DNA of 64,000 nucleotides, taken from NCBI GenBank assembly GCA_944323245.1, contig CALURT010000003.1, positions 1 through 64,000 of the forward strand, given 5' to 3'. Both the position numbers and the translations under genes were made by a program. Of this stretch, positions 1 through 64,000 are shown piece after piece; the first letter of the stretch is position 1, and every line of letters starts with the position of its first letter. Under the pieces are notes generated by a model. That model searched no databases, had not been told where the DNA came from, and worked only from the letters and a program-made list of their open reading frames with translations. Origin of the DNA: an uncultured Bacteroidales bacterium. Lineage in GTDB: Bacteria; Bacteroidota; Bacteroidia; Bacteroidales; UBA932.

Positions 1-97
1 TAACAAGCGCCTGCGGAGCAAGTCAGGATTAGAAGGAGGCACGGAGTGGCGACTGAAACATCCTGCGACCCGCTACTCTTAAAACTCACGGGAAATC

Positions 98-130
98 AAG
101 CACTTGTAGAGAAATCGCAGGTGCTTTTTT
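98..130 (+). terminator. Rho-independent terminator
   Basis: A 9-bp stem (AAGCACTTG at 98-106 with CAGGTGCTT at 118-126, one G-U pair) is followed by six T. It presumably ends a plus-strand transcript that begins left of the window. Positions 1-97 hold no gene I can name; a short open frame ends at 82. Confidence 0.7.
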
Positions 131-186
131 CGTATATGGAGGTGTATGAAACCGGTATCTAATGAGTGATAATGGAAAAATAAGGC

Positions 187-354
187 GGCGCCAGCGATGC
201 CCGGAATGCGGGTTATTGGACATCATCAAATGTCCACCCAGCCCGCCTGCGGCGTTAGGGGGGATTATGCTCGCTGACGCTGCGCATTCCCCCTTCTGCT
301 TGCTGCGGGGCTCATGCGAGAAAGGCTTGTCAGCTGCGCTGACTTAGGCTTTCT
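187..354. other. Hairpin-rich intergenic DNA
   Basis: No convincing gene lies between the terminator at 130 and the tRNA at 434. The stretch holds several small inverted repeats: TGGACAT/ATGTCCA at 217-236, GTCAGC-TGC-GCTGAC near 329-343 inside a wider AGAAAG/CTTTCT pair, and G-rich/C-rich arms near 258-293. A similar hairpin-dense stretch occurs at 43061-43290, although the sequences are not alike. The function is unknown; REP-like extragenic DNA is a guess. Confidence 0.35.
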
Positions 355-396
355 GTTTTATATAGCCTTGTGTGCAAGCTCACGGCTATATAAAAC
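355..396. repeat. Perfect 13-bp inverted repeat
   Basis: GTTTTATATAGCC and its exact reverse complement enclose a 16-nt loop. It lies directly downstream of the tRNA-Ser terminator (minus sense) and has no T-run of its own. It may be a second transcription barrier or a dispersed palindrome. Confidence 0.6.
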
Positions 397-427
397 AAAA
401 AAGCCTGAACTCTTCGAGTTCAAGCCT
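395..427 (-). terminator. Terminator of tRNA-Ser
   Basis: On the minus strand a stem pairing GCTTGAACTC with GAGTTCAGGC around a GAA loop ends in TTTTTTGTTTT. It starts six bases after the tRNA 3' end. Confidence 0.85.
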
Positions 428-433
428 TTCTTG

Positions 434-521
434 CGGAGAGAGGGGGATTCGAACCCCCGTGACCCTTTAGGAGTCAACACGCTTTCCAGGCGTGCCTCTT
501 AAGCCACTCGAGCATCTCTCC
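434..521 (-). tRNA. tRNA-Ser (anticodon GGA)
   Basis: The 88-nt minus-strand sequence folds as a class II tRNA. The acceptor stem GGAGAGA pairs with TCTCTCC and the discriminator base is G. The anticodon stem is CACGC/GCGTG with loop CTGGAAA, so the anticodon is GGA, reading UCC and UCU serine codons. A long variable arm and a T-arm with GGTTCGAATCC follow. CCA is not encoded (the genome continues CAA), so it must be added after transcription. The gene has its own -7 box upstream and its own terminator downstream. Confidence 0.97.
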
Positions 522-527
522 TGACAC

Positions 528-575
528 AAAAACGGTGCAAATATACGAAAAAATTGAATATCTGCACCGTTTTTT
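528..575. terminator. Bidirectional terminator behind the META gene
   Basis: AAAAACGGTGCA.ATAT (528-544) and its near-perfect complement (558-575) form a long stem with A/T runs on both outer sides. It ends the minus-strand META-domain gene two bases after its stop codon. The left arm also contains the -7 box of the tRNA-Ser gene. Confidence 0.7.
538..545 (-). promoter_or_regulatory. -7 box for tRNA-Ser
   Basis: The minus strand reads TATATTTG, an exact match to the Bacteroidetes -7 pattern TAnnTTTG, 17 nt before the tRNA. No TTTG is seen at the -33 spacing. The box lies inside the terminator stem of the preceding gene. Confidence 0.55.
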
Positions 576-576
576 A

Positions 577-984
577 TCATTTGCCGAGTTCCATTACAAC
601 TTTTCCTTCAGAATCAAGGAATTTCAGCGATTCAGAATTTCCTTTTACCTTGTTTACATTGCGCAATGATTCGAGAACTGCGGCTTCGGTTTTCATATTC
701 TGCTCAGGTCCGGCCATCATCGTAGTAGCCATATTGCCGAAAGTCAGTTTATTGCCATCCATCGTATAAGCTCCGTTCATGATATTGCATCCTGTGAATC
801 CGTGAACTCTTTTCTCTGAGACATTGAATTCTATGAACGGTGATCTTTCGTCTCCGACGATGCTTACATCTTCTCCGTTGACTTTCAGAATGTTCCACTT
901 TCCGGCAATGTCCGGTGTCCCGCAACACGATATGGCAGCGATAAAGGTGATACCCAATGCCAAAACCGATAGAAATTTTTTCAT
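577..984 (-). CDS. META-domain (HslJ-like) lipoprotein
   Basis: This encodes 135 residues. A hydrophobic signal of about 18 residues ends in AAISCC, a plausible lipobox, so the mature protein is probably anchored in the envelope. The rest is a single META domain: GKWNILKVNG opens it, FTGCNIMNGAY carries the typical G-C-N core, and a second strand set follows from about 75 to 130. HslJ-like META proteins are linked to heat and novobiocin tolerance in Escherichia coli; the biochemical role is not known. The gene is monocistronic, ends in the 528-575 terminator, and has no close functional neighbour. Confidence 0.85.
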   Translation of the reverse strand: MKKFLSVLALGITFIAAISCCGTPDIAGKWNILKVNGEDVSIVGDERSPFIEFNVSEKRVHGFTGCNIMNGAYTMDGNKLTFGNMATTMMAGPEQNMKTEAAVLESLRNVNKVKGNSESLKFLDSEGKVVMELGK

Positions 985-1064
985 GACAATAGTAATTTAG
1001 ATTTAAACCGGCACAAATCTATCAATAAGCATGCCTGAATGTTATCATTATCACTTCCGGCATA

Positions 1065-1169
1065 TTACAATGCTTCAATCTCTGAAAGTGCCAGACCGGT
1101 CGCCTGCATAATTGTCTCTATCGGCAGATTCATCGCTTTCATCGACTTTGCGACAGTGACGATACCTTT
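1065..1169 (-). pseudogene. Remnant: C-terminus of an Rpn/PD-(D/E)XK nuclease-family protein
   Basis: The minus strand keeps an open frame of about 34 codons ending in AKSMKAMNLPIETIMQATG and then LALSEIEAL-stop. This looks like the C-terminal tail of Rpn-type recombination-promoting nucleases (often called PD-(D/E)XK family transposases), where a helix with K-x-M-G-L-P/I-E-x-I precedes L-S-x-E-E-I. The catalytic part is missing. Coding similarity stops where the dispersed repeat at 1170-1262 begins, so the gene was cut there. The family call rests on this short tail only. Confidence 0.5.
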
Positions 1170-1262
1170 CGCTTCGCTCGGTCAGGATGACAGGGAAATC
1201 AGGTCCTTCGACTGCGCTCAGGACGACAAAACTGCGGTCAGGATGACAAGCGCAGCCGAAGG
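1170..1262. repeat. Cluster of three dispersed intergenic repeat units
   Basis: Three related units follow each other: CTTCGCTCGGTCAGGATGAC, GACTGCGCTCAGGACGAC and CTGCGGTCAGGATGAC. They match a family of short extragenic repeats scattered through many Bacteroidetes genomes. A relative (TTTCGAGCGCAGTCGAG) lies at 18423-18450. The cluster touches the end of the PorV-like gene at 1266 and the broken gene at 1169. Confidence 0.55.
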
Positions 1263-1265
1263 CGG

Positions 1266-2180
1266 TCAGAAGGCGTAGCCTACGGAGAAGGCCATGGTAT
1301 TGCGGAGATAGGAGTCCGCAGGAGCGATAAGGTAGGCCGCATTGAGACGTACCCCGAAAATGTTCACTCCAAGCCCGACCGAGGTGAAAGACGGCAGCAC
1401 GGTATTCGCCCCGCCGTAATGATACCCCGCACGGACATCGACCCAGCCGAGAATGTCATACTCGGTACTTGCCGAAGCCATGAAACCGTACCCGGACTGA
1501 TAATCAGCCTCCGCACTGACCGTCAGCCCAAAGATGCTGTAAGACGCACCGGCACGCACGAGCATCGGGATATCGTAGCCCCCGTACCCGTAATCGGCCT
1601 TGGTCCCGAGATTGGACACCCCGACACCGATATTGACGCCCTTGATGCTGTACGTCGCATGAATGTCGGCAGCGAAGACCGTAGCGGAAGCCTCCGGCGC
1701 AATTCCGGATGCCCCCAATTTGAAATTCGCACCCACTGCAAGACCATCTATAATCCTGCAGGCCACGCCGACACCGAACATTCCCTCTTTCGGACGGAAC
1801 ATGTCGGAAGTCAAACCGTTGGCCTCCATCATCAGATAAGGCTGCTCGATGAGATATTTCCCGGAAACCCCCACGGCAAGACGTTTCCCGATTTTGCTGA
1901 AACCGCCGATACCGACGATTCCCGTATTGAAACCTGACGGCTGCCACAGGGTATAACCCAAATCAGTCATCCCGTAACCGTCCTCGTACAATGCCGCAGC
2001 GGCAATATTGTTCTCTACAACACCGCCGGAAGCTCCGGCAGCAATCGATGCATAGCCCAATCCCATAGTCTCCACATCATTGCCGATACCCATGAATGTC
2101 ATCGACTGGGCGCCTGCAGGAATTGCACAGGCAATTCCGACAAAAATTGCGCAAATATATTTTACCAATGAAATTTTCAT
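1266..2180 (-). CDS. PorV/PorQ-like outer-membrane barrel (locus A)
   Basis: This encodes 304 residues. A signal peptide (1-24, ending PAGA|Q) is followed by an N-terminal motif GNDVETMGLGYASIAAGASG like that of PorV/PorQ proteins (FadL-related barrels), then alternating strands and a final aromatic residue in GYAF, typical of outer-membrane beta-barrels. PorV and PorQ serve the type IX secretion system; PorV shuttles cargo from the translocon to the attachment complex. The gene lies 21 bp behind a subtilase with a T9SS sorting domain and has a paralogue in the same place in locus B (21856). I infer a dedicated shuttle or anchor for that protease. A general barrel of another role remains possible. 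Confidence 0.7.
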   Translation of the reverse strand: MKISLVKYICAIFVGIACAIPAGAQSMTFMGIGNDVETMGLGYASIAAGASGGVVENNIAAAALYEDGYGMTDLGYTLWQPSGFNTGIVGIGGFSKIGKRLAVGVSGKYLIEQPYLMMEANGLTSDMFRPKEGMFGVGVACRIIDGLAVGANFKLGASGIAPEASATVFAADIHATYSIKGVNIGVGVSNLGTKADYGYGGYDIPMLVRAGASYSIFGLTVSAEADYQSGYGFMASASTEYDILGWVDVRAGYHYGGANTVLPSFTSVGLGVNIFGVRLNAAYLIAPADSYLRNTMAFSVGYAF

Positions 2181-2201
2181 AAGCCTTAAATCCCGCTGTC
2201 A

Positions 2202-4859
2202 TCAAAGTTTAACGAATGTCTTGGTCAATTTGTCCGAGCCCATGACTATTTCCATCCTGTAAACGCCTCCCGGCAGCCCTGAAACGTCAATCGTTGCAGG
2301 AGCGAACGGAGAAATGTCCACCGAACCCGAAAGCACGCAACGCCCGTTGGAAGCGTAAATTCCGTATGAAACGGAAGTGTCTTCACCGGCACGCAGATAA
2401 AGCAGGTCGGTGACAGGGTTAGGATAGGATTCCACGATGTCATCTCCGTTCTTCACAAGGACTTTGAATGCCTGGCTGGCGGACGCACCCCTGACGTCAG
2501 TCCCGGTAACCGTCACGTCGCAATACCCGTAATTCATCGTGGTGAGGTTGAAATTCCCCTTTGCGTAAGTCATATTCAGCACGGAAGGGTCGCTGATTTC
2601 TATCGTGTACGCCAGCTGTTCACCGTCATCATCCTTGAAATAATCCGAGGCAGGGAAAACTATTGTCCCGTTGTTTCTCGACGAGAACACGAGATTTTCA
2701 AAGTTCTTGGCCACGTAAGGTTCATGGTTTTCGAGAATCGTATATTCCGCCTCGGCGGAAGTCGAAGCCCCGTAAATATCCGTGACTGTGAGACGTGCCG
2801 TATAGGTCCCGGAAGCGGCATTTGCCCCGGTAATTCTGATTATCGGCTTGTCCCTTATGATAGTATCCAATACCGCAGCTTCGGAGCCCGGTTCGAGTTC
2901 AATGGTGTAGAAATGCCCGTCGGGGTCGCTGCATCTGTATTCCAAACCTATGGTTTCATGAGGTTTCAATTCCACGGAATTTCCTGACAATGCGTTGATT
3001 ACAGGAGCGGTGTTAGGCCCTGTGGCCACCGATACCGTATTCGTGAAATCCGACTTGTTCGCAGCAAGGTCGCTTGCAACGGCCTTGAGATAATAGGTCT
3101 TTTCGAATTCCAATCCTCCGATGGTCCCCGTAAGCCTGTCGCCAGGCTCCAGATCGCCGACATAGAAGATGGCGAACATACTTTCCTCGGTCACCTCCGG
3201 CTCTGTATCGTAATAGACCAATATGGTATAAGGAGTGATGTCATCTTCATCCGCAGGAACATCCACGGAAATGGTGATGTTGTTCGACAATGCAGTCGCC
3301 TCTAAATTCGTCGGAGTCTGAGGCGGGATGCCTCCGCTGCCTGCTATAGCCAAATAGGCATTCGCCAGACCGTTTCCGAGATAGTAACTCGGGTTGAACC
3401 CGCTGATGTCGGTCACATTGTTCAGCAGCCGTTCCTTCAATGCTTCTACAGTGAAGCCGGGGCCTCCGAACCTTGATACGATGAGGGCTGCTATTCCCGA
3501 GACATGCGGACATGCCATGGATGTGCCCTGCATCATGCCGTATTTGTTGTCAGGCAATGTGCTTACGACCTGATTGCCTTTTTTGGCGTCCCCTCCAGGG
3601 GCTATGATGTCAGTCCAGTCTCCGTAATTGGAATAATAGGCCCTTTTATAATCCGCTCCTACGGAAGAGACGGCCACTATCGGTTCGTATTCGGCCGGAT
3701 AGCCGAAACTGGAGTTGTCATTGCCGGCGGCGAAAACCACAAGCCCTCCTATCATCGGGCCTGTCTGCGCTCCGTTTTCGTCGATGCCGGCATTTCTCAC
3801 AAAGTAGTCCACAGCATCCTTGAGATATTGAGGAGTATAAGTTGCGTCGGTGTAGCCCCAACTGTTCTGCGAAATCACTGCGCCGTGATCAGCGCCCCAT
3901 TTGATGGCCTCCGCTCCATCTCCTCCATCCTCGCCCTGAAATATCTGACATGACATGAGTTTCACACCGGACTGTCCCGTGGCGGCATTGCCTCCGGCCA
4001 CTCCGCAGACTCCGATGCCGTTGTTGTTCACTGCGGCTATCGTACCTGCCACGTGTGTGCCGTGGTCATCTGCCGTCACTTTAGGGCCGCCGGTCACGAA
4101 ATTGAATCCGAATCTTCTCTCTCCGGTTTCTTCAGGGTTTTCCCACATGTTGGCCGCAAGGTCCTCATGGTCGAAGTCGATACCTCCGTCCACCACGCTT
4201 ACTATCACGTCGGGGTTGCCGGTGGTGTATCTTTGCCATACAGGAATTACGTTGATGTCGCAGCCGCTGACGGAACTGTTTGCAGAACCGTCGTTGTAGT
4301 AATGCCACTGGTTGCCGAGCATAGGGTCGTCGAATACCGCATTTTCAGTACGTATGGCCTTGGCCGGGTCAATGTACTCTACCGGTCCTTCACCGCCTAT
4401 GCGCACTACCTTATGCGGGACTTCGATGGTCTCTACTCCCGGAAGGGTCAATGCGGCAGCCGCTGATTTCGTGGCTACAGTTTCGTCGTAGCGGATGACA
4501 TACCATTTGTGCAGCCCGGCTTCTCTGGTCCTTGCCTCGAATTTCCCGGCGTAAGGGAAAAGCCTTTCCATGGACGTGATTTCCAACGGTATGACGTCTG
4601 CAGACAGAGACTTCACTTCCGGCAACTCCACATTGCCTTCTTCATCGGTGGCGTTTTCGATTTCAGAGGCAAGTGCGTTGGATACCTTGACGATGAGTTT
4701 GCCAGGAACCGTGTTCGCAGGATTGTCCGTGACGGTCTCTTCTTCCGCTTCCTGCGGGAGGCTGAGGTTGTCGTAGGAGCAGCTCCATACGGCTAAAAAG
4801 CATAATAATGCTATTCCGAACGAGTTGAGGAATCTTGTTTTAATTGAGAAAATTCGCAT
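2202..4859 (-). CDS. Subtilisin-family (S8) surface protease with T9SS sorting domain (locus A)
   Basis: This encodes 885 residues. A signal with the possible lipobox residues VWSC (Cys27) is followed by a propeptide-like region (about 50-155). The S8 catalytic domain runs from about 185 to 495, with Asp224 (VVDGG), His266 (HGTH), Asn380 (AAGN) and Ser447 (GTSMA), so the active site is intact. A fibronectin-III-like domain (about 505-610) and two cadherin-like domains (about 615-800) follow. The last 75 residues, starting YPNPVTDLLYL and ending KTFVKL, form a type A T9SS sorting domain. It should act on the cell surface or be released. It is the fourth gene of locus A, after a hairpin at 4877-4908. 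Substrate unknown. Confidence 0.88.
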   Translation of the reverse strand: MRIFSIKTRFLNSFGIALLCFLAVWSCSYDNLSLPQEAEEETVTDNPANTVPGKLIVKVSNALASEIENATDEEGNVELPEVKSLSADVIPLEITSMERLFPYAGKFEARTREAGLHKWYVIRYDETVATKSAAAALTLPGVETIEVPHKVVRIGGEGPVEYIDPAKAIRTENAVFDDPMLGNQWHYYNDGSANSSVSGCDINVIPVWQRYTTGNPDVIVSVVDGGIDFDHEDLAANMWENPEETGERRFGFNFVTGGPKVTADDHGTHVAGTIAAVNNNGIGVCGVAGGNAATGQSGVKLMSCQIFQGEDGGDGAEAIKWGADHGAVISQNSWGYTDATYTPQYLKDAVDYFVRNAGIDENGAQTGPMIGGLVVFAAGNDNSSFGYPAEYEPIVAVSSVGADYKRAYYSNYGDWTDIIAPGGDAKKGNQVVSTLPDNKYGMMQGTSMACPHVSGIAALIVSRFGGPGFTVEALKERLLNNVTDISGFNPSYYLGNGLANAYLAIAGSGGIPPQTPTNLEATALSNNITISVDVPADEDDITPYTILVYYDTEPEVTEESMFAIFYVGDLEPGDRLTGTIGGLEFEKTYYLKAVASDLAANKSDFTNTVSVATGPNTAPVINALSGNSVELKPHETIGLEYRCSDPDGHFYTIELEPGSEAAVLDTIIRDKPIIRITGANAASGTYTARLTVTDIYGASTSAEAEYTILENHEPYVAKNFENLVFSSRNNGTIVFPASDYFKDDDGEQLAYTIEISDPSVLNMTYAKGNFNLTTMNYGYCDVTVTGTDVRGASASQAFKVLVKNGDDIVESYPNPVTDLLYLRAGEDTSVSYGIYASNGRCVLSGSVDISPFAPATIDVSGLPGGVYRMEIVMGSDKLTKTFVKL

Positions 4860-4876
4860 GTCAGTGTCAATAAACG

Positions 4877-4908
4877 AAAGGCTGCCCTGATGCCTTAGGC
4901 AGCCTTTC
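4877..4908 (-). terminator. Intra-operon hairpin (attenuator-like)
   Basis: AAAGGCTGCC and GGCAGCCTTT form a perfect 10-bp stem between the lipoprotein and the protease genes. On the minus strand CCTTTCGTTTATT follows, a weak T-rich tail. It may stop part of the transcription or stabilise the upstream susCD message. Confidence 0.55.
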
Positions 4909-4930
4909 AGTTGGTTTGGTATGAATCTGA

Positions 4931-5812
4931 TTAGTCTTTAGTAGCTGTGATGCCAGGCAGGATGGCAGTCAAATATCCAAAACCGTCAATTTCGCAATAA
5001 AGACCGTAGTTCGGATCAAAAGTGAGGCCTGTCACATTTCCAGCTTGATCTTTATTTATCGTAACGGTAAGACTACCTTCATCGTATACGTCTAATTGCG
5101 AATCCAATCCGTAAAGTATTATATCAGCGCCCTGATACTGTACGTCCGGTGCAGCCTGACCAAACGGAATGGTTAGCGTAGTCATCGCATCATCAACAGT
5201 GGCATAGTATTCACATGCCGTATCGAATCCGTTGTACAACGCAGGAAGGTTCAGAATCCAAACTCTGTTTTCATCATCAGGATCGCTGCGGAACGTTGCT
5301 GTCCATGTAGTAGGTCCCGTATCATAGTCAGTTCCGGAGAACGTATATGTACCGAACAATGCTGCAAGCGGATGGTCTGTATCAAGGATGGTTACGGTAC
5401 ATTTGTTTTCAGCACCGGCCTGTACGGAACCTGTATTCGCAAATTCAACGGAAAAGGTTATGTCTCCTGTGAATTTCCCGTCAGGCAGGATTTCGAATTC
5501 GATGTACTGCGTCCTGTTTTCAGCGTCGAAGTTCAGTACACCCGAAACGGTAAGCAGTTCGAAGTTGGTCCCTGCTACCGCAGTGCCGTCCACGACCTTG
5601 AAGCTGACGCTTTCCTCAATACCTGCTACCGATGCAAGGGTTACCGGTATTTTCAGGGAAGCTCCATCGGCTTCTGTTATGCTCATTGAACCCTCGTCGA
5701 AGGCTACAAAAGCATCGGCGTCATCGAAGATGTCCGGCTTGTTTATGTCGCAGGAGGCCATTACTGCCCCGGCAGCGACCAAAGCTATTGCATATTTTAT
5801 GATGTTTTTCAT
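4931..5812 (-). CDS. Calx-beta-like surface lipoprotein (locus A)
   Basis: This encodes 293 residues. A signal with lipobox VMASC (Cys20) places it as a lipoprotein. Residues about 33-150 resemble a Calx-beta domain: ITEADGASLKIPVTL, then DGTAVAGTNFE and a closing CTVTILDTDHPLA. The C-terminal half (about 150-293) is a beta-rich domain I do not recognise. The locus B protein at 15793 has the same length and plan, and the locus C protein at 29785 occupies the same slot. Position after susD suggests a surface glycan- or peptide-binding accessory (SusE/F-like role by position), but no ligand can be named. Confidence 0.7.
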   Translation of the reverse strand: MKNIIKYAIALVAAGAVMASCDINKPDIFDDADAFVAFDEGSMSITEADGASLKIPVTLASVAGIEESVSFKVVDGTAVAGTNFELLTVSGVLNFDAENRTQYIEFEILPDGKFTGDITFSVEFANTGSVQAGAENKCTVTILDTDHPLAALFGTYTFSGTDYDTGPTTWTATFRSDPDDENRVWILNLPALYNGFDTACEYYATVDDAMTTLTIPFGQAAPDVQYQGADIILYGLDSQLDVYDEGSLTVTINKDQAGNVTGLTFDPNYGLYCEIDGFGYLTAILPGITATKD

Positions 5813-5830
5813 ATTCTTCGAAATTAATTA

Positions 5831-7270
5831 TTAATAACCTTCGTTCTGGACGAGATTTTCATTTACATCCAATTCTCTCTGAGGGATAGGCAGAGCCCAG
5901 CGGTAGTCAGGGAAAGGAATGTTCTGGTTCATCGTTCCGAGAGTGAAGTCGGTACGGGTGAGTGCGTCTCCCCAGCGGGCGAGGTCGAAGACATGGTGTC
6001 CTTCCCATGCGAGCTCCATACGTCTTTCATTCTTGATATCCTGAATCGTTACGGAACCGATGGAAGCCACGCCCCTGTTGCTCCTGATGGTGTTGATGTC
6101 AGATTCCGGAGTGACGCCGGCTATAGTAGCTCCGTTTTTGAGGGCTTCGGCACGGTTCAGATACATCTCGGAGAGACGGAGCACGATGATGTTGTTTGCA
6201 TCAGGGGAACCTTCGCCTTTCCCTGGGTATTTGGCCGTCCACTTCCTGCCTTTGCCGTTGTTTGTGTCAGTAGTCCTGAATCCGGCGGTATATCTGATGT
6301 CGTTCTGGTCGTAGAGTGCAAGGAGGTCGTTGCTTACCATGGCATCGCCTGAGCCGTCAGGGCTTGTCATCCATGTGATGTCTTCCCAGTTGCCGTGCGA
6401 GTAGTTCGATTTGGAACTGAAAACTTCGAAGATAACCTCTCCGCCTTCGCCTGCTATGTTCTTGCCCCAAACATCAGGATACTCGGCGGGGGTCCACATC
6501 TGATAGTTGCCGCTGTTTATGACGAGGGTGGCGTAGTCGGCTGCCTTCTGCCAGTTGCCCATATAGAGATAAACCCTTGAAAGCAAAGCCCTTATAGCGT
6601 CGAGGTTGGCCGCAGCCTTAGAGTCGGTGCCGTCCAAGCGAACGTATTCAGGGTCGATGATGGTCTCTGCTTCAGTAAGGTCAGTCACAATCTGCTCATA
6701 TACCTTGGCGACAGTCTCCCTTGCAGGCTTGCCTTCAGAGTCCGTATGGAGGACTACAGGTACGCCGAGGGATTCCGACTTGTAGGTGTACGGCTGTGCG
6801 TATGTGATGACGCAGTCGAAATGTGCAAGAGCCCTGATGAAGAGGCACTCTGCCTTCAGGTTGTTGAGGTCCTGCTCGGTCACGTCTGTTTCGGTCTTCC
6901 CTGCAAGATTGTCGATAATGTTGTTGGCTGCGGCTATGGTGACGTATGCGTAGGACCATATTCCTGTAGAGTTGGTAGGAAGATAGTTCCAGTTATACTC
7001 CTGAGTGAAACGGTTGGAGTTACGGACGTCGTCCTTGACTCCGTTACCTGAGCGCATGTCAGTACCGAGGGTAAAGACCTGCCCGTACCAGCCGATTTCC
7101 GACAGATAGCCGTAAAGTCCGGCTGTGGCGCTGTTCAGTCCGTCGTATGTGCTGAGAGTGATTTCGTTGCTCTGCTCGAGCTTAGGCTCCCTTACGAGGA
7201 AATCCTGACAAGCTGTAAGTCCCGACACGAATGCTGCCGAGAACAGTATCATATATAATATTCTTTTCAT
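5831..7270 (-). CDS. SusD/RagB-family lipoprotein (locus A)
   Basis: This encodes 479 residues. The start used is ATG at 7270, because the longer frame would start with TTG. The lipobox is GLTAC, followed by QDFL as in most SusD proteins. Four TPR-like helical pairs and a C-terminal region with IRSNRG and ERRMELAWEGHHVFDLARWG are typical of the family. SusD caps its TonB-dependent partner and opens to deliver ligand. The gene starts 14 bp after the locus A susC stop. Its closest relative in the window is locus B SusD (14339), with shared stretches such as EITLSTY and KVYEQIVTDLTEAE. Ligand unknown; presence of a secreted protease in the operon hints at peptides. Confidence 0.93.
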   Translation of the reverse strand: MKRILYMILFSAAFVSGLTACQDFLVREPKLEQSNEITLSTYDGLNSATAGLYGYLSEIGWYGQVFTLGTDMRSGNGVKDDVRNSNRFTQEYNWNYLPTNSTGIWSYAYVTIAAANNIIDNLAGKTETDVTEQDLNNLKAECLFIRALAHFDCVITYAQPYTYKSESLGVPVVLHTDSEGKPARETVAKVYEQIVTDLTEAETIIDPEYVRLDGTDSKAAANLDAIRALLSRVYLYMGNWQKAADYATLVINSGNYQMWTPAEYPDVWGKNIAGEGGEVIFEVFSSKSNYSHGNWEDITWMTSPDGSGDAMVSNDLLALYDQNDIRYTAGFRTTDTNNGKGRKWTAKYPGKGEGSPDANNIIVLRLSEMYLNRAEALKNGATIAGVTPESDINTIRSNRGVASIGSVTIQDIKNERRMELAWEGHHVFDLARWGDALTRTDFTLGTMNQNIPFPDYRWALPIPQRELDVNENLVQNEGY

Positions 7271-7283
7271 ATTCAATCCCTAA

Positions 7284-10200
7284 TTAGAATGAAACTTCTA
7301 TACCTCCGACGAAGCTCTTGACCATGGAGTGGGAAGCTCCCATCGAGTAGCCGAGATAGCCGACCTCAGGGTCGAGCACGTTCAGATCGTGGAATGTGTA
7401 AGGGTTCAGTGCGCTCACGTAGACCCTGATTCCCTGCATCCTGATTTTCTTGAGCACCGAGTCAGGCAGAGAGTATGAAAGGGTGATATCCTTGATTCTC
7501 AGGTAGTCTCCCTTTTTGAGGTAACGGGTGGATGAAGCCGAGTAATTGCCAGGGTCTCCTGCTATTACTATAGGAGTTACTCCCGTGTCTCCCGGTTTCT
7601 CCCAATAGTTGAGGGCAAGGTTCGTGGTATTAGTTCCACTGCTCAGGTTGTATCCGTCCTGAACGTAGGAAGCAGTTTCGAATACCTTGTGTCCGGTTAC
7701 GAATTCGAAGTATGCGCTGAGGCTTAGGCCTTTCCATGATACGGTGGTGTTGAATCCGCCGGTAGCCTTAGGTTCCGGAGACCCCATGTCCACGTATCTT
7801 GCCTTGGTATAGTCGGAAGTGAGTTTTCCGTCTTCGGTCCACCAGAGACCTGCACCCGTGGAAGGGTTGACTCCGTACCAGTCCCTCAGATGATAGGTAT
7901 ATAGGCTTCTGTCCTTAATGATTCTTACCGGAGTACTGTTGTTTCCGTTAGAACTAGGCCTGCTATCCGATACCGTCAGGTATTCGGAATCCCCTATGTC
8001 GAGGACCTTGCTGCGATTGAATGCGATATTGAATCCGGCATGCCAGTTCCAGTCTCCGGAGTCGATGATGTCGCCTTCGATCATGAATTCGACACCTCTG
8101 TTGCGGATGGAACCGGTGTTCATGAAGTTGCTCGAGAATCCTGTAGTGTAAGGCACTTCCTTGCTGAGAAGCATGTCCGTGGTCAGACGGTCGTAAACAT
8201 CGATGCTACCTGTGAGCCTGTAGTTGAAGAATCCGAAATCCAGGCCGACATTCCATGCTTTGTTCTTTTCCCAAGCAAGTTCAGGATTCGCAGGGGTGGA
8301 AGGCTGCATGGTCACGATGCCGTTGTAGACTGCTGAGGAGTAGACTCCGTATGCCCTGTAAGGGGTGATGTTGTTGTTACCGTTCACTCCATAACTGGCA
8401 CGCAGTTTCAGAAGATTGAACCATGAGGATACAGGCTGCATCCAGTCTTCGGAAGATATGTTCCATGAACCTCCTACAGACCAGAACACACCCCATTTCA
8501 TGTTGCTTCCGAAAAGTGAGCTGCCGTCGGCACGTACCGAACCCTGAAAGAAGTATTTGTTCATATAGTTGTAGTCGGCGATACCGAAGAACGAAAGCAA
8601 TGTCTCCTCGGAAAGTCCGTAGTCTATCTGGTCTTTTTCCTTCGTAGATGTAGTCGGATATGGAATCTGCGGGTCCACGTCATCCGACATACCGCCGTAG
8701 TATTCATATCTTTCACTCATGGCTTCCTGGCCCACGGTAACCCTTACATTGTGGGCCTGGGCGAATTCATCGGCGTATGTGATGGTATTGGACGTGGTGA
8801 GCCTCATGTCGTTGGTCCTGTACATGAACAGACGGCTTACGCCCTTGTTGGAACGCGGATCCCAGTACTGGGTCGAATTGACGAACGTTCCTTCGAAGCT
8901 GTCAGTGGTCTTGATGGTGAGCTGAGGTATAGGCTTCCACTCAAGGAACATCGTACCCTGGGCCTTGTATTCCTTGTCATTGTAAGTATCGTATTCCGCT
9001 ACTGCACGAGGGTTTGTGTTGGAGTTTTCCTGAATTGCAGAGTTGTATTCGCCGTTTTCATCGTACATCGGACTCCACGGATTGATGGTGAACATCGAAT
9101 AGATAGGGTTGGAATAGTAGAGGTCGCCCATCTGTCCCGAATTGGAGTCGCCGTAATTGAAGTTGATACGGACTCCTGTCTTGAGCTTCTTGGCGAGTTG
9201 CATGTCTGCGTTCACACGCGCCGTGAAACGGTTGTAGTCCACTCCGTAGAATACGCCCTTGTTCCTGTAGTAGGAAAGGGAAGAGTAGTAGGTGGCTTTT
9301 TCAGTGCCGCCGGAGGCGTTTATCTCGTATTCCTGCACGTTGCCGAGACGGGTAAGTTCCTTGTACCAGTCGGTAGTGCCGTTGGCAAGGAGGTCAGTGG
9401 TATAAGCATCAGGATTCTGACCTGCGTTGGTCAGGGCCATCCTGTTGTAGTCGATGAGTTCCTGTCCTGTAAGAGGGCGGATGTTATGGTCGTTGATGAG
9501 TTGCTGTACTCCGTATTTGGCCCTTGCGGTGAATTTGGCCTGGCCTGACTGGCCGGTCTTGGTGGTCACGATGATGACACCGTTGGCTGCACGGGAACCG
9601 TAGACTGAAGCTGCTGCCGCATCCTTGAGGACGGTGATGGACTCGATGTCGTTAGGGTTGAGGAAGGTGGTGGATGAACCGCCGCCCACACCGGCATTCG
9701 ACAACTGACGGAAGTCTCCCGGAGCTACCGGAATACCGTCGATGACCCACAGAGGTTCGTTGCCTGCGTTGATGGATGAGGTACCGCGCACACGGATTGT
9801 GGTGGTGGAACCCGGCTGGCCTGAACCTGAAGTGATCTGCACACCGGCCATCTTGCCTGCAAGCATCTTGTCGACAGTCATGGCAGGGGATTCTGCAAGT
9901 CCTTCGTTCTTGATGGAAGTGACTGCTCCTGTGTTGGCTTCACGGGTCATGGTACCGTAGGCTACCACGATGGCATCGCTGAGGTAGCTGGCTTCCATTT
10001 CCAATGCGCAGTCCACGATGATTTCGCCGTTAACAGGGATCTCGACAGTCTTGTATCCTACAAAACTGAACACCAGTACGGCGCTGTCCCTTGACTCGAC
10101 GTTGATGGTGTAGGAACCGTCTTCAGCGGCTGATGTTCCTGTCATGGTGCCTTTGACCGCTATCGATGCGAACGGAACGGGTGTCCCGTCGGCTGCGTCG

Positions 10201-10292
10201 GTAACGACTCCGCTCACTTCCTGACTCTGTGCGGAAGCCGCGGCTGCTGACAAAAGCATCAGGATTGTCACGAAAAACAATCTGATTTTCAT
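7284..10292 (-). CDS. SusC/RagA-family TonB-dependent transporter (locus A)
   Basis: This encodes 1002 residues. The start used is the second ATG (10292), which matches the only ATG available in locus B. A signal peptide (1 to about 22) leads to a carboxypeptidase-regulatory-like domain (about 26-105), a plug domain (about 110-235) containing SVYGSRAANGVI, and a TonB-dependent barrel ending in GGIEVSF. With SusD it imports a large ligand across the outer membrane. The 66-bp leader holds recombination site A but no promoter-like pair, so the operon is predicted silent in this orientation and switched on when the 10358-11230 segment inverts. Sequence is clearly paralogous to locus B SusC and more distant from locus C SusC. 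Confidence 0.93.
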   Translation of the reverse strand: MKIRLFFVTILMLLSAAAASAQSQEVSGVVTDAADGTPVPFASIAVKGTMTGTSAAEDGSYTINVESRDSAVLVFSFVGYKTVEIPVNGEIIVDCALEMEASYLSDAIVVAYGTMTREANTGAVTSIKNEGLAESPAMTVDKMLAGKMAGVQITSGSGQPGSTTTIRVRGTSSINAGNEPLWVIDGIPVAPGDFRQLSNAGVGGGSSTTFLNPNDIESITVLKDAAAASVYGSRAANGVIIVTTKTGQSGQAKFTARAKYGVQQLINDHNIRPLTGQELIDYNRMALTNAGQNPDAYTTDLLANGTTDWYKELTRLGNVQEYEINASGGTEKATYYSSLSYYRNKGVFYGVDYNRFTARVNADMQLAKKLKTGVRINFNYGDSNSGQMGDLYYSNPIYSMFTINPWSPMYDENGEYNSAIQENSNTNPRAVAEYDTYNDKEYKAQGTMFLEWKPIPQLTIKTTDSFEGTFVNSTQYWDPRSNKGVSRLFMYRTNDMRLTTSNTITYADEFAQAHNVRVTVGQEAMSERYEYYGGMSDDVDPQIPYPTTSTKEKDQIDYGLSEETLLSFFGIADYNYMNKYFFQGSVRADGSSLFGSNMKWGVFWSVGGSWNISSEDWMQPVSSWFNLLKLRASYGVNGNNNITPYRAYGVYSSAVYNGIVTMQPSTPANPELAWEKNKAWNVGLDFGFFNYRLTGSIDVYDRLTTDMLLSKEVPYTTGFSSNFMNTGSIRNRGVEFMIEGDIIDSGDWNWHAGFNIAFNRSKVLDIGDSEYLTVSDSRPSSNGNNSTPVRIIKDRSLYTYHLRDWYGVNPSTGAGLWWTEDGKLTSDYTKARYVDMGSPEPKATGGFNTTVSWKGLSLSAYFEFVTGHKVFETASYVQDGYNLSSGTNTTNLALNYWEKPGDTGVTPIVIAGDPGNYSASSTRYLKKGDYLRIKDITLSYSLPDSVLKKIRMQGIRVYVSALNPYTFHDLNVLDPEVGYLGYSMGASHSMVKSFVGGIEVSF

Positions 10293-10357
10293 AAGCATTA
10301 AAAATTAGTTAAACATTAATATTATAAGTTCTGTATTTTCGTACAGCATGTTGCACA

Positions 10358-10375
10358 ATTTAACGGGCGTTTATT
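10358..10375 (-). promoter_or_regulatory. Recombination site A (inverted copy)
   Basis: Read on the minus strand the site is AATAAACG-CC-CGTTAAAT: one perfect and one imperfect 8-bp arm around the asymmetric core CC. The 17 bases at 10362-10378 are identical to site B in inverse orientation. It sits 66 bp upstream of locus A susC and 34 bp upstream of the recombinase start. Confidence 0.75.
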
Positions 10376-10408
10376 TCAACTCAAAAACACAATAAAACCA
10401 TTACAGAC

Positions 10409-11008
10409 ATGATTTACGCATACATCAGGGTCAGCACGGAGATGCAGACCTACGCCGGACAACAGTTCGAAATCACCGAATACTGCAAAAGGAACGGACT
10501 TTCAGTGGACAAATGGGTTACGGAACACGTCTCGGGCACCAAGGCAGTGGAAAAGCGCACACTCGGCAGGACATTCCGCAGGATGAAGGCAGGCGACCTC
10601 CTCCTGTGTACGGAAATTTCAAGACTCGGCCGTAACATGCTGATGATAATGTCGATACTCAATTATTGCTCGGCCCGCGGCATCCGCATCCACACTATCA
10701 AGGACGGTTTCGAGCTCTCTGACAACATCAACTCCAAAATCATCGCATTCGCCTTCGCCCTCGCAGCGGAAATAGAAAGAAACCTCATATCGCAGAGGAC
10801 AAAGGAAGCATTGGCCCAGAAAAAGGCCTCGGGAACAAGACTCGGACGCCCGGAAGGAAGCTCAAAGAAAAGAGTTTCAATTTGTAAGCAAATGCCGAAA
10901 ATATCCGATATGATAAATTCCGGCGTACCGTTGGTAAAAATCGCAAAGGAAGTCGGGGTACACCGGAATACGCTCAAAAAATACATGGACGGATACTCCG
11001 GATAAATT
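10409..11008 (+). CDS. Small serine recombinase (DNA invertase family)
   Basis: This encodes 198 residues, the length of Hin/Gin/Mpi-type invertases. The catalytic serine is Ser9 in YIRVST; the ISRLGRN motif supplies Arg72 and Arg75. The long E-helix follows at about 118-137 (ALAAEIERNLISQRTKEAL), and a helix-turn-helix occupies about 166-192 (IAKEVGVHRNTLKKYM). Small serine invertases bind 26-bp dyad sites, cut at a two-base core and rotate the strands; direction is set by core asymmetry. The gene lies between inverted dyads with a CC core, in a segment it should invert. Its own promoter is not clear. The same enzyme probably acts on site C, 14 kb away. Host factors such as Fis are not expected in this phylum. 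Confidence 0.92.
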
Positions 11009-11061
11009 CGATGAAAAAATTTCAAAATTACAATTTCAACTTTCGAGAGGGCAAATTCTAT

Positions 11062-11080
11062 AAAATTGATAGCCAATTTT
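11062..11080. terminator. Weak hairpin behind the recombinase
   Basis: AAAATTG-ATAGC-CAATTTT is a perfect but A/T-only 7-bp stem, 53 bp after the recombinase stop. The T-run is short, so termination here is uncertain. The rest of 11009-11160 holds no feature I recognise. Confidence 0.3.
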
Positions 11081-11165
11081 GCGTGATTTTAACTAAACCC
11101 GAAGTCAGAGCCCGACAATAGTATTATTTGTAAATTTAGATATGTCTTTGTATATCAGCAAATTA

Positions 11166-11197
11166 TTTGTGAAATTGAAATTTCTTTAGCAACTTTG
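11166..11197 (+). promoter_or_regulatory. Switch promoter facing locus B
   Basis: TTTG (11166-11169) is followed after 20 nt by CAACTTTG (11190-11197), one base from the Bacteroidetes -7 pattern TAnnTTTG; a C follows, as is common. It points right, across site B, into locus B susC. No equivalent pair is found between site A and locus A susC or upstream of site C, so this appears to be the only mobile promoter of the system. Confidence 0.65.
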
Positions 11198-11212
11198 CGC
11201 GCTGGTCGCTGA

Positions 11213-11230
11213 AATAAACGCCCGTTTATT
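11213..11230 (+). promoter_or_regulatory. Recombination site B
   Basis: AATAAACG-CC-CGTTTATT is a perfect 8-bp dyad around the non-palindromic core CC. Bases 11208-11228 (21 nt) are identical to those at site C (25045-25065). It lies 16 nt downstream of the switch promoter's -7 box, so it is probably part of the transcribed leader, and 83 bp upstream of locus B susC. Confidence 0.8.
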
Positions 11231-11313
11231 CTGCGTATGGTTTTCCTCTTTTTGCCGGGAAACAGGGAAAAAGTAAGTATAGATATTTATGTTTAATTAA
11301 GTTCTTTTTGCTT

Positions 11314-14300
11314 ATGAAAAAAGTAAAGTTGTTTTTCACAGCAATTATGGTGCTGCTTGCGGCAGACATAGCTTCAGCGCAGAGCGCAGAAGTCAATGGT
11401 ACCGTAAGGGATGCGGAGACGGGAGAACCTGTACCGTTCGCATCGGTAGTCCTGCACGGCACCATGACAGGTACGGTAACAGCAGATGATGGTTCCTACT
11501 CCATTTCTGTACCATCTTTACAGGATGCTGTGTTAGAATTCAGTTTTATCGGCTATAGGACCGTATTGGTGCCGGTAGAAGGGAAGTCTGTAGTGGATTG
11601 CGAACTTGAAGTGGACGCAATGGCCCTTGAAGATGTGATCGTCGTGGCTTACGGCGCCACCAGACGCGAGGACGTTACGGGAGCCGTGTCTTCAGTGGAA
11701 AGTGAAACGATTGCTTCAGTGCCTGTGACTTCAGTGGACAAGATGCTGGCAGGTAAACTTGCCGGCGTGCAGATTACCACCAATTCCGCACAGCCGGGAG
11801 CCGCTTCAAGCATCCGTATCAGGGGTACGTCATCCATCAATTCAAGCAACGAGCCTCTGTGGGTCATTGACGGTATTCCGGTCATAAACGGAGATCTGGC
11901 TACATTCGACACCTCATCGTCCAGCTCGTTTACAGCCTTGAATCCTAACGATATAGAATCCATAACAGTCCTCAAGGACGCTGCTGCGGCTTCCGTGTAC
12001 GGCTCCCGTGCCGCAAACGGAGTGATTCTCGTGACTACCAAAAGCGGAAAGGCGGGAAAGGCACAGTTCGATGCCAGAGTGAAGTATGGTGTATCGTGGC
12101 TTCAGAGCGACAGCGGATTCCGCATGATGACGGCTGCAGAGCTCCTCGGCTATCAGAGGGACGCCATCATCAATGCCGGAATGGATCCTGACGATCCGAC
12201 CGGTTCTTATTACCGTCCGCTCTCGCTGCTCAACGGCAAACTTACCAACTGGGTAGACCACACGTCCCGTCTCGGTACGCTCCAGGAATATGAAATCAGT
12301 GCCAGAGGCGGAAACGACAGGGCGAAATACTTCTCGTCGGTATCATACCATAATAATGAAGGTGTCTACTACGGTATCGGCTACGAGAAGATAACTGCCA
12401 GGGTCAATGCCGACTACAAGCTGCTCAGGAACCTTGAGACAGGAGTCCGTATCAACGCTTCCTATGGAAATCAGGAATCTGATGTCCCTCTCAACTCGCT
12501 GTACAATGCTTCCCCGGTATTCGCCGGACTGACAATGCTGCCTTGGGTCGATCCTTACAACGAGGACGGCACGCACAATGTAAACATCCCGAGCAATTCC
12601 AACTACAACCCTCGTGCAACTGCCGAATATGACACCACGACGGAGCGTCAATGGCACATCAACGGCAGCATGTACCTCAGATGGGAGCCTGTGAAGCACC
12701 TTGTCATCGAGAGCAGGAATTCCGCCGAGCTGATATATAACAAATACAATATGTTCAGCAGTGTCAAATCCAACGGTAACCCTAATCCGGAGTCCGGAAG
12801 ACAGGTGACATGGACGGAACACCTCCAGCTTACCACATCCAATACCATCAACTATGCGAATGTATTCGGAGGCTACCATTCTTTCCGCGCCCTTGTCGGC
12901 CAGGAAGCCATGAGGTACAACTATGAAGGACTGAACGCACTCGGCTATGCCGCCCAGGAAGAAATTCCTTTCCTGAACAGTTCGGACCAGTCCCGCATAC
13001 GGGCAGAGGAGTTGTTGAGCAAGGAGACGTTGCTTTCCTATTTCGGAATAGTGGACTACAACTATGACAACAGGTATTTCCTCCAGGCATCCCTCCGCGC
13101 AGACGGAAGTTCGCTTTTCGGAAAGAACAGCAAATGGGGTATGTTCTGGTCGGCATCTGCTTCATGGAACATCAATCAGGAGAAATTCCTGCGCAATTTC
13201 AAGCCATTGGATCTTCTGAAACTCAGGTTCAGCTACGGAGTGAACGGAAATAACGGTATCGCCGCCTACAGGGCTTACGGAGTGTACGGTACGACTACCT
13301 ACAACGGTGTTACCGGCATGTCCCCGTCATCCCCTGCAAACGACGAACTGTCTTGGGAGAAGAACGCCACATGGAATGTCGGACTCGACTTTGCATTCTT
13401 CAACAGGCTCAGAGGTAGCGTGGATGTGTACAACCGTCTTACTAAGGACATGCTTCTGACAGTCAAGGTGCCTTGGACCACAGGTTTCAACAGCAACTTC
13501 AGGAATGTCGGTTCGATGAAGAATACCGGCGTGGAAGTGCAGATTGACGGTGACATCATCTACAACAGCGATTTCGTCTGGAATGTAGGATTCAACCTTG
13601 CCTATAACGAAAACGAGATTCTCGACCTCGGAGGAGAGGACTTCATTTCAGGAGGCTCATTCGTCCGCTATGCAGTGGGACATTCCCGTTACAGCTACTA
13701 TGTACCGCTTTATTATGGAGTCAATCCGTCCAACGGTGAGGCTCTGTGGATTGCAGGGAAGAACGACAACGGCGACCCTATTCTGACCAACCAGTATAAC
13801 AAGGCCATGTACGACTACGTGGGTTCTCCGGACCCGAAGGTTATCGGAGGTTTCAACACTACTTTCAGTTGGAAAGGACTGTCCCTGAGCGCATTCTTCG
13901 AGTATAGGACCGGATGTGACGACCTGATTCTCAACGAGCAGAGTTACATGAACTCGGACGGTGCGGAGATGACCCTGAACCAGATGGCATCGTCCCTCAA
14001 CTACTGGAAGAAGCCGGGCGATAACGGGGTTAATCCAAAACCTATAGCAGGAAACTCCACGAACTCGGCCGCAGCTGTCAGCTCGCGCTGGCTTGAAGAT
14101 GGAAGCTATATCAGAATCAAGGATGTGACCCTTTCATACTCGCTTCCTCAGAAAGCCCTCGACAAGATGCGCATCAAAGGGCTCAGGTTTTATGTCAGCG
14201 GACTTAACCTGTACTGCTTCAACGATGTCAACTGGTGGGATCCGGATCTCGGACCGATCGGCTACGGCGCAGGAACCTACCCGCTTACCAAATCATTCGT

Positions 14301-14325
14301 AGGAGGCATTGAAGTGTCATTCTAA
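11314..14325 (+). CDS. SusC/RagA-family TonB-dependent transporter (locus B)
   Basis: This encodes 1003 residues, starting at ATG 11314 (an earlier in-frame TTG is unlikely). A signal peptide ends in SAQ; a carboxypeptidase-regulatory-like domain (about 26-105), a plug with SVYGSRAANGVILVTTKSG, and a barrel ending in GGIEVSF follow. It is a close paralogue of locus A SusC: the N-terminal domain, plug and last 60 residues are very similar, while barrel loops differ, which fits different ligands or immune evasion. The leader contains site B and is read from the switch promoter, so this operon is predicted to be active in the assembled orientation. Confidence 0.93.
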   Translation: MKKVKLFFTAIMVLLAADIASAQSAEVNGTVRDAETGEPVPFASVVLHGTMTGTVTADDGSYSISVPSLQDAVLEFSFIGYRTVLVPVEGKSVVDCELEVDAMALEDVIVVAYGATRREDVTGAVSSVESETIASVPVTSVDKMLAGKLAGVQITTNSAQPGAASSIRIRGTSSINSSNEPLWVIDGIPVINGDLATFDTSSSSSFTALNPNDIESITVLKDAAAASVYGSRAANGVILVTTKSGKAGKAQFDARVKYGVSWLQSDSGFRMMTAAELLGYQRDAIINAGMDPDDPTGSYYRPLSLLNGKLTNWVDHTSRLGTLQEYEISARGGNDRAKYFSSVSYHNNEGVYYGIGYEKITARVNADYKLLRNLETGVRINASYGNQESDVPLNSLYNASPVFAGLTMLPWVDPYNEDGTHNVNIPSNSNYNPRATAEYDTTTERQWHINGSMYLRWEPVKHLVIESRNSAELIYNKYNMFSSVKSNGNPNPESGRQVTWTEHLQLTTSNTINYANVFGGYHSFRALVGQEAMRYNYEGLNALGYAAQEEIPFLNSSDQSRIRAEELLSKETLLSYFGIVDYNYDNRYFLQASLRADGSSLFGKNSKWGMFWSASASWNINQEKFLRNFKPLDLLKLRFSYGVNGNNGIAAYRAYGVYGTTTYNGVTGMSPSSPANDELSWEKNATWNVGLDFAFFNRLRGSVDVYNRLTKDMLLTVKVPWTTGFNSNFRNVGSMKNTGVEVQIDGDIIYNSDFVWNVGFNLAYNENEILDLGGEDFISGGSFVRYAVGHSRYSYYVPLYYGVNPSNGEALWIAGKNDNGDPILTNQYNKAMYDYVGSPDPKVIGGFNTTFSWKGLSLSAFFEYRTGCDDLILNEQSYMNSDGAEMTLNQMASSLNYWKKPGDNGVNPKPIAGNSTNSAAAVSSRWLEDGSYIRIKDVTLSYSLPQKALDKMRIKGLRFYVSGLNLYCFNDVNWWDPDLGPIGYGAGTYPLTKSFVGGIEVSF

Positions 14326-14338
14326 AATCATACAGGAC

Positions 14339-15775
14339 ATGAAAAAATACATATTATATACAGTAGCGGTCATAGCGGCCGTGACAGTTTCCGGATGTAA
14401 GGATTTCCTTACGGAGGAGCCGCCTCTGGACCAGAGTACGGAAATCACTTTGTCCACATACGAGGGACTCAACAGTGCTACGGCCGGAGCCTATTCCCGT
14501 CTCGCATCGTCCGGATGGTACGGCGGGGAGTTCATCCTGCTGAACGAAATGAAGACCTCGAACGGCAAGAAGTACATCGGCACCGAATACGACACGGGCC
14601 GTATGGAGGAATGGTATCAGCTCAATTACAACTCCCAAAGCACATCAAGCCTGTACGGGAGCGCATATTATGTCATATCGCAGGCAAACAATGTCATCGA
14701 CAACCTTACCGAAGACAAGGGTGACGCCCAGGACTTGAACAACCTGAAGGCCGAATGCCTCTTCCTGCGTGCCCTCTCGTATTTCGATCTTGTGAGAACT
14801 TACGCCTATCCTTATTCATATGCACCGGAATCTCTCGGAGTGCCGATCGTTCTCCATACAGCGTCGAACGACCAGTCTCCCCGTGCTACCGTGGCTAAGG
14901 TTTACGAGCAGATTGTGACAGATCTTACCGAGGCGGAACGTATAATCGACCCTGAATACAGGCGTGCAGGAGGTGCTGATGCCCGGGCATTCGCTTCCAT
15001 CGACGCCATCAGGGCTCTGCTCAGCCGTGTGTACCTTTATATGGAGAACTGGCAGGGTGCCGCCGACTACGCCACTAAGGTAATCAACAGCGGGAACTAC
15101 AGCCTGTGGACAGTTGAAGAGATGACGGACGGGGCCTGCTATACAGTCGATGTCCCTGACGGAGGAGAAGTAATATTCGAGATATACGGAGGGCAGACGA
15201 ACAGCTATGATCCGGGGCTTGAAGGACTCTGGTCCCTGACTGCCGGTTCGTACGGGGATGCCGGCTGTGCCCAGGATATCCGCAACCTTATCGGGAGTGA
15301 CACTGACGATGTCCGCAATGACCTGTTTGTCAATGACTCGAAAGGAGTAAATGCAAGTGTATGGCATACTGCAAAATATGCAGGAAAAGGAATAGGTTCA
15401 AATGTCGACTATACCAATGTCATCGTACTTCGCCTTGCGGAAATGTACCTTAACAGAGCCGAAGCGCTGAGCAATGGCGCTCGGATTGACGGGCGCACGG
15501 CAGACATGGACCTTCAGACTCTCGCAGAGAACAGAGGAACGACTGCCCCGTCGTCTACACCTGACGGCATATTCACCGAAAGACAGAAAGAACTCAACTG
15601 GGAAGGACATCTGTGGTTCGACCTCGGAAGACAGGGAAGAAGTATGACCCGCACGGATGTCGCCAATAGTGCGATACCGTCAGAGATTGCATTCCCTGGC
15701 GACCTTTGGGCAATGCCTATTCCTGAATCGGAAATCGAGGTGAATCCGAACCTTGAACAGAACCCAGGGTTTTAA
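14339..15775 (+). CDS. SusD/RagB-family lipoprotein (locus B)
   Basis: This encodes 478 residues from ATG 14339, 13 bp after the susC stop. The lipobox is TVSGC with KDFL behind it. The family's TPR-like helices and the C-terminal ERQKELNWEGHLWFDLGRQG motif are present. It aligns along its length with locus A SusD, including DQSTEITLSTYEGLNSATAG near the N-terminus, so the two susCD pairs arose by duplication. It should form the lid of the locus B SusC. The middle region (about 250-340) is the least similar part and is where ligand contacts would be expected to vary. Confidence 0.93.
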   Translation: MKKYILYTVAVIAAVTVSGCKDFLTEEPPLDQSTEITLSTYEGLNSATAGAYSRLASSGWYGGEFILLNEMKTSNGKKYIGTEYDTGRMEEWYQLNYNSQSTSSLYGSAYYVISQANNVIDNLTEDKGDAQDLNNLKAECLFLRALSYFDLVRTYAYPYSYAPESLGVPIVLHTASNDQSPRATVAKVYEQIVTDLTEAERIIDPEYRRAGGADARAFASIDAIRALLSRVYLYMENWQGAADYATKVINSGNYSLWTVEEMTDGACYTVDVPDGGEVIFEIYGGQTNSYDPGLEGLWSLTAGSYGDAGCAQDIRNLIGSDTDDVRNDLFVNDSKGVNASVWHTAKYAGKGIGSNVDYTNVIVLRLAEMYLNRAEALSNGARIDGRTADMDLQTLAENRGTTAPSSTPDGIFTERQKELNWEGHLWFDLGRQGRSMTRTDVANSAIPSEIAFPGDLWAMPIPESEIEVNPNLEQNPGF

Positions 15776-15792
15776 TTGATGGAGGAATTAAG

Positions 15793-16674
15793 ATGAAGAA
15801 TATATACAAAATCATTTCAGGAGCCGCACTGATTGCTGCACTTGCATCATGCGATCTCAACACGACTCCGGAGTTTGATGACGCAGACGCTTTTGTAGCG
15901 TTTGATGTGACTGCCGTGTCTGTAAACGAAGATAAGGGGACATTGAGCATTCCGGTGACTGTCGCATCCGTAAATCCGATGAATGTTACGGTAAGTTACG
16001 TTACGGAAGACGGTTCGGCAAAGGCAGGGGAAAATTACTCCCTTGTCGACGAATCTGCCGTGCTTGTCTTTGACGGAACGACGAGGACACAGAATATCGA
16101 GATCAAAATTACGGATATAGATAACTACACAGGCAACATGACATTCAACATACGTCTTGTCAGCGCCGGGTCTCTGAAGCTCGGAGCAGAATCCGTATGT
16201 ACCGTGACCATTGTCGACATGGATCATCCGCTTGCTTCTATTGTAGGCGACTACACCATAGTGGCAAACGATTATTTTGCCGGCAGCACTGCATCATGGA
16301 CAATGACGTTCATGACGGATCCTTCCGATGAGTACGTAATCTGGATTGACGGCCTTTGCCAGGGACTGAGCGGTTATCCGGATGTAGACTACAGATTTTT
16401 CGGAAACGTCACGATGGCTGAAGACGGACAGTCTGTCGTATCGATTGCATTGCCTTGCGGCCAGAAAGCGGTCTCATCGGTAAATGGCAATGACGCAGTT
16501 CTGTGGTCTTTTGACGGTGAGGGCGTAAACAATACGGGAAATATAACAATGACCCAGACCGAACCGGGCGTATTCACAATAGAAGAAGGATACGGTATCG
16601 GATATGATGCCGGCGATGGCAGCGTGTCATTGTTCGGCCTTTACCTCCCGGGTGCTGTCCTGACAAAAAATTAA
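15793..16674 (+). CDS. Calx-beta-like surface lipoprotein (locus B)
   Basis: This encodes 293 residues, exactly the length of its locus A counterpart. A strong Shine-Dalgarno-like GGAGG sits 8 bp before the ATG, which is unusual in this region. The lipobox is ALASC (Cys20). A Calx-beta-like domain (about 33-150) contains DGSAKAGENYS and closes with CTVTIVDMDHPLASIVGDY. The C-terminal half is beta-rich and unrecognised, ending in GLYLPGAVLTKN, close to the locus A ending. It is presumably exposed on the surface beside SusCD. Calx-beta domains elsewhere bind calcium; whether this one does cannot be read from the sequence. Confidence 0.7.
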   Translation: MKNIYKIISGAALIAALASCDLNTTPEFDDADAFVAFDVTAVSVNEDKGTLSIPVTVASVNPMNVTVSYVTEDGSAKAGENYSLVDESAVLVFDGTTRTQNIEIKITDIDNYTGNMTFNIRLVSAGSLKLGAESVCTVTIVDMDHPLASIVGDYTIVANDYFAGSTASWTMTFMTDPSDEYVIWIDGLCQGLSGYPDVDYRFFGNVTMAEDGQSVVSIALPCGQKAVSSVNGNDAVLWSFDGEGVNNTGNITMTQTEPGVFTIEEGYGIGYDAGDGSVSLFGLYLPGAVLTKN

Positions 16675-16695
16675 GTATTCGTAATATAATTGAGT

Positions 16696-18315
16696 ATGAA
16701 AAGAATATTATCATATATGACAATTGCGGCTGTCCTTACCGCCTGCTCCGAGATGTACGGTCCGGAGCAGGTCTCCACAGCCGTGGTAAATTCGGAGGGA
16801 ATCGAGATCACCGGCATAGCCGTGACCGACAATTCCTTGACTTTCACCCTGACTCCGAAAGGCGAGGCGGCATATTACTCATACCTTGTAGATCAGGCGG
16901 ACGCTTCACAGGCTTTGGATTCGTCCACAATCTATAGTCTTGGCTATGACGGAGCTGTGGCTGAAGGTATCATCAAATGGACTTCCGAAAAGACGAGTTC
17001 GACCGTTACCATTGACGAGCTGGAGCCGAACACCACTTATCAGATCTATGCGGTGGCAGGCAGCCCTACCGGTGTCCCGAGCTCCGTGGCTGTGGCTAAT
17101 GCCAGGACTTCTGACGGTGTGAATCCTTCTCATGCATCGTTCTCTTCCAAAGGGAATGTCGTTACCATTTCTTTCAGTGAAGGCGTGACAAGAGGAGAGG
17201 GAGCTGTCACGATTGCTTACTATGCCACCAATACCGCAGAGTTCTATTCAGACCCGCAGCCTGTGGGGACCCTGACTGCGGCTGCAGAGGACATTGTGTC
17301 AGACGGTTCTTCGACCGTGACTGTAACCGTGAACGGAGTTCCGGCAGGGGCCCTATACACGGTAAGTCTTGCTGCAGGAGCATTCAAGGACAGTGCAGGA
17401 AATTCTTCCAAAGCATTGGAGAGCGGGGTGACCATAACGGAAGAGGGTCCTGCACCGAAAAACATTTATGGGCAGATACCTGCTGTGGCGTTTGAAATAG
17501 CCCCTGTAGAAGATGATGTCTTTACTGATCCTTCGCTCCCGATAACGACAACCATTGATTCGGAATATGAATTGTCCGGGTATGGGAAAGGTACCGCAAG
17601 TGTTGTTTTTCAGAATGCCGTGAAAACTACCGAAATAGCTCTGACTGCAGGATCTGATTTCGGTCTTATGTCGACCGACGGTACCATTGCGGTAATACTT
17701 CCGGAGAACCCTGAACGCGGCGATGATGTCATTCTGACTATAGGTGAAGGAGCATTCCTCGATATCTACGGCAACGGAAACGCCGAGTGGACCGCCACCC
17801 TGAAATATTCATACGGATACACCATGGAAGATATTGTAGGTGAATATGTTGCATTGGGCGCATCGGCAGTTGACGGAAATACATATTATCTTACCGAAGG
17901 TGCAGACTCGTTTGTGACAATAACAGAGGACGACTCCGAGGAAGGATGCAATGTCGCCATTTCAGGCATATACAGCAATGATGCAAAGATATACGGACAT
18001 TTCGATTTTGATTCCGGAATACTTTCCATTCCTGATCTCCAGTATCTTACAGACGTATATCTGCAAGGTGTGGCTTTCGAGCTTTATTTTGCAAATTACA
18101 GTGATGAGGTTCCGGTAAATATGACTGTTGTACAATCCGGTATGATTCAGTCGTCAGAACCTTGGATGCTGTATTTGCCGGATGCAGGCGGTTATCTTGA
18201 TGTATATTCCGCTACGCAGATGACCCGTCAGGACCAGACTTCCCAGACCGGTCAGTTGAAAGCCCATGGGGCTGCAAGGCACGATTCCAAGATTAAAGGG
18301 ACTGTTGCAAGATAG
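16696..18315 (+). CDS. Ig/FN3-like lipoprotein specific to locus B
   Basis: This encodes 539 residues from ATG 16696 (the upstream TTG is not needed). The lipobox is VLTAC (Cys17). An FN3-like domain (about 28-135) carries ELEPNTTYQIYAVAG; an SbsA-type Ig-like domain (about 145-250) carries GVPAGALYTVSLAAGAF and KDSAGN; a second such domain (about 255-365) follows, and a C-terminal unit of about 150 residues is unrecognised. It has no counterpart in locus A. By position and architecture it is a long surface adhesin- or binding-type protein exported with SusCD. The final 40 residues are polar and low in hydrophobics, unlike a sorting domain. Confidence 0.65.
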   Translation: MKRILSYMTIAAVLTACSEMYGPEQVSTAVVNSEGIEITGIAVTDNSLTFTLTPKGEAAYYSYLVDQADASQALDSSTIYSLGYDGAVAEGIIKWTSEKTSSTVTIDELEPNTTYQIYAVAGSPTGVPSSVAVANARTSDGVNPSHASFSSKGNVVTISFSEGVTRGEGAVTIAYYATNTAEFYSDPQPVGTLTAAAEDIVSDGSSTVTVTVNGVPAGALYTVSLAAGAFKDSAGNSSKALESGVTITEEGPAPKNIYGQIPAVAFEIAPVEDDVFTDPSLPITTTIDSEYELSGYGKGTASVVFQNAVKTTEIALTAGSDFGLMSTDGTIAVILPENPERGDDVILTIGEGAFLDIYGNGNAEWTATLKYSYGYTMEDIVGEYVALGASAVDGNTYYLTEGADSFVTITEDDSEEGCNVAISGIYSNDAKIYGHFDFDSGILSIPDLQYLTDVYLQGVAFELYFANYSDEVPVNMTVVQSGMIQSSEPWMLYLPDAGGYLDVYSATQMTRQDQTSQTGQLKAHGAARHDSKIKGTVAR

Positions 18316-18338
18316 GCAGTCTTTTGCAATCGATTAAA

Positions 18339-18408
18339 GGTAGCCCAAAAGGGTAATTTCTGCGTTATGCTTGATTCGCAACCTTGAAATTCCTCCTTTT
18401 GGGTTACC
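18339..18408. repeat. Dispersed palindromic repeat, copy 1
   Basis: GGTAGCCCAAAAGG (18339-18352) pairs with CCTTTTGGGTTACC (18395-18408), and inner GTAATTTC/GAAATTC arms extend the stem. The ends AAAAGGGTAATTTC and CTTGAAATTNCTCCTTTT recur in reverse orientation at 46318-46366 with a different loop, so this is a repeat family and not just a terminator. It could end or attenuate the upstream message. Confidence 0.65.
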
Positions 18409-18422
18409 CTTATTTCGTCCGC

Positions 18423-18450
18423 TGTCATTTCGAGCGCAGTCGAGAAATCT
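18423..18450. repeat. Dispersed intergenic repeat (TTTCGAGCGCAGTCGAG type)
   Basis: A 28-bp unit typical of scattered Bacteroidetes extragenic repeats, related to the cluster at 1170-1262. It lies 15 bp after the hairpin repeat, inside locus B, between the Ig-like lipoprotein and the next gene. Confidence 0.5.
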
Positions 18451-18500
18451 GTTTTCCGAAAAATCTGCAACAACAGTCACTGATAAACCGTAAAATCATC

Positions 18501-19181
18501 ATGAAACGAATCCTGACCACTATGCTGGCTTCGGCCTTTGCACTTTGTCTGAACGCCCAGAATTATGAACCTACGTCTACCTGGCCATACATCTATCCCG
18601 AGTTTACGGAGGGAACTCTTAGTTTTAATGTATCCGGCGAGCGGGAAGGCCTGTACAATATCCACATCCTTGAGGGCAGGCTGCATTTCATTGACGGGGA
18701 AATTATAAGGGAAGCCAGTCCGGACGACGTATATTCAGTAAAAATCGGTAATGAAATATATCTGAACGCCGGAGGGACCATGATGAAGGTTCTTGCACAA
18801 TCGGAAGCCGGTGTCGTCCTTCAGGAGACAATTGTGGACAAGGTGAAGCTGAACAGTTCCGGTGCGGCATACGGGGCTTCGTCCAATTCCATGGCGACAA
18901 GAAGCCTCAGTTCCCTTGAGCGGACCGGCAGCATGACGAACATCAACCACATGGAACTGAAAAATGCCCGTAATGATGGCGAGATTCTTCCTGTAGCACG
19001 GAAAATCTATCTGATGTCAGGCGGAAAGCTCATGCTTGCTTCTCGCAAGGATGTGACGGAAGCCGTCGGCGCACCTGCTATGAAAGCTTTTCTTAAAACA
19101 CATAAAATCAAATGGAAAGACCCTCAGTCTCTGCTGCTTGTAGTGGATTTTCTGTCAGAGGGTGCATCCGGAATCAAATGA
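18501..19181 (+). CDS. Secreted protein of unknown function (locus B)
   Basis: This encodes 226 residues from ATG 18501; a longer open frame would run back through the repeat elements and is not credible. A signal peptide (MKRILTTMLASAFALCLNA|Q) predicts export. The mature part begins with a short beta-rich segment (YPEFTEGTLSFNVSGE, GRLHFIDGEIIREASPDDVYSV), then a basic middle and a C-terminal AMKAFLKTHKIKWKDPQSLLLVVDFL. No family is recognised and locus A has no counterpart. It sits 14 bp before the protease gene, so a role tied to the protease, such as inhibitor, chaperone or partner, is possible but only positional. Confidence 0.6.
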   Translation: MKRILTTMLASAFALCLNAQNYEPTSTWPYIYPEFTEGTLSFNVSGEREGLYNIHILEGRLHFIDGEIIREASPDDVYSVKIGNEIYLNAGGTMMKVLAQSEAGVVLQETIVDKVKLNSSGAAYGASSNSMATRSLSSLERTGSMTNINHMELKNARNDGEILPVARKIYLMSGGKLMLASRKDVTEAVGAPAMKAFLKTHKIKWKDPQSLLLVVDFLSEGASGIK

Positions 19182-19195
19182 AATCCATATAGCGC

Positions 19196-21844
19196 ATGAA
19201 AAAAATCCTATCGGCCGTCTTCCTGTCCGTAACGTCGGCCATATTGTTCTCCTGTTCGCAGGAAAGTCTGCCGGTATCTGAAAATGTGCCGGTACAGGAT
19301 GCCGGGAAAGAATTCGTAACCGGGAAAATGAACATAAAGCTCAGCGAAGAACTTGCAGACCTGGTGGAGGCGGATTTGGCAAAGGCAGGGGCTGTGACCA
19401 AGGCTTCGTCTGCAGAACTCGAAAGCCTTTACCAGTCCATGGGCATTGTCTCCATCGGGAAACTGTTCAACGATGACGGGGGAAATTTCGCCGGACGACA
19501 CAGGAAGGCAGGCCTGAACAGATGGTATGAAATCACATACGACCCTTCAGTCCCGCTGACCAAGGCTTCCGGAGATTTGTCATCTGTTCCGGGAATCGAT
19601 ATAGTCGAACCTGTCCGCAACATCAGGCTTACGGGTAGATTCAATGATCCCGGTTTTCCGAACCAGTGGCACTATTACAACGACGGCAAACTCGGTTCGA
19701 AGCATAAATCAGGCGCAGATATCAATGTGGAGCCCGTATGGGAGAATTATACTGTCGGCAGCGACAAGGTCATTGTGAGCGTAGTCGACGGAGGCATTGA
19801 CCTGCAGCATGAGGATCTGGCAGGGAACTGTGTCAGCGGTAACAGGCAGCATTTCAACTTTGTGGACAATTCATACCAGATAGTCGCACATGACCACGGT
19901 ACACATGTGGCCGGTACGGTGGCTGCAGTCAATAACAACGGAATTGGAGTCAGTGGAGTCGCAGGAGGAGACCACGCCAAGGGCATCAGCGGGGTAAAAC
20001 TTCTATCATGCCAGATTTTCAAGACCGATCCGGATGATCCGAGCAAGGATCTCGGAGGCAGCGGGGCTGCAGCTATCGTATGGGGCGCTGATCACGGTGC
20101 CGTCATTTCCCAGAACAGCTGGGGATATTCTTATGAAACACAGGAAGATGCTTCAAAAGGTAAGATTGATGCCAGCCTTAAGGATGCCGTAGATTATTTC
20201 ATACAATACGCAGGTTGCGATGATGACGGGAACCAGCTCCCTGACAGTCCTATGAAAGGCGGAGTGGTGATATTTGCCGCAGGTAATGACGGGTGGCCTT
20301 ACGGGGCTCCTGCCAACTATGACCCGATAATTGCCGTTGGTTCCATTGCTCCGGATTTCACAAGGGCCTATTATTCCAATTACGGTGACTGGGTTGACAT
20401 CGCCGCACCCGGAGGGTCAGCGGAATACGATAAGGGACAGGTGTACAGCACGACTCCCGGAAATTCGTACGGATGGATGCAGGGCACGTCCATGGCATGT
20501 CCGCATGTGTCCGGAGTGGCTGCATTGCTTGTCTCGTATTTCGGAGGTATCGGTTTTACCAATGAGATGCTTACAGACAGGCTGCTGGGCGGAGCAAACA
20601 GCACAGCTCTTGCGCAAAACACTAAAATAGGGCCTCTTATGGATGCTCTCGGTGCATTTACATACGGAGGGACCATCGCTCCTGATCCTGTCACGTCCTA
20701 TGAGGTTGAAGCCGTATCGAATAACATAGATATGACATGGACAGTCACAAGGGATGAGGATGACAGAAAGGCGTTCGGGTATATTTTAGTCGCAAGCCAG
20801 AACAGGTCGTCTCTTGAAAATCCGGACTTCAGGTCGTTGCCTGCCGATGTCACTTCCCGGACAGTGCTTGTCGGCGATCTGAATGTCGGGGACGGAATCA
20901 GCGGACGCATTTCAGGTCTTGATTTTGAAAAGACATATTATGTCGGAATCGCTGCATACGACTATAACCGGAATTACTCTGATCTTTCGTCCATAAAGAC
21001 TGTCACGACTTTGGGCAACAATCCTCCGTCAATAACTGTAGAATATGACGGTTATGTTCCCGGCGAGGTGCTGCAGATAAAGTCTTTTGAGGTAGTCAGA
21101 GTACCGGTGGCCGTATCCGATCCTGACGGCCATGAATTCTCGATAAGTCTCGATTCGGGGTCAGAAGCCATGCAGGGTGCGAGTGAGCCTTCTTCCGGTA
21201 AATATGTGCTTACCGTTACCGGAAATGCAGCGGAACCGGGGACTTACACAGCCGTCCTGACTGCTACGGACAGTTACGGAGCTTTCACAACGCTTGAATT
21301 GCCATATACGATACTGCCTAACCGTGCTCCTGTCATCGTAAAGGACATGGAGAACATGATTTTCACATCCATGGGAGAGAGGACCACCATAGACATGTCG
21401 GAATATATCCAGGACCCGGACGGAGAGCAGCTGAAATTCGACATAAGCATTTCAAACCGCAATGTGTTGCATATCAATCCGTCAGGAAACATACTTCATG
21501 TTACGTCCTTAGGGTACGGGAACTGCGACGTGACCATCGTCGCTTCCGATTCCCGCGGGGAATCATGCACCCTGACTTTCAGCGTGCTCATAAAAGATCC
21601 GTTGTCATCCCTTGAACTGTATCCGAATCCTGTTACGGATTTTCTCAATGTCAGGACAGGAGAGGGAATGGATACCAGAATCAGGATAACAGGTCCTGCC
21701 GGACAGACGATTTACGACAGGACAGCCCTTGTGAGCGCATTCTCGCCTGCGAAGATAGACATGTCGGGCTGTGCTCCGGGCCGGTATAGCGTGACGGTAA
21801 CTTATGGAGGCAATGAATTCATCCGCACTGTCGTCAAACTGTAG
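19196..21844 (+). CDS. Subtilisin-family (S8) surface protease with T9SS sorting domain (locus B)
   Basis: This encodes 882 residues. A signal with lipobox-like ILFSC (Cys20) and a propeptide-like region (about 40-145) precede the S8 domain (about 155-480), which keeps Asp198 (VVDGG), His234 (HGTH), Asn364 (AAGN) and Ser432 (GTSMA). FN3-like and cadherin-like domains follow, then a sorting domain starting YPNPVTDFLNVRTG and ending RTVVKL. It is a full-length paralogue of the locus A protease, with the same domain order. The active-site surroundings are nearly identical while the propeptide and C-terminal Ig-like parts differ. Export by T9SS to the cell surface is expected. Read from the same message as susCD if transcription passes the 18339 hairpin. 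Confidence 0.88.
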   Translation: MKKILSAVFLSVTSAILFSCSQESLPVSENVPVQDAGKEFVTGKMNIKLSEELADLVEADLAKAGAVTKASSAELESLYQSMGIVSIGKLFNDDGGNFAGRHRKAGLNRWYEITYDPSVPLTKASGDLSSVPGIDIVEPVRNIRLTGRFNDPGFPNQWHYYNDGKLGSKHKSGADINVEPVWENYTVGSDKVIVSVVDGGIDLQHEDLAGNCVSGNRQHFNFVDNSYQIVAHDHGTHVAGTVAAVNNNGIGVSGVAGGDHAKGISGVKLLSCQIFKTDPDDPSKDLGGSGAAAIVWGADHGAVISQNSWGYSYETQEDASKGKIDASLKDAVDYFIQYAGCDDDGNQLPDSPMKGGVVIFAAGNDGWPYGAPANYDPIIAVGSIAPDFTRAYYSNYGDWVDIAAPGGSAEYDKGQVYSTTPGNSYGWMQGTSMACPHVSGVAALLVSYFGGIGFTNEMLTDRLLGGANSTALAQNTKIGPLMDALGAFTYGGTIAPDPVTSYEVEAVSNNIDMTWTVTRDEDDRKAFGYILVASQNRSSLENPDFRSLPADVTSRTVLVGDLNVGDGISGRISGLDFEKTYYVGIAAYDYNRNYSDLSSIKTVTTLGNNPPSITVEYDGYVPGEVLQIKSFEVVRVPVAVSDPDGHEFSISLDSGSEAMQGASEPSSGKYVLTVTGNAAEPGTYTAVLTATDSYGAFTTLELPYTILPNRAPVIVKDMENMIFTSMGERTTIDMSEYIQDPDGEQLKFDISISNRNVLHINPSGNILHVTSLGYGNCDVTIVASDSRGESCTLTFSVLIKDPLSSLELYPNPVTDFLNVRTGEGMDTRIRITGPAGQTIYDRTALVSAFSPAKIDMSGCAPGRYSVTVTYGGNEFIRTVVKL

Positions 21845-21855
21845 AACCGCTTAAT

Positions 21856-22809
21856 ATGAGAAAAATGAAAAAGAATATAATCAGATTTTTTATTCCGGCA
21901 TTCTGCTCTACCATGTTGTTCCCTGCTGCCATTTCGGCTGCTCCCGGCGGCGAGGCCATGCCTTTTACCCGTGTGGTACGCGATCCTGTCGCTGCAGCCA
22001 TGGGAGGTACAGGGGTAGTATCGACTTCTGCATCGGCCTTTGCATCTTTCCGGAATGCAGCCGCAATACCGTATGCCGGAAATACGTTTGATGTCGCTGC
22101 CGGTTACATGAACTGGCAGCCTTCCGCATCTCCCGTACAGGATATCAATGCAGGCGCTTCATGGAACATTGCCGGCAAATTCGGTATTGCTCTTGGGTTT
22201 TCATACGGGCTGTGTGAGAAATACGACATCATGGATGCTTCGGGGACGGCTATCGGCTCGTTCTCTCCGTCACAGGTGCAGGCCAATCTCGGCTTGGCAT
22301 GGAAGTTTCTGCCGTTCCTGTCATTGGGTGCAAATGTAAAATATCTCGAGAACACTTTGGTTGAAGGGAAGTCCTATGGGGCCGTAGCCTCCGATATTTT
22401 CCTTATGACCAAGGTGGCCGGGCTGAAGGCAGCCGTGGGTGTGTCTTCTTTAGGCAGCAAGGTAAAGTCGGCTTCTGGGGCAGGTTTCTCTCTGCCGGCC
22501 TCCGCAACGCTCGGACTCGGCTATGGTATAGGACTCGGGAAGAAGCATGCGGCAGAGGTTCTCGTTGATGCCGACTACTATTTCAGCGGGGCGTTTTCTG
22601 CTTCTGCTGGAGCAGCCTATACATACAATGACCTTGTCTCTGTCCGTGCAGGATACCGCTACGGAGGGAAGTCCGTCATCCCGTCGTTTGCCTCGGTCGG
22701 TGCCGGAGTGAAGTTTTGGGGAATCCATATCGATGTGGCTTACATCATCGCTGCGGGAACCTCTCCGCTCAGGAATACCTTCGACGTCGGGCTCGGATAC
22801 AGTTTCTGA
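21856..22809 (+). CDS. PorV/PorQ-like outer-membrane barrel (locus B)
   Basis: This encodes 317 residues (a start at the ATG three codons later is also possible). After a signal ending near AISA come FTRVVRDPVAAAMGGTGV, the PorV/PorQ-type N-terminal signature, and a run of amphipathic strands ending in GLGYSF, the usual barrel terminus. It matches the locus A barrel in the C-terminal third: VRAGYRYGG.SVIPSFASVG against VRAGYHYGG.TVLPSFTSVG. It starts 11 bp after the protease stop. PorV-type proteins bring T9SS cargo to the attachment machinery, so a dedicated partner for the adjacent protease is the favoured reading. Locus C lacks both protease and barrel. Confidence 0.7.
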   Translation: MRKMKKNIIRFFIPAFCSTMLFPAAISAAPGGEAMPFTRVVRDPVAAAMGGTGVVSTSASAFASFRNAAAIPYAGNTFDVAAGYMNWQPSASPVQDINAGASWNIAGKFGIALGFSYGLCEKYDIMDASGTAIGSFSPSQVQANLGLAWKFLPFLSLGANVKYLENTLVEGKSYGAVASDIFLMTKVAGLKAAVGVSSLGSKVKSASGAGFSLPASATLGLGYGIGLGKKHAAEVLVDADYYFSGAFSASAGAAYTYNDLVSVRAGYRYGGKSVIPSFASVGAGVKFWGIHIDVAYIIAAGTSPLRNTFDVGLGYSF

Positions 22810-22878
22810 CGGATTCTGAATGCGAAACTTGCGTGGATACCCGTAAAATGATTAAATTCGCAAAAAATTATAATTGTC

Positions 22879-23220
22879 ATGATACTATCTGCTCCTATTT
22901 CAATATCCGAATTGTCAAAGATTTCGGCCGAATATTTCGGAGATATGGTAAAGGCGGTTGTCGATGTGGATAAAAAGAAGATTGCAGTAAGCGCAGAGTT
23001 GCATTCGGATTTGGAAAGCGTATTGCTTGAAGAGGGATCATTGCAGGAATCATTATGGGGAATCAATTTATATCCGGAGGATTTTGATTCAGCGGATTTT
23101 ATAGAGTATGACTCACTTATAAATATCCGGGCGTGGCAAGGCAATAGAAGCCGTTATGTCGAGGATGAGACTGTCCGGCAAAGAATAGAGGCCATTGTCA
23201 AATCATATATTGTACAGTAA
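22879..23220 (+). CDS. DUF5674-family protein
   Basis: This encodes 113 residues with no signal peptide. The features I associate with DUF5674 are present: EYFGDMVKAVVDVDKKKIAV near the N-terminus, then AELHSDLESVLLEEGS, LWGINLYPED, and IEYDSLINIRAWQGNRSRYVED. Function is unknown to me; members are small cytoplasmic proteins. It is followed after 3 bp by another small gene (23224), so the two are probably co-expressed. They lie between loci B and C, inside the 13.8-kb stretch that a B x C recombination would remove. Confidence 0.7.
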   Translation: MILSAPISISELSKISAEYFGDMVKAVVDVDKKKIAVSAELHSDLESVLLEEGSLQESLWGINLYPEDFDSADFIEYDSLINIRAWQGNRSRYVEDETVRQRIEAIVKSYIVQ

Positions 23221-23223
23221 ATC

Positions 23224-23598
23224 ATGCAGCACAGGTCGTTGGAAAGCGGGAAGTGGGCCGAGCTGTCCTTTATGGAACAGATGGCCAATATCGGGAGCGA
23301 AGTCTCGCGGACATCCAAATGGAAAGAAAAGGGAAATGCAGGACGTTCGCAATCTGCGTTTTACCGGGCTTTGGAGCTGATTGACCTGACATTGGAATAT
23401 GGTAGGGTACATGAGAAGAACCGCAGTTCCATGTTAAGGGAATTGTGTCGGCTGCGTGAAATATTCTGCGAAGAATATTTGTCATCAGACCCTTCCGTAT
23501 TGAAATCTTTCGACAATTATTTTTTGCAGTTCGGACTTGCCGTCAGGCGTTCACATCATCCTGAAGGAGCCATTTCCAAAGCGGAATCACAGAAATGA
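23224..23598 (+). CDS. Conserved small helical protein
   Basis: This encodes 124 residues, predicted all-helical and cytoplasmic. The N-terminal block WAELSFMEQMANIGSEVSR followed by WKEKGN and FYRALELIDLTL resembles small conserved proteins found in several Bacteroidetes and archaea whose function I do not know. It begins 3 bp after the DUF5674 gene. Its last 56 bases overlap the end of the convergent ATPase gene (23543). A two-component toxin-antitoxin role was considered but nothing in the sequence shows it. Confidence 0.6.
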   Translation: MQHRSLESGKWAELSFMEQMANIGSEVSRTSKWKEKGNAGRSQSAFYRALELIDLTLEYGRVHEKNRSSMLRELCRLREIFCEEYLSSDPSVLKSFDNYFLQFGLAVRRSHHPEGAISKAESQK

Positions 23599-24826
23599 CC
23601 TTCTCTGCCACTGTTAGTGTGCGTTCTTCGTCATTTGTCAGGATCAGCAGCCTTTCACAATCGGGAAGGACGGAGGACGCCTTTGCCAGTGCTTCCGTCT
23701 CCCTCTTGAAAGTTTCGGGAGAAGCCATATTGTAGCATGCCTGAATCGCTGTTTTCTCTTCCGGAATGTAAAAATCGATTTCGATGTTCCTGTTGTAGAA
23801 GTAAACAGCATTTTCCCTTCCGTATTTGCGCAGGAGTGAGACGGCGACAAGGTTTTCAAAAAGTGTGGTCTCATCTCCGGCTGTGAGAATGTTTATCAGC
23901 CCGTTGTCCGTAAAATAGTATTTCGGGTTTGTTTCCTTGTCGGCAAGTTTGCCGGCGAAGTTATGGACAGGGGTTATCAGCCATGCCTCTTTTGCATATT
24001 CAATATAGTTTATCACGGTGCTTGTCCCTATTTTTACGCCGGCAGATGCCACGATATGCGTTATCCTATTGAATGACAGCGGCTGTTTTACGCTTTCTGC
24101 GAGTTTTTTGAAAATCATGCGCAGGGCGAATGTATTGCTGACGGAATGCCTCGCTGCAATGTCTCCAAGATAGATTTTCTGATAAATTCCGGTAAGGTAG
24201 TCCCTTTTTACCGGCAAGGAAATGCTTTCAGGAAATCCGCCGTTATGGAAATAGTCGTTGAACTCACGGATTATCAATGCTTTTGTCGTGCTTGCATACA
24301 ACGAGTCCGCAGTCGGATATATCCCCTTGGCCGCAAGAAATTCTGAAAAAGCATACGGATAGACAGCTACCGGAATATACCGTCCGCCGAGTGTGCTCTG
24401 TATCTCATTGCTGAGCATTTTGGCATTGCTCCCGGTAATGTAGACTCTATGTTTCGTGTCCGCCATTCTGCGGGCGAATTTTTCCCAACCGGGAATATTC
24501 TGTATTTCGTCAAGGAAAAGGACTGGTTCTTTCCCGTACATTTCGATATGGAGTTCAAGAAGCCTGTTGAGGTCAAGTGCAGTCATACCGGACAGGCGTT
24601 CATCCTCAAAGTTCACGTACATTATCTCGTCGTAAGACAAGCCTTCCTTCAAAAGTTCCCGGATACGCTGGTACAGCAAATATGATTTCCCGGCCCTTCG
24701 TATTCCCACGAGCACATAATTGTTGAAACCGACGAAATTGAATTTTCTCGGTATGACATCATATCTTGAAATATTTGCCCTATTGTCGGCAAGGACGGTC
24801 TTGAGCATGGCAGTATCAGGTCCCAT
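23543..24826 (-). CDS. AAA/DUF4143 ATPase (first copy)
   Basis: This encodes 427 residues. An AAA_14-type ATPase domain has Walker A GIRRAGKSYL (about 41-50) and Walker B VLFLDEIQN (about 102-110), followed by the ITGSNAK sensor-like motif. The DUF4143 domain follows from about 225, with YFTDNGLINIL and a PD-(D/E)XK-like YFYNRNIEIDFYI. Members are widespread in Bacteroidetes; their cellular role is unresolved. A second, divergent copy lies at 40790. The promoter region holds three related palindromes at 24850-24933, which suggests tight repression, and stands back to back with the leader of locus C susC. Confidence 0.85.
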   Translation of the reverse strand: MGPDTAMLKTVLADNRANISRYDVIPRKFNFVGFNNYVLVGIRRAGKSYLLYQRIRELLKEGLSYDEIMYVNFEDERLSGMTALDLNRLLELHIEMYGKEPVLFLDEIQNIPGWEKFARRMADTKHRVYITGSNAKMLSNEIQSTLGGRYIPVAVYPYAFSEFLAAKGIYPTADSLYASTTKALIIREFNDYFHNGGFPESISLPVKRDYLTGIYQKIYLGDIAARHSVSNTFALRMIFKKLAESVKQPLSFNRITHIVASAGVKIGTSTVINYIEYAKEAWLITPVHNFAGKLADKETNPKYYFTDNGLINILTAGDETTLFENLVAVSLLRKYGRENAVYFYNRNIEIDFYIPEEKTAIQACYNMASPETFKRETEALAKASSVLPDCERLLILTNDEERTLTVAEKVISVIPLWKWLLQDDVNA

Positions 24827-24849
24827 AATATGACTTTTTTAATTATTGT

Positions 24850-24867
24850 CTTATGCGTAGGATAAAA
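24850..24867. repeat. Operator-like repeat, copy 1
   Basis: CTTATGCGTAGGATAAAA matches the right two-thirds of the palindrome at 24910-24933 with two changes. It lies 24 bp upstream of the ATPase start codon, probably within its leader. Confidence 0.45.
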
Positions 24868-24876
24868 GTATGGTTA

Positions 24877-24899
24877 TTTTATCTTATTGACAGGACAAA
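24877..24899. repeat. Operator-like repeat, copy 2
   Basis: TTTTATCTTATTGACAGGAC plus AAA is a degenerate version of the palindrome at 24910. It overlaps the -7 box (24896-24903) of the ATPase promoter. Confidence 0.45.
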
Positions 24900-24927
24900 T
24901 ATATATCATTTTTATCTTATGCGCAAG
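24896..24927 (-). promoter_or_regulatory. Promoter of the AAA/DUF4143 ATPase
   Basis: On the minus strand CTTG (24924-24927) is followed after 20 nt by TATATTTG (24896-24903), an exact -7 match. The boxes are overlapped by palindrome copies 3 and 2. Confidence 0.55.
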
Positions 24928-24933
24928 ATAAAA
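24910..24933. repeat. Operator-like palindrome, copy 3
   Basis: TTTTATCTT-ATGCGC-AAGATAAAA has perfect 9-bp arms. It covers the -33 region of the ATPase promoter. With copies 1 and 2 it forms a series of three, spaced about 30 bp apart, as expected of a repressor operator array. The cognate regulator is not evident. Confidence 0.55.
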
Positions 24934-24968
24934 TCATAAATAAAGCCACTACCCGACAGACATAGGAC

Positions 24969-25033
24969 TTTTTCGTCCTATAACCATAAAAAATCTGATT
25001 TTTCGCAATTTTTTCGGCCTATAACCATAAAAA
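24969..25033. repeat. Two 24-bp direct repeats upstream of site C
   Basis: Copies at 24969-24992 and 25010-25033 agree in 23 of 24 bases (TTTTTCG, one variable base, then CCTATAACCATAAAAA). They are 41 bp apart start to start, close to four helical turns. The first copy is also part of the hairpin ATAGGAC-TTTTTC-GTCCTAT (24962-24981). They end 17 bp before site C. Activator binding sites for locus C or accessory recombination sites are possible. Confidence 0.6.
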
Positions 25034-25049
25034 GTGGCGGAAATGCTGA

Positions 25050-25067
25050 AATAAACGCCCGTTTAAA
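25050..25067 (+). promoter_or_regulatory. Recombination site C
   Basis: AATAAACG-CC-CGTTTAAA has the same core as sites A and B and the same orientation as site B. Bases 25045-25065 are identical to 11208-11228. It lies 42 bp upstream of locus C susC. Nothing resembling TTTG/TAnnTTTG lies upstream of it, so locus C looks promoterless as assembled. Confidence 0.75.
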
Positions 25068-25108
25068 AGTGCACGAAAATATAATATGTTTAACTAATTG
25101 CTCAACAA

Positions 25109-28100
25109 ATGAAGAAAATCAGATTATTTTTCCTGATGTTGGCGGTAACCGTGACTTCTGCAGCTTACGCCCAGGACATTACGGTATCCGGCAACGTGAC
25201 GGAAGCCTCTACAGGCGAACCTCTTGTAGGAGCTACCGTATTCGTTGAAGGCACGACCACCGGCGCCACGACGGATGCCGACGGACATTATTCCATCTCG
25301 GTATCAGCCGACGGTGAACTGACGGTATCCATGATCGGGTACGTGTCGCAGACGATAGCCGTAGACGGCAGGACGGTCATCGATGTAGCCATGGCCGAAG
25401 ACTCTTACGACCTTGAGGAACTCATCGTCGTGGCCTATGGTACAGCCAAGAAAGAATCCTTTACCGGTTCGGTAGCCGTGATGGGAGACGAGGAACTTGC
25501 CCAAAGAAAGGTCTCGAACATTACCAAGGCCTTGGACGGACTTGCTCCCGGAGTGCAGGCCACTTCCGGTTCGGGACAGCCTGGTTCGAGCTCCACAATC
25601 ATCATCAGAGGATTCGGTTCCATCAATGCGTCAAACACCCCTCTGTACGTAGTTGACGGAGTCCCTTACGACGGATCCATCAGCGCCATCAGACCGGATG
25701 ACATAGAAAGCATAAGCATATTGAAGGACGCATCCGCATCCGTACTTTACGGTTCGAGGGCAGCCAACGGTGTGGTACTCATCACTACCAAGAAAGGAAG
25801 TTCCGACGGTATCACGGTGGACCTCAATATCAAGGTCGGCGTATCTTCAAGGGCCATCCCGAGATATGAAACCGTAGGAGCCAAGGACTTTATGGAAATC
25901 ATGTACTCTGCCTTTGCAAATGCCTATGGAGCCGCAGATGCGGCCTATCAGATGGCGTACGGCGCACAGTCCATCCTTGGAAGCGGCCAGATGTACAACC
26001 CTTACGGAATTTCAGCCGAAGAGCTCTTCACTCCGGACGGCAAGGTCCGTGACGACGCCAGACTTCTCTGGGACGAAGACTGGTTGGACGAAGTGACGGA
26101 CAACGCAGCCCTGAGACAGGAATATGGAGTAAGCGTATCCGGAGGCAACGATAAGACGCAGTACATGTTCTCCCTCGGTTACCTCAACGAAGACGGTGTC
26201 CTCGAGACAACGAATTTCGAAAGGTACAGCGGAAGGGTGAATGTCGAGACGCAGGCCAAGCCGTGGTTCGCTGCAGGATTGGGCGCAAACTTCGCACGCA
26301 ACAATACCAACAGCTCCTATACGGAAGCCGGCGCATCGTCCAACGTCTTCTACTCGGCCCAGCTGATGTCGCCTATCTATCCTGTCTACATGCGTGACCC
26401 GGCCACGGGAGAGTTCCTCCTCGATGAGGCCGGAGATAAAATGTTCGACTACGGAGAGTCAAGACCTGCAGGACAGCAGACAAACTTCAATAGTATCGCC
26501 ACCCTGTACGATGACAAATACAACACTACTTCGTACACCGTATCGGCAAGGACGCACATCGATTTCATGGGAGTCGAGAACCATTGGTCGCAGGGCCTGA
26601 AATTCCAGGTCAATTTCGGAACGGACTACTACAGTTCCAATGAAATGATCTATTACAACCCTGAATTCGGAAATGCCGAATCCGTAGGAGGCCGTATCCA
26701 GAAAGCAAACACGACAGCCCTCGGATACACGTTCAACCAGCTGTTGTCCTACAACAGGACATTCGGCAAGCACAACGTGGACATCCTCGCAGGACATGAG
26801 TATTATTCCTATACTACATCCGGCCTCAGCGGCCACAAGACAGGCCTGCCGGGCCCGAATATCTATGAGCTCGATGCCGCAGCGGTAATCGTAGGTACCG
26901 GAAGTTCCACCGACAACGACAGGATAGAATCGGTCCTTTCCCGTGTAGGCTACAGCTATGATGACAAATATTTCGTAAGCGGAAGCTGGAGGATGGACGG
27001 CTCTTCACGTTTCGCACCGGAGTCCCGCTGGGGCAACTTCTGGTCTGCAGGCCTCTCCTGGGTCGTATCAAGGGAGAAATTCATGAGCAACGTGCCTTGG
27101 ATTTCAAGCCTCGCTGTCAAGGCCTCTTACGGAGTGCAGGGAAACAATGCCGTAGGATCCAACTATTATCCTTATCAGGCGTTGTATGACACCGGTTATC
27201 CGAACGCAACCCTTCCGGGTGCGACAATAGGCGATGTCGCCAACGAGGACCTGACATGGGAGTCCAACCGGAACTTCAATGCCGGATTCGAGACACGCAT
27301 CCTGAATTATCTCGACCTGACCTTCGAGTATTACAACAGGACTACTGTGGACATGCTCCTCGCTTATCCTCTCCCGTTGTCATCAGGTTTCGGCAGCTAC
27401 TACCGCAATGCCGGCTCGATGCGTAACAGCGGTATCGAATTCGCCCTGACAGGTCATATATTCAATACCAATGACTTCCAATGGGATGTAACATGGATGG
27501 GTTCTACCGTGAACAACAAGGTTCTCGAACTCACCGAAGACGGTGCCGACATCATGGCTTCAAGCATACAGCTTATCCGTGAAGGCGAGGAACTCTATTC
27601 ATACTATGTATCCCGCTCTGCCGGAGTGGACCCTATGACAGGAGAGAAAATGTACTGGGCCACGGACGAGAACGGCAACGACTACATCACCAAGGATGCA
27701 GTTGAGGCACAGAACAACAGGGTGGTCGCCGGAAGCAGGATTCCTGACCTTTACGGTTCCATCTCCACGGCCCTGCGCTGGAAGAACCTCGATTTCTCCA
27801 TATCCACCAATTATTCCATCGGAGGAAAGGTGTACGACGAGGTCTATTATGAAATGATGAGCTGTTACTATGTGGCTGAAACCAAGCACGTGGACATGCT
27901 CAGGGCATGGAAACAGCCGGGAGACATCACCGATGTCCCGAGATATGAAATAGGAGAAACCCCGATTGTCACCGATGACAAACTCTTCGATGCATCCTAC
28001 TTCTCCATCAAGAACATCACCCTCGGATATACCCTGCCGCACAAATGGACTTCCAGAATAGGGTTCAAGGCCGCACGTTTTTCCGTATCCGCCGACAACC

Positions 28101-28216
28101 TGTATATCTTCACGAGCCTCAAGGGTATGGACCCTCAGTATTCGCTCACAGGCGGAACTTCATACGATTATGCCGCCACGAGGACGGTTTCATTCAATAT
28201 CGATCTTAAATTCTAA
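25109..28216 (+). CDS. SusC/RagA-family TonB-dependent transporter (locus C)
   Basis: This encodes 1035 residues. A signal peptide ends in AYA|Q, followed by a carboxypeptidase-regulatory-like domain (about 22-105), a plug with SVLYGSRAANGVVLITTKKG, and a barrel ending FNIDLKF. It is a member of the same family as the locus A and B transporters but clearly more distant in plug and barrel. The leader, however, is close to that of locus A (shared blocks CGAAAATA, TATAATAT and ATGTTTAACTAATT) and contains site C. Expression probably depends on recombination bringing in a promoter or on an activator at the 24969-25033 repeats. Confidence 0.93.
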   Translation: MKKIRLFFLMLAVTVTSAAYAQDITVSGNVTEASTGEPLVGATVFVEGTTTGATTDADGHYSISVSADGELTVSMIGYVSQTIAVDGRTVIDVAMAEDSYDLEELIVVAYGTAKKESFTGSVAVMGDEELAQRKVSNITKALDGLAPGVQATSGSGQPGSSSTIIIRGFGSINASNTPLYVVDGVPYDGSISAIRPDDIESISILKDASASVLYGSRAANGVVLITTKKGSSDGITVDLNIKVGVSSRAIPRYETVGAKDFMEIMYSAFANAYGAADAAYQMAYGAQSILGSGQMYNPYGISAEELFTPDGKVRDDARLLWDEDWLDEVTDNAALRQEYGVSVSGGNDKTQYMFSLGYLNEDGVLETTNFERYSGRVNVETQAKPWFAAGLGANFARNNTNSSYTEAGASSNVFYSAQLMSPIYPVYMRDPATGEFLLDEAGDKMFDYGESRPAGQQTNFNSIATLYDDKYNTTSYTVSARTHIDFMGVENHWSQGLKFQVNFGTDYYSSNEMIYYNPEFGNAESVGGRIQKANTTALGYTFNQLLSYNRTFGKHNVDILAGHEYYSYTTSGLSGHKTGLPGPNIYELDAAAVIVGTGSSTDNDRIESVLSRVGYSYDDKYFVSGSWRMDGSSRFAPESRWGNFWSAGLSWVVSREKFMSNVPWISSLAVKASYGVQGNNAVGSNYYPYQALYDTGYPNATLPGATIGDVANEDLTWESNRNFNAGFETRILNYLDLTFEYYNRTTVDMLLAYPLPLSSGFGSYYRNAGSMRNSGIEFALTGHIFNTNDFQWDVTWMGSTVNNKVLELTEDGADIMASSIQLIREGEELYSYYVSRSAGVDPMTGEKMYWATDENGNDYITKDAVEAQNNRVVAGSRIPDLYGSISTALRWKNLDFSISTNYSIGGKVYDEVYYEMMSCYYVAETKHVDMLRAWKQPGDITDVPRYEIGETPIVTDDKLFDASYFSIKNITLGYTLPHKWTSRIGFKAARFSVSADNLYIFTSLKGMDPQYSLTGGTSYDYAATRTVSFNIDLKF

Positions 28217-28227
28217 ACTTCAAGGAT

Positions 28228-29754
28228 ATGAGAAAGTTGTTATATATAATACCGGCAATCGCCGTCATGTTTGCGTCGTCCTGCTCCAAAGAGACTTTGG
28301 ACACGGCCCCGTCCGGCTCGTTGTCGAGTTCTCAGATTTTCGAGAATCCTGAGGCTGCACAGAGTGCCGTGGACGGTATATACGCCATGATGTACCAGAG
28401 TATGGAATGGTGCGGCTGGGCTTCGGAGCACCCGGGCCTTGCAGGATTCACGATGACACGTTCCCTCATGGGAGAGGATCATTTCCAGTATTCTCAGGGC
28501 AACGGTTGGTTTTATTTCGACTATGCGTTCAGCGTTTCGAGCGACTGGACTACCACTTACGGCCGCCAGTACGGTTCGTGGAACATGTTCTACACCTTCA
28601 TATCCCAGGCGAATTATGTCATAGACAATGAGTCCACCCTTTCTGCCGAGCCTGCAGGAAAGGATGTCCTCGGTCAGGCATACGCCATCAGGGCATTTGC
28701 ATACTATTGCCTTTATGAAGGCTTCTGTCAGGGAAACTATACCGTGAACAGCGATGCTCCTGGCGTCCCTGTCTATCTCAAAGGTACGGACAAGAATACG
28801 GACGGCGTCGGCAGAGGCACTGTCAAGGGCCTTTTCGATCAGATTTATTCCGATTTCCAAAAATCGGTGGATTATTTCGCTGAAGGCACAGGCACTCAGT
28901 CGCATCCGTCGCATATCGACCTGTATGTGGCCAACGGACTTTGGGCCCGCGCAGCCCTTGCCCGTCAGGATTATGCCCAGGCCAAGACTTGTGCCGAGGC
29001 TGCTTTGAAAAAACCGGGTCTTGCAAGGGTCGCTTCAGTGAGCGCACTCGGAGCTTTCAACAACCGTAGCGTATCGGATGTGATGTGGGCGTTTGAAGTC
29101 ACTGCAGACCAGGCTTCCACATACGGAAGTTTCATTTCGCACATGGCCAAGGACGGTACCTACGGTGCCATAGCTCCTCAATGTATTGACTACTGGCTTT
29201 ATGAAACCGGAATGACAGACAGCGACATGCGCAGGGCATGGGCCGAAAGGGAAAGCGTTGTGGACGAGAACAACGATGAAGTCGAATACTTCTACTGGCA
29301 GACCAAGTTCGGCTATCAGAATGCTTCCACAGGTGTGGCGGACATCATCAACATGAGGGCCGAGGAAATGATACTGACATTGGCGGAATGCCTGGTAAGG
29401 GAGGACAAGGATTACTCCGGCGCCCGCAGTCTTCTCAAGGAACTCTACGACCAAAGGTATAGTGAAGCCCGTGACATTTCAGGACTTACGGATTCGGATG
29501 TGGTTTCTATGAACACCCACGCCCTGCCTGCAACCATTCTCGACGAGATCATTCTGCAGAGAAGGATAGAACTCTGGTGCGAGGGCATGGGCAGGCTTCC
29601 TGACCTGAGGAGGCTGAACCTGGGTTATGTAAGATCGGAAGATCAGCCTGCGCCTTACGAAATGGCTCCGAACAGTCCTGATTTCATCTGGGCTATCCCA
29701 TTGGAAGAATTCAACTCCAATCCGGCCTTGGATTTGGCTACAGACCAGAATTAA
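28228..29754 (+). CDS. SusD/RagB-family lipoprotein (locus C)
   Basis: This encodes 508 residues, 11 bp after susC. The lipobox is FASSC (Cys19) with SKETLDTAPSG behind it. Family features are the helical core with QAYAIRAFAYYCLYEGFCQG, the RAEEMILTLAECLVR segment and the C-terminal ILQRRIELWCEGMGRLPDLRR. It should cap the locus C SusC. It differs strongly from the SusD proteins of loci A and B, so locus C probably imports a different class of ligand. No enzyme is encoded in locus C that would reveal it. Confidence 0.92.
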   Translation: MRKLLYIIPAIAVMFASSCSKETLDTAPSGSLSSSQIFENPEAAQSAVDGIYAMMYQSMEWCGWASEHPGLAGFTMTRSLMGEDHFQYSQGNGWFYFDYAFSVSSDWTTTYGRQYGSWNMFYTFISQANYVIDNESTLSAEPAGKDVLGQAYAIRAFAYYCLYEGFCQGNYTVNSDAPGVPVYLKGTDKNTDGVGRGTVKGLFDQIYSDFQKSVDYFAEGTGTQSHPSHIDLYVANGLWARAALARQDYAQAKTCAEAALKKPGLARVASVSALGAFNNRSVSDVMWAFEVTADQASTYGSFISHMAKDGTYGAIAPQCIDYWLYETGMTDSDMRRAWAERESVVDENNDEVEYFYWQTKFGYQNASTGVADIINMRAEEMILTLAECLVREDKDYSGARSLLKELYDQRYSEARDISGLTDSDVVSMNTHALPATILDEIILQRRIELWCEGMGRLPDLRRLNLGYVRSEDQPAPYEMAPNSPDFIWAIPLEEFNSNPALDLATDQN

Positions 29755-29784
29755 TGTGATATCATCAATTAATGAGATAATAAT

Positions 29785-30600
29785 ATGAAGACTATCAAAA
29801 TATTGTTTTTTACGCTGATTCTCGCTGCGGCCATGGGTTGTGACCCTACGGAAATGGTCACTTACGAAGCCCGCAACGACGAGGCTTTCTTCGAGACATC
29901 TTCCCATTCGATGGCGGTGACCCCGGCTGACGCCAATACCTATACGATAACCGTATCGAGAGGAAACTCCGCAGGGGCGGCGACAATACCTGTTTCAATA
30001 CAGTGCGAGTCAGAGGGAATCTTCGACGGACCTGCTGCCGTTGAGTTTGCCGACGGGGAACTTTATGCCGAATATACGGTGTCGTTCGATATGGCGGCGC
30101 TTACGATCGGCGTGCCGGTAGATGCCGTGATAACCATCGGCAATGAAACGCAGCTTCCGTACAGTACGCAGTTCGTCCTCTCCGTCATGAGGGACTATAC
30201 TTGGGAGAACTACGCCACGGGTACGTTTATTTCGGAATTCATGTCAGCAATGACAGGCTCTGACGTTTCTTTCCCTGTCGTAATGCAGAACGCTGCTGAA
30301 AATACAAATCTGTACCGGCTCTGCGATGTCTATGCCGAAGGCTGTCATATACAGTTCACATGGGACGGAAGCGGTCCTACAATAGGATTCGAAGAAATTG
30401 ACGGTGAAGGTTATACGACTATAAATACCGGATTGGAATACGGTACATACGGTTTTATCTATCTGTATGTGGACAGCAATGTGATTTATACACATTACAA
30501 CAGCGGAGAATTCGTATTCAACGGCTTTGCCTTTGTCGAGGCAGGACAGCTTACGGATTATCTCGACGAGACTTTCGTAATGGACCAACCCGGCAACTGA
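29785..30600 (+). CDS. Surface lipoprotein behind susD (locus C)
   Basis: This encodes 271 residues. The lipobox is AAAMGC (Cys15). A beta-sandwich of about 110 residues (AFFETSSHSMAVTPADANTYTITVSR onwards, written here as its opening block around residues 33-58) is Calx-beta-like in layout, and the C-terminal half is beta-rich with many aromatic residues (YTTINTGLEYGTYGFIYLYV). It occupies the same place as the 293-residue lipoproteins in loci A and B but is not obviously homologous over its whole length. A surface binding accessory to SusCD is the positional inference; the ligand is unknown. Confidence 0.65.
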   Translation: MKTIKILFFTLILAAAMGCDPTEMVTYEARNDEAFFETSSHSMAVTPADANTYTITVSRGNSAGAATIPVSIQCESEGIFDGPAAVEFADGELYAEYTVSFDMAALTIGVPVDAVITIGNETQLPYSTQFVLSVMRDYTWENYATGTFISEFMSAMTGSDVSFPVVMQNAAENTNLYRLCDVYAEGCHIQFTWDGSGPTIGFEEIDGEGYTTINTGLEYGTYGFIYLYVDSNVIYTHYNSGEFVFNGFAFVEAGQLTDYLDETFVMDQPGN

Positions 30601-30629
30601 GGCCTGAGTGAGGATACTCTAATTTGATT

Positions 30630-30669
30630 CAAGCGGAATTTTCACTATATTGCAGGAAAATTCCGCTTG
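30630..30669. terminator. Perfect 14-bp inverted repeat after locus C
   Basis: CAAGCGGAATTTTC and its exact complement enclose a 12-nt loop. It follows the locus C lipoprotein by 29 bp and ends 4 bp before the YhhN-family start codon. The T-run is missing, so it may be a terminator of locus C, a block to read-through, or an operator for the next gene. Confidence 0.5.
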
Positions 30670-30673
30670 TCTT

Positions 30674-31378
30674 ATGTTCGGGAAAAACTTATCGGGAAGC
30701 AGACTCAAATCATTGGTGTGGGCTTCCACAATCTTGTTTCTGATTGCGGCAGTATTCTATTTCCTGCCGGTGGGCGTACCTTTCAAGACGGCATTTCCGT
30801 TGGTGTTGTTGGCAATGTTTTCGCTTTGGCTTGTCCCGTGGCAGATGTGCGTGGCCATGGCGGCTTCGGCTGCAGGGGATTTCATGGGAGCCGGACTGAA
30901 TTTCACCGTGCAGATGGAATGCTTCGCTGTGGCGCATCTTTTCCTCTGCCTGTTTTTCATTCAGAAACTTTTCCGGGCCGGGAGGGAATCTTCCAAGTCC
31001 TTTTCTGCGCTGTTGACCCGCAGGCGGATTGCCTACATGATAGTGTCAGGCGGCGGAATCGCAGTCATTCTGCTCGCTTCCATGATATGTATCGTGCCTG
31101 AAGTCCCGTCAGGAGTGCTCAGAGGAGGGGTGGCGTTCTACTGTATCGTCATATCCCTCATGCTTTTCCTTGCATTGATGCAGAGAAGCATGCTCTACGC
31201 CCTCGGGGCTGTCCTTTTCGTATTTTCGGACTTTATCCTTGCATGGAACAAGTTCGTGGAGCCTGTGGAATACGTAAAGTATCTGATAATGGTGCCGTAT
31301 TACCTCGGACAATGGATGATTTTCGTCCGTTCCACCCCGTATAGGGTCGCTCCGAGCCTTATCCGTTCACGGCTGTAG
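30674..31378 (+). CDS. YhhN/TMEM86-family membrane protein (lysoplasmalogenase-like)
   Basis: This encodes 234 residues from ATG 30674; the frame extends 8 codons further but into the inverted repeat. Seven to eight hydrophobic segments are visible, with the family's C-terminal block YALGAVLFVFSDFILAWNKF and YYLGQWMIF. YhhN relatives hydrolyse lysoplasmalogens in animals; many bacterial members are uncharacterised. The gene overlaps the convergent patatin gene by 20 bp at the 3' ends. Two lipid-related genes side by side is suggestive, but they are on opposite strands and need not work together. Confidence 0.75.
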   Translation: MFGKNLSGSRLKSLVWASTILFLIAAVFYFLPVGVPFKTAFPLVLLAMFSLWLVPWQMCVAMAASAAGDFMGAGLNFTVQMECFAVAHLFLCLFFIQKLFRAGRESSKSFSALLTRRRIAYMIVSGGGIAVILLASMICIVPEVPSGVLRGGVAFYCIVISLMLFLALMQRSMLYALGAVLFVFSDFILAWNKFVEPVEYVKYLIMVPYYLGQWMIFVRSTPYRVAPSLIRSRL

Positions 31379-32360
31379 ACTGTTCGTACCGGTCGAGGGC
31401 ATCGTGCATCAGAGTCCTTCCCGCCTCACATATTTCTTTGGCCCTGCCATAATCGGAAATCGCCCCGAATGCATCGAACGGCATGTTCACCAATATGTCA
31501 GGAGGGTACGCTGCCGCCATCATCTTGGAGTTGGCATGGTTCATGAGGTCGAAGGTGCGTGACAGCAGGGTGAAATAGTTGGCTGTCGGGTCGAGCGTCA
31601 TTTCTTCAGGGCTGTCGTCCTTTTCGAACGCATGGCGGATGATTTTCTGCCCCTGCATCCTTGCGAGTTTCAGTTTTTCCTGGAATGTCATGGCGTCGTT
31701 GTGCAGGACGGAGTCGAGTACGGCCTTGTTTTCCTCGTGCCTGCGTGCTGTATCGGCAGCCTTTTCGGATTTGGCATTGGCTTCGTCTACGAGCATCTGC
31801 CGGATGGCATCGACGTCTATGTCGTTGACGTTGAATGCTACGAGAAGGTCATGACCGTTGCGCTCCACCCTGTTAAGCGGCATGGCGTTGACTATGCCTC
31901 CGTCGATGAGCGTCCTCATGCCGATTTTTACCGGTCTGAAAAGCGACGGGATGGAAATCGAGGCACGTATGGCCTGAAAGAGGCTTCCTTCCGTGAAGAT
32001 TATTTCCTCGCCGGTGTAAAGGTCGGTGGCGATGGCCTTGTACGGGAGCTTCAGGTCTTCGATATTTACAGGAGGGACAATTTCCTTCAGGGCCTCGATG
32101 ACCTTGTCTCCTTTGACCAAGTGATTGAGGCTTATGGAAATGTCCATGAGCCCGAAGACTTTCCATGCGTTGAGGGTGAAAAGCCATTCCTTGACTTCCT
32201 GCAGTTTTCCGGCAGCGTACATGCCTCCTATCAGCGAGCCGATGGAAGTTCCCGCTACTGATGTGATTCTGTATCCGCGGGATTCCAGTTCTTCAATGGC
32301 TCCGATGTAAGCGAAGCCTCTCGGACCTCCGCTTGACAATACCAATGCAACGTCTTTCAT
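31359..32360 (-). CDS. Patatin-like phospholipase
   Basis: This encodes 333 residues with no signal peptide. The patatin fold is marked by the oxyanion loop SSGGPRGFAYIGAI (9-22), the nucleophile elbow GTSIG with Ser39, and the DGG motif with Asp153. This Ser-Asp dyad hydrolyses acyl chains from phospholipids or related esters. Residues about 180-260 are a helical, charged segment, and the protein ends without a membrane anchor, so it resembles the RssA-type cytoplasmic group. A TTCGACGAATT-containing repeat lies 5-25 bp before the start codon. Confidence 0.9.
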   Translation of the reverse strand: MKDVALVLSSGGPRGFAYIGAIEELESRGYRITSVAGTSIGSLIGGMYAAGKLQEVKEWLFTLNAWKVFGLMDISISLNHLVKGDKVIEALKEIVPPVNIEDLKLPYKAIATDLYTGEEIIFTEGSLFQAIRASISIPSLFRPVKIGMRTLIDGGIVNAMPLNRVERNGHDLLVAFNVNDIDVDAIRQMLVDEANAKSEKAADTARRHEENKAVLDSVLHNDAMTFQEKLKLARMQGQKIIRHAFEKDDSPEEMTLDPTANYFTLLSRTFDLMNHANSKMMAAAYPPDILVNMPFDAFGAISDYGRAKEICEAGRTLMHDALDRYEQSTAVNG

Positions 32361-32364
32361 ATAA

Positions 32365-32385
32365 TTAACGTCGGTTCGACGAATT
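32365..32385. repeat. TTCGACGAATT repeat, copy 1
   Basis: This 21-bp unit (TTAACGTCGGTTC then GACGAATT) has two differences from each of the two arms at 43230-43290. It sits just upstream of the patatin start codon. Dispersed repeat or regulator site. Confidence 0.45.
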
Positions 32386-32424
32386 TGTGGTGTTCCTTAT
32401 TCCGAACAATATTAGGAAAATTAT

Positions 32425-32455
32425 TTTGGAAAAGAAAGGGATTGGCTTATATTTG
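32425..32455 (+). promoter_or_regulatory. Promoter of the cobalamin-regulated btuG-like gene
   Basis: TTTG (32425-32428), 19 nt, then TATATTTG (32448-32455): an exact match to the Bacteroidetes consensus, followed within about 15 nt by the riboswitch. Confidence 0.8.
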
Positions 32456-32467
32456 CGGCTGATCCGG

Positions 32468-32630
32468 GTGGAGAACGAATCATTCTCTTAAAAGGGAATC
32501 CGGTGTGAATCCGGAACAATACCCGTTGCTGTGAATCCCCGCTTTATGCGTGAGGTCGGACGATATGCCACTGTCTTATGACGGGAAGGCGTCCTGACCG
32601 GGATGAGTCAGAAGACCTGCCCGGGTCGAA
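32468..32630 (+). ncRNA. Cobalamin (B12) riboswitch
   Basis: The aptamer signature is clear: GGGAATCCGGTGTGAATCC, CCGTTGCTGTGAA, a GCCACTG box and GGATGAGTCAGAAGACCTGC, in the usual order and spacing. It senses adenosyl- or methylcobalamin and represses downstream expression when B12 is plentiful. It starts a few bases after a consensus promoter and ends about 75 bp before the btuG-like gene. A GCGC/GCGGGAATACGG stretch after the aptamer may form the expression platform. Confidence 0.9.
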
Positions 32631-32706
32631 ATTTATGCGCTGCGGGAATACGGTTGTGTATTTTCCGGCACAAGGGTTCATGTTCAACTTAATTAAAACA
32701 AATGTC

Positions 32707-33774
32707 ATGAAGAGATTTTTCTTTTTCGTGATTCTCGGACTCCTGTGCCTCGGATGTGAAAAAGTCGCTAAATCCGGCGACGATGTGTCCGATGGTTCCG
32801 GGTCAAGGGAACAAAATTCCACTCTTTTTGTGCTCAATGAGGGCGGTTATGGACAGGGCAATTCTTCTTTGTCCGTTTATGATGTAGGGTCTGGAGTATT
32901 GACTGACAATGCTTTTCCGGGTCCGGGCGTGTCATTGGACGGTATCCAGTCAATGACTGTGGTCGGGGATACCGGCTGGCTGGCCGTGACGACGACAGGT
33001 TGTGTGATAAGACTCGATTTGGCGACGATGCAGGAGACCGGCAGGATTTCCGGATTGGACGGCGGTCCACGTCATGTCCATATCGTTTCCGATACGAAAG
33101 GTTATGTTTCCCAATTGAACAGCGGGGACATTATCGTCTTCAATCCTTCGACCTGCGAGAAGACTGGCGAGATCAATACCGTCTATCCTTCGACTGAAAT
33201 GTTCCTTGCGCCGGCTTCCGGGAATGTCGTTTATGTCAATTCATGGTCGTACGGCAATGTGATTTTCAAGATTGATACGGCTTCCGATATTGTAATGGAT
33301 GATGTACTGGAAATAGGGGCGCAGCCTGAGTCCATGGCTTTCAGCGTCGACGGTTTCCTGTGGGTGCTTACCGATGGCGGCTGGACTGCAGACTGGACAG
33401 CGAAACTTGAAAAACCGGCCCTGCACAAGGTCGATACGGATACGTTTTCGGAAGTGTTGGAACTCGAATTCGGGGAATGGGACAGTGTTTCGAATCTTTT
33501 TGCCTCGCCTGACGGAAGCAGGCTGTATTATCTGAGAGGAGCTGTCCTGTATGAGATTTCCGCAAGTGCAGTTGTCCTGCCTGCGGAACCGAAGATAGTA
33601 TCCGACGAACATCCTTTCTATGGAGCGACGGTGGCTCCGGACGGAACGGCGTTCTTCATGACCGATGCCGGGGATTATTCATCCCCGGGGACATTGCTGC
33701 GGTATTCGGCTTCCGGGGAACTTCTCGGCACGTACGATACCGGAGTCGCTCCCGGCGGCTTCTGCTGGTACTAA
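32707..33774 (+). CDS. BtuG-like B12-binding beta-propeller lipoprotein
   Basis: This encodes 355 residues from ATG 32707, directly after the riboswitch leader. The lipobox is LCLGC (Cys17). The rest is a YncE-like seven-bladed propeller with repeated blade motifs (SLDGIQSMTVVGDTGWLAV, GPRHVHIVSDTKGYVSQLN, GATVAPDGTAFFMTD). In Bacteroides, BtuG is a surface propeller that binds corrinoids extremely tightly and passes them to BtuB. The riboswitch supports the same job here. No btuB or other B12 gene is adjacent, which is unusual; the partner must lie elsewhere. The stop codon overlaps that of convergent pflA. Confidence 0.8.
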   Translation: MKRFFFFVILGLLCLGCEKVAKSGDDVSDGSGSREQNSTLFVLNEGGYGQGNSSLSVYDVGSGVLTDNAFPGPGVSLDGIQSMTVVGDTGWLAVTTTGCVIRLDLATMQETGRISGLDGGPRHVHIVSDTKGYVSQLNSGDIIVFNPSTCEKTGEINTVYPSTEMFLAPASGNVVYVNSWSYGNVIFKIDTASDIVMDDVLEIGAQPESMAFSVDGFLWVLTDGGWTADWTAKLEKPALHKVDTDTFSEVLELEFGEWDSVSNLFASPDGSRLYYLRGAVLYEISASAVVLPAEPKIVSDEHPFYGATVAPDGTAFFMTDAGDYSSPGTLLRYSASGELLGTYDTGVAPGGFCWY

Positions 33775-34544
33775 TTCAGTACGGCACAGTCGAAATATTC
33801 GTCGAAGAGGCGTTTGGCCCTTTCAAGCTGTTCCTTTGTATTCAAGGGAACGGCTTTCAATTTGTATTCAATGCCGAGGGTTTCGTATTTGTTGACGCCA
33901 AGGGTGTGGTAGGGGAGTATTTCCACTCTTTGAAGCATCCTGTATCCTTCACGGGCGGGAGATGGGTTGCCGGAAGCGGTCGGCGTGTGGCGTCCGAACC
34001 GTTCGCCGAGTTTCCTGATGTCCTCTTCGGCATCGCTTATTCCCGGGACAAGCACATACCTCAACCAGAAAGGTTTGCCATGTGTTTCAAGCCATTCGGC
34101 GGTCTTCAGGGTCTGTCCGTTGCTCCTTCCGGTCAGCGAGAGATGCTTGGCCGGGTCGATCTGCTTGACGTCGAGGAGAATCAGGTCGGAAATGGAAAAC
34201 AGTTCCTCGACGTGGCTGTTCCAGATGCCGCCGTTGGTATCTATGCACACGTGTATTCCTTCCGCTTTCAAGGCTTTGACGAGAGGAATGAGGGCTTCGG
34301 CCTGAGCCGTCGGCTCCCCTCCGGAAAAGGTCACTCCGCCGCGTTTTCCGAAAAACGGTTTCTGGTTGACGGCCATTTTCAGGATTTCACCGGCAGGGGT
34401 CGGCGTGCCTCCGTCAAACGGAATCGTATCCGGATTGGCGCAGTACAGACATTTGAACGGGCATCCCTGTAAAAAAACGACAAGCCGGAGTCCCGGCCCG
34501 TCGTAAGTCCCCATACTTTCGTATGAATGAACACGTATATCCAT
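33771..34544 (-). CDS. pflA: Pyruvate formate-lyase activating enzyme
   Basis: This encodes 257 residues. The radical SAM cluster motif is CPFKCLYC (Cys28, Cys32, Cys35), preceded by the GTYDGPGLRLVVFLQG block of glycyl-radical activases; GGEP follows around residue 95. It uses S-adenosylmethionine and a 4Fe-4S cluster to install the glycyl radical in PflB. It lies 33 bp downstream of pflB on the same strand, so the two form an operon read from the promoter at 36831-36861. Cytoplasmic and oxygen sensitive. Confidence 0.95.
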   Translation of the reverse strand: MDIRVHSYESMGTYDGPGLRLVVFLQGCPFKCLYCANPDTIPFDGGTPTPAGEILKMAVNQKPFFGKRGGVTFSGGEPTAQAEALIPLVKALKAEGIHVCIDTNGGIWNSHVEELFSISDLILLDVKQIDPAKHLSLTGRSNGQTLKTAEWLETHGKPFWLRYVLVPGISDAEEDIRKLGERFGRHTPTASGNPSPAREGYRMLQRVEILPYHTLGVNKYETLGIEYKLKAVPLNTKEQLERAKRLFDEYFDCAVLN

Positions 34545-34577
34545 ATCAGATGGTTTTGCGTAACGGAAAATTCCCGG

Positions 34578-36806
34578 TTACATGCTCTGGTGGAATGTGC
34601 GGGCTATTACTTCCAGCTGATGCTCACGGCTCAGTTTCGTGAAGTTCACCGCATAGCCGGAAACCCTGATTGTCAGCTGAGGGTATTTCTCCGGATGCTC
34701 CATCGCATCTTCGAGCATTTCCCTGTTGAGTACGTTGACATTGAGGTGATGGGCGCCTTTTGTGAAGTATCCGTCCATCATTGTCACGAGGTTTTCCACT
34801 TTTTCCTCGTCTGTAGGTCCGAGGGACTTTGGTACGATGGAGAAGGTGTTGCTGATTCCGTCCAAGGCGTCATGATAGTCGAGTTTGGCAACGGAACTCA
34901 GGGATGCTATGGCTCCGTGGCTGTCACGCCCGTGCATCGGATTTGCACCCGGTGCGAATGCCACTCCCTTTTCACGTCCGTCCGGCGTAGCTCCCGTTTT
35001 CTTTCCGTACATCACGTTGGAAGTGATGGTAAGGATTGAAAGCGTAGGCTGTGCATTCTTGTAGATAGGGAGTTTGCAGAGTTCTCCGTTGAAGTAGTGT
35101 ACCAGTTCCTTGGCGATATTGTCGACCCTGTCGTCGTCATTTCCGAAGCAAGGGTATTCGCCTTCGATGTCGAATCCGTCGGTAAGTCCGTCCGCATTGC
35201 GGTGAGTCGTGACCTTTGCAAACTTGATGGCGGAGAGGGAGTCTGCCGCAATGGACATTCCTGCGACTCCGTATGCAAGGTTGATGGACGGGTTGGTGTC
35301 AATCAATGCCATCTGAGAACGTTCATAGTCATACTTGTCGTGCATGTAGTGTATGATGTTCATGGCTTCGTTGTACACCCTGGCCACTTCGTGAAGCACT
35401 TTCTTGTAGTTTGCGAGAACTTCCTCGTAATCAAGGACGTCGCTCTTGAGTGGCTCTATGCCTTCTACCATCAATGTCCCGGTGTTTTCACAACGTCCTC
35501 CGTTGATGGCGAGGAGGAGGGCCTTGGCGAGGTTGGCACGTGCTCCGAAGAACTGGATGGCCTTGCCGACAGCCTGATAGGATACGCAGCATGCAATGCC
35601 GTAGTCGTCGCATTTGCGGGTGTCACGCATCAGATTGTCGTTTTCGTACTGTACGGAACTTGTGTCGATGGATACCTTGGCGCAGAACTCCTTGAAGCCT
35701 TCCGGCAATTCAGGACTCCAGAGCACCGTCATGTTCGGCTCAGGTGCAGGCCCGAGGTTGTACAGGGTCTGGAGGAAACGGAAGGATGTCTTCGTGACCT
35801 TGATCTTGCCGTCGTTGAAGCGGCCGCCGATGGATTCCGTGATCCAAGTAGGGTCTCCTGCGAAAATATCGTTGTATGCCTGCATTCTGAGGTGGCGCAC
35901 CATGCGGAGTTTCATGACTAATTGGTCGATGAGTTCCTGTGCGTTCATCTCGTCGAGAATGCCGTGGTTGAGGTCGTATTCGATGTAAATGTCGAGGAAC
36001 GACGATACGCTGCCCAATGACATTGCGGCTCCGTCCTGCTCCTTGACGGCGGCAAGGTAAGCCATGTAAACCCATTGTACGGCTTCACGTGCGTTGTACG
36101 CCGGTCTTCCGAGTTCGAGTCCGTAGTATTCACCGAGAATCTTTATTTCCTTCAGTGCCTTTATCTGCTCCGCAACTTCTTCGCGGAGTCTTATCCTGTC
36201 CTCGGTCATAGGACCAGTAATGTGTTTCAGGTCATCGGTTTTCGCTTCGATAAGCCTGTCGGCTCCGTAAAGTGCGAGTCTTCTGTAGTCTCCGATGATA
36301 CGTCCTCTCGAATAATTGTCAGGCAGTCCTGTCAGGAAGCCGAGTGAGCGGAATTTCAGGATTTCTTCGGTGTAGACGTCGAAAACGCCGTCGTTGTGGC
36401 TCTTGCGGTAGTGGGTGAAGATTTCCTTTACTTTCGGATCAAGCTCCACTCCGTTCTGGTTGCAGGCCCTTTCGACCACTCTCCAGCCTCCGAAAGGTTT
36501 GATGGCCCTTTTCAGGAGTTCGTCGGTCTGAAGACCTACTATGATTTCGTTTTCCTTGTCTATATATCCCGCCTTATGGGATGTGATTGTGGATATTGTC
36601 TTGGCATCGATGGAGCGTACTCCGTTGTTCCTGCGTTCTTCTTCGAGAGCTTCAAGGCATTTTGCCCACAGTTTTTTCGTCCGTTCGGACGGTCCGCACA
36701 GGAATGAAGCGTCTCCGGTGTAAGGTGTAATGTTCTTGTAAACAAAGTCCGAAACATCAATTCTGCTGCTCCAGACACCGTCAATGAATTTTTCTTTCAA
36801 TTCCAT
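34578..36806 (-). CDS. pflB: Formate C-acetyltransferase (pyruvate formate-lyase)
   Basis: This encodes 742 residues. It converts pyruvate and CoA to acetyl-CoA and formate during anaerobic fermentation. The active-site cysteine pair is Cys406-Cys407 ([12 protein letters not shown]) and the radical glycine is Gly717 in RVSGYAVNF near the C-terminus, so the enzyme looks fully functional. Length fits the family. Its promoter is one of the best consensus matches in the window. The gene directly upstream on the same strand is a LytTR response regulator, whose stop lies about 25 bp before the promoter; regulation by it is possible but not shown. Confidence 0.97.
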
Positions 36807-36830
36807 AAGTCCATTCTGTTATTCCGGCCG

Positions 36831-36861
36831 CAAAGATATGTCTTATCTTTAATAATTCAAA
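36831..36861 (-). promoter_or_regulatory. Promoter of pflB-pflA
   Basis: Minus strand: TTTG (36858-36861), 19 nt, TATCTTTG (36831-36838), an exact consensus match. The -7 box is the right half of a perfect dyad, AAAGATA-AGACA-TATCTTT, which could be an operator. Confidence 0.8.
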
Positions 36862-36885
36862 ATTAATTTATTAACCGCCGGATGC

Positions 36886-37653
36886 CTATAAATCAGCGGC
36901 AGTAAACAGTTTTCTGATTCTTTGGAATTTTTCCGGAGATATGACGACCGATCTGTTTACGGGAGCAGAAAAGAATGCTTCGTATTTTCCGTCAGGACAT
37001 TGCCTGAATTCGGATACCTTGTCAGGAGCTATGATGGCCTGTCTTGATACACGGATGAATCTGTCAGGATTGATATTGTCTTCGAAGTATCTCAGCGTAT
37101 GCTCGGAAATACCGGCACGTCCGTCATCGAGGATAATTTTGGTATCCCGGATACCGCATTCGATTATGCATATCCTTGACATTTCGGCAGGAATACATCC
37201 GTTTTCACTTCTGATCAAAAGCCGTTGCAGAGACGGATGTCTTTCATTTATGACATTTTCGAACAGTTCGGTGATATTCGATATTTCAAAAAAGGATTTC
37301 ATACTGCAGACCTTATCCAATGTCTTTCTCAGCTCTTTTTCCGTAACCGGTTTCAGGATATAGGCAAGGCCGTTGTATTCAAAGGCTTTAAGGGCGTATT
37401 GGTCGAATGCGGTTACGAATATTATTGGAATATCCGTCTTTATCTTGTCGAAAATGCTGAAACATAATCCGTCAGCAAGGTATATGTCGGCAAATATCAG
37501 GTCCGGTTTCGTACTTGTGTTTTCAAGAAAGTTGACAGAATCCTTTACGGATTCAGTTGCTGCCAGGATTCTTATATCGCCGTCAATGTTTTTCAGAAGC
37601 CGTGACAGTCTGTCGACATTGGATGATTCATCCTCTATTATCATTATATTCAT
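36886..37653 (-). CDS. LytTR-family response regulator (first pair)
   Basis: This encodes 255 residues. A receiver domain (1 to about 118) has the acidic pocket Glu7-Asp8, the phosphoacceptor Asp56 (IFADIYLADG) and the lysine in AYILKPV. A LytTR DNA-binding domain covers about 150-252 (RLLIRSENGCIPAEMSRI onwards). It should be phosphorylated by the histidine kinase encoded 11 bp upstream and bind short direct repeats in promoters. Neighbouring pflB begins just beyond its 3' end. The target genes cannot be read from the sequence. Confidence 0.92.
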   Translation of the reverse strand: MNIMIIEDESSNVDRLSRLLKNIDGDIRILAATESVKDSVNFLENTSTKPDLIFADIYLADGLCFSIFDKIKTDIPIIFVTAFDQYALKAFEYNGLAYILKPVTEKELRKTLDKVCSMKSFFEISNITELFENVINERHPSLQRLLIRSENGCIPAEMSRICIIECGIRDTKIILDDGRAGISEHTLRYFEDNINPDRFIRVSRQAIIAPDKVSEFRQCPDGKYEAFFSAPVNRSVVISPEKFQRIRKLFTAADL

Positions 37654-37664
37654 GGAGATAAGTT

Positions 37665-38678
37665 TTAATCAAAACGGGACAGGAGAGGAATGGATACGGA
37701 AAACGTATTATTATCCTTTTTTATAATCATTTGTTTGTCTGTCAATATATTGTATCTGCTTTTCATAAGTCCGAGGCCTCTTTTGGACGAAGTGGGCATT
37801 GTGCCGGAACGCGGCTGTATCCTGTTTGCCACTGTAATGTAACCGTCACCAGTCATATATACGGCTATGGCCAATGGCTCTGAGGCAGTATGCGTGTTGT
37901 GTTTTATAGCATTTTCAACGAGTTCCTGCAACGAAAGAGGTGCGACATATCCGTCCGTTTCCCTGACTTCAGGTGCTATTTCCAGTGAGCACGACGGAAA
38001 TCTTTTCTGCATCAGGCTGAAGTATTTCTCCAAAAATGCGAGTTCTTCATCCAATCTGACCAATGGGTTCGATATGTTGACATGCATGTACTTTTCCACT
38101 TCAAGCAAATCGTCAAGCGTCTCTTTACTGTTATCCGGATTTTCATCAATCTGTTCCGCTATCATTCCGAGGCAGTTGAACAGAAAATGATTGTCGGCTT
38201 CAGTGGTGCGTCGTCTGATGTATTCCTTGCTTATCAGGGAGATGAAATATTCTGTTAGTATTACAAGTGTGAACATGCATGACAATGTCCCTATAATAAT
38301 TACGGACATGTAGAATTCGGTCAGCGAATAATACTCTATAACCTTGTAGTAGAAGTATGAAATGGCGACGGCAATAGCGTATATTATCAAAAATGACAAT
38401 ACGATGACTGTGAGCCGGGACACGAAACCGCGGCGTTTTACGGCGGATTTCAGAATGAGTTGTCCGGAAAACGAACCAATGGAAACGAGGATGACGGATT
38501 CAATCATCATGGTCACGGAATCTATTAGAAGCCATTTCGGATGTTCCCGGTACATCTCGATTATGTCCCTGATATCGAACTCTCCCATGAACAGAATCCA
38601 TAGCAAAGTATCAATCACGGCAGCGCATGATATGAGGGCAAAAAAGTATTTCTTGTTTATCTGTCGAAAGAAATCCAT
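37665..38678 (-). CDS. LytS/YehU-type sensor histidine kinase (first pair)
   Basis: This encodes 337 residues. Four transmembrane segments (about 11-31, 51-75, 88-112, 122-147) form the N-terminal half with no separate sensor domain. The His_kinase domain has His164 in NHFLFNCLGMIAEQ, where most relatives read NPHFLFNSLN; the N-P pair is replaced but the His and FLFN are kept. An ATP-binding domain follows (LQELVENAIKHN, RGLGLMKSRYNIL). It is co-transcribed with the response regulator at 36886. The signal it senses is unknown. Confidence 0.9.
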   Translation of the reverse strand: MDFFRQINKKYFFALISCAAVIDTLLWILFMGEFDIRDIIEMYREHPKWLLIDSVTMMIESVILVSIGSFSGQLILKSAVKRRGFVSRLTVIVLSFLIIYAIAVAISYFYYKVIEYYSLTEFYMSVIIIGTLSCMFTLVILTEYFISLISKEYIRRRTTEADNHFLFNCLGMIAEQIDENPDNSKETLDDLLEVEKYMHVNISNPLVRLDEELAFLEKYFSLMQKRFPSCSLEIAPEVRETDGYVAPLSLQELVENAIKHNTHTASEPLAIAVYMTGDGYITVANRIQPRSGTMPTSSKRGLGLMKSRYNILTDKQMIIKKDNNTFSVSIPLLSRFD

Positions 38679-38763
38679 TTGACAAAAGTAACAAATATGG
38701 CAGAATTAAAAAAGCACTCCGTTCACATGTATGTGGCGGAGTACTTATGCGGATAAATGAATA

Positions 38764-39303
38764 TTAAAAATTATAGGACAATCCTATGTAAACGCCGGAC
38801 ATTCCCAATGAGTAATAATTATGCTGCCCGTTGGTTCCCTGTCCTCCGTAGTATCTGAGATTATTGAAATCATATCCCACCGATATTGAAAAATTCCAGA
38901 TATCCACACCGAGAGACGGCCGCAGAAAATATCCGACTCCAATGCTTGTCCAGTCGCACATCCCGCCAGCTTTCAATGCGACGAACGGGCTTGCCAATCT
39001 GTTGATAAAACTGTATTTTATATCGGCAAATACCGGCGTCATAATCCTGTGTTCCCTGCCGTTGTATGCAAAGGAGTCTGCGCCTATGGAGATTCCGCCT
39101 CCGACGTATAGGCCGTTCCCGAATCTGAATCCATGCGATGTCGAAATGGAATACTGGGTAGAGGAACTTAATACCGTTCCAATCTGCACATCAGCGGCAT
39201 ATCCCCGTTCATACATTATCGATTTCCTTGAATTTTGCGCCGAAATAGTCATTGGTAAGAAAATCAATGCAATTGCAAAACCAAGTTTTATAAAAGTTTT
39301 CAT
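38764..39303 (-). CDS. Small outer-membrane beta-barrel protein
   Basis: This encodes 179 residues. A signal peptide (MKTFIKLGFAIALIFLPMTISA|Q) is followed by about eight amphipathic strands rich in Tyr, Gly and Ser (GLYVGGGISIGADSF, LGVDIWNFSISVGYDFNN) and a terminal aromatic, GLSYNF. This fits an OmpA/OmpX-like eight-stranded barrel. No enzymatic motif is seen. It lies between the histidine kinase and an AT-rich lipoprotein gene, both on the same strand, 21 bp from the latter, so these two may be co-transcribed. Confidence 0.7.
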   Translation of the reverse strand: MKTFIKLGFAIALIFLPMTISAQNSRKSIMYERGYAADVQIGTVLSSSTQYSISTSHGFRFGNGLYVGGGISIGADSFAYNGREHRIMTPVFADIKYSFINRLASPFVALKAGGMCDWTSIGVGYFLRPSLGVDIWNFSISVGYDFNNLRYYGGQGTNGQHNYYSLGMSGVYIGLSYNF

Positions 39304-39324
39304 ATTGTCCTTAAATTAAAGTTT

Positions 39325-40659
39325 TCACCTTGTCCTTAAATATTGAACTCTTGCACCTTTCTTTTCTGACTCATATTCAGAGTATCCGTACATGGAAACT
39401 TTATACACATTGTAATTCATATTATTAATAACTAAATTTCCGAGAGCACTTTTTGTGCTGGAAAGTGTTCCAACAGGTTCTAAATTATAAAAGGCATTTA
39501 CTTTATCACTATATTCACTAACTATTTTATCTTTTATACGCACTTTCGTATTTCGAGTGTCGTATCTGTATATGTGGCGGACACCATCGACGTTACTTAT
39601 ATTAAGACCTTTGCTTTTCGCCCATGCTATGGCGTCATTGCATTCGTTTATGAGTGCTTCATTGGACATATTGACATTCATAGGTGTATCCGTTACTTTT
39701 GTAGCGATTACATAGCTCCTTCCTGAATATGATGTAGTATTTATATCAAGCCAACCGGAATGATTTATGGCTTGCCAATTTAATTCATGTATGTATAAAT
39801 CAGTTATTGCAGAAGTATTGTTGCAGTTAAATTTTTGCCACACTAATCCTTTCTTTTTCATGGTTTTAGTTTTAACTCCGGATTCTTTGTAACCTAATAC
39901 AACTCTTCTGTATATTTTTGTATCATTTGCAACTTTCCCTCCGGAAAATTTATTTTTTTGGTCTGATGCGTTCGGAATAGTATAATTAGATTCAAGGAAC
40001 GGGCCAACGGCTTGATAGTCGGTAACAAAGTGAACCCCAGACGGTTCTGACCATCCCATTTTTAATATCGGTTGTTCTGACGCATGTATTTCTGAATCCA
40101 ATATTCTATAAATATCGTAAAAATATACATTACCGCATTCGGGTACTTCATACATTGCATCTAATTCTTCAGAGTCTATGTCATTATAAATCGGAAAGTT
40201 AGATATTTTTGATATATTCAACTCCGAAATTGAAGATAAACTTAGTTTACGTAAAATGTCAACATTATCCTTGAAAGAATATAAAATTCCATAATCACAT
40301 AGTTTTAATATATAGTCTCCGATTATGACCTCTCCTTCAGGATTTAGGATTGAACCGATGACTTCGCTATACAATGCTGATGTCGAGTTTTCATCTGCCA
40401 TTATAGTTTCTGCATAGCTAATGAAATTGGGATTCTGTTGTTTCAAAAATGATGGGGATCCGCCCTGTTCAATTTCGTTGCTTATTTTTAATAATGTATT
40501 TTGAAAATCTTGAATAGAAGAAAATGAAAGAACAACAGGGGACATTTCTTGTTGTTGCCTTTGAGTAGATTGTGTTGTTTCTGGTGTCAATACATTTGTT
40601 TGGCATGCACAACAAAGTAAAAGGACAGAAATAATGTTGGGAATGAATGTAGTTTTCAT
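39325..40659 (-). CDS. AT-rich lipoprotein of unknown function
   Basis: This encodes 444 residues from ATG 40659 (the frame reaches back to a TTG). The lipobox is LLCCAC (Cys19). No domain is recognised. Visible features are a helical N-terminal third (to about 170), a middle block with GWSEPSGVHFVTDYQAVGPF, and a C-terminal part with HELNWQAINHSGWLDINT and GVRHIYRYDTRN. The nucleotide sequence is markedly richer in A and T than the neighbours and uses codons such as ATA, TTA and AAT freely. That suggests recent acquisition. It is probably exposed at the cell surface or in the periplasm. Confidence 0.6.
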   Translation of the reverse strand: MKTTFIPNIISVLLLCCACQTNVLTPETTQSTQRQQQEMSPVVLSFSSIQDFQNTLLKISNEIEQGGSPSFLKQQNPNFISYAETIMADENSTSALYSEVIGSILNPEGEVIIGDYILKLCDYGILYSFKDNVDILRKLSLSSISELNISKISNFPIYNDIDSEELDAMYEVPECGNVYFYDIYRILDSEIHASEQPILKMGWSEPSGVHFVTDYQAVGPFLESNYTIPNASDQKNKFSGGKVANDTKIYRRVVLGYKESGVKTKTMKKKGLVWQKFNCNNTSAITDLYIHELNWQAINHSGWLDINTTSYSGRSYVIATKVTDTPMNVNMSNEALINECNDAIAWAKSKGLNISNVDGVRHIYRYDTRNTKVRIKDKIVSEYSDKVNAFYNLEPVGTLSSTKSALGNLVINNMNYNVYKVSMYGYSEYESEKKGARVQYLRTR

Positions 40660-40789
40660 ATGCAAAATATTTAAAAGGTTTTACATACAACAAACATAGA
40701 ATCATTTCCCGGTGATTGGAAAAATAAATACATGAATACGGGAAATCCGGGGGTGAATGCCTGATTTTCCTGCATGAATTTTCCGGCAA

Positions 40790-41959
40790 TCAGTAATTGA
40801 AGCCGAAATGCCAAAGCGGAATGATGTTCCGGAAACCGTATTCTATTTCGTCTTTTACGATATAGGCATTTTCCATTCCCTGGATTTGCTTTTGTCCTTT
40901 TTTCGGTCCGCCTATCTCGAAGGTAACCCCGTCAATCTGAAAATCAGCCTTGTCAGAAGAGAATACCGTATTGTTTATTTTCATCTGGGACAGGAAAAAC
41001 GTTTCCCTGATATTCCCGATTTCAGGAATGTTGTCAGAAAGGGCGTATGCCAGATTAGTGTTGTCCATATATGTCTTTTCCACTTTCCCCAACTGGCGGA
41101 CACCTTCGGTTTTTTCCCTTGATTGGGCGATAATTCCAGCCTTTTCCAAGTAAAACATAAAGTCGGCAACCTGATTTCTGTGCAAATCAATCATTTGCCC
41201 GATTTTGGTGAAATTGGGCTTGAACGGGACGCTTTTTGAGATTACATAAAGCAGTTGCCGGATTTTTTTCGTTGAAGCCGGATTCAGATTTGCATAGGCA
41301 GGGATATCGTTTTCCACGGTTGTGTTTACTATATTACGCAGCCTTATCTCATAACCCGGATCTGAAAAGAAAGGATAATAACCCTTTTCTATGTATTCTT
41401 TGAACAAAGCCAACGGTCGTTCTGTTTCCGGCATCTCTACTTTCAGTCCGAGTATTTCAGAAAGAGTATAGACAGGGAGATAAATGTTTTTTGCCATGGC
41501 AAGATATTCCCTGAAAGACAGTCCTTGCAAATAGTAGCTGAGTACCCGGCGGCTCAGGTCTGCATTGCCTTTGTATATCTCCAGAATCGAGGATCCTGTA
41601 AATACGACTTGCAAGTCAGGAAAATAGTCATATATCATTTTCAATTCTTTGGACCAGTCCTGATATTTATGAATTTCATCGATATACAGATGCTTTCCTC
41701 CGTATTTGTAAAATTCAGAAGCCAGGTCGAAAAGCCGATGTTCGGCAAAATATATGTCATCAGCATTGACAAACAAGGTATTATCCACCGGAAGATAGCG
41801 TTTTATATGCTGTAGCAGCATGGTTGTCTTTCCTACGCCCCGCGGACCTGTTATGCCTATCATTCTTGACGACCAGTCGATACGGTCATGCAAGTACCTG
41901 ACGAAAGTCGTGTCTGTCAGGTTCAGAAGCCTTTTGAAAAGTTCGATCAATTGTTCCAT
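40790..41959 (-). CDS. AAA/DUF4143 ATPase (second copy)
   Basis: This encodes 389 residues from the ATG at 41959 (MEQLIELFKR); the open frame extends 24 codons further without a better start. Walker A is GPRGVGKTTM (about 38-47) and Walker B is LYIDEIHKY (about 91-99), followed by FTGSSILEI. The C-terminal DUF4143 part has ISKSVPFKPNFTKIGQMI and a nuclease-like SDKADFQIDGVTFEIGG. It is related to the ATPase at 23543 in plan but not closely. It stands alone, next to the AT-rich gene, and the function is unresolved. GC content is lower than in the core genes around it. Confidence 0.85.
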   Translation of the reverse strand: MEQLIELFKRLLNLTDTTFVRYLHDRIDWSSRMIGITGPRGVGKTTMLLQHIKRYLPVDNTLFVNADDIYFAEHRLFDLASEFYKYGGKHLYIDEIHKYQDWSKELKMIYDYFPDLQVVFTGSSILEIYKGNADLSRRVLSYYLQGLSFREYLAMAKNIYLPVYTLSEILGLKVEMPETERPLALFKEYIEKGYYPFFSDPGYEIRLRNIVNTTVENDIPAYANLNPASTKKIRQLLYVISKSVPFKPNFTKIGQMIDLHRNQVADFMFYLEKAGIIAQSREKTEGVRQLGKVEKTYMDNTNLAYALSDNIPEIGNIRETFFLSQMKINNTVFSSDKADFQIDGVTFEIGGPKKGQKQIQGMENAYIVKDEIEYGFRNIIPLWHFGFNY

Positions 41960-42132
41960 CGTTTTCAAGTTTTCATGGTACAAAGATATAAAATCGCTGA
42001 ACAAAATCGGCAGTTTTCTGAAAAATTGCACTTTTCGATCGGCGATTTTCCGGATATGTGCTGAATTTGTGCCGATACAGGGGCGTGGATAAGAAAACAG
42101 TTCTTAACTTTACCGGGATTTAAGCGGAAGTT

Positions 42133-43047
42133 ATGGAAAAGTTTGAAAAATTGGTGGCGATAGAGCCGGTCAATCTGCTCCCGTGGGCGGAAAATGAACT
42201 GAACAGGTATGCAGGGGAAATCCGCATGTACGCGGACAGACCGGCAGACGACGATGAAATCATACGGAGGATAGGAGATGCCGATGCCGTGCTTGTAAGC
42301 CATTCCACTCCCGTAACGGCGGCAGTCATGGACGGATGCCCGAATATAAGGTATATTGGCATGTGCTGCTCATTGTATTCTCCTGAAAGTGCCAACGTGG
42401 ACATCAGGGCGGCTGAGGCAAGAGGAATTACCGTAAAGGGAATAAGAGACTACGGAGATGAAGGGGTGGTCGAATATGTCATTCACGAACTTGTCGGCTG
42501 TCTTCACGGTTTCGGGCAGCCTGCATGGAGCGGAAAACCGAGAGAAATCACTGGGTTGAAGGCCGGAATCGTCGGCTTGGGAAAATCTGGAGGAATGATT
42601 GCCGATGCCCTGCATTTTCTCGGGGCCGAAATATCCTATTTCGCACGCAGCGAAAAATCCGAGGCTTCGGCCAAGGGATACGTTTTCATGCCGTTGCATC
42701 GTCTTCTTGCTGAAAATGAGGTGGTTTTCTGCTGTCTCAACAAGAATACCGTCCTGCTTCATGATGAAGAATTCGAGGCTCTTGGCGAGGGGAAAATACT
42801 GTTCAATACGGGACTTTCTCCGGCATGGGACGAAAAATCTTTCATGAAATGGTTGGAAGGGAACAATCTTTGCTTCTGCGATACGGCCGGCGCTCTCGGG
42901 TGCCATGCCGGGAATACGGCGTTGCTTTCCCATCCTCACGTAAGGTGCATGAACGTTTCTTCGGGAATGACCGTGCAGGCAGTGGAACGCCTGAGCCGCA
43001 AAGTTCTCGACAATATAAGATTTTATCTTGAAGATGGAAAAAATTAA
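42133..43047 (+). CDS. D-isomer-specific 2-hydroxyacid dehydrogenase
   Basis: This encodes 304 residues. A split substrate domain (about 1-95 and 280-304) flanks a NAD-binding domain with AGIVGLGKSGGMIADALHFLG (around residues 143-163); the motif reads GLGKSG where most members have GxGxxG. The expected catalytic residues Arg, Glu and His are less obvious here: CCLNKNTVLLHDEEF matches the C-L-P-L-T segment, and the C-terminal H in GCHAGNTALLSHPH may be catalytic. It should reduce or oxidise a 2-keto/2-hydroxy acid. The substrate cannot be assigned. Monocistronic, followed by a hairpin cluster. Confidence 0.8.
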   Translation: MEKFEKLVAIEPVNLLPWAENELNRYAGEIRMYADRPADDDEIIRRIGDADAVLVSHSTPVTAAVMDGCPNIRYIGMCCSLYSPESANVDIRAAEARGITVKGIRDYGDEGVVEYVIHELVGCLHGFGQPAWSGKPREITGLKAGIVGLGKSGGMIADALHFLGAEISYFARSEKSEASAKGYVFMPLHRLLAENEVVFCCLNKNTVLLHDEEFEALGEGKILFNTGLSPAWDEKSFMKWLEGNNLCFCDTAGALGCHAGNTALLSHPHVRCMNVSSGMTVQAVERLSRKVLDNIRFYLEDGKN

Positions 43048-43060
43048 CTACCTTTAAGGA

Positions 43061-43223
43061 ACAGAACAAAGTTCTGTGACGAGCCCCCGGCGAGGGGGCG
43101 AATGGGGGTGGCGCCCCTTGAAAAGTCGGGAGCGGTTTATGAGAATGTCCGGTGGACATTCGAAAGCGAGCAGGGTCGCAATAGCGACTGGGGATTAAGA
43201 AGAAGAGGATTTCGGAGAAATCC
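43061..43223. repeat. Series of short hairpins
   Basis: Five perfect stems follow each other: ACAGAAC/GTTCTGT (43061-43077), GCCCCC/GGGGGC (43083-43099), GAATGTCC/GGACATTC (43143-43161), GTCGC/GCGAC (43175-43188) and GGATTTC/GAAATCC (43207-43223). The stems differ from each other, so this is not a CRISPR. It could be a structured RNA or a pile-up of extragenic palindromes. Confidence 0.5.
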
Positions 43224-43229
43224 TTAATG

Positions 43230-43290
43230 TTAATGACGGTTCGACGAATTACTTAGTCCCGAGCAACAGAATTCGTCGAACTGACATTAA
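43230..43290. repeat. TTCGACGAATT repeats, copies 2 and 3 (inverted)
   Basis: Two 21-bp arms (43230-43250 and 43270-43290) are inverted around a 19-nt spacer with few mismatches. Each is two bases from the unit at 32365-32385. The right arm ends two bases before the glycosyltransferase start codon. Confidence 0.5.
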
Positions 43291-43292
43291 GT

Positions 43293-44033
43293 ATGAATAA
43301 CAGGACGGCTGATTACGAATTTACGATAGTGGTACCTCTGTACAACGAGGTCGAAAACATTGGAGAACTCGAACGCAGGCTCGGCGCATTCGCATCGTCA
43401 TGCAGTCTGAGGACCTGCGTACTTTTCGTAAACGACGGGTCTACCGACGGAAGCCTTGAAAAGCTCGTTGACGTCTGCCGGTGCAATCAGCATTTTTCAT
43501 ATATTTCATTCGACAGGAACTACGGTCTCACCGTAGCATTGAAAGCTGGTATAGACAATACCTTTTCGAAATATGTCGGCTATATCGATGCCGACCTACA
43601 GACCGACCCCGAGGATTTCGAACTCCTGTTGCGCCATATAGGCGAATATTCCATGGTCACGGGAGTCAGAGCGGACAGGCAGGACAGCTTTTTCAAGAAA
43701 ATGCAGTCCAAGATAGCCAACTCTTTCAGAAGAATGATGACCGGAGACGGAGCCAAGGACACCGGTTGCCCTCTCAAGGTCCTGCATACGGATGTCGCAC
43801 GCAAACTTCCATTGTTCAACGGAATGCACAGATTCCTTCCCGCCCTTGTCCTTCTGCAGAAAGGGGCCCGCTACATGGAAGTCCCCGTACATCATCATCC
43901 GAGGACGGCCGGACGCTCCAAATTCGGCTTGGGCAACAGGTTCTGGGGACCTCTTGCAGACTGCTTTGCCTACCGCTGGATGCGCAGGCGGTATATCGAA
44001 TATTCAATAGCAAAATCCGATACGGATGAATGA
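43293..44033 (+). CDS. GT2 glycosyltransferase (DPM1/ArnC-like)
   Basis: This encodes 246 residues. The GT-A fold shows VPLYNEVENI, NDGSTDGS and the metal-binding DADLQTDPEDF. The length equals that of the catalytic domain alone, so the C-terminal membrane segments of ArnC are absent and it resembles soluble DPM1. It probably loads a sugar onto undecaprenyl phosphate from a nucleotide sugar. The stop overlaps the next start by 8 bp (ATGAATGA), and the following genes are an LAB_N membrane protein and an ArnT-like transferase, so the product is a lipid-linked sugar for envelope glycosylation. Confidence 0.88.
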   Translation: MNNRTADYEFTIVVPLYNEVENIGELERRLGAFASSCSLRTCVLFVNDGSTDGSLEKLVDVCRCNQHFSYISFDRNYGLTVALKAGIDNTFSKYVGYIDADLQTDPEDFELLLRHIGEYSMVTGVRADRQDSFFKKMQSKIANSFRRMMTGDGAKDTGCPLKVLHTDVARKLPLFNGMHRFLPALVLLQKGARYMEVPVHHHPRTAGRSKFGLGNRFWGPLADCFAYRWMRRRYIEYSIAKSDTDE

Positions 44034-44676
44034 GCCGTTCCTGATATATGCCATAGGCTTTCTCGCCCAGATTTTCTTCTCGGCAAGGACCCTGTTCCAA
44101 TGGATAAAGTCCGAGAAGGTGAAGGCCGTGGTGTCACCGTCCTCGTACTGGATTCTGAGCATATCCGGTTCATATCTGCTCTGCCTTTACGGATGGTTCA
44201 GGGAGGATTTCTCGATAATTCTCGGACAATTCCTTTCATATTATATCTATCTCTACAATCTCTATCTGAAAGGATTGTGGAAAAAATTCGGCTTCCTGCT
44301 GAAAACGCTGCTCGTGGCGACTCCCGTCGTGGCTGCGGTTTTCGCCCTGAAGGACTTTTCCGCATTCACGGAATCGTTCTTCCGTAATGAAGACGTACCT
44401 GTCGGCCTGCTTGTTTTCGGCTCGGCAGGCCAGATAATGTTTACATTGAGGTTCGTCTATCAATGGGCCAGCTCCATGAAGAGACATGAATCCGTCCTGC
44501 CGGCCGGGTTCTGGATCATCAGCCTCGTCGGTTCCGCCCTTATAATTTCATACGGTATATTCAGAGCGGATCCGGTACTGATCCTCGGTCAGTCTTTCGG
44601 TTTTGTCGCTTATCTCAGGAATCTGGTCCTGTATTTCAGGAGCCGGTCCCGGTCAAAAGAAAACGAACTATGTTGA
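44026..44676 (+). CDS. LAB_N-domain membrane protein
   Basis: This encodes 216 residues with about six hydrophobic segments. Two LAB_N (lipid A biosynthesis N-terminal) units are visible: FLAQIFFSARTLFQWIKSEK with SYWILSISGSYLLCLYG, and IMFTLRFVYQWASSMKR with GFWIISLVGSALIISYGIF, each ending in a GQ-x-x-x-Y block. This small-multidrug-transporter-like fold is often next to DPM1-type transferases and may flip the lipid-linked sugar. The gene overlaps its upstream partner by 8 bp and its downstream partner by 7 bp, so the three are translationally coupled. Confidence 0.85.
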   Translation: MNEPFLIYAIGFLAQIFFSARTLFQWIKSEKVKAVVSPSSYWILSISGSYLLCLYGWFREDFSIILGQFLSYYIYLYNLYLKGLWKKFGFLLKTLLVATPVVAAVFALKDFSAFTESFFRNEDVPVGLLVFGSAGQIMFTLRFVYQWASSMKRHESVLPAGFWIISLVGSALIISYGIFRADPVLILGQSFGFVAYLRNLVLYFRSRSRSKENELC

Positions 44677-46319
44677 AGTCAATATTCAAATCGCATCCGA
44701 TTTTCTGCGCATTCGTCCTGATGACAATGGCCCTCATCCCCGTAATGCTCATGAGGGACGTGTCTCCGTCCAACGAATTGAGGTATCTCAGCATAGCCGA
44801 CGAGGCGTTGGAAGACGGTTCCGTCTTCACTTTTTCCAACCACGGCGAAGCCTATGCCGACAAACCGCCTCTTTATTTCTGGCTCATAATGCTTTGCCGG
44901 CTTATTTTCGGACAGCACTGCACCTTTGTCCTCACGCTGTTTTCATTCATACCGGCCCTCGTCATAATTGCCGTTATGGACAAGTGGCTCAGGACAGCAG
45001 CGTCACTGACTTCCCTCAAGTTCACTCCGGAGGAACGTTTCGCAGCCGCACTGATGACAGGGACATCCGCAATGTATTTGGGAATGTCCGTCATCCTGAG
45101 GATGGACATGCTGATGTGCATGTTCATCGTCCTGTCCCTGTACACGTTCTACAAGATGTACAAGGGCATAGGCAACTACAGGGCCAATGCCATACTTTTC
45201 CCGGTTTTCATTTTCCTTGCCCTGTTTACCAAAGGCCCGGTAGGTCTGCTCATGCCTTTGGTGTCGGTGTTCTGCTTCCTCCTGTTCATGGGCAGGCTGC
45301 GTGAGGCCGGCAGATATTTGGGCTGGAGGACATGGCTCATCCTCATGGTATTGGCGGCCGGCTGGCTTCTCGGCGTATGGTTGGAAGGAGGCAGGGATTA
45401 TATCGAAAACCTGCTGTTCCACCAGACTTTCGATAGGGCCGTGGACGCACAATATCATAAAGAGCCGTTCTGGTTCTATCTTCCGGCCCTGCTGTACACG
45501 ATGGCCCCGTTTTCGCTCGCTCTCCTTCTGTATTTCGTCAAATCGTTCATTCCGAAAGGTTTCGTGACGGATTTCGAAAAGCTGTTGAGGACGGCGATTC
45601 TGTTTACGGTTATCATGCTTTCATGCTTCAGTTCGAAACTGTCAATATATCTCGCTCCGCTTTTCCCTTTGGCCGTCTATCTTTTCGTACTTGTGGGCAA
45701 ACGGGAACGTTGGAGTGCAGGCTTGGCTGCAAGTCTGTGGATACCGGCGGTTCTACTCCTGACAGCAGGCATAGCGGCGTTTTTCGTGCCATCCATGGTG
45801 GGAAAGTACGGTTGGTTTGAGCCTTTGACAGTTTATCCGTTTGTAAAGTCTCCTCTCGTATATCTCACGGCGGCAGTTTTCGTGATTTTCTCCATCCCGA
45901 CAATCCTCTGCCTTATCCGGAAATCATGGACAGGGGCAGTGTGCTGGATGTCCTCCTCGATGTTGGCCGCCATATTCATCGCTTCATTCCTGCTTCCGCA
46001 GATAAACGATTTTACAGGTTACGAAAACCTGTGCGACAAGGCCCGTGAAATCAAGGAAGCCGAAAATGTTTCCGGATATTCGACCCTTATGATCCACCGC
46101 CCGGAAAATATGGACGTGTATCTCGGCGAAGAGGTGACATCATACGATGACAAGGTCTACGGATTCATGTTCTCCGGTGCCGATGATACTGTCCTGCTCA
46201 TGAACCTGTCCGTACTTGAAGATTATACCTTCGTGGCTGACAGGCTTGCAGGCTGTGAAAGGGCAAGAGTCGGAAATGTCGGTATCTTTGTCCTGAAAGA
46301 TGACGGAGAGAGCGACTAA
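44670..46319 (+). CDS. ArnT-like family 39 glycosyltransferase
   Basis: This encodes 549 residues. A GT-C membrane protein: the first periplasmic loop has RDVSPSNELRYLSIADE, with the acidic residues used for catalysis in PMT/ArnT enzymes, and HGEAYADKPPLYFW follows. About twelve membrane segments run to residue 450, then a soluble tail. ArnT moves aminoarabinose from undecaprenyl phosphate to lipid A; here the sugar is unknown. With the two upstream genes it forms a complete charge-flip-transfer unit, probably modifying lipid A or another envelope glycan. The stop codon is embedded in repeat copy 2 (46318). Confidence 0.88.
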   Translation: MLKSIFKSHPIFCAFVLMTMALIPVMLMRDVSPSNELRYLSIADEALEDGSVFTFSNHGEAYADKPPLYFWLIMLCRLIFGQHCTFVLTLFSFIPALVIIAVMDKWLRTAASLTSLKFTPEERFAAALMTGTSAMYLGMSVILRMDMLMCMFIVLSLYTFYKMYKGIGNYRANAILFPVFIFLALFTKGPVGLLMPLVSVFCFLLFMGRLREAGRYLGWRTWLILMVLAAGWLLGVWLEGGRDYIENLLFHQTFDRAVDAQYHKEPFWFYLPALLYTMAPFSLALLLYFVKSFIPKGFVTDFEKLLRTAILFTVIMLSCFSSKLSIYLAPLFPLAVYLFVLVGKRERWSAGLAASLWIPAVLLLTAGIAAFFVPSMVGKYGWFEPLTVYPFVKSPLVYLTAAVFVIFSIPTILCLIRKSWTGAVCWMSSSMLAAIFIASFLLPQINDFTGYENLCDKAREIKEAENVSGYSTLMIHRPENMDVYLGEEVTSYDDKVYGFMFSGADDTVLLMNLSVLEDYTFVADRLAGCERARVGNVGIFVLKDDGESD

Positions 46320-46366
46320 AAAGGAGTAATTTCAAGACTAACGCGGATGCGGAAATTACCCTTTTT
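46318..46366. repeat. Dispersed palindromic repeat, copy 2 (inverse orientation); also a terminator
   Basis: In reverse complement it begins AAAAAGGGTAATTTC and ends CTTGAAATTACTCCTTTT, as copy 1 at 18347-18400 does, with a different 15-nt loop. It folds into a strong stem with TTTTT on the plus side, so it can terminate the glycosylation operon. Confidence 0.65.
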
Positions 46367-46424
46367 AGTTATACTCTCAAAAGATGCGTGCATCAGGATG
46401 GGATTGCCGGACTGACGGCGAGCA

Positions 46425-46769
46425 TCAGATACCGCATTGCAGCGGCGAAGGTTCCTCGAAGGCTATCTTGTTTGCTATCACCTCGTATGACGTCCTTTCC
46501 TGCCCGTCGGCTCCGGTATATTTGGATGACCGCATCCTGCCGCATACATACAGGGGCGTGCCTTTCCCGATTTTTGAAAAATCAGGCATGTTACGGCCGC
46601 TCCACGCCACGACATTGTGCCACGTGGTCTCTATGACGGCGTCCCCTTCACGTCCCTTGTACACGAAATTGGTGGCAAGCGAGAATCTCGCCACCTTGTT
46701 CTCCCCTACATCGGTAATGCGGATATTCCCCACATTCCCTTTCAACTCGATTTTATTCAACTGTTCCAT
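46425..46769 (-). CDS. ssb: Single-stranded DNA-binding protein
   Basis: This encodes 114 residues (116 if the ATG two codons earlier is used). One OB fold: LNKIELKGNVGNIRIT, ARFSLATNFVYKG, TTWHNVVAWSGRN and KGTPLYVCGRMRSSKYTG. It is short, lacking the acidic C-terminal tail (D-D-D-I-P-F) through which the main SSB recruits partners, so it is probably the small secondary SSB of Bacteroidales and not the replicative one. It is monocistronic. The name ssb refers to the family. Confidence 0.85.
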   Translation of the reverse strand: MEQLNKIELKGNVGNIRITDVGENKVARFSLATNFVYKGREGDAVIETTWHNVVAWSGRNMPDFSKIGKGTPLYVCGRMRSSKYTGADGQERTSYEVIANKIAFEEPSPLQCGI

Positions 46770-47033
46770 AATCATTAAATATTAATCCATCTGTCCCCGC
46801 ATTCCGTGCGCACATTGCAGGACAGTGCAAAGTAAGGAAAACAAATCGACGAAATGAACAGGCAATGCGCCGGAAGGACCTGATTTATCTTTTTTTGCAT
46901 GAAATTTCTTTTTTTGAATATTCTGAAAAACCGAGAAAAAGGAAAAAGTCTTCGGAAAAAGAAAAACCTGCGGGCGGACTGTTTGATTTTAAGGAAATTC
47001 ACTTCAAATTTGACATGGAAAAATTATTACGAC

Positions 47034-47426
47034 ATGTACCACGATGACGAAGAACACCATGCCAGATGTCTGGAATGCGGAGATGAAATCGGTTACGGGC
47101 GGACTGACAGGAAATTCTGCAGCCTGTCCTGCAAGAACAGATACAACAACAGGAAGAACCAGGACAGCCGCAGGACCAAACTGAAAGTCCTGAATGCGTT
47201 GAACAGGAATCACGAGATATTGGACGGTCTGCTGAAAATGGGGATGACGGAAATGAATATATCGGATCTGAAGCATCTCGGCTTCGATACCGACTATATG
47301 ACTTCATGCTACAGGACAAGAGGGCATACGGAATTCTGCTGTTTCGACATACGCTATCATGTCACGCCTACGAGGATTACATCCATATTCAGGATGAAGC
47401 GCAACCTGTCCGCCAAGGATGAATGA
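47034..47426 (+). CDS. Small zinc-ribbon-like protein
   Basis: This encodes 130 residues from ATG 47034; the open frame extends upstream with a lysine-rich, low-complexity segment that looks non-coding. The N-terminal CLECGDEIGYGRTDRKFCS with a second C in SLSC gives four cysteines (C-x2-C ... C-x3-C), a treble-clef or MYM-like zinc site followed by NRYNNRKN. The C-terminal half has a predicted helical DNA-binding-like block (LNALNRNHEILDGLLKMG) and CCFDIRYHV. Similar small proteins are common and uncharacterised in Bacteroidetes. The 5' leader (46776-47033) holds nothing else I recognise. Confidence 0.6.
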   Translation: MYHDDEEHHARCLECGDEIGYGRTDRKFCSLSCKNRYNNRKNQDSRRTKLKVLNALNRNHEILDGLLKMGMTEMNISDLKHLGFDTDYMTSCYRTRGHTEFCCFDIRYHVTPTRITSIFRMKRNLSAKDE

Positions 47427-47437
47427 AAAGTTTTTCT

Positions 47438-47445
47438 TAAATTTG
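47438..47445 (+). promoter_or_regulatory. -7 box for the M3 peptidase
   Basis: TAAATTTG matches TAnnTTTG exactly and lies 38 bp before the start codon. No clear -33 TTTG is seen. Confidence 0.45.
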
Positions 47446-47482
47446 CACGATGTTTACCCTTATTATTAACTGAACGGACATT

Positions 47483-49570
47483 ATGGGAAAATTTTTGCAG
47501 GCAGTCCTTGCACTGTCGGTTATCGTATCTTGCAATATGGAAAATCCACTTTTGACCGAGTCTCCCAATCCTTACGGAGCGCCTCAATTCGACAAAATCA
47601 AAAACAGCCATTATCTTCCCGCATTCAAGGCGGGTATAGAGGAAGCCAAGGCTGAAATCGACGCAATCACGTCAAATCCGGACGCTCCGGATTTCGCAAA
47701 CACCATCGAGGCTCTCGAGTATTCAGGACGGACATTGGACAGGGTGTCTGCAATCTTTTTCAATCTGATGGAAGCGGATACCGACGATGAAATGCAGAAG
47801 ATAGCCGAGGAGGTGTCCCCGATGCTGACGGAATATTCGATGTACGTTTCGCTCAACAAGCCTCTTTTCGAAAGGGTCAAGGCCGTTTATGAAATGAGGG
47901 ATTCTTTGGCTCTCGACAAGGACCAGGCAATGCTTCTCGAGGACACGTACAAGTCGTTTGCACGCAACGGGGCTGCATTGTCCGACACTGACAAGGAAAA
48001 ATACAGCAAGTATGCGGAGGAACTGTCTCTTGCCACATTGCAGTTCGGCAGGAACGTTCTGGATGCCACAAATGCTTTCTCCTTGCATATTACTGACAGC
48101 GGGGATCTTGCCGGCCTGCCGGACTATGTTAGGGATATGGGGGCTGCGGCTGCGAAAGAAAAGGGTCTCGAAGGCTGGGTTTTCACGCTGGATTATCCGA
48201 GCTACGGGCCTTTCATGAAATTCAGCGAAAAACGTGAATTGAGAAAGCAGGTCTACATGGCCTACAATACGAGATGCGTCGGCGGCGAATTCGACAATAC
48301 GGAAACGGTGAAGAAAATCGTAGGGTTGCGTATCGCCATGTCAGAACTTCTCGGGTATGACACATTTGCCGATTACGCCCTTGAGGAAAGGATGGCCAAA
48401 ACGCCGGGGACTGTCAACGGGTTCCTTGACGAACTTCTTGTCCCAACCTTGCCGTATGCGAGGGCGGAAGTGAAGGAAGTCTATGAATTTGCCAAGAAAA
48501 ACGGCTTTGAAGACAGCGAATTGCAGCCGTGGGACTTTTCCTATTGGTCGGAAAGATACCGTGAGGCGGAGTATTCGTTGAATGAGGAACAGCTCAAACC
48601 GTATTTCCGTCTTGAGAACTGCATTTATGCCGTCTTCGACCTTGCCAACAGGCTGTACGGCCTTACATTCGAGGAAATTTCCGATGTGCCTGTATATCAC
48701 AAGGATGTGAAGGTCTTTGACGTCAAGGATTCGACAGGCCGGCACATGGCTCTCTTCTATGCCGATTTCTTCCCGAGAGAGAGCAAAAGGGGAGGTGCAT
48801 GGATGACGGAGTTCCGCGGACAGGGTTTTTATGGCGGCAAGGAGGAACGTCCGCTTATCAGTATAGTCACCAACTTCACCAAGCCTACGGAGAATACGCC
48901 TTCATTGATTACCCATGACGAGTTTACAACGCTTCTGCATGAATTCGGACATGCACTGCACGGCATTCTTGCCGAGGGCCGTTATCCGTCCATTACCGGT
49001 ACGTCAGTAGCCAGTGATTTCGTGGAGCTTCCGTCGCAGATAATGGAGAACTGGGCATACGAACCGGAGTATCTCGATACTTTCGCCAAGAACTACAGAA
49101 CAGGGGAAGTGATTCCGGATTCATTGGTCACCAAGATAATAGCTGCCAAGAATTTCCTTGCGGGCTATTATCAGGTGCGTCAGCTTCATTTCGGCATAGT
49201 GGACATGGCCTGGCACACGCTGAAAGAGGTTCCTGAAGAAAGTGCGGCCGATTTCGAAGGCAAGGTCATAGCGACCTGCCCGGTGATGCCGCCTGTGCAG
49301 GGAGCCGCATTTTCTCCGTCGTTCTCCCACATATTCTCGGGAGGATATGCAGCCGGATACTATTCCTACAAATGGTCGGAAGTGCTTGAAGCCGATGCTT
49401 TCTCCCTTTTCAAGGAGAAAGGTATTTTCAACACGGAAGTTTCCGGGTCATTCAGAAAGGAAATACTTTCCAAGGGAGGGTCGGAAGATCCTGCGGTAAT
49501 TTACAGGAATTTCAGAGGCCATGATCCTGAGCCGGAAGCCCTGATGCGCAAGCTCGGCCTGACGGACTGA
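47483..49570 (+). CDS. M3-family metallopeptidase (peptidyl-dipeptidase Dcp-like), predicted lipoprotein
   Basis: This encodes 695 residues. The zinc motif HEFGHALHG carries His486, Glu487 and His490; a conserved downstream Glu lies near DFVELPSQIMENW. The helical N-terminal half and overall length match Dcp/oligopeptidase A. Unlike cytoplasmic Dcp, it has a short signal with a lipobox (VIVSC, Cys14), so it probably works in the periplasm or at the outer membrane, trimming dipeptides from peptides brought in by envelope transporters. It has its own -7 box and ends 21 bp before the convergent LptG-like gene. Confidence 0.92.
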   Translation: MGKFLQAVLALSVIVSCNMENPLLTESPNPYGAPQFDKIKNSHYLPAFKAGIEEAKAEIDAITSNPDAPDFANTIEALEYSGRTLDRVSAIFFNLMEADTDDEMQKIAEEVSPMLTEYSMYVSLNKPLFERVKAVYEMRDSLALDKDQAMLLEDTYKSFARNGAALSDTDKEKYSKYAEELSLATLQFGRNVLDATNAFSLHITDSGDLAGLPDYVRDMGAAAAKEKGLEGWVFTLDYPSYGPFMKFSEKRELRKQVYMAYNTRCVGGEFDNTETVKKIVGLRIAMSELLGYDTFADYALEERMAKTPGTVNGFLDELLVPTLPYARAEVKEVYEFAKKNGFEDSELQPWDFSYWSERYREAEYSLNEEQLKPYFRLENCIYAVFDLANRLYGLTFEEISDVPVYHKDVKVFDVKDSTGRHMALFYADFFPRESKRGGAWMTEFRGQGFYGGKEERPLISIVTNFTKPTENTPSLITHDEFTTLLHEFGHALHGILAEGRYPSITGTSVASDFVELPSQIMENWAYEPEYLDTFAKNYRTGEVIPDSLVTKIIAAKNFLAGYYQVRQLHFGIVDMAWHTLKEVPEESAADFEGKVIATCPVMPPVQGAAFSPSFSHIFSGGYAAGYYSYKWSEVLEADAFSLFKEKGIFNTEVSGSFRKEILSKGGSEDPAVIYRNFRGHDPEPEALMRKLGLTD

Positions 49571-49590
49571 GGCATCGAAAGCATTGCCTG

Positions 49591-50688
49591 TTATTTCGGG
49601 GCTATCTTGTAGAGGACCGCGGCGATGACCGTATAGATGAAGTTCGGCGTCCACAGGGCGAGTGTCGGCGACATCAGACCCGTATAGACGAACATTTCGC
49701 TGAACCGCTGGAAGAGGATGTATGAGAAGCTGAGGGCGATTCCTATCCCGAGGTTCCATCCTATGCCTCCCCGACGTTTTTTCGACGAGAGGGCGACTCC
49801 CATAATCGTAAGGATGAATGCGGAGAATGACATCGAGAAACGCTTGTTCTTTTCTATGAGAGCGTCCTTCACGTTGGTGTCACCCCTCATTTTCTGAGTG
49901 GCGATAAGGTCGTTCAATTCTCCGTAAGAGAGGGATTCCAATGTCTTTTTCTTGAAATAGAAATCGTTGACGCTCAGGTTTATGACAGTGTCAAGCCGGG
50001 CCCCGCTGCGGACCTTGTCTTCAAGGGCCCCGGTGTAATCCCTTATGAAATATTTCTTGAGGGTCCATCCGTTGAACGTAGTGTCCCATACGGCGGTTTC
50101 GGCAGACAGCTTGGACACGAGCTGGTTGTCTTCGATTTTTTCCAAAGTGAACCGGTAGGCGGTATTGTTCCACGAACTGAAGGATTCCACGTAGACGAAT
50201 TCCCCCGGGGCTATCTGATAGTGCACGTTACGGGTATTACCATAACTTTTCCCGGGATCGACGTACTTGTTTTCGAACTCCACCTTCACCTTGTTGGAGT
50301 TCGGGATTATGAACAGGTTCAGTCCGAGGGAGAAAAGGGCGATGACGGTAGCCGAGAATATGTACGGCACCATCATCCTGTGGAAACTGATTCCGCACGA
50401 GAGAATGGCTATGATTTCCGAATTGGCAGCCATCTTGGACGTGAAGAATATGACGGTGATGAATACGAACAGCGGACTGAACATATTCATGAAATAGGGT
50501 ATGAAGTTGAGGTAGTAGTCGAAAATGATGGCTTTGAGCGGCGCCTCGTATTTCACGAAATTGTCTATTTTCTCGCTTATGTCGAAAATGACGACAATGA
50601 CGATGATAAGGAGCAACGCCACGAAGAAGGTCGTAATGAACTTCCTGATAATGTACAGGTCTATGAGCTTCGGTTTGAGGTCTATCAT
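49591..50688 (-). CDS. LptG/YjgQ-family LPS export permease
   Basis: This encodes 365 residues from the ATG at 50688, which overlaps the tgt stop as ATGA, so translation is coupled. Three N-terminal and three C-terminal membrane helices flank a periplasmic beta-jellyroll (about 130-280), the architecture of LptF/LptG. The N-terminal LIDLYIIRKFITTFFVALLL is typical. LptF and LptG form the membrane part of the LptBFG ABC transporter that extracts LPS from the inner membrane. The second LptF/G-like protein of this window is fused to Fmt at 60523. Which is F and which is G is uncertain. Confidence 0.88.
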   Translation of the reverse strand: MIDLKPKLIDLYIIRKFITTFFVALLLIIVIVVIFDISEKIDNFVKYEAPLKAIIFDYYLNFIPYFMNMFSPLFVFITVIFFTSKMAANSEIIAILSCGISFHRMMVPYIFSATVIALFSLGLNLFIIPNSNKVKVEFENKYVDPGKSYGNTRNVHYQIAPGEFVYVESFSSWNNTAYRFTLEKIEDNQLVSKLSAETAVWDTTFNGWTLKKYFIRDYTGALEDKVRSGARLDTVINLSVNDFYFKKKTLESLSYGELNDLIATQKMRGDTNVKDALIEKNKRFSMSFSAFILTIMGVALSSKKRRGGIGWNLGIGIALSFSYILFQRFSEMFVYTGLMSPTLALWTPNFIYTVIAAVLYKIAPK

Positions 50689-51815
50689 AATCTTGTCATT
50701 ATTCTTTTGACTGCCGCCTCTTTCCATGCCTTGAAATCTCCGGCCTTGATATGCTCCCGTGCCTGTCTGACGAGGTCGAGGTAGAAAGCCAGGTTGTGTT
50801 CCGAAGCAATCTGTCCGGCAAACATTTCACCGGCCGTGAAAAGGTGCCTCAGATATGCCTTGCTGTATGTCCTGTCCACGAAAGACATGCCCTCAGGGTC
50901 GATAGGGGAGAAGTCGTTTTCCCACTTTTTGTTCCTCATGTTCATGATGCCGTTCCATGTGAACAGCATTCCGTTCCTCCCGTTCCTCGTCGGCATCACG
51001 CAGTCGAACATGTCCACTCCGCGGTCTATACCCTCGAGGATGTTGGCCGGAGTGCCGACCCCCATAAGGTATCTCGGCCTGTTGTCCGGAAGAATCGGGC
51101 AGACCACTTCGAGCATTTCATACATTTTCTCGGCCGGTTCCCCTACGGAAAGCCCGCCGATGGCATAGCCTTCCCTGTCCAATGAGGCCGCAAATTCAGC
51201 CGCTTCACGCCTCAGGTCGGGGTAGACGCATCCCTGTACGATGGGGAAGAATGTCTGGGAATATCCGTACAACGGCTCCGTCTCGTCGAATCTCTTTATG
51301 CAGCGTTTAAGCCATGATTCTGTGAGTTTCAATGACTTGCGTGCATATTCGTATTCGGCGTTCCCCGGAGTGCATTCGTCCAAGGCCATTATAATGTCGC
51401 CTCCGATGATTCTCTGCGTGTCCACGTTGTTTTCAGGCGTGAAGGTATGCTTCGAACCGTCGATGTGCGAAGAAAACGTGCAACCGTCAGGCGTAAGTTT
51501 CCTGATAGGGGAGAGCGAGAATACCTGATAGCCTCCGCTGTCCGTCAGGATTGGCCTGTCCCAGGAAATGAACTTGTGCAGCCCTCCTGCGGCCTTCAGT
51601 ATTTCAAGCCCCGGACGCAAGTACAGGTGATAGGTGTTCCCGAGGATGATTTCTGCATTTATATCTTCTTTCAAGTCCCTGTGATACACGCCTTTGACCG
51701 AACCGACAGTGCCTACGGGCATGAAAATGGGGGTCTCTATCTGCCCGTGGTCGGTGGTGATGATGCCGCATCTTGCTGCGGAGTCGGGTGTATTCGCGGT
51801 CTTTACGAATTTCAT
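50685..51815 (-). CDS. tgt: tRNA-guanine transglycosylase
   Basis: This encodes 376 residues. It exchanges guanine-34 for a queuine precursor in GUN-anticodon tRNAs. The substrate pocket DSGGYQVFSL (around 92), DECTPG and GGLSVGEP and the MGVGTP and DCVMPTRNGRNG blocks are all present. Where bacterial enzymes have the zinc ligands C-x-C-x2-C, this one reads PEGMSFVDRTYSKAYLRHL, with Gly, Ser and Asp in place of the three cysteines, so no zinc site can form. Downstream lptG is translationally coupled. queH, another queuosine gene, lies 5 kb away. Confidence 0.95.
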   Translation of the reverse strand: MKFVKTANTPDSAARCGIITTDHGQIETPIFMPVGTVGSVKGVYHRDLKEDINAEIILGNTYHLYLRPGLEILKAAGGLHKFISWDRPILTDSGGYQVFSLSPIRKLTPDGCTFSSHIDGSKHTFTPENNVDTQRIIGGDIIMALDECTPGNAEYEYARKSLKLTESWLKRCIKRFDETEPLYGYSQTFFPIVQGCVYPDLRREAAEFAASLDREGYAIGGLSVGEPAEKMYEMLEVVCPILPDNRPRYLMGVGTPANILEGIDRGVDMFDCVMPTRNGRNGMLFTWNGIMNMRNKKWENDFSPIDPEGMSFVDRTYSKAYLRHLFTAGEMFAGQIASEHNLAFYLDLVRQAREHIKAGDFKAWKEAAVKRIMTRL

Positions 51816-51837
51816 GTCAATTATGGAATTTGAGCGT

Positions 51838-51845
51838 CAAAGATA
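51838..51845 (-). promoter_or_regulatory. -7 box for tgt-lptG
   Basis: Minus strand TATCTTTG, exact match to TAnnTTTG, 22 bp before the tgt start. The -33 element is not clear. Confidence 0.5.
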
Positions 51846-51868
51846 GCAAAAGTTAGACAAATACTTGT

Positions 51869-51876
51869 TATATTTG
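51869..51876 (+). promoter_or_regulatory. -7 box for the nucleoside transporter
   Basis: TATATTTG, exact match, 33 bp before the start codon; divergent to the tgt promoter. No TTTG at the -33 spacing. Confidence 0.5.
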
Positions 51877-51909
51877 CTCCATTGACTAATAATTAATACA
51901 CGAAAAAGA

Positions 51910-53199
51910 ATGGAAAGAGTGAACAAGGCCGTCAGGTTACGGCTGATAATAATGAACTTTTTGCAGTGGGGAGTCTGGGGCGCATATCTTACTTCGATGG
52001 GAAGTTATCTCGTATCCGTCGGACTTGAATCCAAAATCGGACTTTTTTACGCAATGCAGGGAATAGTTTCCATTTTCATGCCTGCAATCATGGGCATTGT
52101 GGCGGACAAATACATTCCTGCGCAGAAACTTCTCGGAATCTGCCATCTGTTGGCGGGAGCCGCCATGATAGGTGCCGGATATTACGGACTGACATCAGGG
52201 ACCGATGCGCAGTTTGCCATATTGTTCCCTCTGTATGCCGTGAGCGTGGCTTTCTACATGCCTACCATTGCGCTGTCCAACTCAGTGGCATTCAAGGTGC
52301 TTGTGAAGAACGGGTTCGATACCGTCAAGGATTTTCCTCCTGTCAGGGTCTTCGGGACGGTAGGTTTCATCTGCAGCATGCTGTTCGTCAATTTCGTGAC
52401 GGACGGTAACGGAATCCAGTTCCAGTACACTTACAATCAGTTTTTCGTATCCGGAGTGCTCGGACTGCTGCTGTTCCTGTACTGCTTCTCGCTTCCGAAT
52501 TGTCCTGCGGAAGGGGCGGCGAAGACCCAGAGCATCGGCGACATATTCGGAGCCAAGGCTTTCCGCCTGTTCAAGAACAGGGACATGGCCACATTCTTCA
52601 TTTTCTCGATGCTTCTCGGTGTAGCACTTCAGATTACAAACGGCTTCGCCAATCCGTTTATCTCCCATTTCAAGGAAATACCTGAATTTGCCGATACATG
52701 GGGAGCCCGCAACGCCAACGCCCTTATTTCGATTTCTCAGATGTCCGAAACGCTCGGCATATTGCTGATTCCTGTGGCGATGAAATTTTTCGGCATCAAG
52801 AGGGTGATGCTTATTGCCATGATAGCGTGGGTCTTCCGTTTCGGCCTCTTCGGCCTTGGTAATCCGGGCCCGGGAGTATGGATGTTTATCGTTTCCATGA
52901 TAGTCTACGGCGTGGCTTTCGACTTTTTCAATATTTCGGGTGCGCTTTATACCGAGCAGCGTTCGACTCCGGATATCAAGTCGAGTGCCCAGGGGCTTTT
53001 CATGCTGATGACGAACGGCGTGGGTGCCACGATAGGAACGCTTGCGGCACAGGCTGTGGTGAATCATTTCGTTTACAGGGCCGAAACGCCGGACTGGAGT
53101 ACGGCATGGTATGTATTCGCCGGTTACGCATTGGTGGTGGCCATCCTGTTTGCAATTTTCTTCAGGAATCCGGGCAAAGGTCCGTACAAGCCTGTTTAA
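51910..53199 (+). CDS. Nucleoside:proton symporter family MFS transporter
   Basis: This encodes 429 residues with about twelve membrane helices. The start MNFLQWGVWGAYLTSMGSYL and the later FGTVGFICSMLFVNF and YGVAFDFFNISGALYTE blocks fit the NupG/XapB-type nucleoside permeases. It should import nucleosides with protons across the inner membrane. The gene is monocistronic, divergent from tgt and closed by a strong terminator at 53221-53262. A 22-bp tandem duplication covers its last codons and the stop (53182-53226). Confidence 0.85.
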   Translation: MERVNKAVRLRLIIMNFLQWGVWGAYLTSMGSYLVSVGLESKIGLFYAMQGIVSIFMPAIMGIVADKYIPAQKLLGICHLLAGAAMIGAGYYGLTSGTDAQFAILFPLYAVSVAFYMPTIALSNSVAFKVLVKNGFDTVKDFPPVRVFGTVGFICSMLFVNFVTDGNGIQFQYTYNQFFVSGVLGLLLFLYCFSLPNCPAEGAAKTQSIGDIFGAKAFRLFKNRDMATFFIFSMLLGVALQITNGFANPFISHFKEIPEFADTWGARNANALISISQMSETLGILLIPVAMKFFGIKRVMLIAMIAWVFRFGLFGLGNPGPGVWMFIVSMIVYGVAFDFFNISGALYTEQRSTPDIKSSAQGLFMLMTNGVGATIGTLAAQAVVNHFVYRAETPDWSTAWYVFAGYALVVAILFAIFFRNPGKGPYKPV

Positions 53200-53226
53200 A
53201 AAACGTACAAGCCGGTTAAAAAAAGA
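53182..53226. repeat. Tandem duplication at the transporter 3' end
   Basis: CGTACAAGCCtGTTTAAAAAA is followed at once by CGTACAAGCCgGTTaAAAAAA, split here as two 21-22 bp units with two differences. The stop codon lies in the first unit. A local slippage or repair duplication. Confidence 0.5.
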
Positions 53227-53262
53227 GGACGGGAGCTTCACAATCGGCTCTCGTCCTCTTTT
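53221..53262 (+). terminator. Terminator of the nucleoside transporter gene
   Basis: AAAAGAGGACGGGAGC pairs with GCTCTCGTCCTCTTTT (one mismatch) around a 10-nt loop, ending in a T-run. The A-run on the left lets it serve the convergent gene at 53300 as well. Confidence 0.8.
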
Positions 53263-53299
53263 GCCTATTCTGTTTTCGTATTTGTCTAACGTCTGATGC

Positions 53300-53770
53300 C
53301 TAATGCCAGCAGCATCCTTCGTTATCCCAGCTGTCATCCTGCCACTGACGAGGTCCGTCCTGCCAAGGTCCGTCTGGGTGATGCCTGTGATGTCCCGGAC
53401 CGTCGTGGCGCGGACGCTTGTCCCAACGTTCCTTCATCATCTTCCTCCAGCTTTCAAGCTGTTCGCTGCTGAGAATCTTTTCAACTGAAGACTGGCATTT
53501 GCTGCGGATTTCATCCATTTCCTTGCGGTATGCTTCCCTTGCTGCATCTGCAGCCTCTTCCCTTTCCGTGAATATCGATATGAGGTCTTCCGCCTGTTTG
53601 TCGGTAAGTCCGAGTGACTCTTTCATGAAACCGACCTTTCTTTCGATGCGTTCTTCATCAGTAGGAGGAGTCCCTCTTTCCGGTCTTTCAGGACGTGCGC
53701 CCTGCGGCCCCTGAGCCATTGCAACGAACGACATGAGCGTCATTGCAACAATCGAAACAATACTTTTCAT
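53300..53770 (-). CDS. Spy/CpxP-like periplasmic protein
   Basis: This encodes 156 residues from the ATG at 53770; the open frame upstream is a non-coding extension. A signal peptide ends VAMA|Q. The body is helical with two LTxxQ-like features, LGLTDKQAEDLISIF and KILSSEQLESWRKMM, as in the Spy/CpxP family of metal-responsive chaperones. The C-terminal 40 residues are rich in His, Asp, Gly and Trp (DGPGHHRHHPDGPWQDGPRQ) and end in CCWH, a likely metal-binding tail. It probably protects envelope proteins or sequesters metal in the periplasm. Confidence 0.75.
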   Translation of the reverse strand: MKSIVSIVAMTLMSFVAMAQGPQGARPERPERGTPPTDEERIERKVGFMKESLGLTDKQAEDLISIFTEREEAADAAREAYRKEMDEIRSKCQSSVEKILSSEQLESWRKMMKERWDKRPRHDGPGHHRHHPDGPWQDGPRQWQDDSWDNEGCCWH

Positions 53771-53879
53771 GACATAATTATTTTGAGTACGGTGCAAAGG
53801 TATGCAGAAGGGCGGGAAAGACAAGGCCGCCGTCCTGATGCGGTTGCAAACGGCCCGACATTGGTGGTGAACGACAGTC

Positions 53880-55082
53880 CTACCGTGTCCCGAAAAGGGC
53901 AGGGACGAGTTTTCTGATACAGAGTACGGATGCAATGACGGCTATCGCACCGCCGGCATAGCCTATGAAGCCTACCTCCAATCCGGAGCAGACATAACCA
54001 CCCACAAGAGCCCCGCTGCCTATCCCCATATTGTAGATTCCCGAATATATGGACATGGCCACGGCTGAACCCTGAGGCGCATTCCGTATGATTTCGGACT
54101 GGAACGCGAGATTGTAGAAATTGATGGCCGTTCCCCAGAAAACGCAGAGCAATATGACGGAAGCGAGGCTGAACGACATGACCTGCAGCATCAGCATGGA
54201 AACGCAGAGCCCGCAGACTGCGAATACGATGAACAGTTTCCGATGAGCATCGTAACATTTGGCAAACAGGAAGCTCCCGACAAGACCGACAAAGCCGAAT
54301 ATCGTCAGTATCAATGTAATCCACGTCTCGGACAATCCTGCGGTCTGCGCAAGGAACGGTTCGATGTAACTGTAAGCCGTGAAATGTCCCGTAATCGCTA
54401 TGACAGTGATAAGGTATATGCTCAGCAGAGCAGGGGACTTGATGAGGGCCGGAAGTTTCCTCAACGAAATCGAGCTGTCGCTCGGTGCTTTCGGAAGCAG
54501 GAATGCGAGAAACAGGAAAATGACTGCGGCCGCGGCTCCGATTACGAGAAACGTTGCTCTCCAGCCCATCAGCAGGCCTATGGTACGGCCTATCGGCATT
54601 CCCACTATCATGGCTATGGACGAACCGCATACGATGATGCTCAGTGCGGCCGACTTCTTTCCTTCCGGAGCTATGCGGACGGCATACGGCGTGACAATCG
54701 ACCAGAAAATGGCATGGGCGCAAGCCACTCCTATCCTTGAAATCATCAGCATGTAAAAGTCCTTCGATATGCCGGACAGCACCTGGCTGACGATGAACAG
54801 GGCGGTTATCCCGAGCATAAGCCTTTTGTTTTCCGTCTTGGCGAACGTCAGCATGAGCGGCAGGGACGCAAGGGCGACAACCCATGCGTAGACGGTGATG
54901 AGCATCCCGGCATTGGATTCGGTAATCGAAAAATCAGCGGCGATGTCGCTAAGCAGGCCTATGGGAATGAATTCGGATGTATTGAAGATGAAGGTGGAAA
55001 AGGCAAGTCCGATTACGGGCAGCCAGCCTTTTATTCCGGTTTTCATATTGTCGTTCACGGGTGTTGTATCCATATTCGTCAT
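53880..55082 (-). CDS. MFS efflux transporter (sugar/drug, AraJ-like)
   Basis: This encodes 400 residues from ATG 55082. The open frame begins 24 bp earlier, but a -7 box at 55104-55111 places transcription start near 55097, so the longer form would not be made. Twelve membrane helices are visible; FNTSEFIPIGLLSDIAADF near the start and GIACAHAIFWSIVTPYAVRIAP-like loop residues (around 115-135) fit the AraJ/SotB group of proton-driven exporters. Substrate unknown. It is divergent from the LytS-type kinase gene and shares its promoter region. Confidence 0.82.
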   Translation of the reverse strand: MTNMDTTPVNDNMKTGIKGWLPVIGLAFSTFIFNTSEFIPIGLLSDIAADFSITESNAGMLITVYAWVVALASLPLMLTFAKTENKRLMLGITALFIVSQVLSGISKDFYMLMISRIGVACAHAIFWSIVTPYAVRIAPEGKKSAALSIIVCGSSIAMIVGMPIGRTIGLLMGWRATFLVIGAAAAVIFLFLAFLLPKAPSDSSISLRKLPALIKSPALLSIYLITVIAITGHFTAYSYIEPFLAQTAGLSETWITLILTIFGFVGLVGSFLFAKCYDAHRKLFIVFAVCGLCVSMLMLQVMSFSLASVILLCVFWGTAINFYNLAFQSEIIRNAPQGSAVAMSIYSGIYNMGIGSGALVGGYVCSGLEVGFIGYAGGAIAVIASVLCIRKLVPALFGTR

Positions 55083-55103
55083 CGTTTTCGGAAAAAGCGG
55101 CTG

Positions 55104-55111
55104 CAAATATA
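55104..55111 (-). promoter_or_regulatory. -7 box for the AraJ-like transporter
   Basis: Minus strand TATATTTG, exact match, 21 bp before ATG 55082. It decides against the longer reading frame. Confidence 0.55.
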
Positions 55112-55122
55112 TTCCAATTTTT

Positions 55123-55130
55123 TAATTTTG
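55123..55130 (+). promoter_or_regulatory. -7 box for the second LytS/LytTR pair
   Basis: TAATTTTG, exact match to TAnnTTTG, 30 bp before ATG 55161. It is back to back with the transporter's -7 box, eleven bases away. Confidence 0.5.
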
Positions 55131-55160
55131 CATGCGATGAACGGCTCCGAACACAAAATC

Positions 55161-56234
55161 ATGAACAGGAATCTTTCGCTTTACATAGACCTGATATTCT
55201 GTTTCGTCCTTCTGCCTGTGATGACGATGCTGCTCCCGGTGGAAAGATGGCTGTCGCACCATCCGTTTTTCGTCATAATGCTGGCATTGTGGCTGTATGC
55301 GGTGTATTTCATAACCCGCAAGGCGGTCATTCCGCTGATTTTCGTAAGGAAAAAATATTGGGCGGCGGTCCTGATTTTCCTTGCGATGACAGTCTTGACA
55401 TATTTCCTTTCGAAATACGATCTGAGTCCCCGAGGGGACAATTTTTTCCGGTTTCCTCCTCCGAGGCAACGGGGCGGCGGTTTTTTTCGGGCGAGGATGC
55501 ACGAACAGGCTGTGTGGTTCCTGTATTTCGTGGTGTCGGTCTTCAGCATTGCGGTAGGCCTGCTGACGCAACTGTACAGGCAGAGTGCGGAGAAAAAGGA
55601 GATAGAAGCCGAGAAAAACAAGGCCGAACTCGCACTGTACAAGGCGCAGATCAACCCCCACTTCATGTTCAACACCCTGAATACCCTCTACGGATTGGTG
55701 ATTACGAAATCAGACAGGGCGGAACCTGCGTTCAACCGCTTCATTTCCATGATGAAGTACATGTACACGAACGGCGTGAAGGATTTCATCCCTTTGGGTG
55801 AGGAGGCGGAGTATATCGGGCAGTACATCGAATTGCAGAAGGAGCGTCTGAACGAGCATACCAAGGTGACCTTCGACCATGCGGCGGACGGCGAAAACTA
55901 CAGGATAGCCCCGATGCTGCTCATCACATTCGTTGAGAATGCCTTCAAATACGGGGTCTCATCCCATGTCGATACTGAAATTACGATAAGGCTGACTGCT
56001 TATGACGGGAAAATCGCCTTTTTCGTAAGCAATTCGGTGATGAAGACAGGTGACGGTCAGGGGAAGGAAGGAATAGGCATCACAAACTGCAGGAAGCGCC
56101 TCGCCCTGCTTTATCCCGGAAAACATGAATTGAAAATTTCCCGTCCTGACGGGCGGTTTGTCGTGGAATTGACGATTGACGAAAAAGGAGAGTCTGATGA
56201 AACTCAATTTATTGAAAGCCATAGCAATAGATGA
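55161..56234 (+). CDS. LytS/YehU-type sensor histidine kinase (second pair)
   Basis: This encodes 357 residues from ATG 55161; an ATG at 55137 is possible but would fall at the expected transcription start. Four membrane segments lie in the first 140 residues, interrupted by a glycine- and arginine-rich loop (PPPRQRGGGFFRARM). A short coiled coil leads to the His_kinase motif AQINPHFMFNTLNTLYGL with His167. The ATP-binding part has LLITFVENAFKYG and GIGITNCRKRL. It overlaps the response regulator gene by 38 bp. The signal is unknown. Confidence 0.92.
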   Translation: MNRNLSLYIDLIFCFVLLPVMTMLLPVERWLSHHPFFVIMLALWLYAVYFITRKAVIPLIFVRKKYWAAVLIFLAMTVLTYFLSKYDLSPRGDNFFRFPPPRQRGGGFFRARMHEQAVWFLYFVVSVFSIAVGLLTQLYRQSAEKKEIEAEKNKAELALYKAQINPHFMFNTLNTLYGLVITKSDRAEPAFNRFISMMKYMYTNGVKDFIPLGEEAEYIGQYIELQKERLNEHTKVTFDHAADGENYRIAPMLLITFVENAFKYGVSSHVDTEITIRLTAYDGKIAFFVSNSVMKTGDGQGKEGIGITNCRKRLALLYPGKHELKISRPDGRFVVELTIDEKGESDETQFIESHSNR

Positions 56235-56946
56235 CGAGCCCGTGGCGCTGTCGATAATTGCGGAATATTGCCGGAGGCTCGGTGATATTGAATTGTCCGT
56301 GTTCAGCGACCCGGTGGAGGGGTTGGCCGCCGTGAAAAGGGAAAGGCCGGACCTCGTGTTCCTTGACGTCGAGATGAACGGGATTTCGGGGATAGACGTG
56401 GCTGCGGGATTGCCGGAGAGGACGAATTTCATATTTACCACGGCTTACGCCAGATTCGCCATAGACGGGTTCGAATTGAACGCGATTGATTTTCTGCATA
56501 AGCCTTTTACCTTTGACCGCTTCTCGGTGGCCGTGGGCAAGGTCCGTGAACTGATGCGCATGCGAGATGCGGCGGAACGGGAAAATCCCGGGGAAAGATG
56601 TGAAATTACCTTGAAGGTCGAATACAGGAATGTGAAGATTCCGGTATCGGAGATAGAGTACGTGGAGTCGATGGACAATTACGTGAAGATACATCTCCCC
56701 GCCGGGGATCCGGTAGTATCTCAGATCAGCATGAAGGAGATATGTGCCATGCTTCCGGAAGACGGATTCGTGCGTATTCACAGGTCGTATATCGTTCCTG
56801 TCGGGAAAGTGACTTCATACACCCGCAGGCAGGTGACGCTCTCTTCCGGCGACGTCATTCTTCCGGTCGGGAGGGTTTATGCAGACGGTTTTCTTGAGAA
56901 AATTCGCAGCCGCAATATGTCTGATTGTAAAAGCCGTACTCTCTGA
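56197..56946 (+). CDS. LytTR-family response regulator (second pair)
   Basis: This encodes 249 residues. The start at 56197 is chosen because AAAGGAG lies 8 bp before it, a rare strong ribosome site here. The receiver domain has Asp12-Asp13 and the phosphoacceptor Asp57 (VFLDVEMNGISG); HKPF supplies the lysine. The LytTR domain (about 138-240) contains YVESMDNYVKIH and VRIHRSYIVPV. It acts with the kinase it overlaps. Its last 92 bp overlap the convergent queH gene, an unusually long 3' overlap. Confidence 0.92.
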   Translation: MKLNLLKAIAIDDEPVALSIIAEYCRRLGDIELSVFSDPVEGLAAVKRERPDLVFLDVEMNGISGIDVAAGLPERTNFIFTTAYARFAIDGFELNAIDFLHKPFTFDRFSVAVGKVRELMRMRDAAERENPGERCEITLKVEYRNVKIPVSEIEYVESMDNYVKIHLPAGDPVVSQISMKEICAMLPEDGFVRIHRSYIVPVGKVTSYTRRQVTLSSGDVILPVGRVYADGFLEKIRSRNMSDCKSRTL

Positions 56947-57463
56947 TTATTTCCATGCGGCGCTCCTGAAGACCCCCTTTGCGCCAGTTCCTGTCCCACC
57001 ATGTCACGTCGTCGTATGCCCCGGCTGCTTCCTGTCCTGCGGCGTTTATCTGTTCAAGGCTTTTCCAGCGTGACGAGGCGAGGGTAGTGGTTATAACCCT
57101 TATGCCGTGCCTGTGGGCGTATTCTGCCGTCCGGGACAGTCTGAATCTGAAGCACTGCAGGCATCTTGCGCCTCTTTCCGGTTCATTTTCAAGGCCTTTA
57201 ATCCGGTCGAGCCATTTGCCGTGGTCGTAGTCGTCATCCACTATTTCAAGGCCGAGGGCTTCGGCATATCTCGTGCATTCGTTCTTGCGTATGAGGTATT
57301 CCTCTTCGGGGAAAATGTTCGGGTTGCAATAGAATACGACCGGAGTGATGCCGTTGGCGAGCAGGGCTTCTATTATCGCCGACGAGCAGGGTGCGCAACA
57401 AGTATGGAGGAGAACTTTCCGTTCTCCTCCGGGCGCTTCGATTATGTTTCTTGCTGCGGTCAC
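56855..57463 (-). CDS. queH: Epoxyqueuosine reductase QueH
   Basis: This encodes 202 residues with a GTG start at 57463. It carries out the last step of queuosine synthesis, reducing epoxyqueuosine in tRNA, and is the non-cobalamin alternative to QueG. The cysteine set is complete: HTCCAPCSS near residue 20, the pair in RCLQCFRFRL, and YCGCEFS near the end; YCNPNIFPEEEY is also conserved. It is the last gene of the ilvA-ilvE-queH run on the minus strand. Together with tgt it suggests the organism modifies tRNA with queuosine. Confidence 0.92.
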   Translation of the reverse strand: MTAARNIIEAPGGERKVLLHTCCAPCSSAIIEALLANGITPVVFYCNPNIFPEEEYLIRKNECTRYAEALGLEIVDDDYDHGKWLDRIKGLENEPERGARCLQCFRFRLSRTAEYAHRHGIRVITTTLASSRWKSLEQINAAGQEAAGAYDDVTWWDRNWRKGGLQERRMEIIREYGFYNQTYCGCEFSQENRLHKPSRPEE

Positions 57464-57487
57464 ACCTGACTGTCCTGCAGGGAACCG

Positions 57488-58519
57488 TTATACGAAAAGG
57501 CACCAGCCGAACGGGTCTTCGATCTCGCCGTCCTGAATGCCGCGTATCATTTTGTACAGCTTGAGGCTCTTCGGACCGCACTGGTCCTTGGAACCGAAAA
57601 GATAAGGTTTTACTTCCTGGGATTCGAGTGCAGGCTTGTCATCTATGCGGTAGACCGGTGTGATGACTACGGCAGTGCCGCATTCGCCGACTTCTTCGAA
57701 CGAAGAAAGCTCCTCTACAGGAACCTGACGTCTTTCCACCGTCATTCCGAGCTCCTTGGCCACAGTTTCAAGGGATTTGTTGGTAATCGAAGGGAGAATC
57801 GAGTCCGATTTCGGGGTGATGTACGAGTTGTCCCTGATGGCGAAGAAGTTGGACGATCCGAACTCGTCGATGTATGCGTGGTGGCTCGGATCGAGGTACA
57901 GTACTGCTTCGTATCCCAATTTGTGTGCAAGATTGTACGAATAGAGTGAGGCGGCATAGTTGCATCCCAACTTGAAACTTCCGGTTCCGTTAGGCGCTGC
58001 CCTGTCATAGTCTCTTGAAATCACGGTATATGACGGCTGCAATGTCCCGCCGGTATAGGCTCCGACAGGAGCGCACAGCATGAGGAAGAGGCATTCGGTG
58101 GAGGATTTCACGCCGAGCTGTGGGTTGACGCCGATAAGTGTCGGGCGCAGATACATGGATGCCTGCGAGCCGTACGGAGGGAGGAAATCGATGTTTTCCT
58201 TTACCACTCTTACGCACATTTCAAGGAATCTGTCGACAGACGGTGCGGCGATACCGATGAAGTTTGCCGAACGCTGAAGCCTTTTGGCGTTTTCTTCAGG
58301 CCTGAAAAGACGTACTTTCCCGTCAGCGCCCCTGAATGCCTTCAGCCCTTCGAAGCATTCCACGCTGTAATGGAGGGCTCCGGCGAATGCGCTTATCGTA
58401 AGATTGTCGTCAGTGTGGCTTTCTACGGGGCCCCATTCCCCGTCCTTGTAGCTGCAGCTCAAAATGGTATTCGTCTTCCTGTAGGCGAACCCGAGTCTTG
58501 TCCAATCCAAATTTGCCAT
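57488..58519 (-). CDS. ilvE: Branched-chain amino acid aminotransferase
   Basis: This encodes 343 residues, type II BCAT length. It transfers amino groups between glutamate and the keto acids of valine, leucine and isoleucine, using pyridoxal phosphate. The PLP lysine lies in NGTGSFKLGCNYAAS; other blocks are HYSVECFEGLKAFRG, MYLRPTLIGV and the C-terminal GTAVVITPVYRI. It starts 7 bp after the stop of ilvA, so the two are in one operon for branched-chain amino acid synthesis. Confidence 0.95.
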   Translation of the reverse strand: MANLDWTRLGFAYRKTNTILSCSYKDGEWGPVESHTDDNLTISAFAGALHYSVECFEGLKAFRGADGKVRLFRPEENAKRLQRSANFIGIAAPSVDRFLEMCVRVVKENIDFLPPYGSQASMYLRPTLIGVNPQLGVKSSTECLFLMLCAPVGAYTGGTLQPSYTVISRDYDRAAPNGTGSFKLGCNYAASLYSYNLAHKLGYEAVLYLDPSHHAYIDEFGSSNFFAIRDNSYITPKSDSILPSITNKSLETVAKELGMTVERRQVPVEELSSFEEVGECGTAVVITPVYRIDDKPALESQEVKPYLFGSKDQCGPKSLKLYKMIRGIQDGEIEDPFGWCLFV

Positions 58520-58525
58520 AGTCCG

Positions 58526-59785
58526 TTATATTAAGATTTCGAATAATTTGTTGTTCTCGTTGATATACTCGTAGTTGACCCCGTTGGTTTTCATCCTGTG
58601 CACGAGGGCCTCAAACTCTTCCTTGCTCTCCACTTCGATGCCTATGAGGGCAGGTCCGTCTTCCTTGTTGGTCTTTTTCGTGTACTGGAACATCACGAGG
58701 TCGTCAGCCGGGCCGAGATTGTCCCTGATGAAAGACAGGAATGCGCCGGAGCGTTGAGGGAAACTTACTATGAAATAATGTTTCAGCCCTTCGTACAGCA
58801 ATGATTTTTCCCGGATTTCCTCGGTGCGGGTGATGTCGTTGTTGCTGCCGCTGATGATGCATCCGACCCTCTTGCCCTTGATCTTGTCGGCATAGAAGCG
58901 CAGTGCGGCCACGGACAGTGCTCCCGCCGGCTCCACAACGATGGCGCTTTTGTTGTACATGTCGATGATGGTGGTGCATACCGCTCCTTCAGGCACGATT
59001 ACTATGTCGTCGAGGACCTGTTTGCAGATTTCGTATGTGAGGGCGCCGGCTTTCTTGACAGCAGCACCGTCGACGAACTTGTCTATCTGCTCGAGTTCCA
59101 CTATTTCACCCTTTTCAATGGCTTTTTTCATGCAGGGGGCTCCTGCGGGCTCGACTCCTATTATTTTGGTCTGCGGTGAAGCGAATTTCATGTAGGCTCC
59201 CACACCGGATGCAAGTCCGCCTCCTCCGATAGGGATGAAAAGATAGTCGAGAGGCTTTTTCATCTGTTTCTCGATTTCAAGGCCGATGGTGGCCTGGCCT
59301 TCTATTATCTTCTTGTCATCGAACGGAGGGATGAAGGTCTTTCCCGATTTGCGGGCGTATTCGATGGCTTCCTTGTTTGCAGCGTCGAAGGTGTCCCCGG
59401 TCAGGACGATGTCGATATATTCCTTGCCGAACATTTTCACCTGTTCGATTTTTTGTCTCGGGGTGGTCGTCGGCATGTATATCGAGCCCATTATGTGGAG
59501 CTTGTTGCATGAAAAAGCCACACCCTGCGCATGGTTTCCGGCGCTGGCGCAGACTATTCCGTATTTCAGGGCATCAGGCGGTATTGTCCTGATCTTGTTG
59601 TATGCTCCGCGGATTTTGTAGGAGCGGACAATCTGGAGGTCCTCCCTTTTCAGGTAGACCTCGGCGTCATATTTTTCCGACAGGTTGGCATTCAGTGTCA
59701 TCGGAGTCGGCTCTATGATTTCATCGAGGATCTTGGCCGCCGTAACGACGGAGTCCACGCTTGGAAGATATTCTGTTTCGGACAT
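58526..59785 (-). CDS. ilvA: Threonine ammonia-lyase (threonine dehydratase)
   Basis: This encodes 419 residues. It deaminates threonine to 2-oxobutyrate, the first step to isoleucine. The PLP lysine is Lys57 in SYKIRGAYN, with the asparagine of SAGNHAQGVAF and the glycine loop PIGGGGLASG. A single ACT-like regulatory domain (about 335-419) begins HYFIVSFPQRSGAFLSF, the short biosynthetic form as in Bacillus and not the two-ACT form of Escherichia coli. Feedback by isoleucine is expected. Followed by ilvE after 6 bp. Confidence 0.95.
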   Translation of the reverse strand: MSETEYLPSVDSVVTAAKILDEIIEPTPMTLNANLSEKYDAEVYLKREDLQIVRSYKIRGAYNKIRTIPPDALKYGIVCASAGNHAQGVAFSCNKLHIMGSIYMPTTTPRQKIEQVKMFGKEYIDIVLTGDTFDAANKEAIEYARKSGKTFIPPFDDKKIIEGQATIGLEIEKQMKKPLDYLFIPIGGGGLASGVGAYMKFASPQTKIIGVEPAGAPCMKKAIEKGEIVELEQIDKFVDGAAVKKAGALTYEICKQVLDDIVIVPEGAVCTTIIDMYNKSAIVVEPAGALSVAALRFYADKIKGKRVGCIISGSNNDITRTEEIREKSLLYEGLKHYFIVSFPQRSGAFLSFIRDNLGPADDLVMFQYTKKTNKEDGPALIGIEVESKEEFEALVHRMKTNGVNYEYINENNKLFEILI

Positions 59786-59842
59786 TTTTTGACTGTTTAT
59801 ATCTTACAAAGATATGCAAAAATAGCCGAAAAATAGCAGAAA

Positions 59843-60505
59843 TCAGTTCAAAATTATCAGGACGGGGGCGGGATGGTCCAATTCCAATCTGACGGTGTCG
59901 GCGGAAGCCCTGTTGAGGGTCGCTTTCCACCAGTTGTCGAAAACGACGTCGTCGGTGGGCCATTCGAGCCCTGACGACTTGATACGCAGGGTGGTGTCAC
60001 ATGTGAAAATGGATACCGACCTTCCTTCGCCGCAGTGTATTTCCCCGCTTTCCGTGATGACGAATGCGGTACCGTAGTCCGAAACGGCTGAAATGTCAAG
60101 CCCGGGATATTTCCCGGCAAATTCCATGAGCAGGGCCATGTTTCCTATGGTATGGTCCTCCCGTTTGCCCGAAGCTCCGAAAATCAGGATTTTCGAGATT
60201 CCGGGTATTTCCGAAACGGCGTAATTGACAGCCTTCGAAAGGTCGTTGGTTTCCTGTTCCGCTATATGTATCAGTCTGCCGCCGAATTTCCCGGCTATGG
60301 AATGCGGGAGGGAATCCAAGTCCCCGATGATGACATCCGGCTGCCTTTCCGGGCTCTCAGGACCGAAAATCCTTTTCATGTTGCGGAAATATGCTGCAGC
60401 TGCACCGTCACAGCATATTATGATGTCAGCGGTCCTGATGAGATAGAGAGGATAGGGCTTCCGCGGAAATTCCCCGTTGCAGATTATGGCTACAGTCCCT
60501 GTCAT
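59843..60505 (-). CDS. Thiamine pyrophosphokinase
   Basis: This encodes 220 residues. It makes thiamine diphosphate from thiamine and ATP. Conserved blocks are DIIICCDGAAAAYF, DVIIGDLDSLP, EQETNDLSKAVNYA and FGASGKREDHTIGNM, which contain the Mg- and ATP-binding acidic residues; the C-terminal thiamine-binding part ends DTVRLELDHPAPVLIIL. It lies 17 bp after the LptF-Fmt gene and 57 bp before ilvA, all on one strand, so it is probably part of a longer operon. Having the kinase implies use of salvaged thiamine. Confidence 0.92.
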   Translation of the reverse strand: MTGTVAIICNGEFPRKPYPLYLIRTADIIICCDGAAAAYFRNMKRIFGPESPERQPDVIIGDLDSLPHSIAGKFGGRLIHIAEQETNDLSKAVNYAVSEIPGISKILIFGASGKREDHTIGNMALLMEFAGKYPGLDISAVSDYGTAFVITESGEIHCGEGRSVSIFTCDTTLRIKSSGLEWPTDDVVFDNWWKATLNRASADTVRLELDHPAPVLIILN

Positions 60506-60522
60506 ATTTTGTCAGACGTTTG

Positions 60523-62988
60523 TCATGCGGAATATTTGTCCAACACTTCGGACGAAGTCCCTTTGGTCGTGGCGTATGAAGTGCAGTCCCTGAATCCTTT
60601 GAGGAAGTCGGATGCGGACATCCTCTTTTTGCCGGCAAGCTGGATTTCTTCAAGTCTGAGGGCGGCGTCTGCTGTCTTTACGGCCATGAAGCTCCTGCCG
60701 TCAGACAGGATGTCCCCCGGTCTGATGTCCCTGTCGGCACCGGAAATGAGGGCTTCCGTTTCTTCCGGAGTGAGAACGGTGCTCTCGAAAATCTTGAGCT
60801 GTATTGTCTTCCCGTCTTTCTCCAATTCCGTGAATGCGGCCGGATAAGGACTTAGTCCGCGGATGAGATTGTGGATTTCCTTGGCCGGTCTGTCCCAGTC
60901 TATGTGGCACAGCTCCCGGGTAATCTTCGGGGCAGGCCTGAGGACCTCGTCTCCCTGTATGAAGCTCTTTTGCGAGCGGAGTTCCACCTTCCCGTCTATG
61001 AGTGCGTCCACGGTCTGGACCACGATATTCGCTCCGAGGTCCATGAGTTTGTTGTGTACCGTGCCTGCATTGTCCTTGTCATCTATCGGGCACTGGTCCC
61101 TGAATATGATGAATCCGGTATCCATGCCCTCGTTTATCATGAAGGAAGTCACTCCGGTATATCTGTCACCGTGAATTACAGACCAGTTGATAGGGGCTGC
61201 CCCGCGGTACTGAGGCAAGAGGGCTGCGTGGAGGTTGAACGTTCCGAGCTGAGGAATGCTCCAGACTTCTTTCGGCAGCATCCTGAATGCCACGACCACG
61301 AATATGCTTGCATTGAAAGCCCTGAGCTGTTCGAGGAACTGCGGGTCCTTGAGGGAGACAGGCTGCAGCACCGGAATGTTGTGCTCCACGGCGTATTTCT
61401 TGACAGGGCTTTCGTTGACTTTCAACCCTCTGCCGCTGGCCTTGTCCGCTACGGTGACCACGCCCACCACGTTGAATCCTTTCCTGATGAGTTCGTCGAG
61501 AGGCCGTACGGCAAATTCCGGCGTACCCATGTACACTATTCTTGTCTTTTTCAGTCTTCCCATGACGGTATTTCTGATTTTCTTGAAGAATGCTGATACC
61601 TTTTCGGTATCTATCAGCGATTTGTCGTTGATGGCATTCCATGTGAACAACATTCCTATAGGCAGCAGCACAAGGGAGGATATGAATACTCCTGTAGCCG
61701 CCGAGACCGCCCCGTCCTTGGCCAGTTTCACTCCTGTGATGTCCACCACCCAGTACAGGACGAAAAACAGTACGGCTATGATGGCCGGCGTACCGAGCCC
61801 TCCTTTCCTGATAAGCGCACCCAACGGCGCCCCGATGAAGAAAAATATGAAACAGGCGAGCGAAAGGGCGAACTTTTTCAGCATTTCCACATCGATTCGT
61901 CTCAGGGAGAACGTGTATTGCAGCTTTTCCCTGTTGAATGTGGTAAGCGCACCGATATATTCGTTTGTCCTCGCTATGGCATCCTTGGTCCCGTTGTACT
62001 CTGACTCGATGCTTCTCCATTGCATGAATTTTTCATCGGAGAATGCCGGTCTTACGGAATAGTCCGCCCTTGACGTGTCCAATTGCTTGTGATATCTCAG
62101 GGAGTGGTCCGTATAGATCCTTGACAGCTGTTCGGCCTTCATGTCCGAATTGAGTGCTCCGATGGAATCGTGCCTGTGCCTCAGCTCCTTGAGGTCCATG
62201 GAACGGGCTTCGTCCCCGAACCTTGTCTCGTCCGATTTCGAAAAGGCGTAATTCTCAAGCGGAATCACCATAGACTGGTCCTTGAACTCGATTTTCTGGA
62301 GAGTAAGCGTCGTGTCCCGGTATTTCCTCGTGTTGGTCTCTTCGTAATTGGAACCGCTGTACAGTATGAACGTAAGGTAGGATTTGTCTTCGGACATTTT
62401 CATCATGGCCGAATCGGCGAGGGTAAGGCTCGTGTTGCCGTTGTTGTTCGTGTGGTTGTACACCATCACTCCGTACATCATGCCCGACTTCTCGTCCCTT
62501 TCATCCACCCTGAGGATATATCCGTCGATGCCGTCGTAGAACGCCCCGGTAGGTATCTTTATCTCTTCCTTGGTCCGTCCTATGTCGTCCCTGAGCGTGA
62601 AAATCTTGTTGTAGGCCACGGGAATCAGGTCGTTGGCGGCGAAAAAGGCGCCTATGCTGATGCCTGCGGATACTATGATAAGAGGAGCAAGGACTCTCGA
62701 AAGGGAAATTCCGGCAGCCTTGATTGCAAGAAGCTCGTTGTTCTCGCCAAGGTTTCCGAGAGTCATGACCGAAGAAAGCAGTGTGGCAAGAGGGAGGGAC
62801 AATGGCAGCAATGTGGCGCTCCCCCAACCGAGAAATTCCAATATTACCTTGAGACTCAATCCCTTGCCTACGAGCTCGTCTATGTAGAGCCACAGGAACT
62901 GCATCATCAGGATGAAAATGACTATGAAGAGGATCGCTACGAACGGTCCCACGAATGATGTCAATATGAATCTGTCGAGTCTTTTCAT
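60523..62988 (-). CDS. LptF-type permease fused to methionyl-tRNA formyltransferase
   Basis: One uninterrupted frame of 821 residues from ATG 62988. Residues 1 to about 465 are an LptF/LptG permease: three N-terminal helices, a periplasmic jellyroll, a coiled-coil insert (about 260-355) and three C-terminal helices. Residues about 476-821 are complete Fmt: RIVYMGTPEFAVRPL, the folate-site NLHAALLPQYRGAAPINW with Asn585 and His587, and EGMDTG with Asp623, then the C-terminal tRNA-binding domain. An ATG at 61563 opens the Fmt part, so a separate Fmt could also be made, but no ribosome site is seen. Permease and formyltransferase have no known shared task. A missed stop through sequencing error is the main alternative. 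Confidence 0.88.
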   Translation of the reverse strand: MKRLDRFILTSFVGPFVAILFIVIFILMMQFLWLYIDELVGKGLSLKVILEFLGWGSATLLPLSLPLATLLSSVMTLGNLGENNELLAIKAAGISLSRVLAPLIIVSAGISIGAFFAANDLIPVAYNKIFTLRDDIGRTKEEIKIPTGAFYDGIDGYILRVDERDEKSGMMYGVMVYNHTNNNGNTSLTLADSAMMKMSEDKSYLTFILYSGSNYEETNTRKYRDTTLTLQKIEFKDQSMVIPLENYAFSKSDETRFGDEARSMDLKELRHRHDSIGALNSDMKAEQLSRIYTDHSLRYHKQLDTSRADYSVRPAFSDEKFMQWRSIESEYNGTKDAIARTNEYIGALTTFNREKLQYTFSLRRIDVEMLKKFALSLACFIFFFIGAPLGALIRKGGLGTPAIIAVLFFVLYWVVDITGVKLAKDGAVSAATGVFISSLVLLPIGMLFTWNAINDKSLIDTEKVSAFFKKIRNTVMGRLKKTRIVYMGTPEFAVRPLDELIRKGFNVVGVVTVADKASGRGLKVNESPVKKYAVEHNIPVLQPVSLKDPQFLEQLRAFNASIFVVVAFRMLPKEVWSIPQLGTFNLHAALLPQYRGAAPINWSVIHGDRYTGVTSFMINEGMDTGFIIFRDQCPIDDKDNAGTVHNKLMDLGANIVVQTVDALIDGKVELRSQKSFIQGDEVLRPAPKITRELCHIDWDRPAKEIHNLIRGLSPYPAAFTELEKDGKTIQLKIFESTVLTPEETEALISGADRDIRPGDILSDGRSFMAVKTADAALRLEEIQLAGKKRMSASDFLKGFRDCTSYATTKGTSSEVLDKYSA

Positions 62989-63004
62989 CCTGCTGTGCAA
63001 CGGG

Positions 63005-64000
63005 TTATTTTCCCTCTCCGGTGGCGAGTCCTGTCATGATGGCGAGGGCGTCTTTCAGTCCGTCGGAGTTCTTTCCTCCGGCAGTGGCAAGGCCCGGCTG
63101 TCCGCCTCCGCCGCCCATAATGGCCTTGGCTGCCGTCCTTATGTCATTTACGGCATTGTGTCCTGCCGCTACGAGGTCGGCCGAGTACATCAGTATCAGC
63201 TGCGGCTTGCCTTCCCATTCGAACGCTCCGGCAAGAACGAAGTTCTCGACCTCTTTCTGCAGCATTAATGCCACGTTCTTGGCCATTCCCGGATTGACGG
63301 CATGGGTGATGGTGACGACATTGACGCCGTTTACCGGACGGGCCTTTTCTAAAATCGTGTTTTTCAATGCTATCGTCTTCTCCTTGGCCACCTTTTCCAG
63401 TTCCTTCCTGAATCCTTCGTTTTCATCCACCAATTTTTTGATGGCAGTGCCGAGGTCTGCGGCATTGTTGAACAGGGCACGGAGGCTGCGGAGGGTATTC
63501 TCCATGGCATCCACGGCAAGTTCGGCATATTCGCCCGTCGTTGCCTCAATACGTCTGATGCCGGCTGCGATGGCGGATTCGGAAATTATCTTGAAGAAAC
63601 CGATGCGACCCGTAGCGGAAGTGTGCGTACCGCCGCAGAGCTCTATCGAATCCCCGAACTTCACCACTCTCACCCTGTCCCCGTATTTTTCGCCGAACAG
63701 GGCCATGGCTCCCATTTCGTGGGCTTCTTCCATGGTGGCGGTCCTGTTTTCACAGAGAGGATAGTCTTCCCTTATGAGGGCGTTCACCCTTTTTTCCACC
63801 TTGTCTATGATTTCGTCCGAAAGTTTCTCGAAATGGGAGAAGTCGAACCTGAAATACGAATCGGAAACGAAAGAGCCTTTCTGCTCCACGTGCGTGCCGA
63901 GTATTTCCCTCAGGGCCTGATGGAGAAGGTGGGTGGCCGTATGGTTGTTGGCGATCATCTGTCTTCTTTCCTTGTCCACGGTCAGCGTGAATCTGCCGCT
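63005..64000 (-). CDS. alaS: Alanyl-tRNA synthetase, C-terminal part (cut by window edge)
   Basis: At least 331 codons of the 3' end are present; the gene continues beyond 64000, so the in-frame GTG near 63979 is not the start. The editing domain shows its zinc ligands in HTATHLLHQAL and ELCGGTHTSATG, and RRIEATTG and the C-Ala oligomerisation domain follow, ending with the glycine-rich GGGGGQPGLATAGGKN. It charges tRNA-Ala and clears mischarged Ser and Gly. The stop lies 17 bp before the LptF-Fmt start, suggesting one transcript. Confidence 0.95.
   Translation of the reverse strand, partial: SGRFTLTVDKERRQMIANNHTATHLLHQALREILGTHVEQKGSFVSDSYFRFDFSHFEKLSDEIIDKVEKRVNALIREDYPLCENRTATMEEAHEMGAMALFGEKYGDRVRVVKFGDSIELCGGTHTSATGRIGFFKIISESAIAAGIRRIEATTGEYAELAVDAMENTLRSLRALFNNAADLGTAIKKLVDENEGFRKELEKVAKEKTIALKNTILEKARPVNGVNVVTITHAVNPGMAKNVALMLQKEVENFVLAGAFEWEGKPQLILMYSADLVAAGHNAVNDIRTAAKAIMGGGGGQPGLATAGGKNSDGLKDALAIMTGLATGEGK

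Follow-up and report, generated by a model that had tools for sequence, protein, structure and literature searches.

The window analysed here, a 64,000-nucleotide stretch of DNA from an uncultured Bacteroidales bacterium, contains a short segment bounded by inverted recombination sites, in which a serine DNA invertase gene lies next to an outward-pointing promoter motif. The segment is flanked by SusC/SusD operons, and a further operon with its own site lies downstream. Operons A and B are paralogous, each with SusC, SusD, a Calx-beta protein and a T9SS-tailed subtilase, and operon C is a separate SusC/SusD pair. The features, with the basis of each assignment, are as follows.

7284..10298, minus strand: SusC of operon A, predicted off (homology searches); downstream lie SusD (5831-7267), a Calx-beta protein (4931-5812) and a T9SS-tailed subtilase (2202-4859)
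10353..10380, minus strand: site A, inverted relative to site B, with outer half CGTTAAATTGTGC toward operon A (site alignment)
10409..11005, plus strand: Mpi-family serine DNA invertase of 198 aa, inside the putative invertible segment (Pfam, NF009949)
11055-11023, minus strand: full-consensus promoter-like pair TTTG-N21-TAATTTTG, 3' of the invertase and antisense into it (motif scan)
11166..11169, plus strand: -33 box TTTG of the putative cassette promoter (motif match; relatives conserve the motif)
11190..11197, plus strand: -7 box CAACTTTG (consensus TAnnTTTG with one mismatch)
11198..11207, plus strand: expected transcription start zone, directly before site B (from promoter geometry)
11208..11235, plus strand: site B, with inner half GCTGAAATAAACG, core CC at 11221-11222 and outer half CGTTTATTCTGCG (site alignment)
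11311..14325, plus strand: SusC of operon B, predicted on (homology searches); downstream lie SusD (14339-15775), a Calx-beta protein (15793-16674), a lipoprotein (16690-18315) and a T9SS-tailed subtilase (19196-21844)
25045..25072, plus strand: site C, oriented as site B, about 43 nt before the start codon of operon C (site alignment)
25109..28216, plus strand: SusC of operon C, predicted off, followed by SusD (28228-29754)

The invertase is full length and is present as a single copy in the genome. It matches the Pfam Resolvase domain (PF00239, E=3.3e-33) and, weakly, HTH_7, and it aligns with the Mpi family model NF009949 over 194 of 203 positions with a score of 269.1 bits, marginally below the curated cut-off of 272. 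It thus has the Resolvase domain, the C-terminal HTH and the family-level similarity of an Mpi-type enzyme. When the protein was aligned to gamma-delta resolvase and a Gin-type invertase, the R-V-S-T and R-L-G-R motifs were found to be kept.

The three sites share an identical 17-bp match, TGAAATAAACGCCCGTT, at 10362-10378 on the minus strand (A) and at 11210-11226 and 25047-25063 on the plus strand (B and C). A search of the 2.3-Mb assembly allowing up to two mismatches returned these three sites only, all at this locus. Each contains AAACG-CC-CGTT, with arms like ARACG-NN-CGT, and the inverted repeat used by Mpi in B. fragilis is ARACGTTCGTN (quoted in PMC8375218). The alignment of sites from relatives shows the dyad AAACG-NN-CGTTT, which in many leaders is accompanied by an outer GTGCA. 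Sites A and C have GTGCA in their outer halves and site B is without it, so recombination at site B may be less efficient. Between site and start codon, the leaders measure about 64 nt for operon A, 80 nt for operon B and 43 nt for operon C, and no Rfam family of regulatory RNA was found in them.

Promoters recognized by sigma-ABfr in the Bacteroidetes have the consensus TTTG at about -33 and TAnnTTTG at -7 (PMC7366714). The initial annotation had described a pair TTTG-N20-CAACTTTG pointing across site B into operon B, and this pair was confirmed at 11166-11197 (+). It conforms to TTTG-N19-21-TAnnTTTG with one mismatch, since its -7 box opens with C instead of T. In 5000 dinucleotide shuffles, the chance of at least one such pair in 11006-11228 (+), the 223 bases from the invertase stop to site B, was 0.012. 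No other outward pair of this type lies on the cassette, which agrees with the single outward promoter proposed initially, and the accompanying statement that operons A and C have no comparable pair also held, with none of fewer than two mismatches in 10299-10440 (-) or 24827-25108 (+). A promoter situated between inverted sites and pointing out across one of them is the arrangement of an invertible-promoter phase switch.

With either T or C accepted as the opening base of the -7 box, the 64-kb window contains the motif at 11166, 32425 and 46982 on the plus strand and at 36861 and 11055 on the minus strand. The match at 32425 (+) has the strict form and opens a cobalamin riboswitch (RF00174, 32449-32638, plus strand), and the match at 36861 (-) precedes the start of a long reading frame (36806) by about 55 nt; these two positions suggest that the motif marks promoters in this genome. 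The full-consensus pair at 11055 (-), which did not figure in the initial annotation, lies inside the cassette and faces no operon directly across a site. It was set aside as a promoter and is probably a chance match, the strict form being found in 1 of 30 related loci.

The conservation of the promoter was examined in a set of 40 invertase relatives from genome contigs together with further loci from genomes of the same genus. Among the 30 related loci with a clear site pair, the stretch from the invertase stop to the site contained TTTG-N19-21-NAnnTTTG in 18, against 1.01 expected from shuffles, and the strict promoter form in 9, against 0.15 expected. Of the 18 motif-bearing loci, 16 have a -7 box that ends 16-20 nt short of the crossover core, and the other two have distances of 81 and 83 nt; in the window, site B begins 12 nt beyond the box and its AAACG-CC-CGTTT core 18 nt beyond. 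One relative (L034) carries CACTTTTG as its -7 box at the same spacing as in the window. At the corresponding position, several loci scored as negative, among them L041, L055 and L059, have a variant that differs by one base or in spacing. The invertases of three of the 30 loci (L065-L067) are identical or almost so; these loci are not independent of one another, and none of them is among the 18. Since the distance from promoter to crossover core is kept in relatives at invertase identities of only about 45-85%, assignment of the putative promoter to the cassette is supported, and this conservation is stronger proof of a candidate promoter than the shuffle probability obtained for the window. 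In one lineage (L011), the promoter lies 5' of the invertase and points away from it, so that the order of gene and promoter in the cassette is reversed.

The opposite edge of the cassette, which faces the off partner, has the motif in 1 of the 30 loci (0.70 expected). This chance-level frequency, together with the shortness of the leaders, supports the view that the off partners would be without a promoter of this type of their own. The invertase gene likewise has no sigma-ABfr-type promoter within 220 nt upstream, as is the case in nearly all relatives, and 30 nt separate its start codon from site A, a distance of between 0 and about 100 nt in many relatives. The gene may depend for its transcription on the off-operon leader or on a promoter that is weak or of another type, or it may be transcribed only in certain circumstances. 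If transcription from the off leader is true, the off partner would set the rate of switching.

The relatives also differ in how cassette and operons are joined. In L034, whose invertase is 85% identical to that of the window, the cassette promoter points into the operon C orthologue, the operon A orthologue lies to the left, and the upstream flank of C lies inverted beside operon A. Recombination of A with B and then of A with C, starting from the order in the window, gives this arrangement except that operon B is missing. A short reading frame (MKKIMKIF...) and a terminator-like hairpin adjoin the third site there (L034:9700-9920), and the reading frame may be the remnant of a deleted operon. 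Two loci, L042 and L043, share a flank of 9.6 kb (83% identity). In one of them it adjoins the off side of the cassette and in the other the on side, and the break falls at the site; the same holds for 7.25 kb, 90% identical, in L049 and L050. Both orientations are observed among L034, L042/L043 and L049/L050, the comparison being one across species. Exchanges with a third, distal SusC operon are found in the pairs L008/L046 and L039/L048, and in L046 the distal third site is 4.6 kb away and adjoins SusC. SusC genes are present on both sides in 31 of the 51 loci examined, and contig ends cut many of the rest. The SusC start regions of L008 (2484-3559) and L046 (4271-5346) are 99.3% identical and their cassettes only 79%, which suggests a recent exchange of partner operons between species.

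Taken as a whole, the locus is best explained as an invertible one-promoter cassette that selects among operons A, B and C, an interpretation in which we have high confidence. The cassette would extend from the core of site A to that of site B (about 10366-11222, approximately 850 bp) and would contain, besides the Mpi-family serine invertase, a single sigma-ABfr-type promoter that points outward at the 3' edge. The neighbouring invertase probably flips the cassette, by recombining the AAACG and CGTTT arms around the two-base CC core. As site A is inverted relative to B and C, recombination of A with B would flip the cassette and shift the promoter from operon B to operon A, and a subsequent A x C inversion would flip 14.7 kb and put the promoter before operon C. 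Transcription would then be limited to the partner joined to the promoter edge. Because the crossover would fall inside the leader, each operon would retain its own leader and ribosome-binding region, to which the cassette would add the promoter together with a transcribed stretch of about 20 bases that ends at the core. What the sequences show directly is the conserved promoter motif with its fixed spacing, the pairing of the sites and the differing arrangements among relatives. We infer from them that these sites are the substrate of the invertase, that the promoter functions, and that expression of the operons depends on orientation.

The state proposed initially for the assembly, with B on and A and C off, is well supported in these terms, as one orientation read from one assembly: the promoter carried by the cassette lies at B, the leaders of A and C have no promoter motif of this type, and the site would lie in the leader. 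The claim that the leader RNA of the active operon includes the recombination site is likewise upheld by the geometry, in which the -7 box ends 12 nt before site B and the transcript would carry most or all of it. A 5'-terminal RNA hairpin formed by the transcribed site was also considered; the fold predicted for the B-on form was stronger than those for the A-on and C-on forms, but this was a single-sequence fold and was not used.

The locus might instead be a two-way switch between A and B only, with site C a relic or so rarely used that operon C is regulated otherwise. The A-B segment is indeed short in comparison with the inversion between A and C, an A x B inversion would have to come first for operon C to gain the promoter, and most relatives show just two sites near the invertase. 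However, site C has the intact 17-bp match and the GTGCA outer half, the cassette in L034 is joined to operon C with the flank of C inverted beside A, and L046 has its distal third site beside SusC. We therefore regard restriction to A and B as unlikely.

It is still less probable that the cassette is a frozen remnant, in which recombination is ancestral and operon B is constitutively expressed in this strain. The single orientation in the assembly would be expected on that reading, yet the invertase is full length with its catalytic-region motifs kept, 17 bp are identical across three sites, and cassettes are kept in dozens of species. We give hardly any credence to a chance motif, with the operons driven by promoters in their own leaders whatever the orientation. 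The -7 box does deviate from consensus by one base, and the scan covered this promoter type only, but the fixed spacing is conserved in relatives, and the leaders, with 43-80 nt from site to start codon, could hardly accommodate such promoters, if at all, and contain no motif of this type. The one-promoter selector among three operons is thus the reading that we prefer.

In the Hin/hix system of Salmonella, a segment of about 1 kb with inverted sites and a two-base core contains the invertase gene and an outward promoter. The position of the hin gene within its invertible segment is documented (PMC5903667). The layout of the present cassette is alike, with a serine invertase and an outward promoter in one segment. 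In contrast to Hin, the present segment is flanked on either side by divergent SusC/SusD operons, with a third site 14 kb away, and instead of an on/off choice the cassette promoter would be in use at one of several operons. Mpi of B. fragilis acts at 13 dispersed regions, seven of which are capsule promoters (PMC4747536). The serine invertase family (NF009949) and the site arms ARACG-NN-CGT are common to both systems, whereas the cassette invertase has three genomic sites, each of them at this locus and with CC, not TT, as core, and its gene sits inside its own segment. With three local sites only, the enzyme does not have the target distribution of a global master regulator of many dispersed promoters. 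By its naming in the Tsr series, Tsr0667 of B. fragilis is a tyrosine recombinase, an enzyme of a different class from the one here. It makes a shufflon-type selection among several SusC/SusD operons by multiple inversions (PMC4747536). The choice among such operons is alike, but Tsr0667 acts also at nine other regions, while here a serine invertase is carried with the promoter.

What is new is therefore the combination of a Hin-like layout, an Mpi-type enzyme with Mpi-type arms, and a choice among SusC/SusD operons; the kinds of component were already known. A literature search found no report joining the Cryptobacteroides lineage with phase variation. The cassette would represent a compact selector, with one promoter and several operons, by which a widespread gut lineage, as yet uncultured, would choose among its outer-membrane importers. 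Dozens of species share the promoter, its distance from the crossover core and the exchange of partners, so the operon in the ON state should be predictable from any assembly and could be checked in metatranscriptomes. A more general idea, which we consider doubtful, is that the Mpi-type invertases of Cryptobacteroides-type Bacteroidales have become self-carrying promoter cassettes, moving around among SusC/SusD operons and acting as one-of-N selectors, with the invertase promoterless and transcribed from the off-operon leader.

When the invertase tree was labelled by core sequence, the labels were scattered and the test said little. Upstream of site C and of an AAA_14/DUF4143 gene lie two copies of TTTTTCG(T/G)CCTATAACCATAAAAA, 41 bp apart (24969-25033), and a sequence related to these repeats is also present in the inverted flank of L034. 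The site cores vary among loci (CC, CT, GA, TC and AC), and several genomes (G015, G019, G038 and G005) have three to five invertase homologues. Given these differing cores and multiple homologues, separate switches may coexist in one genome.
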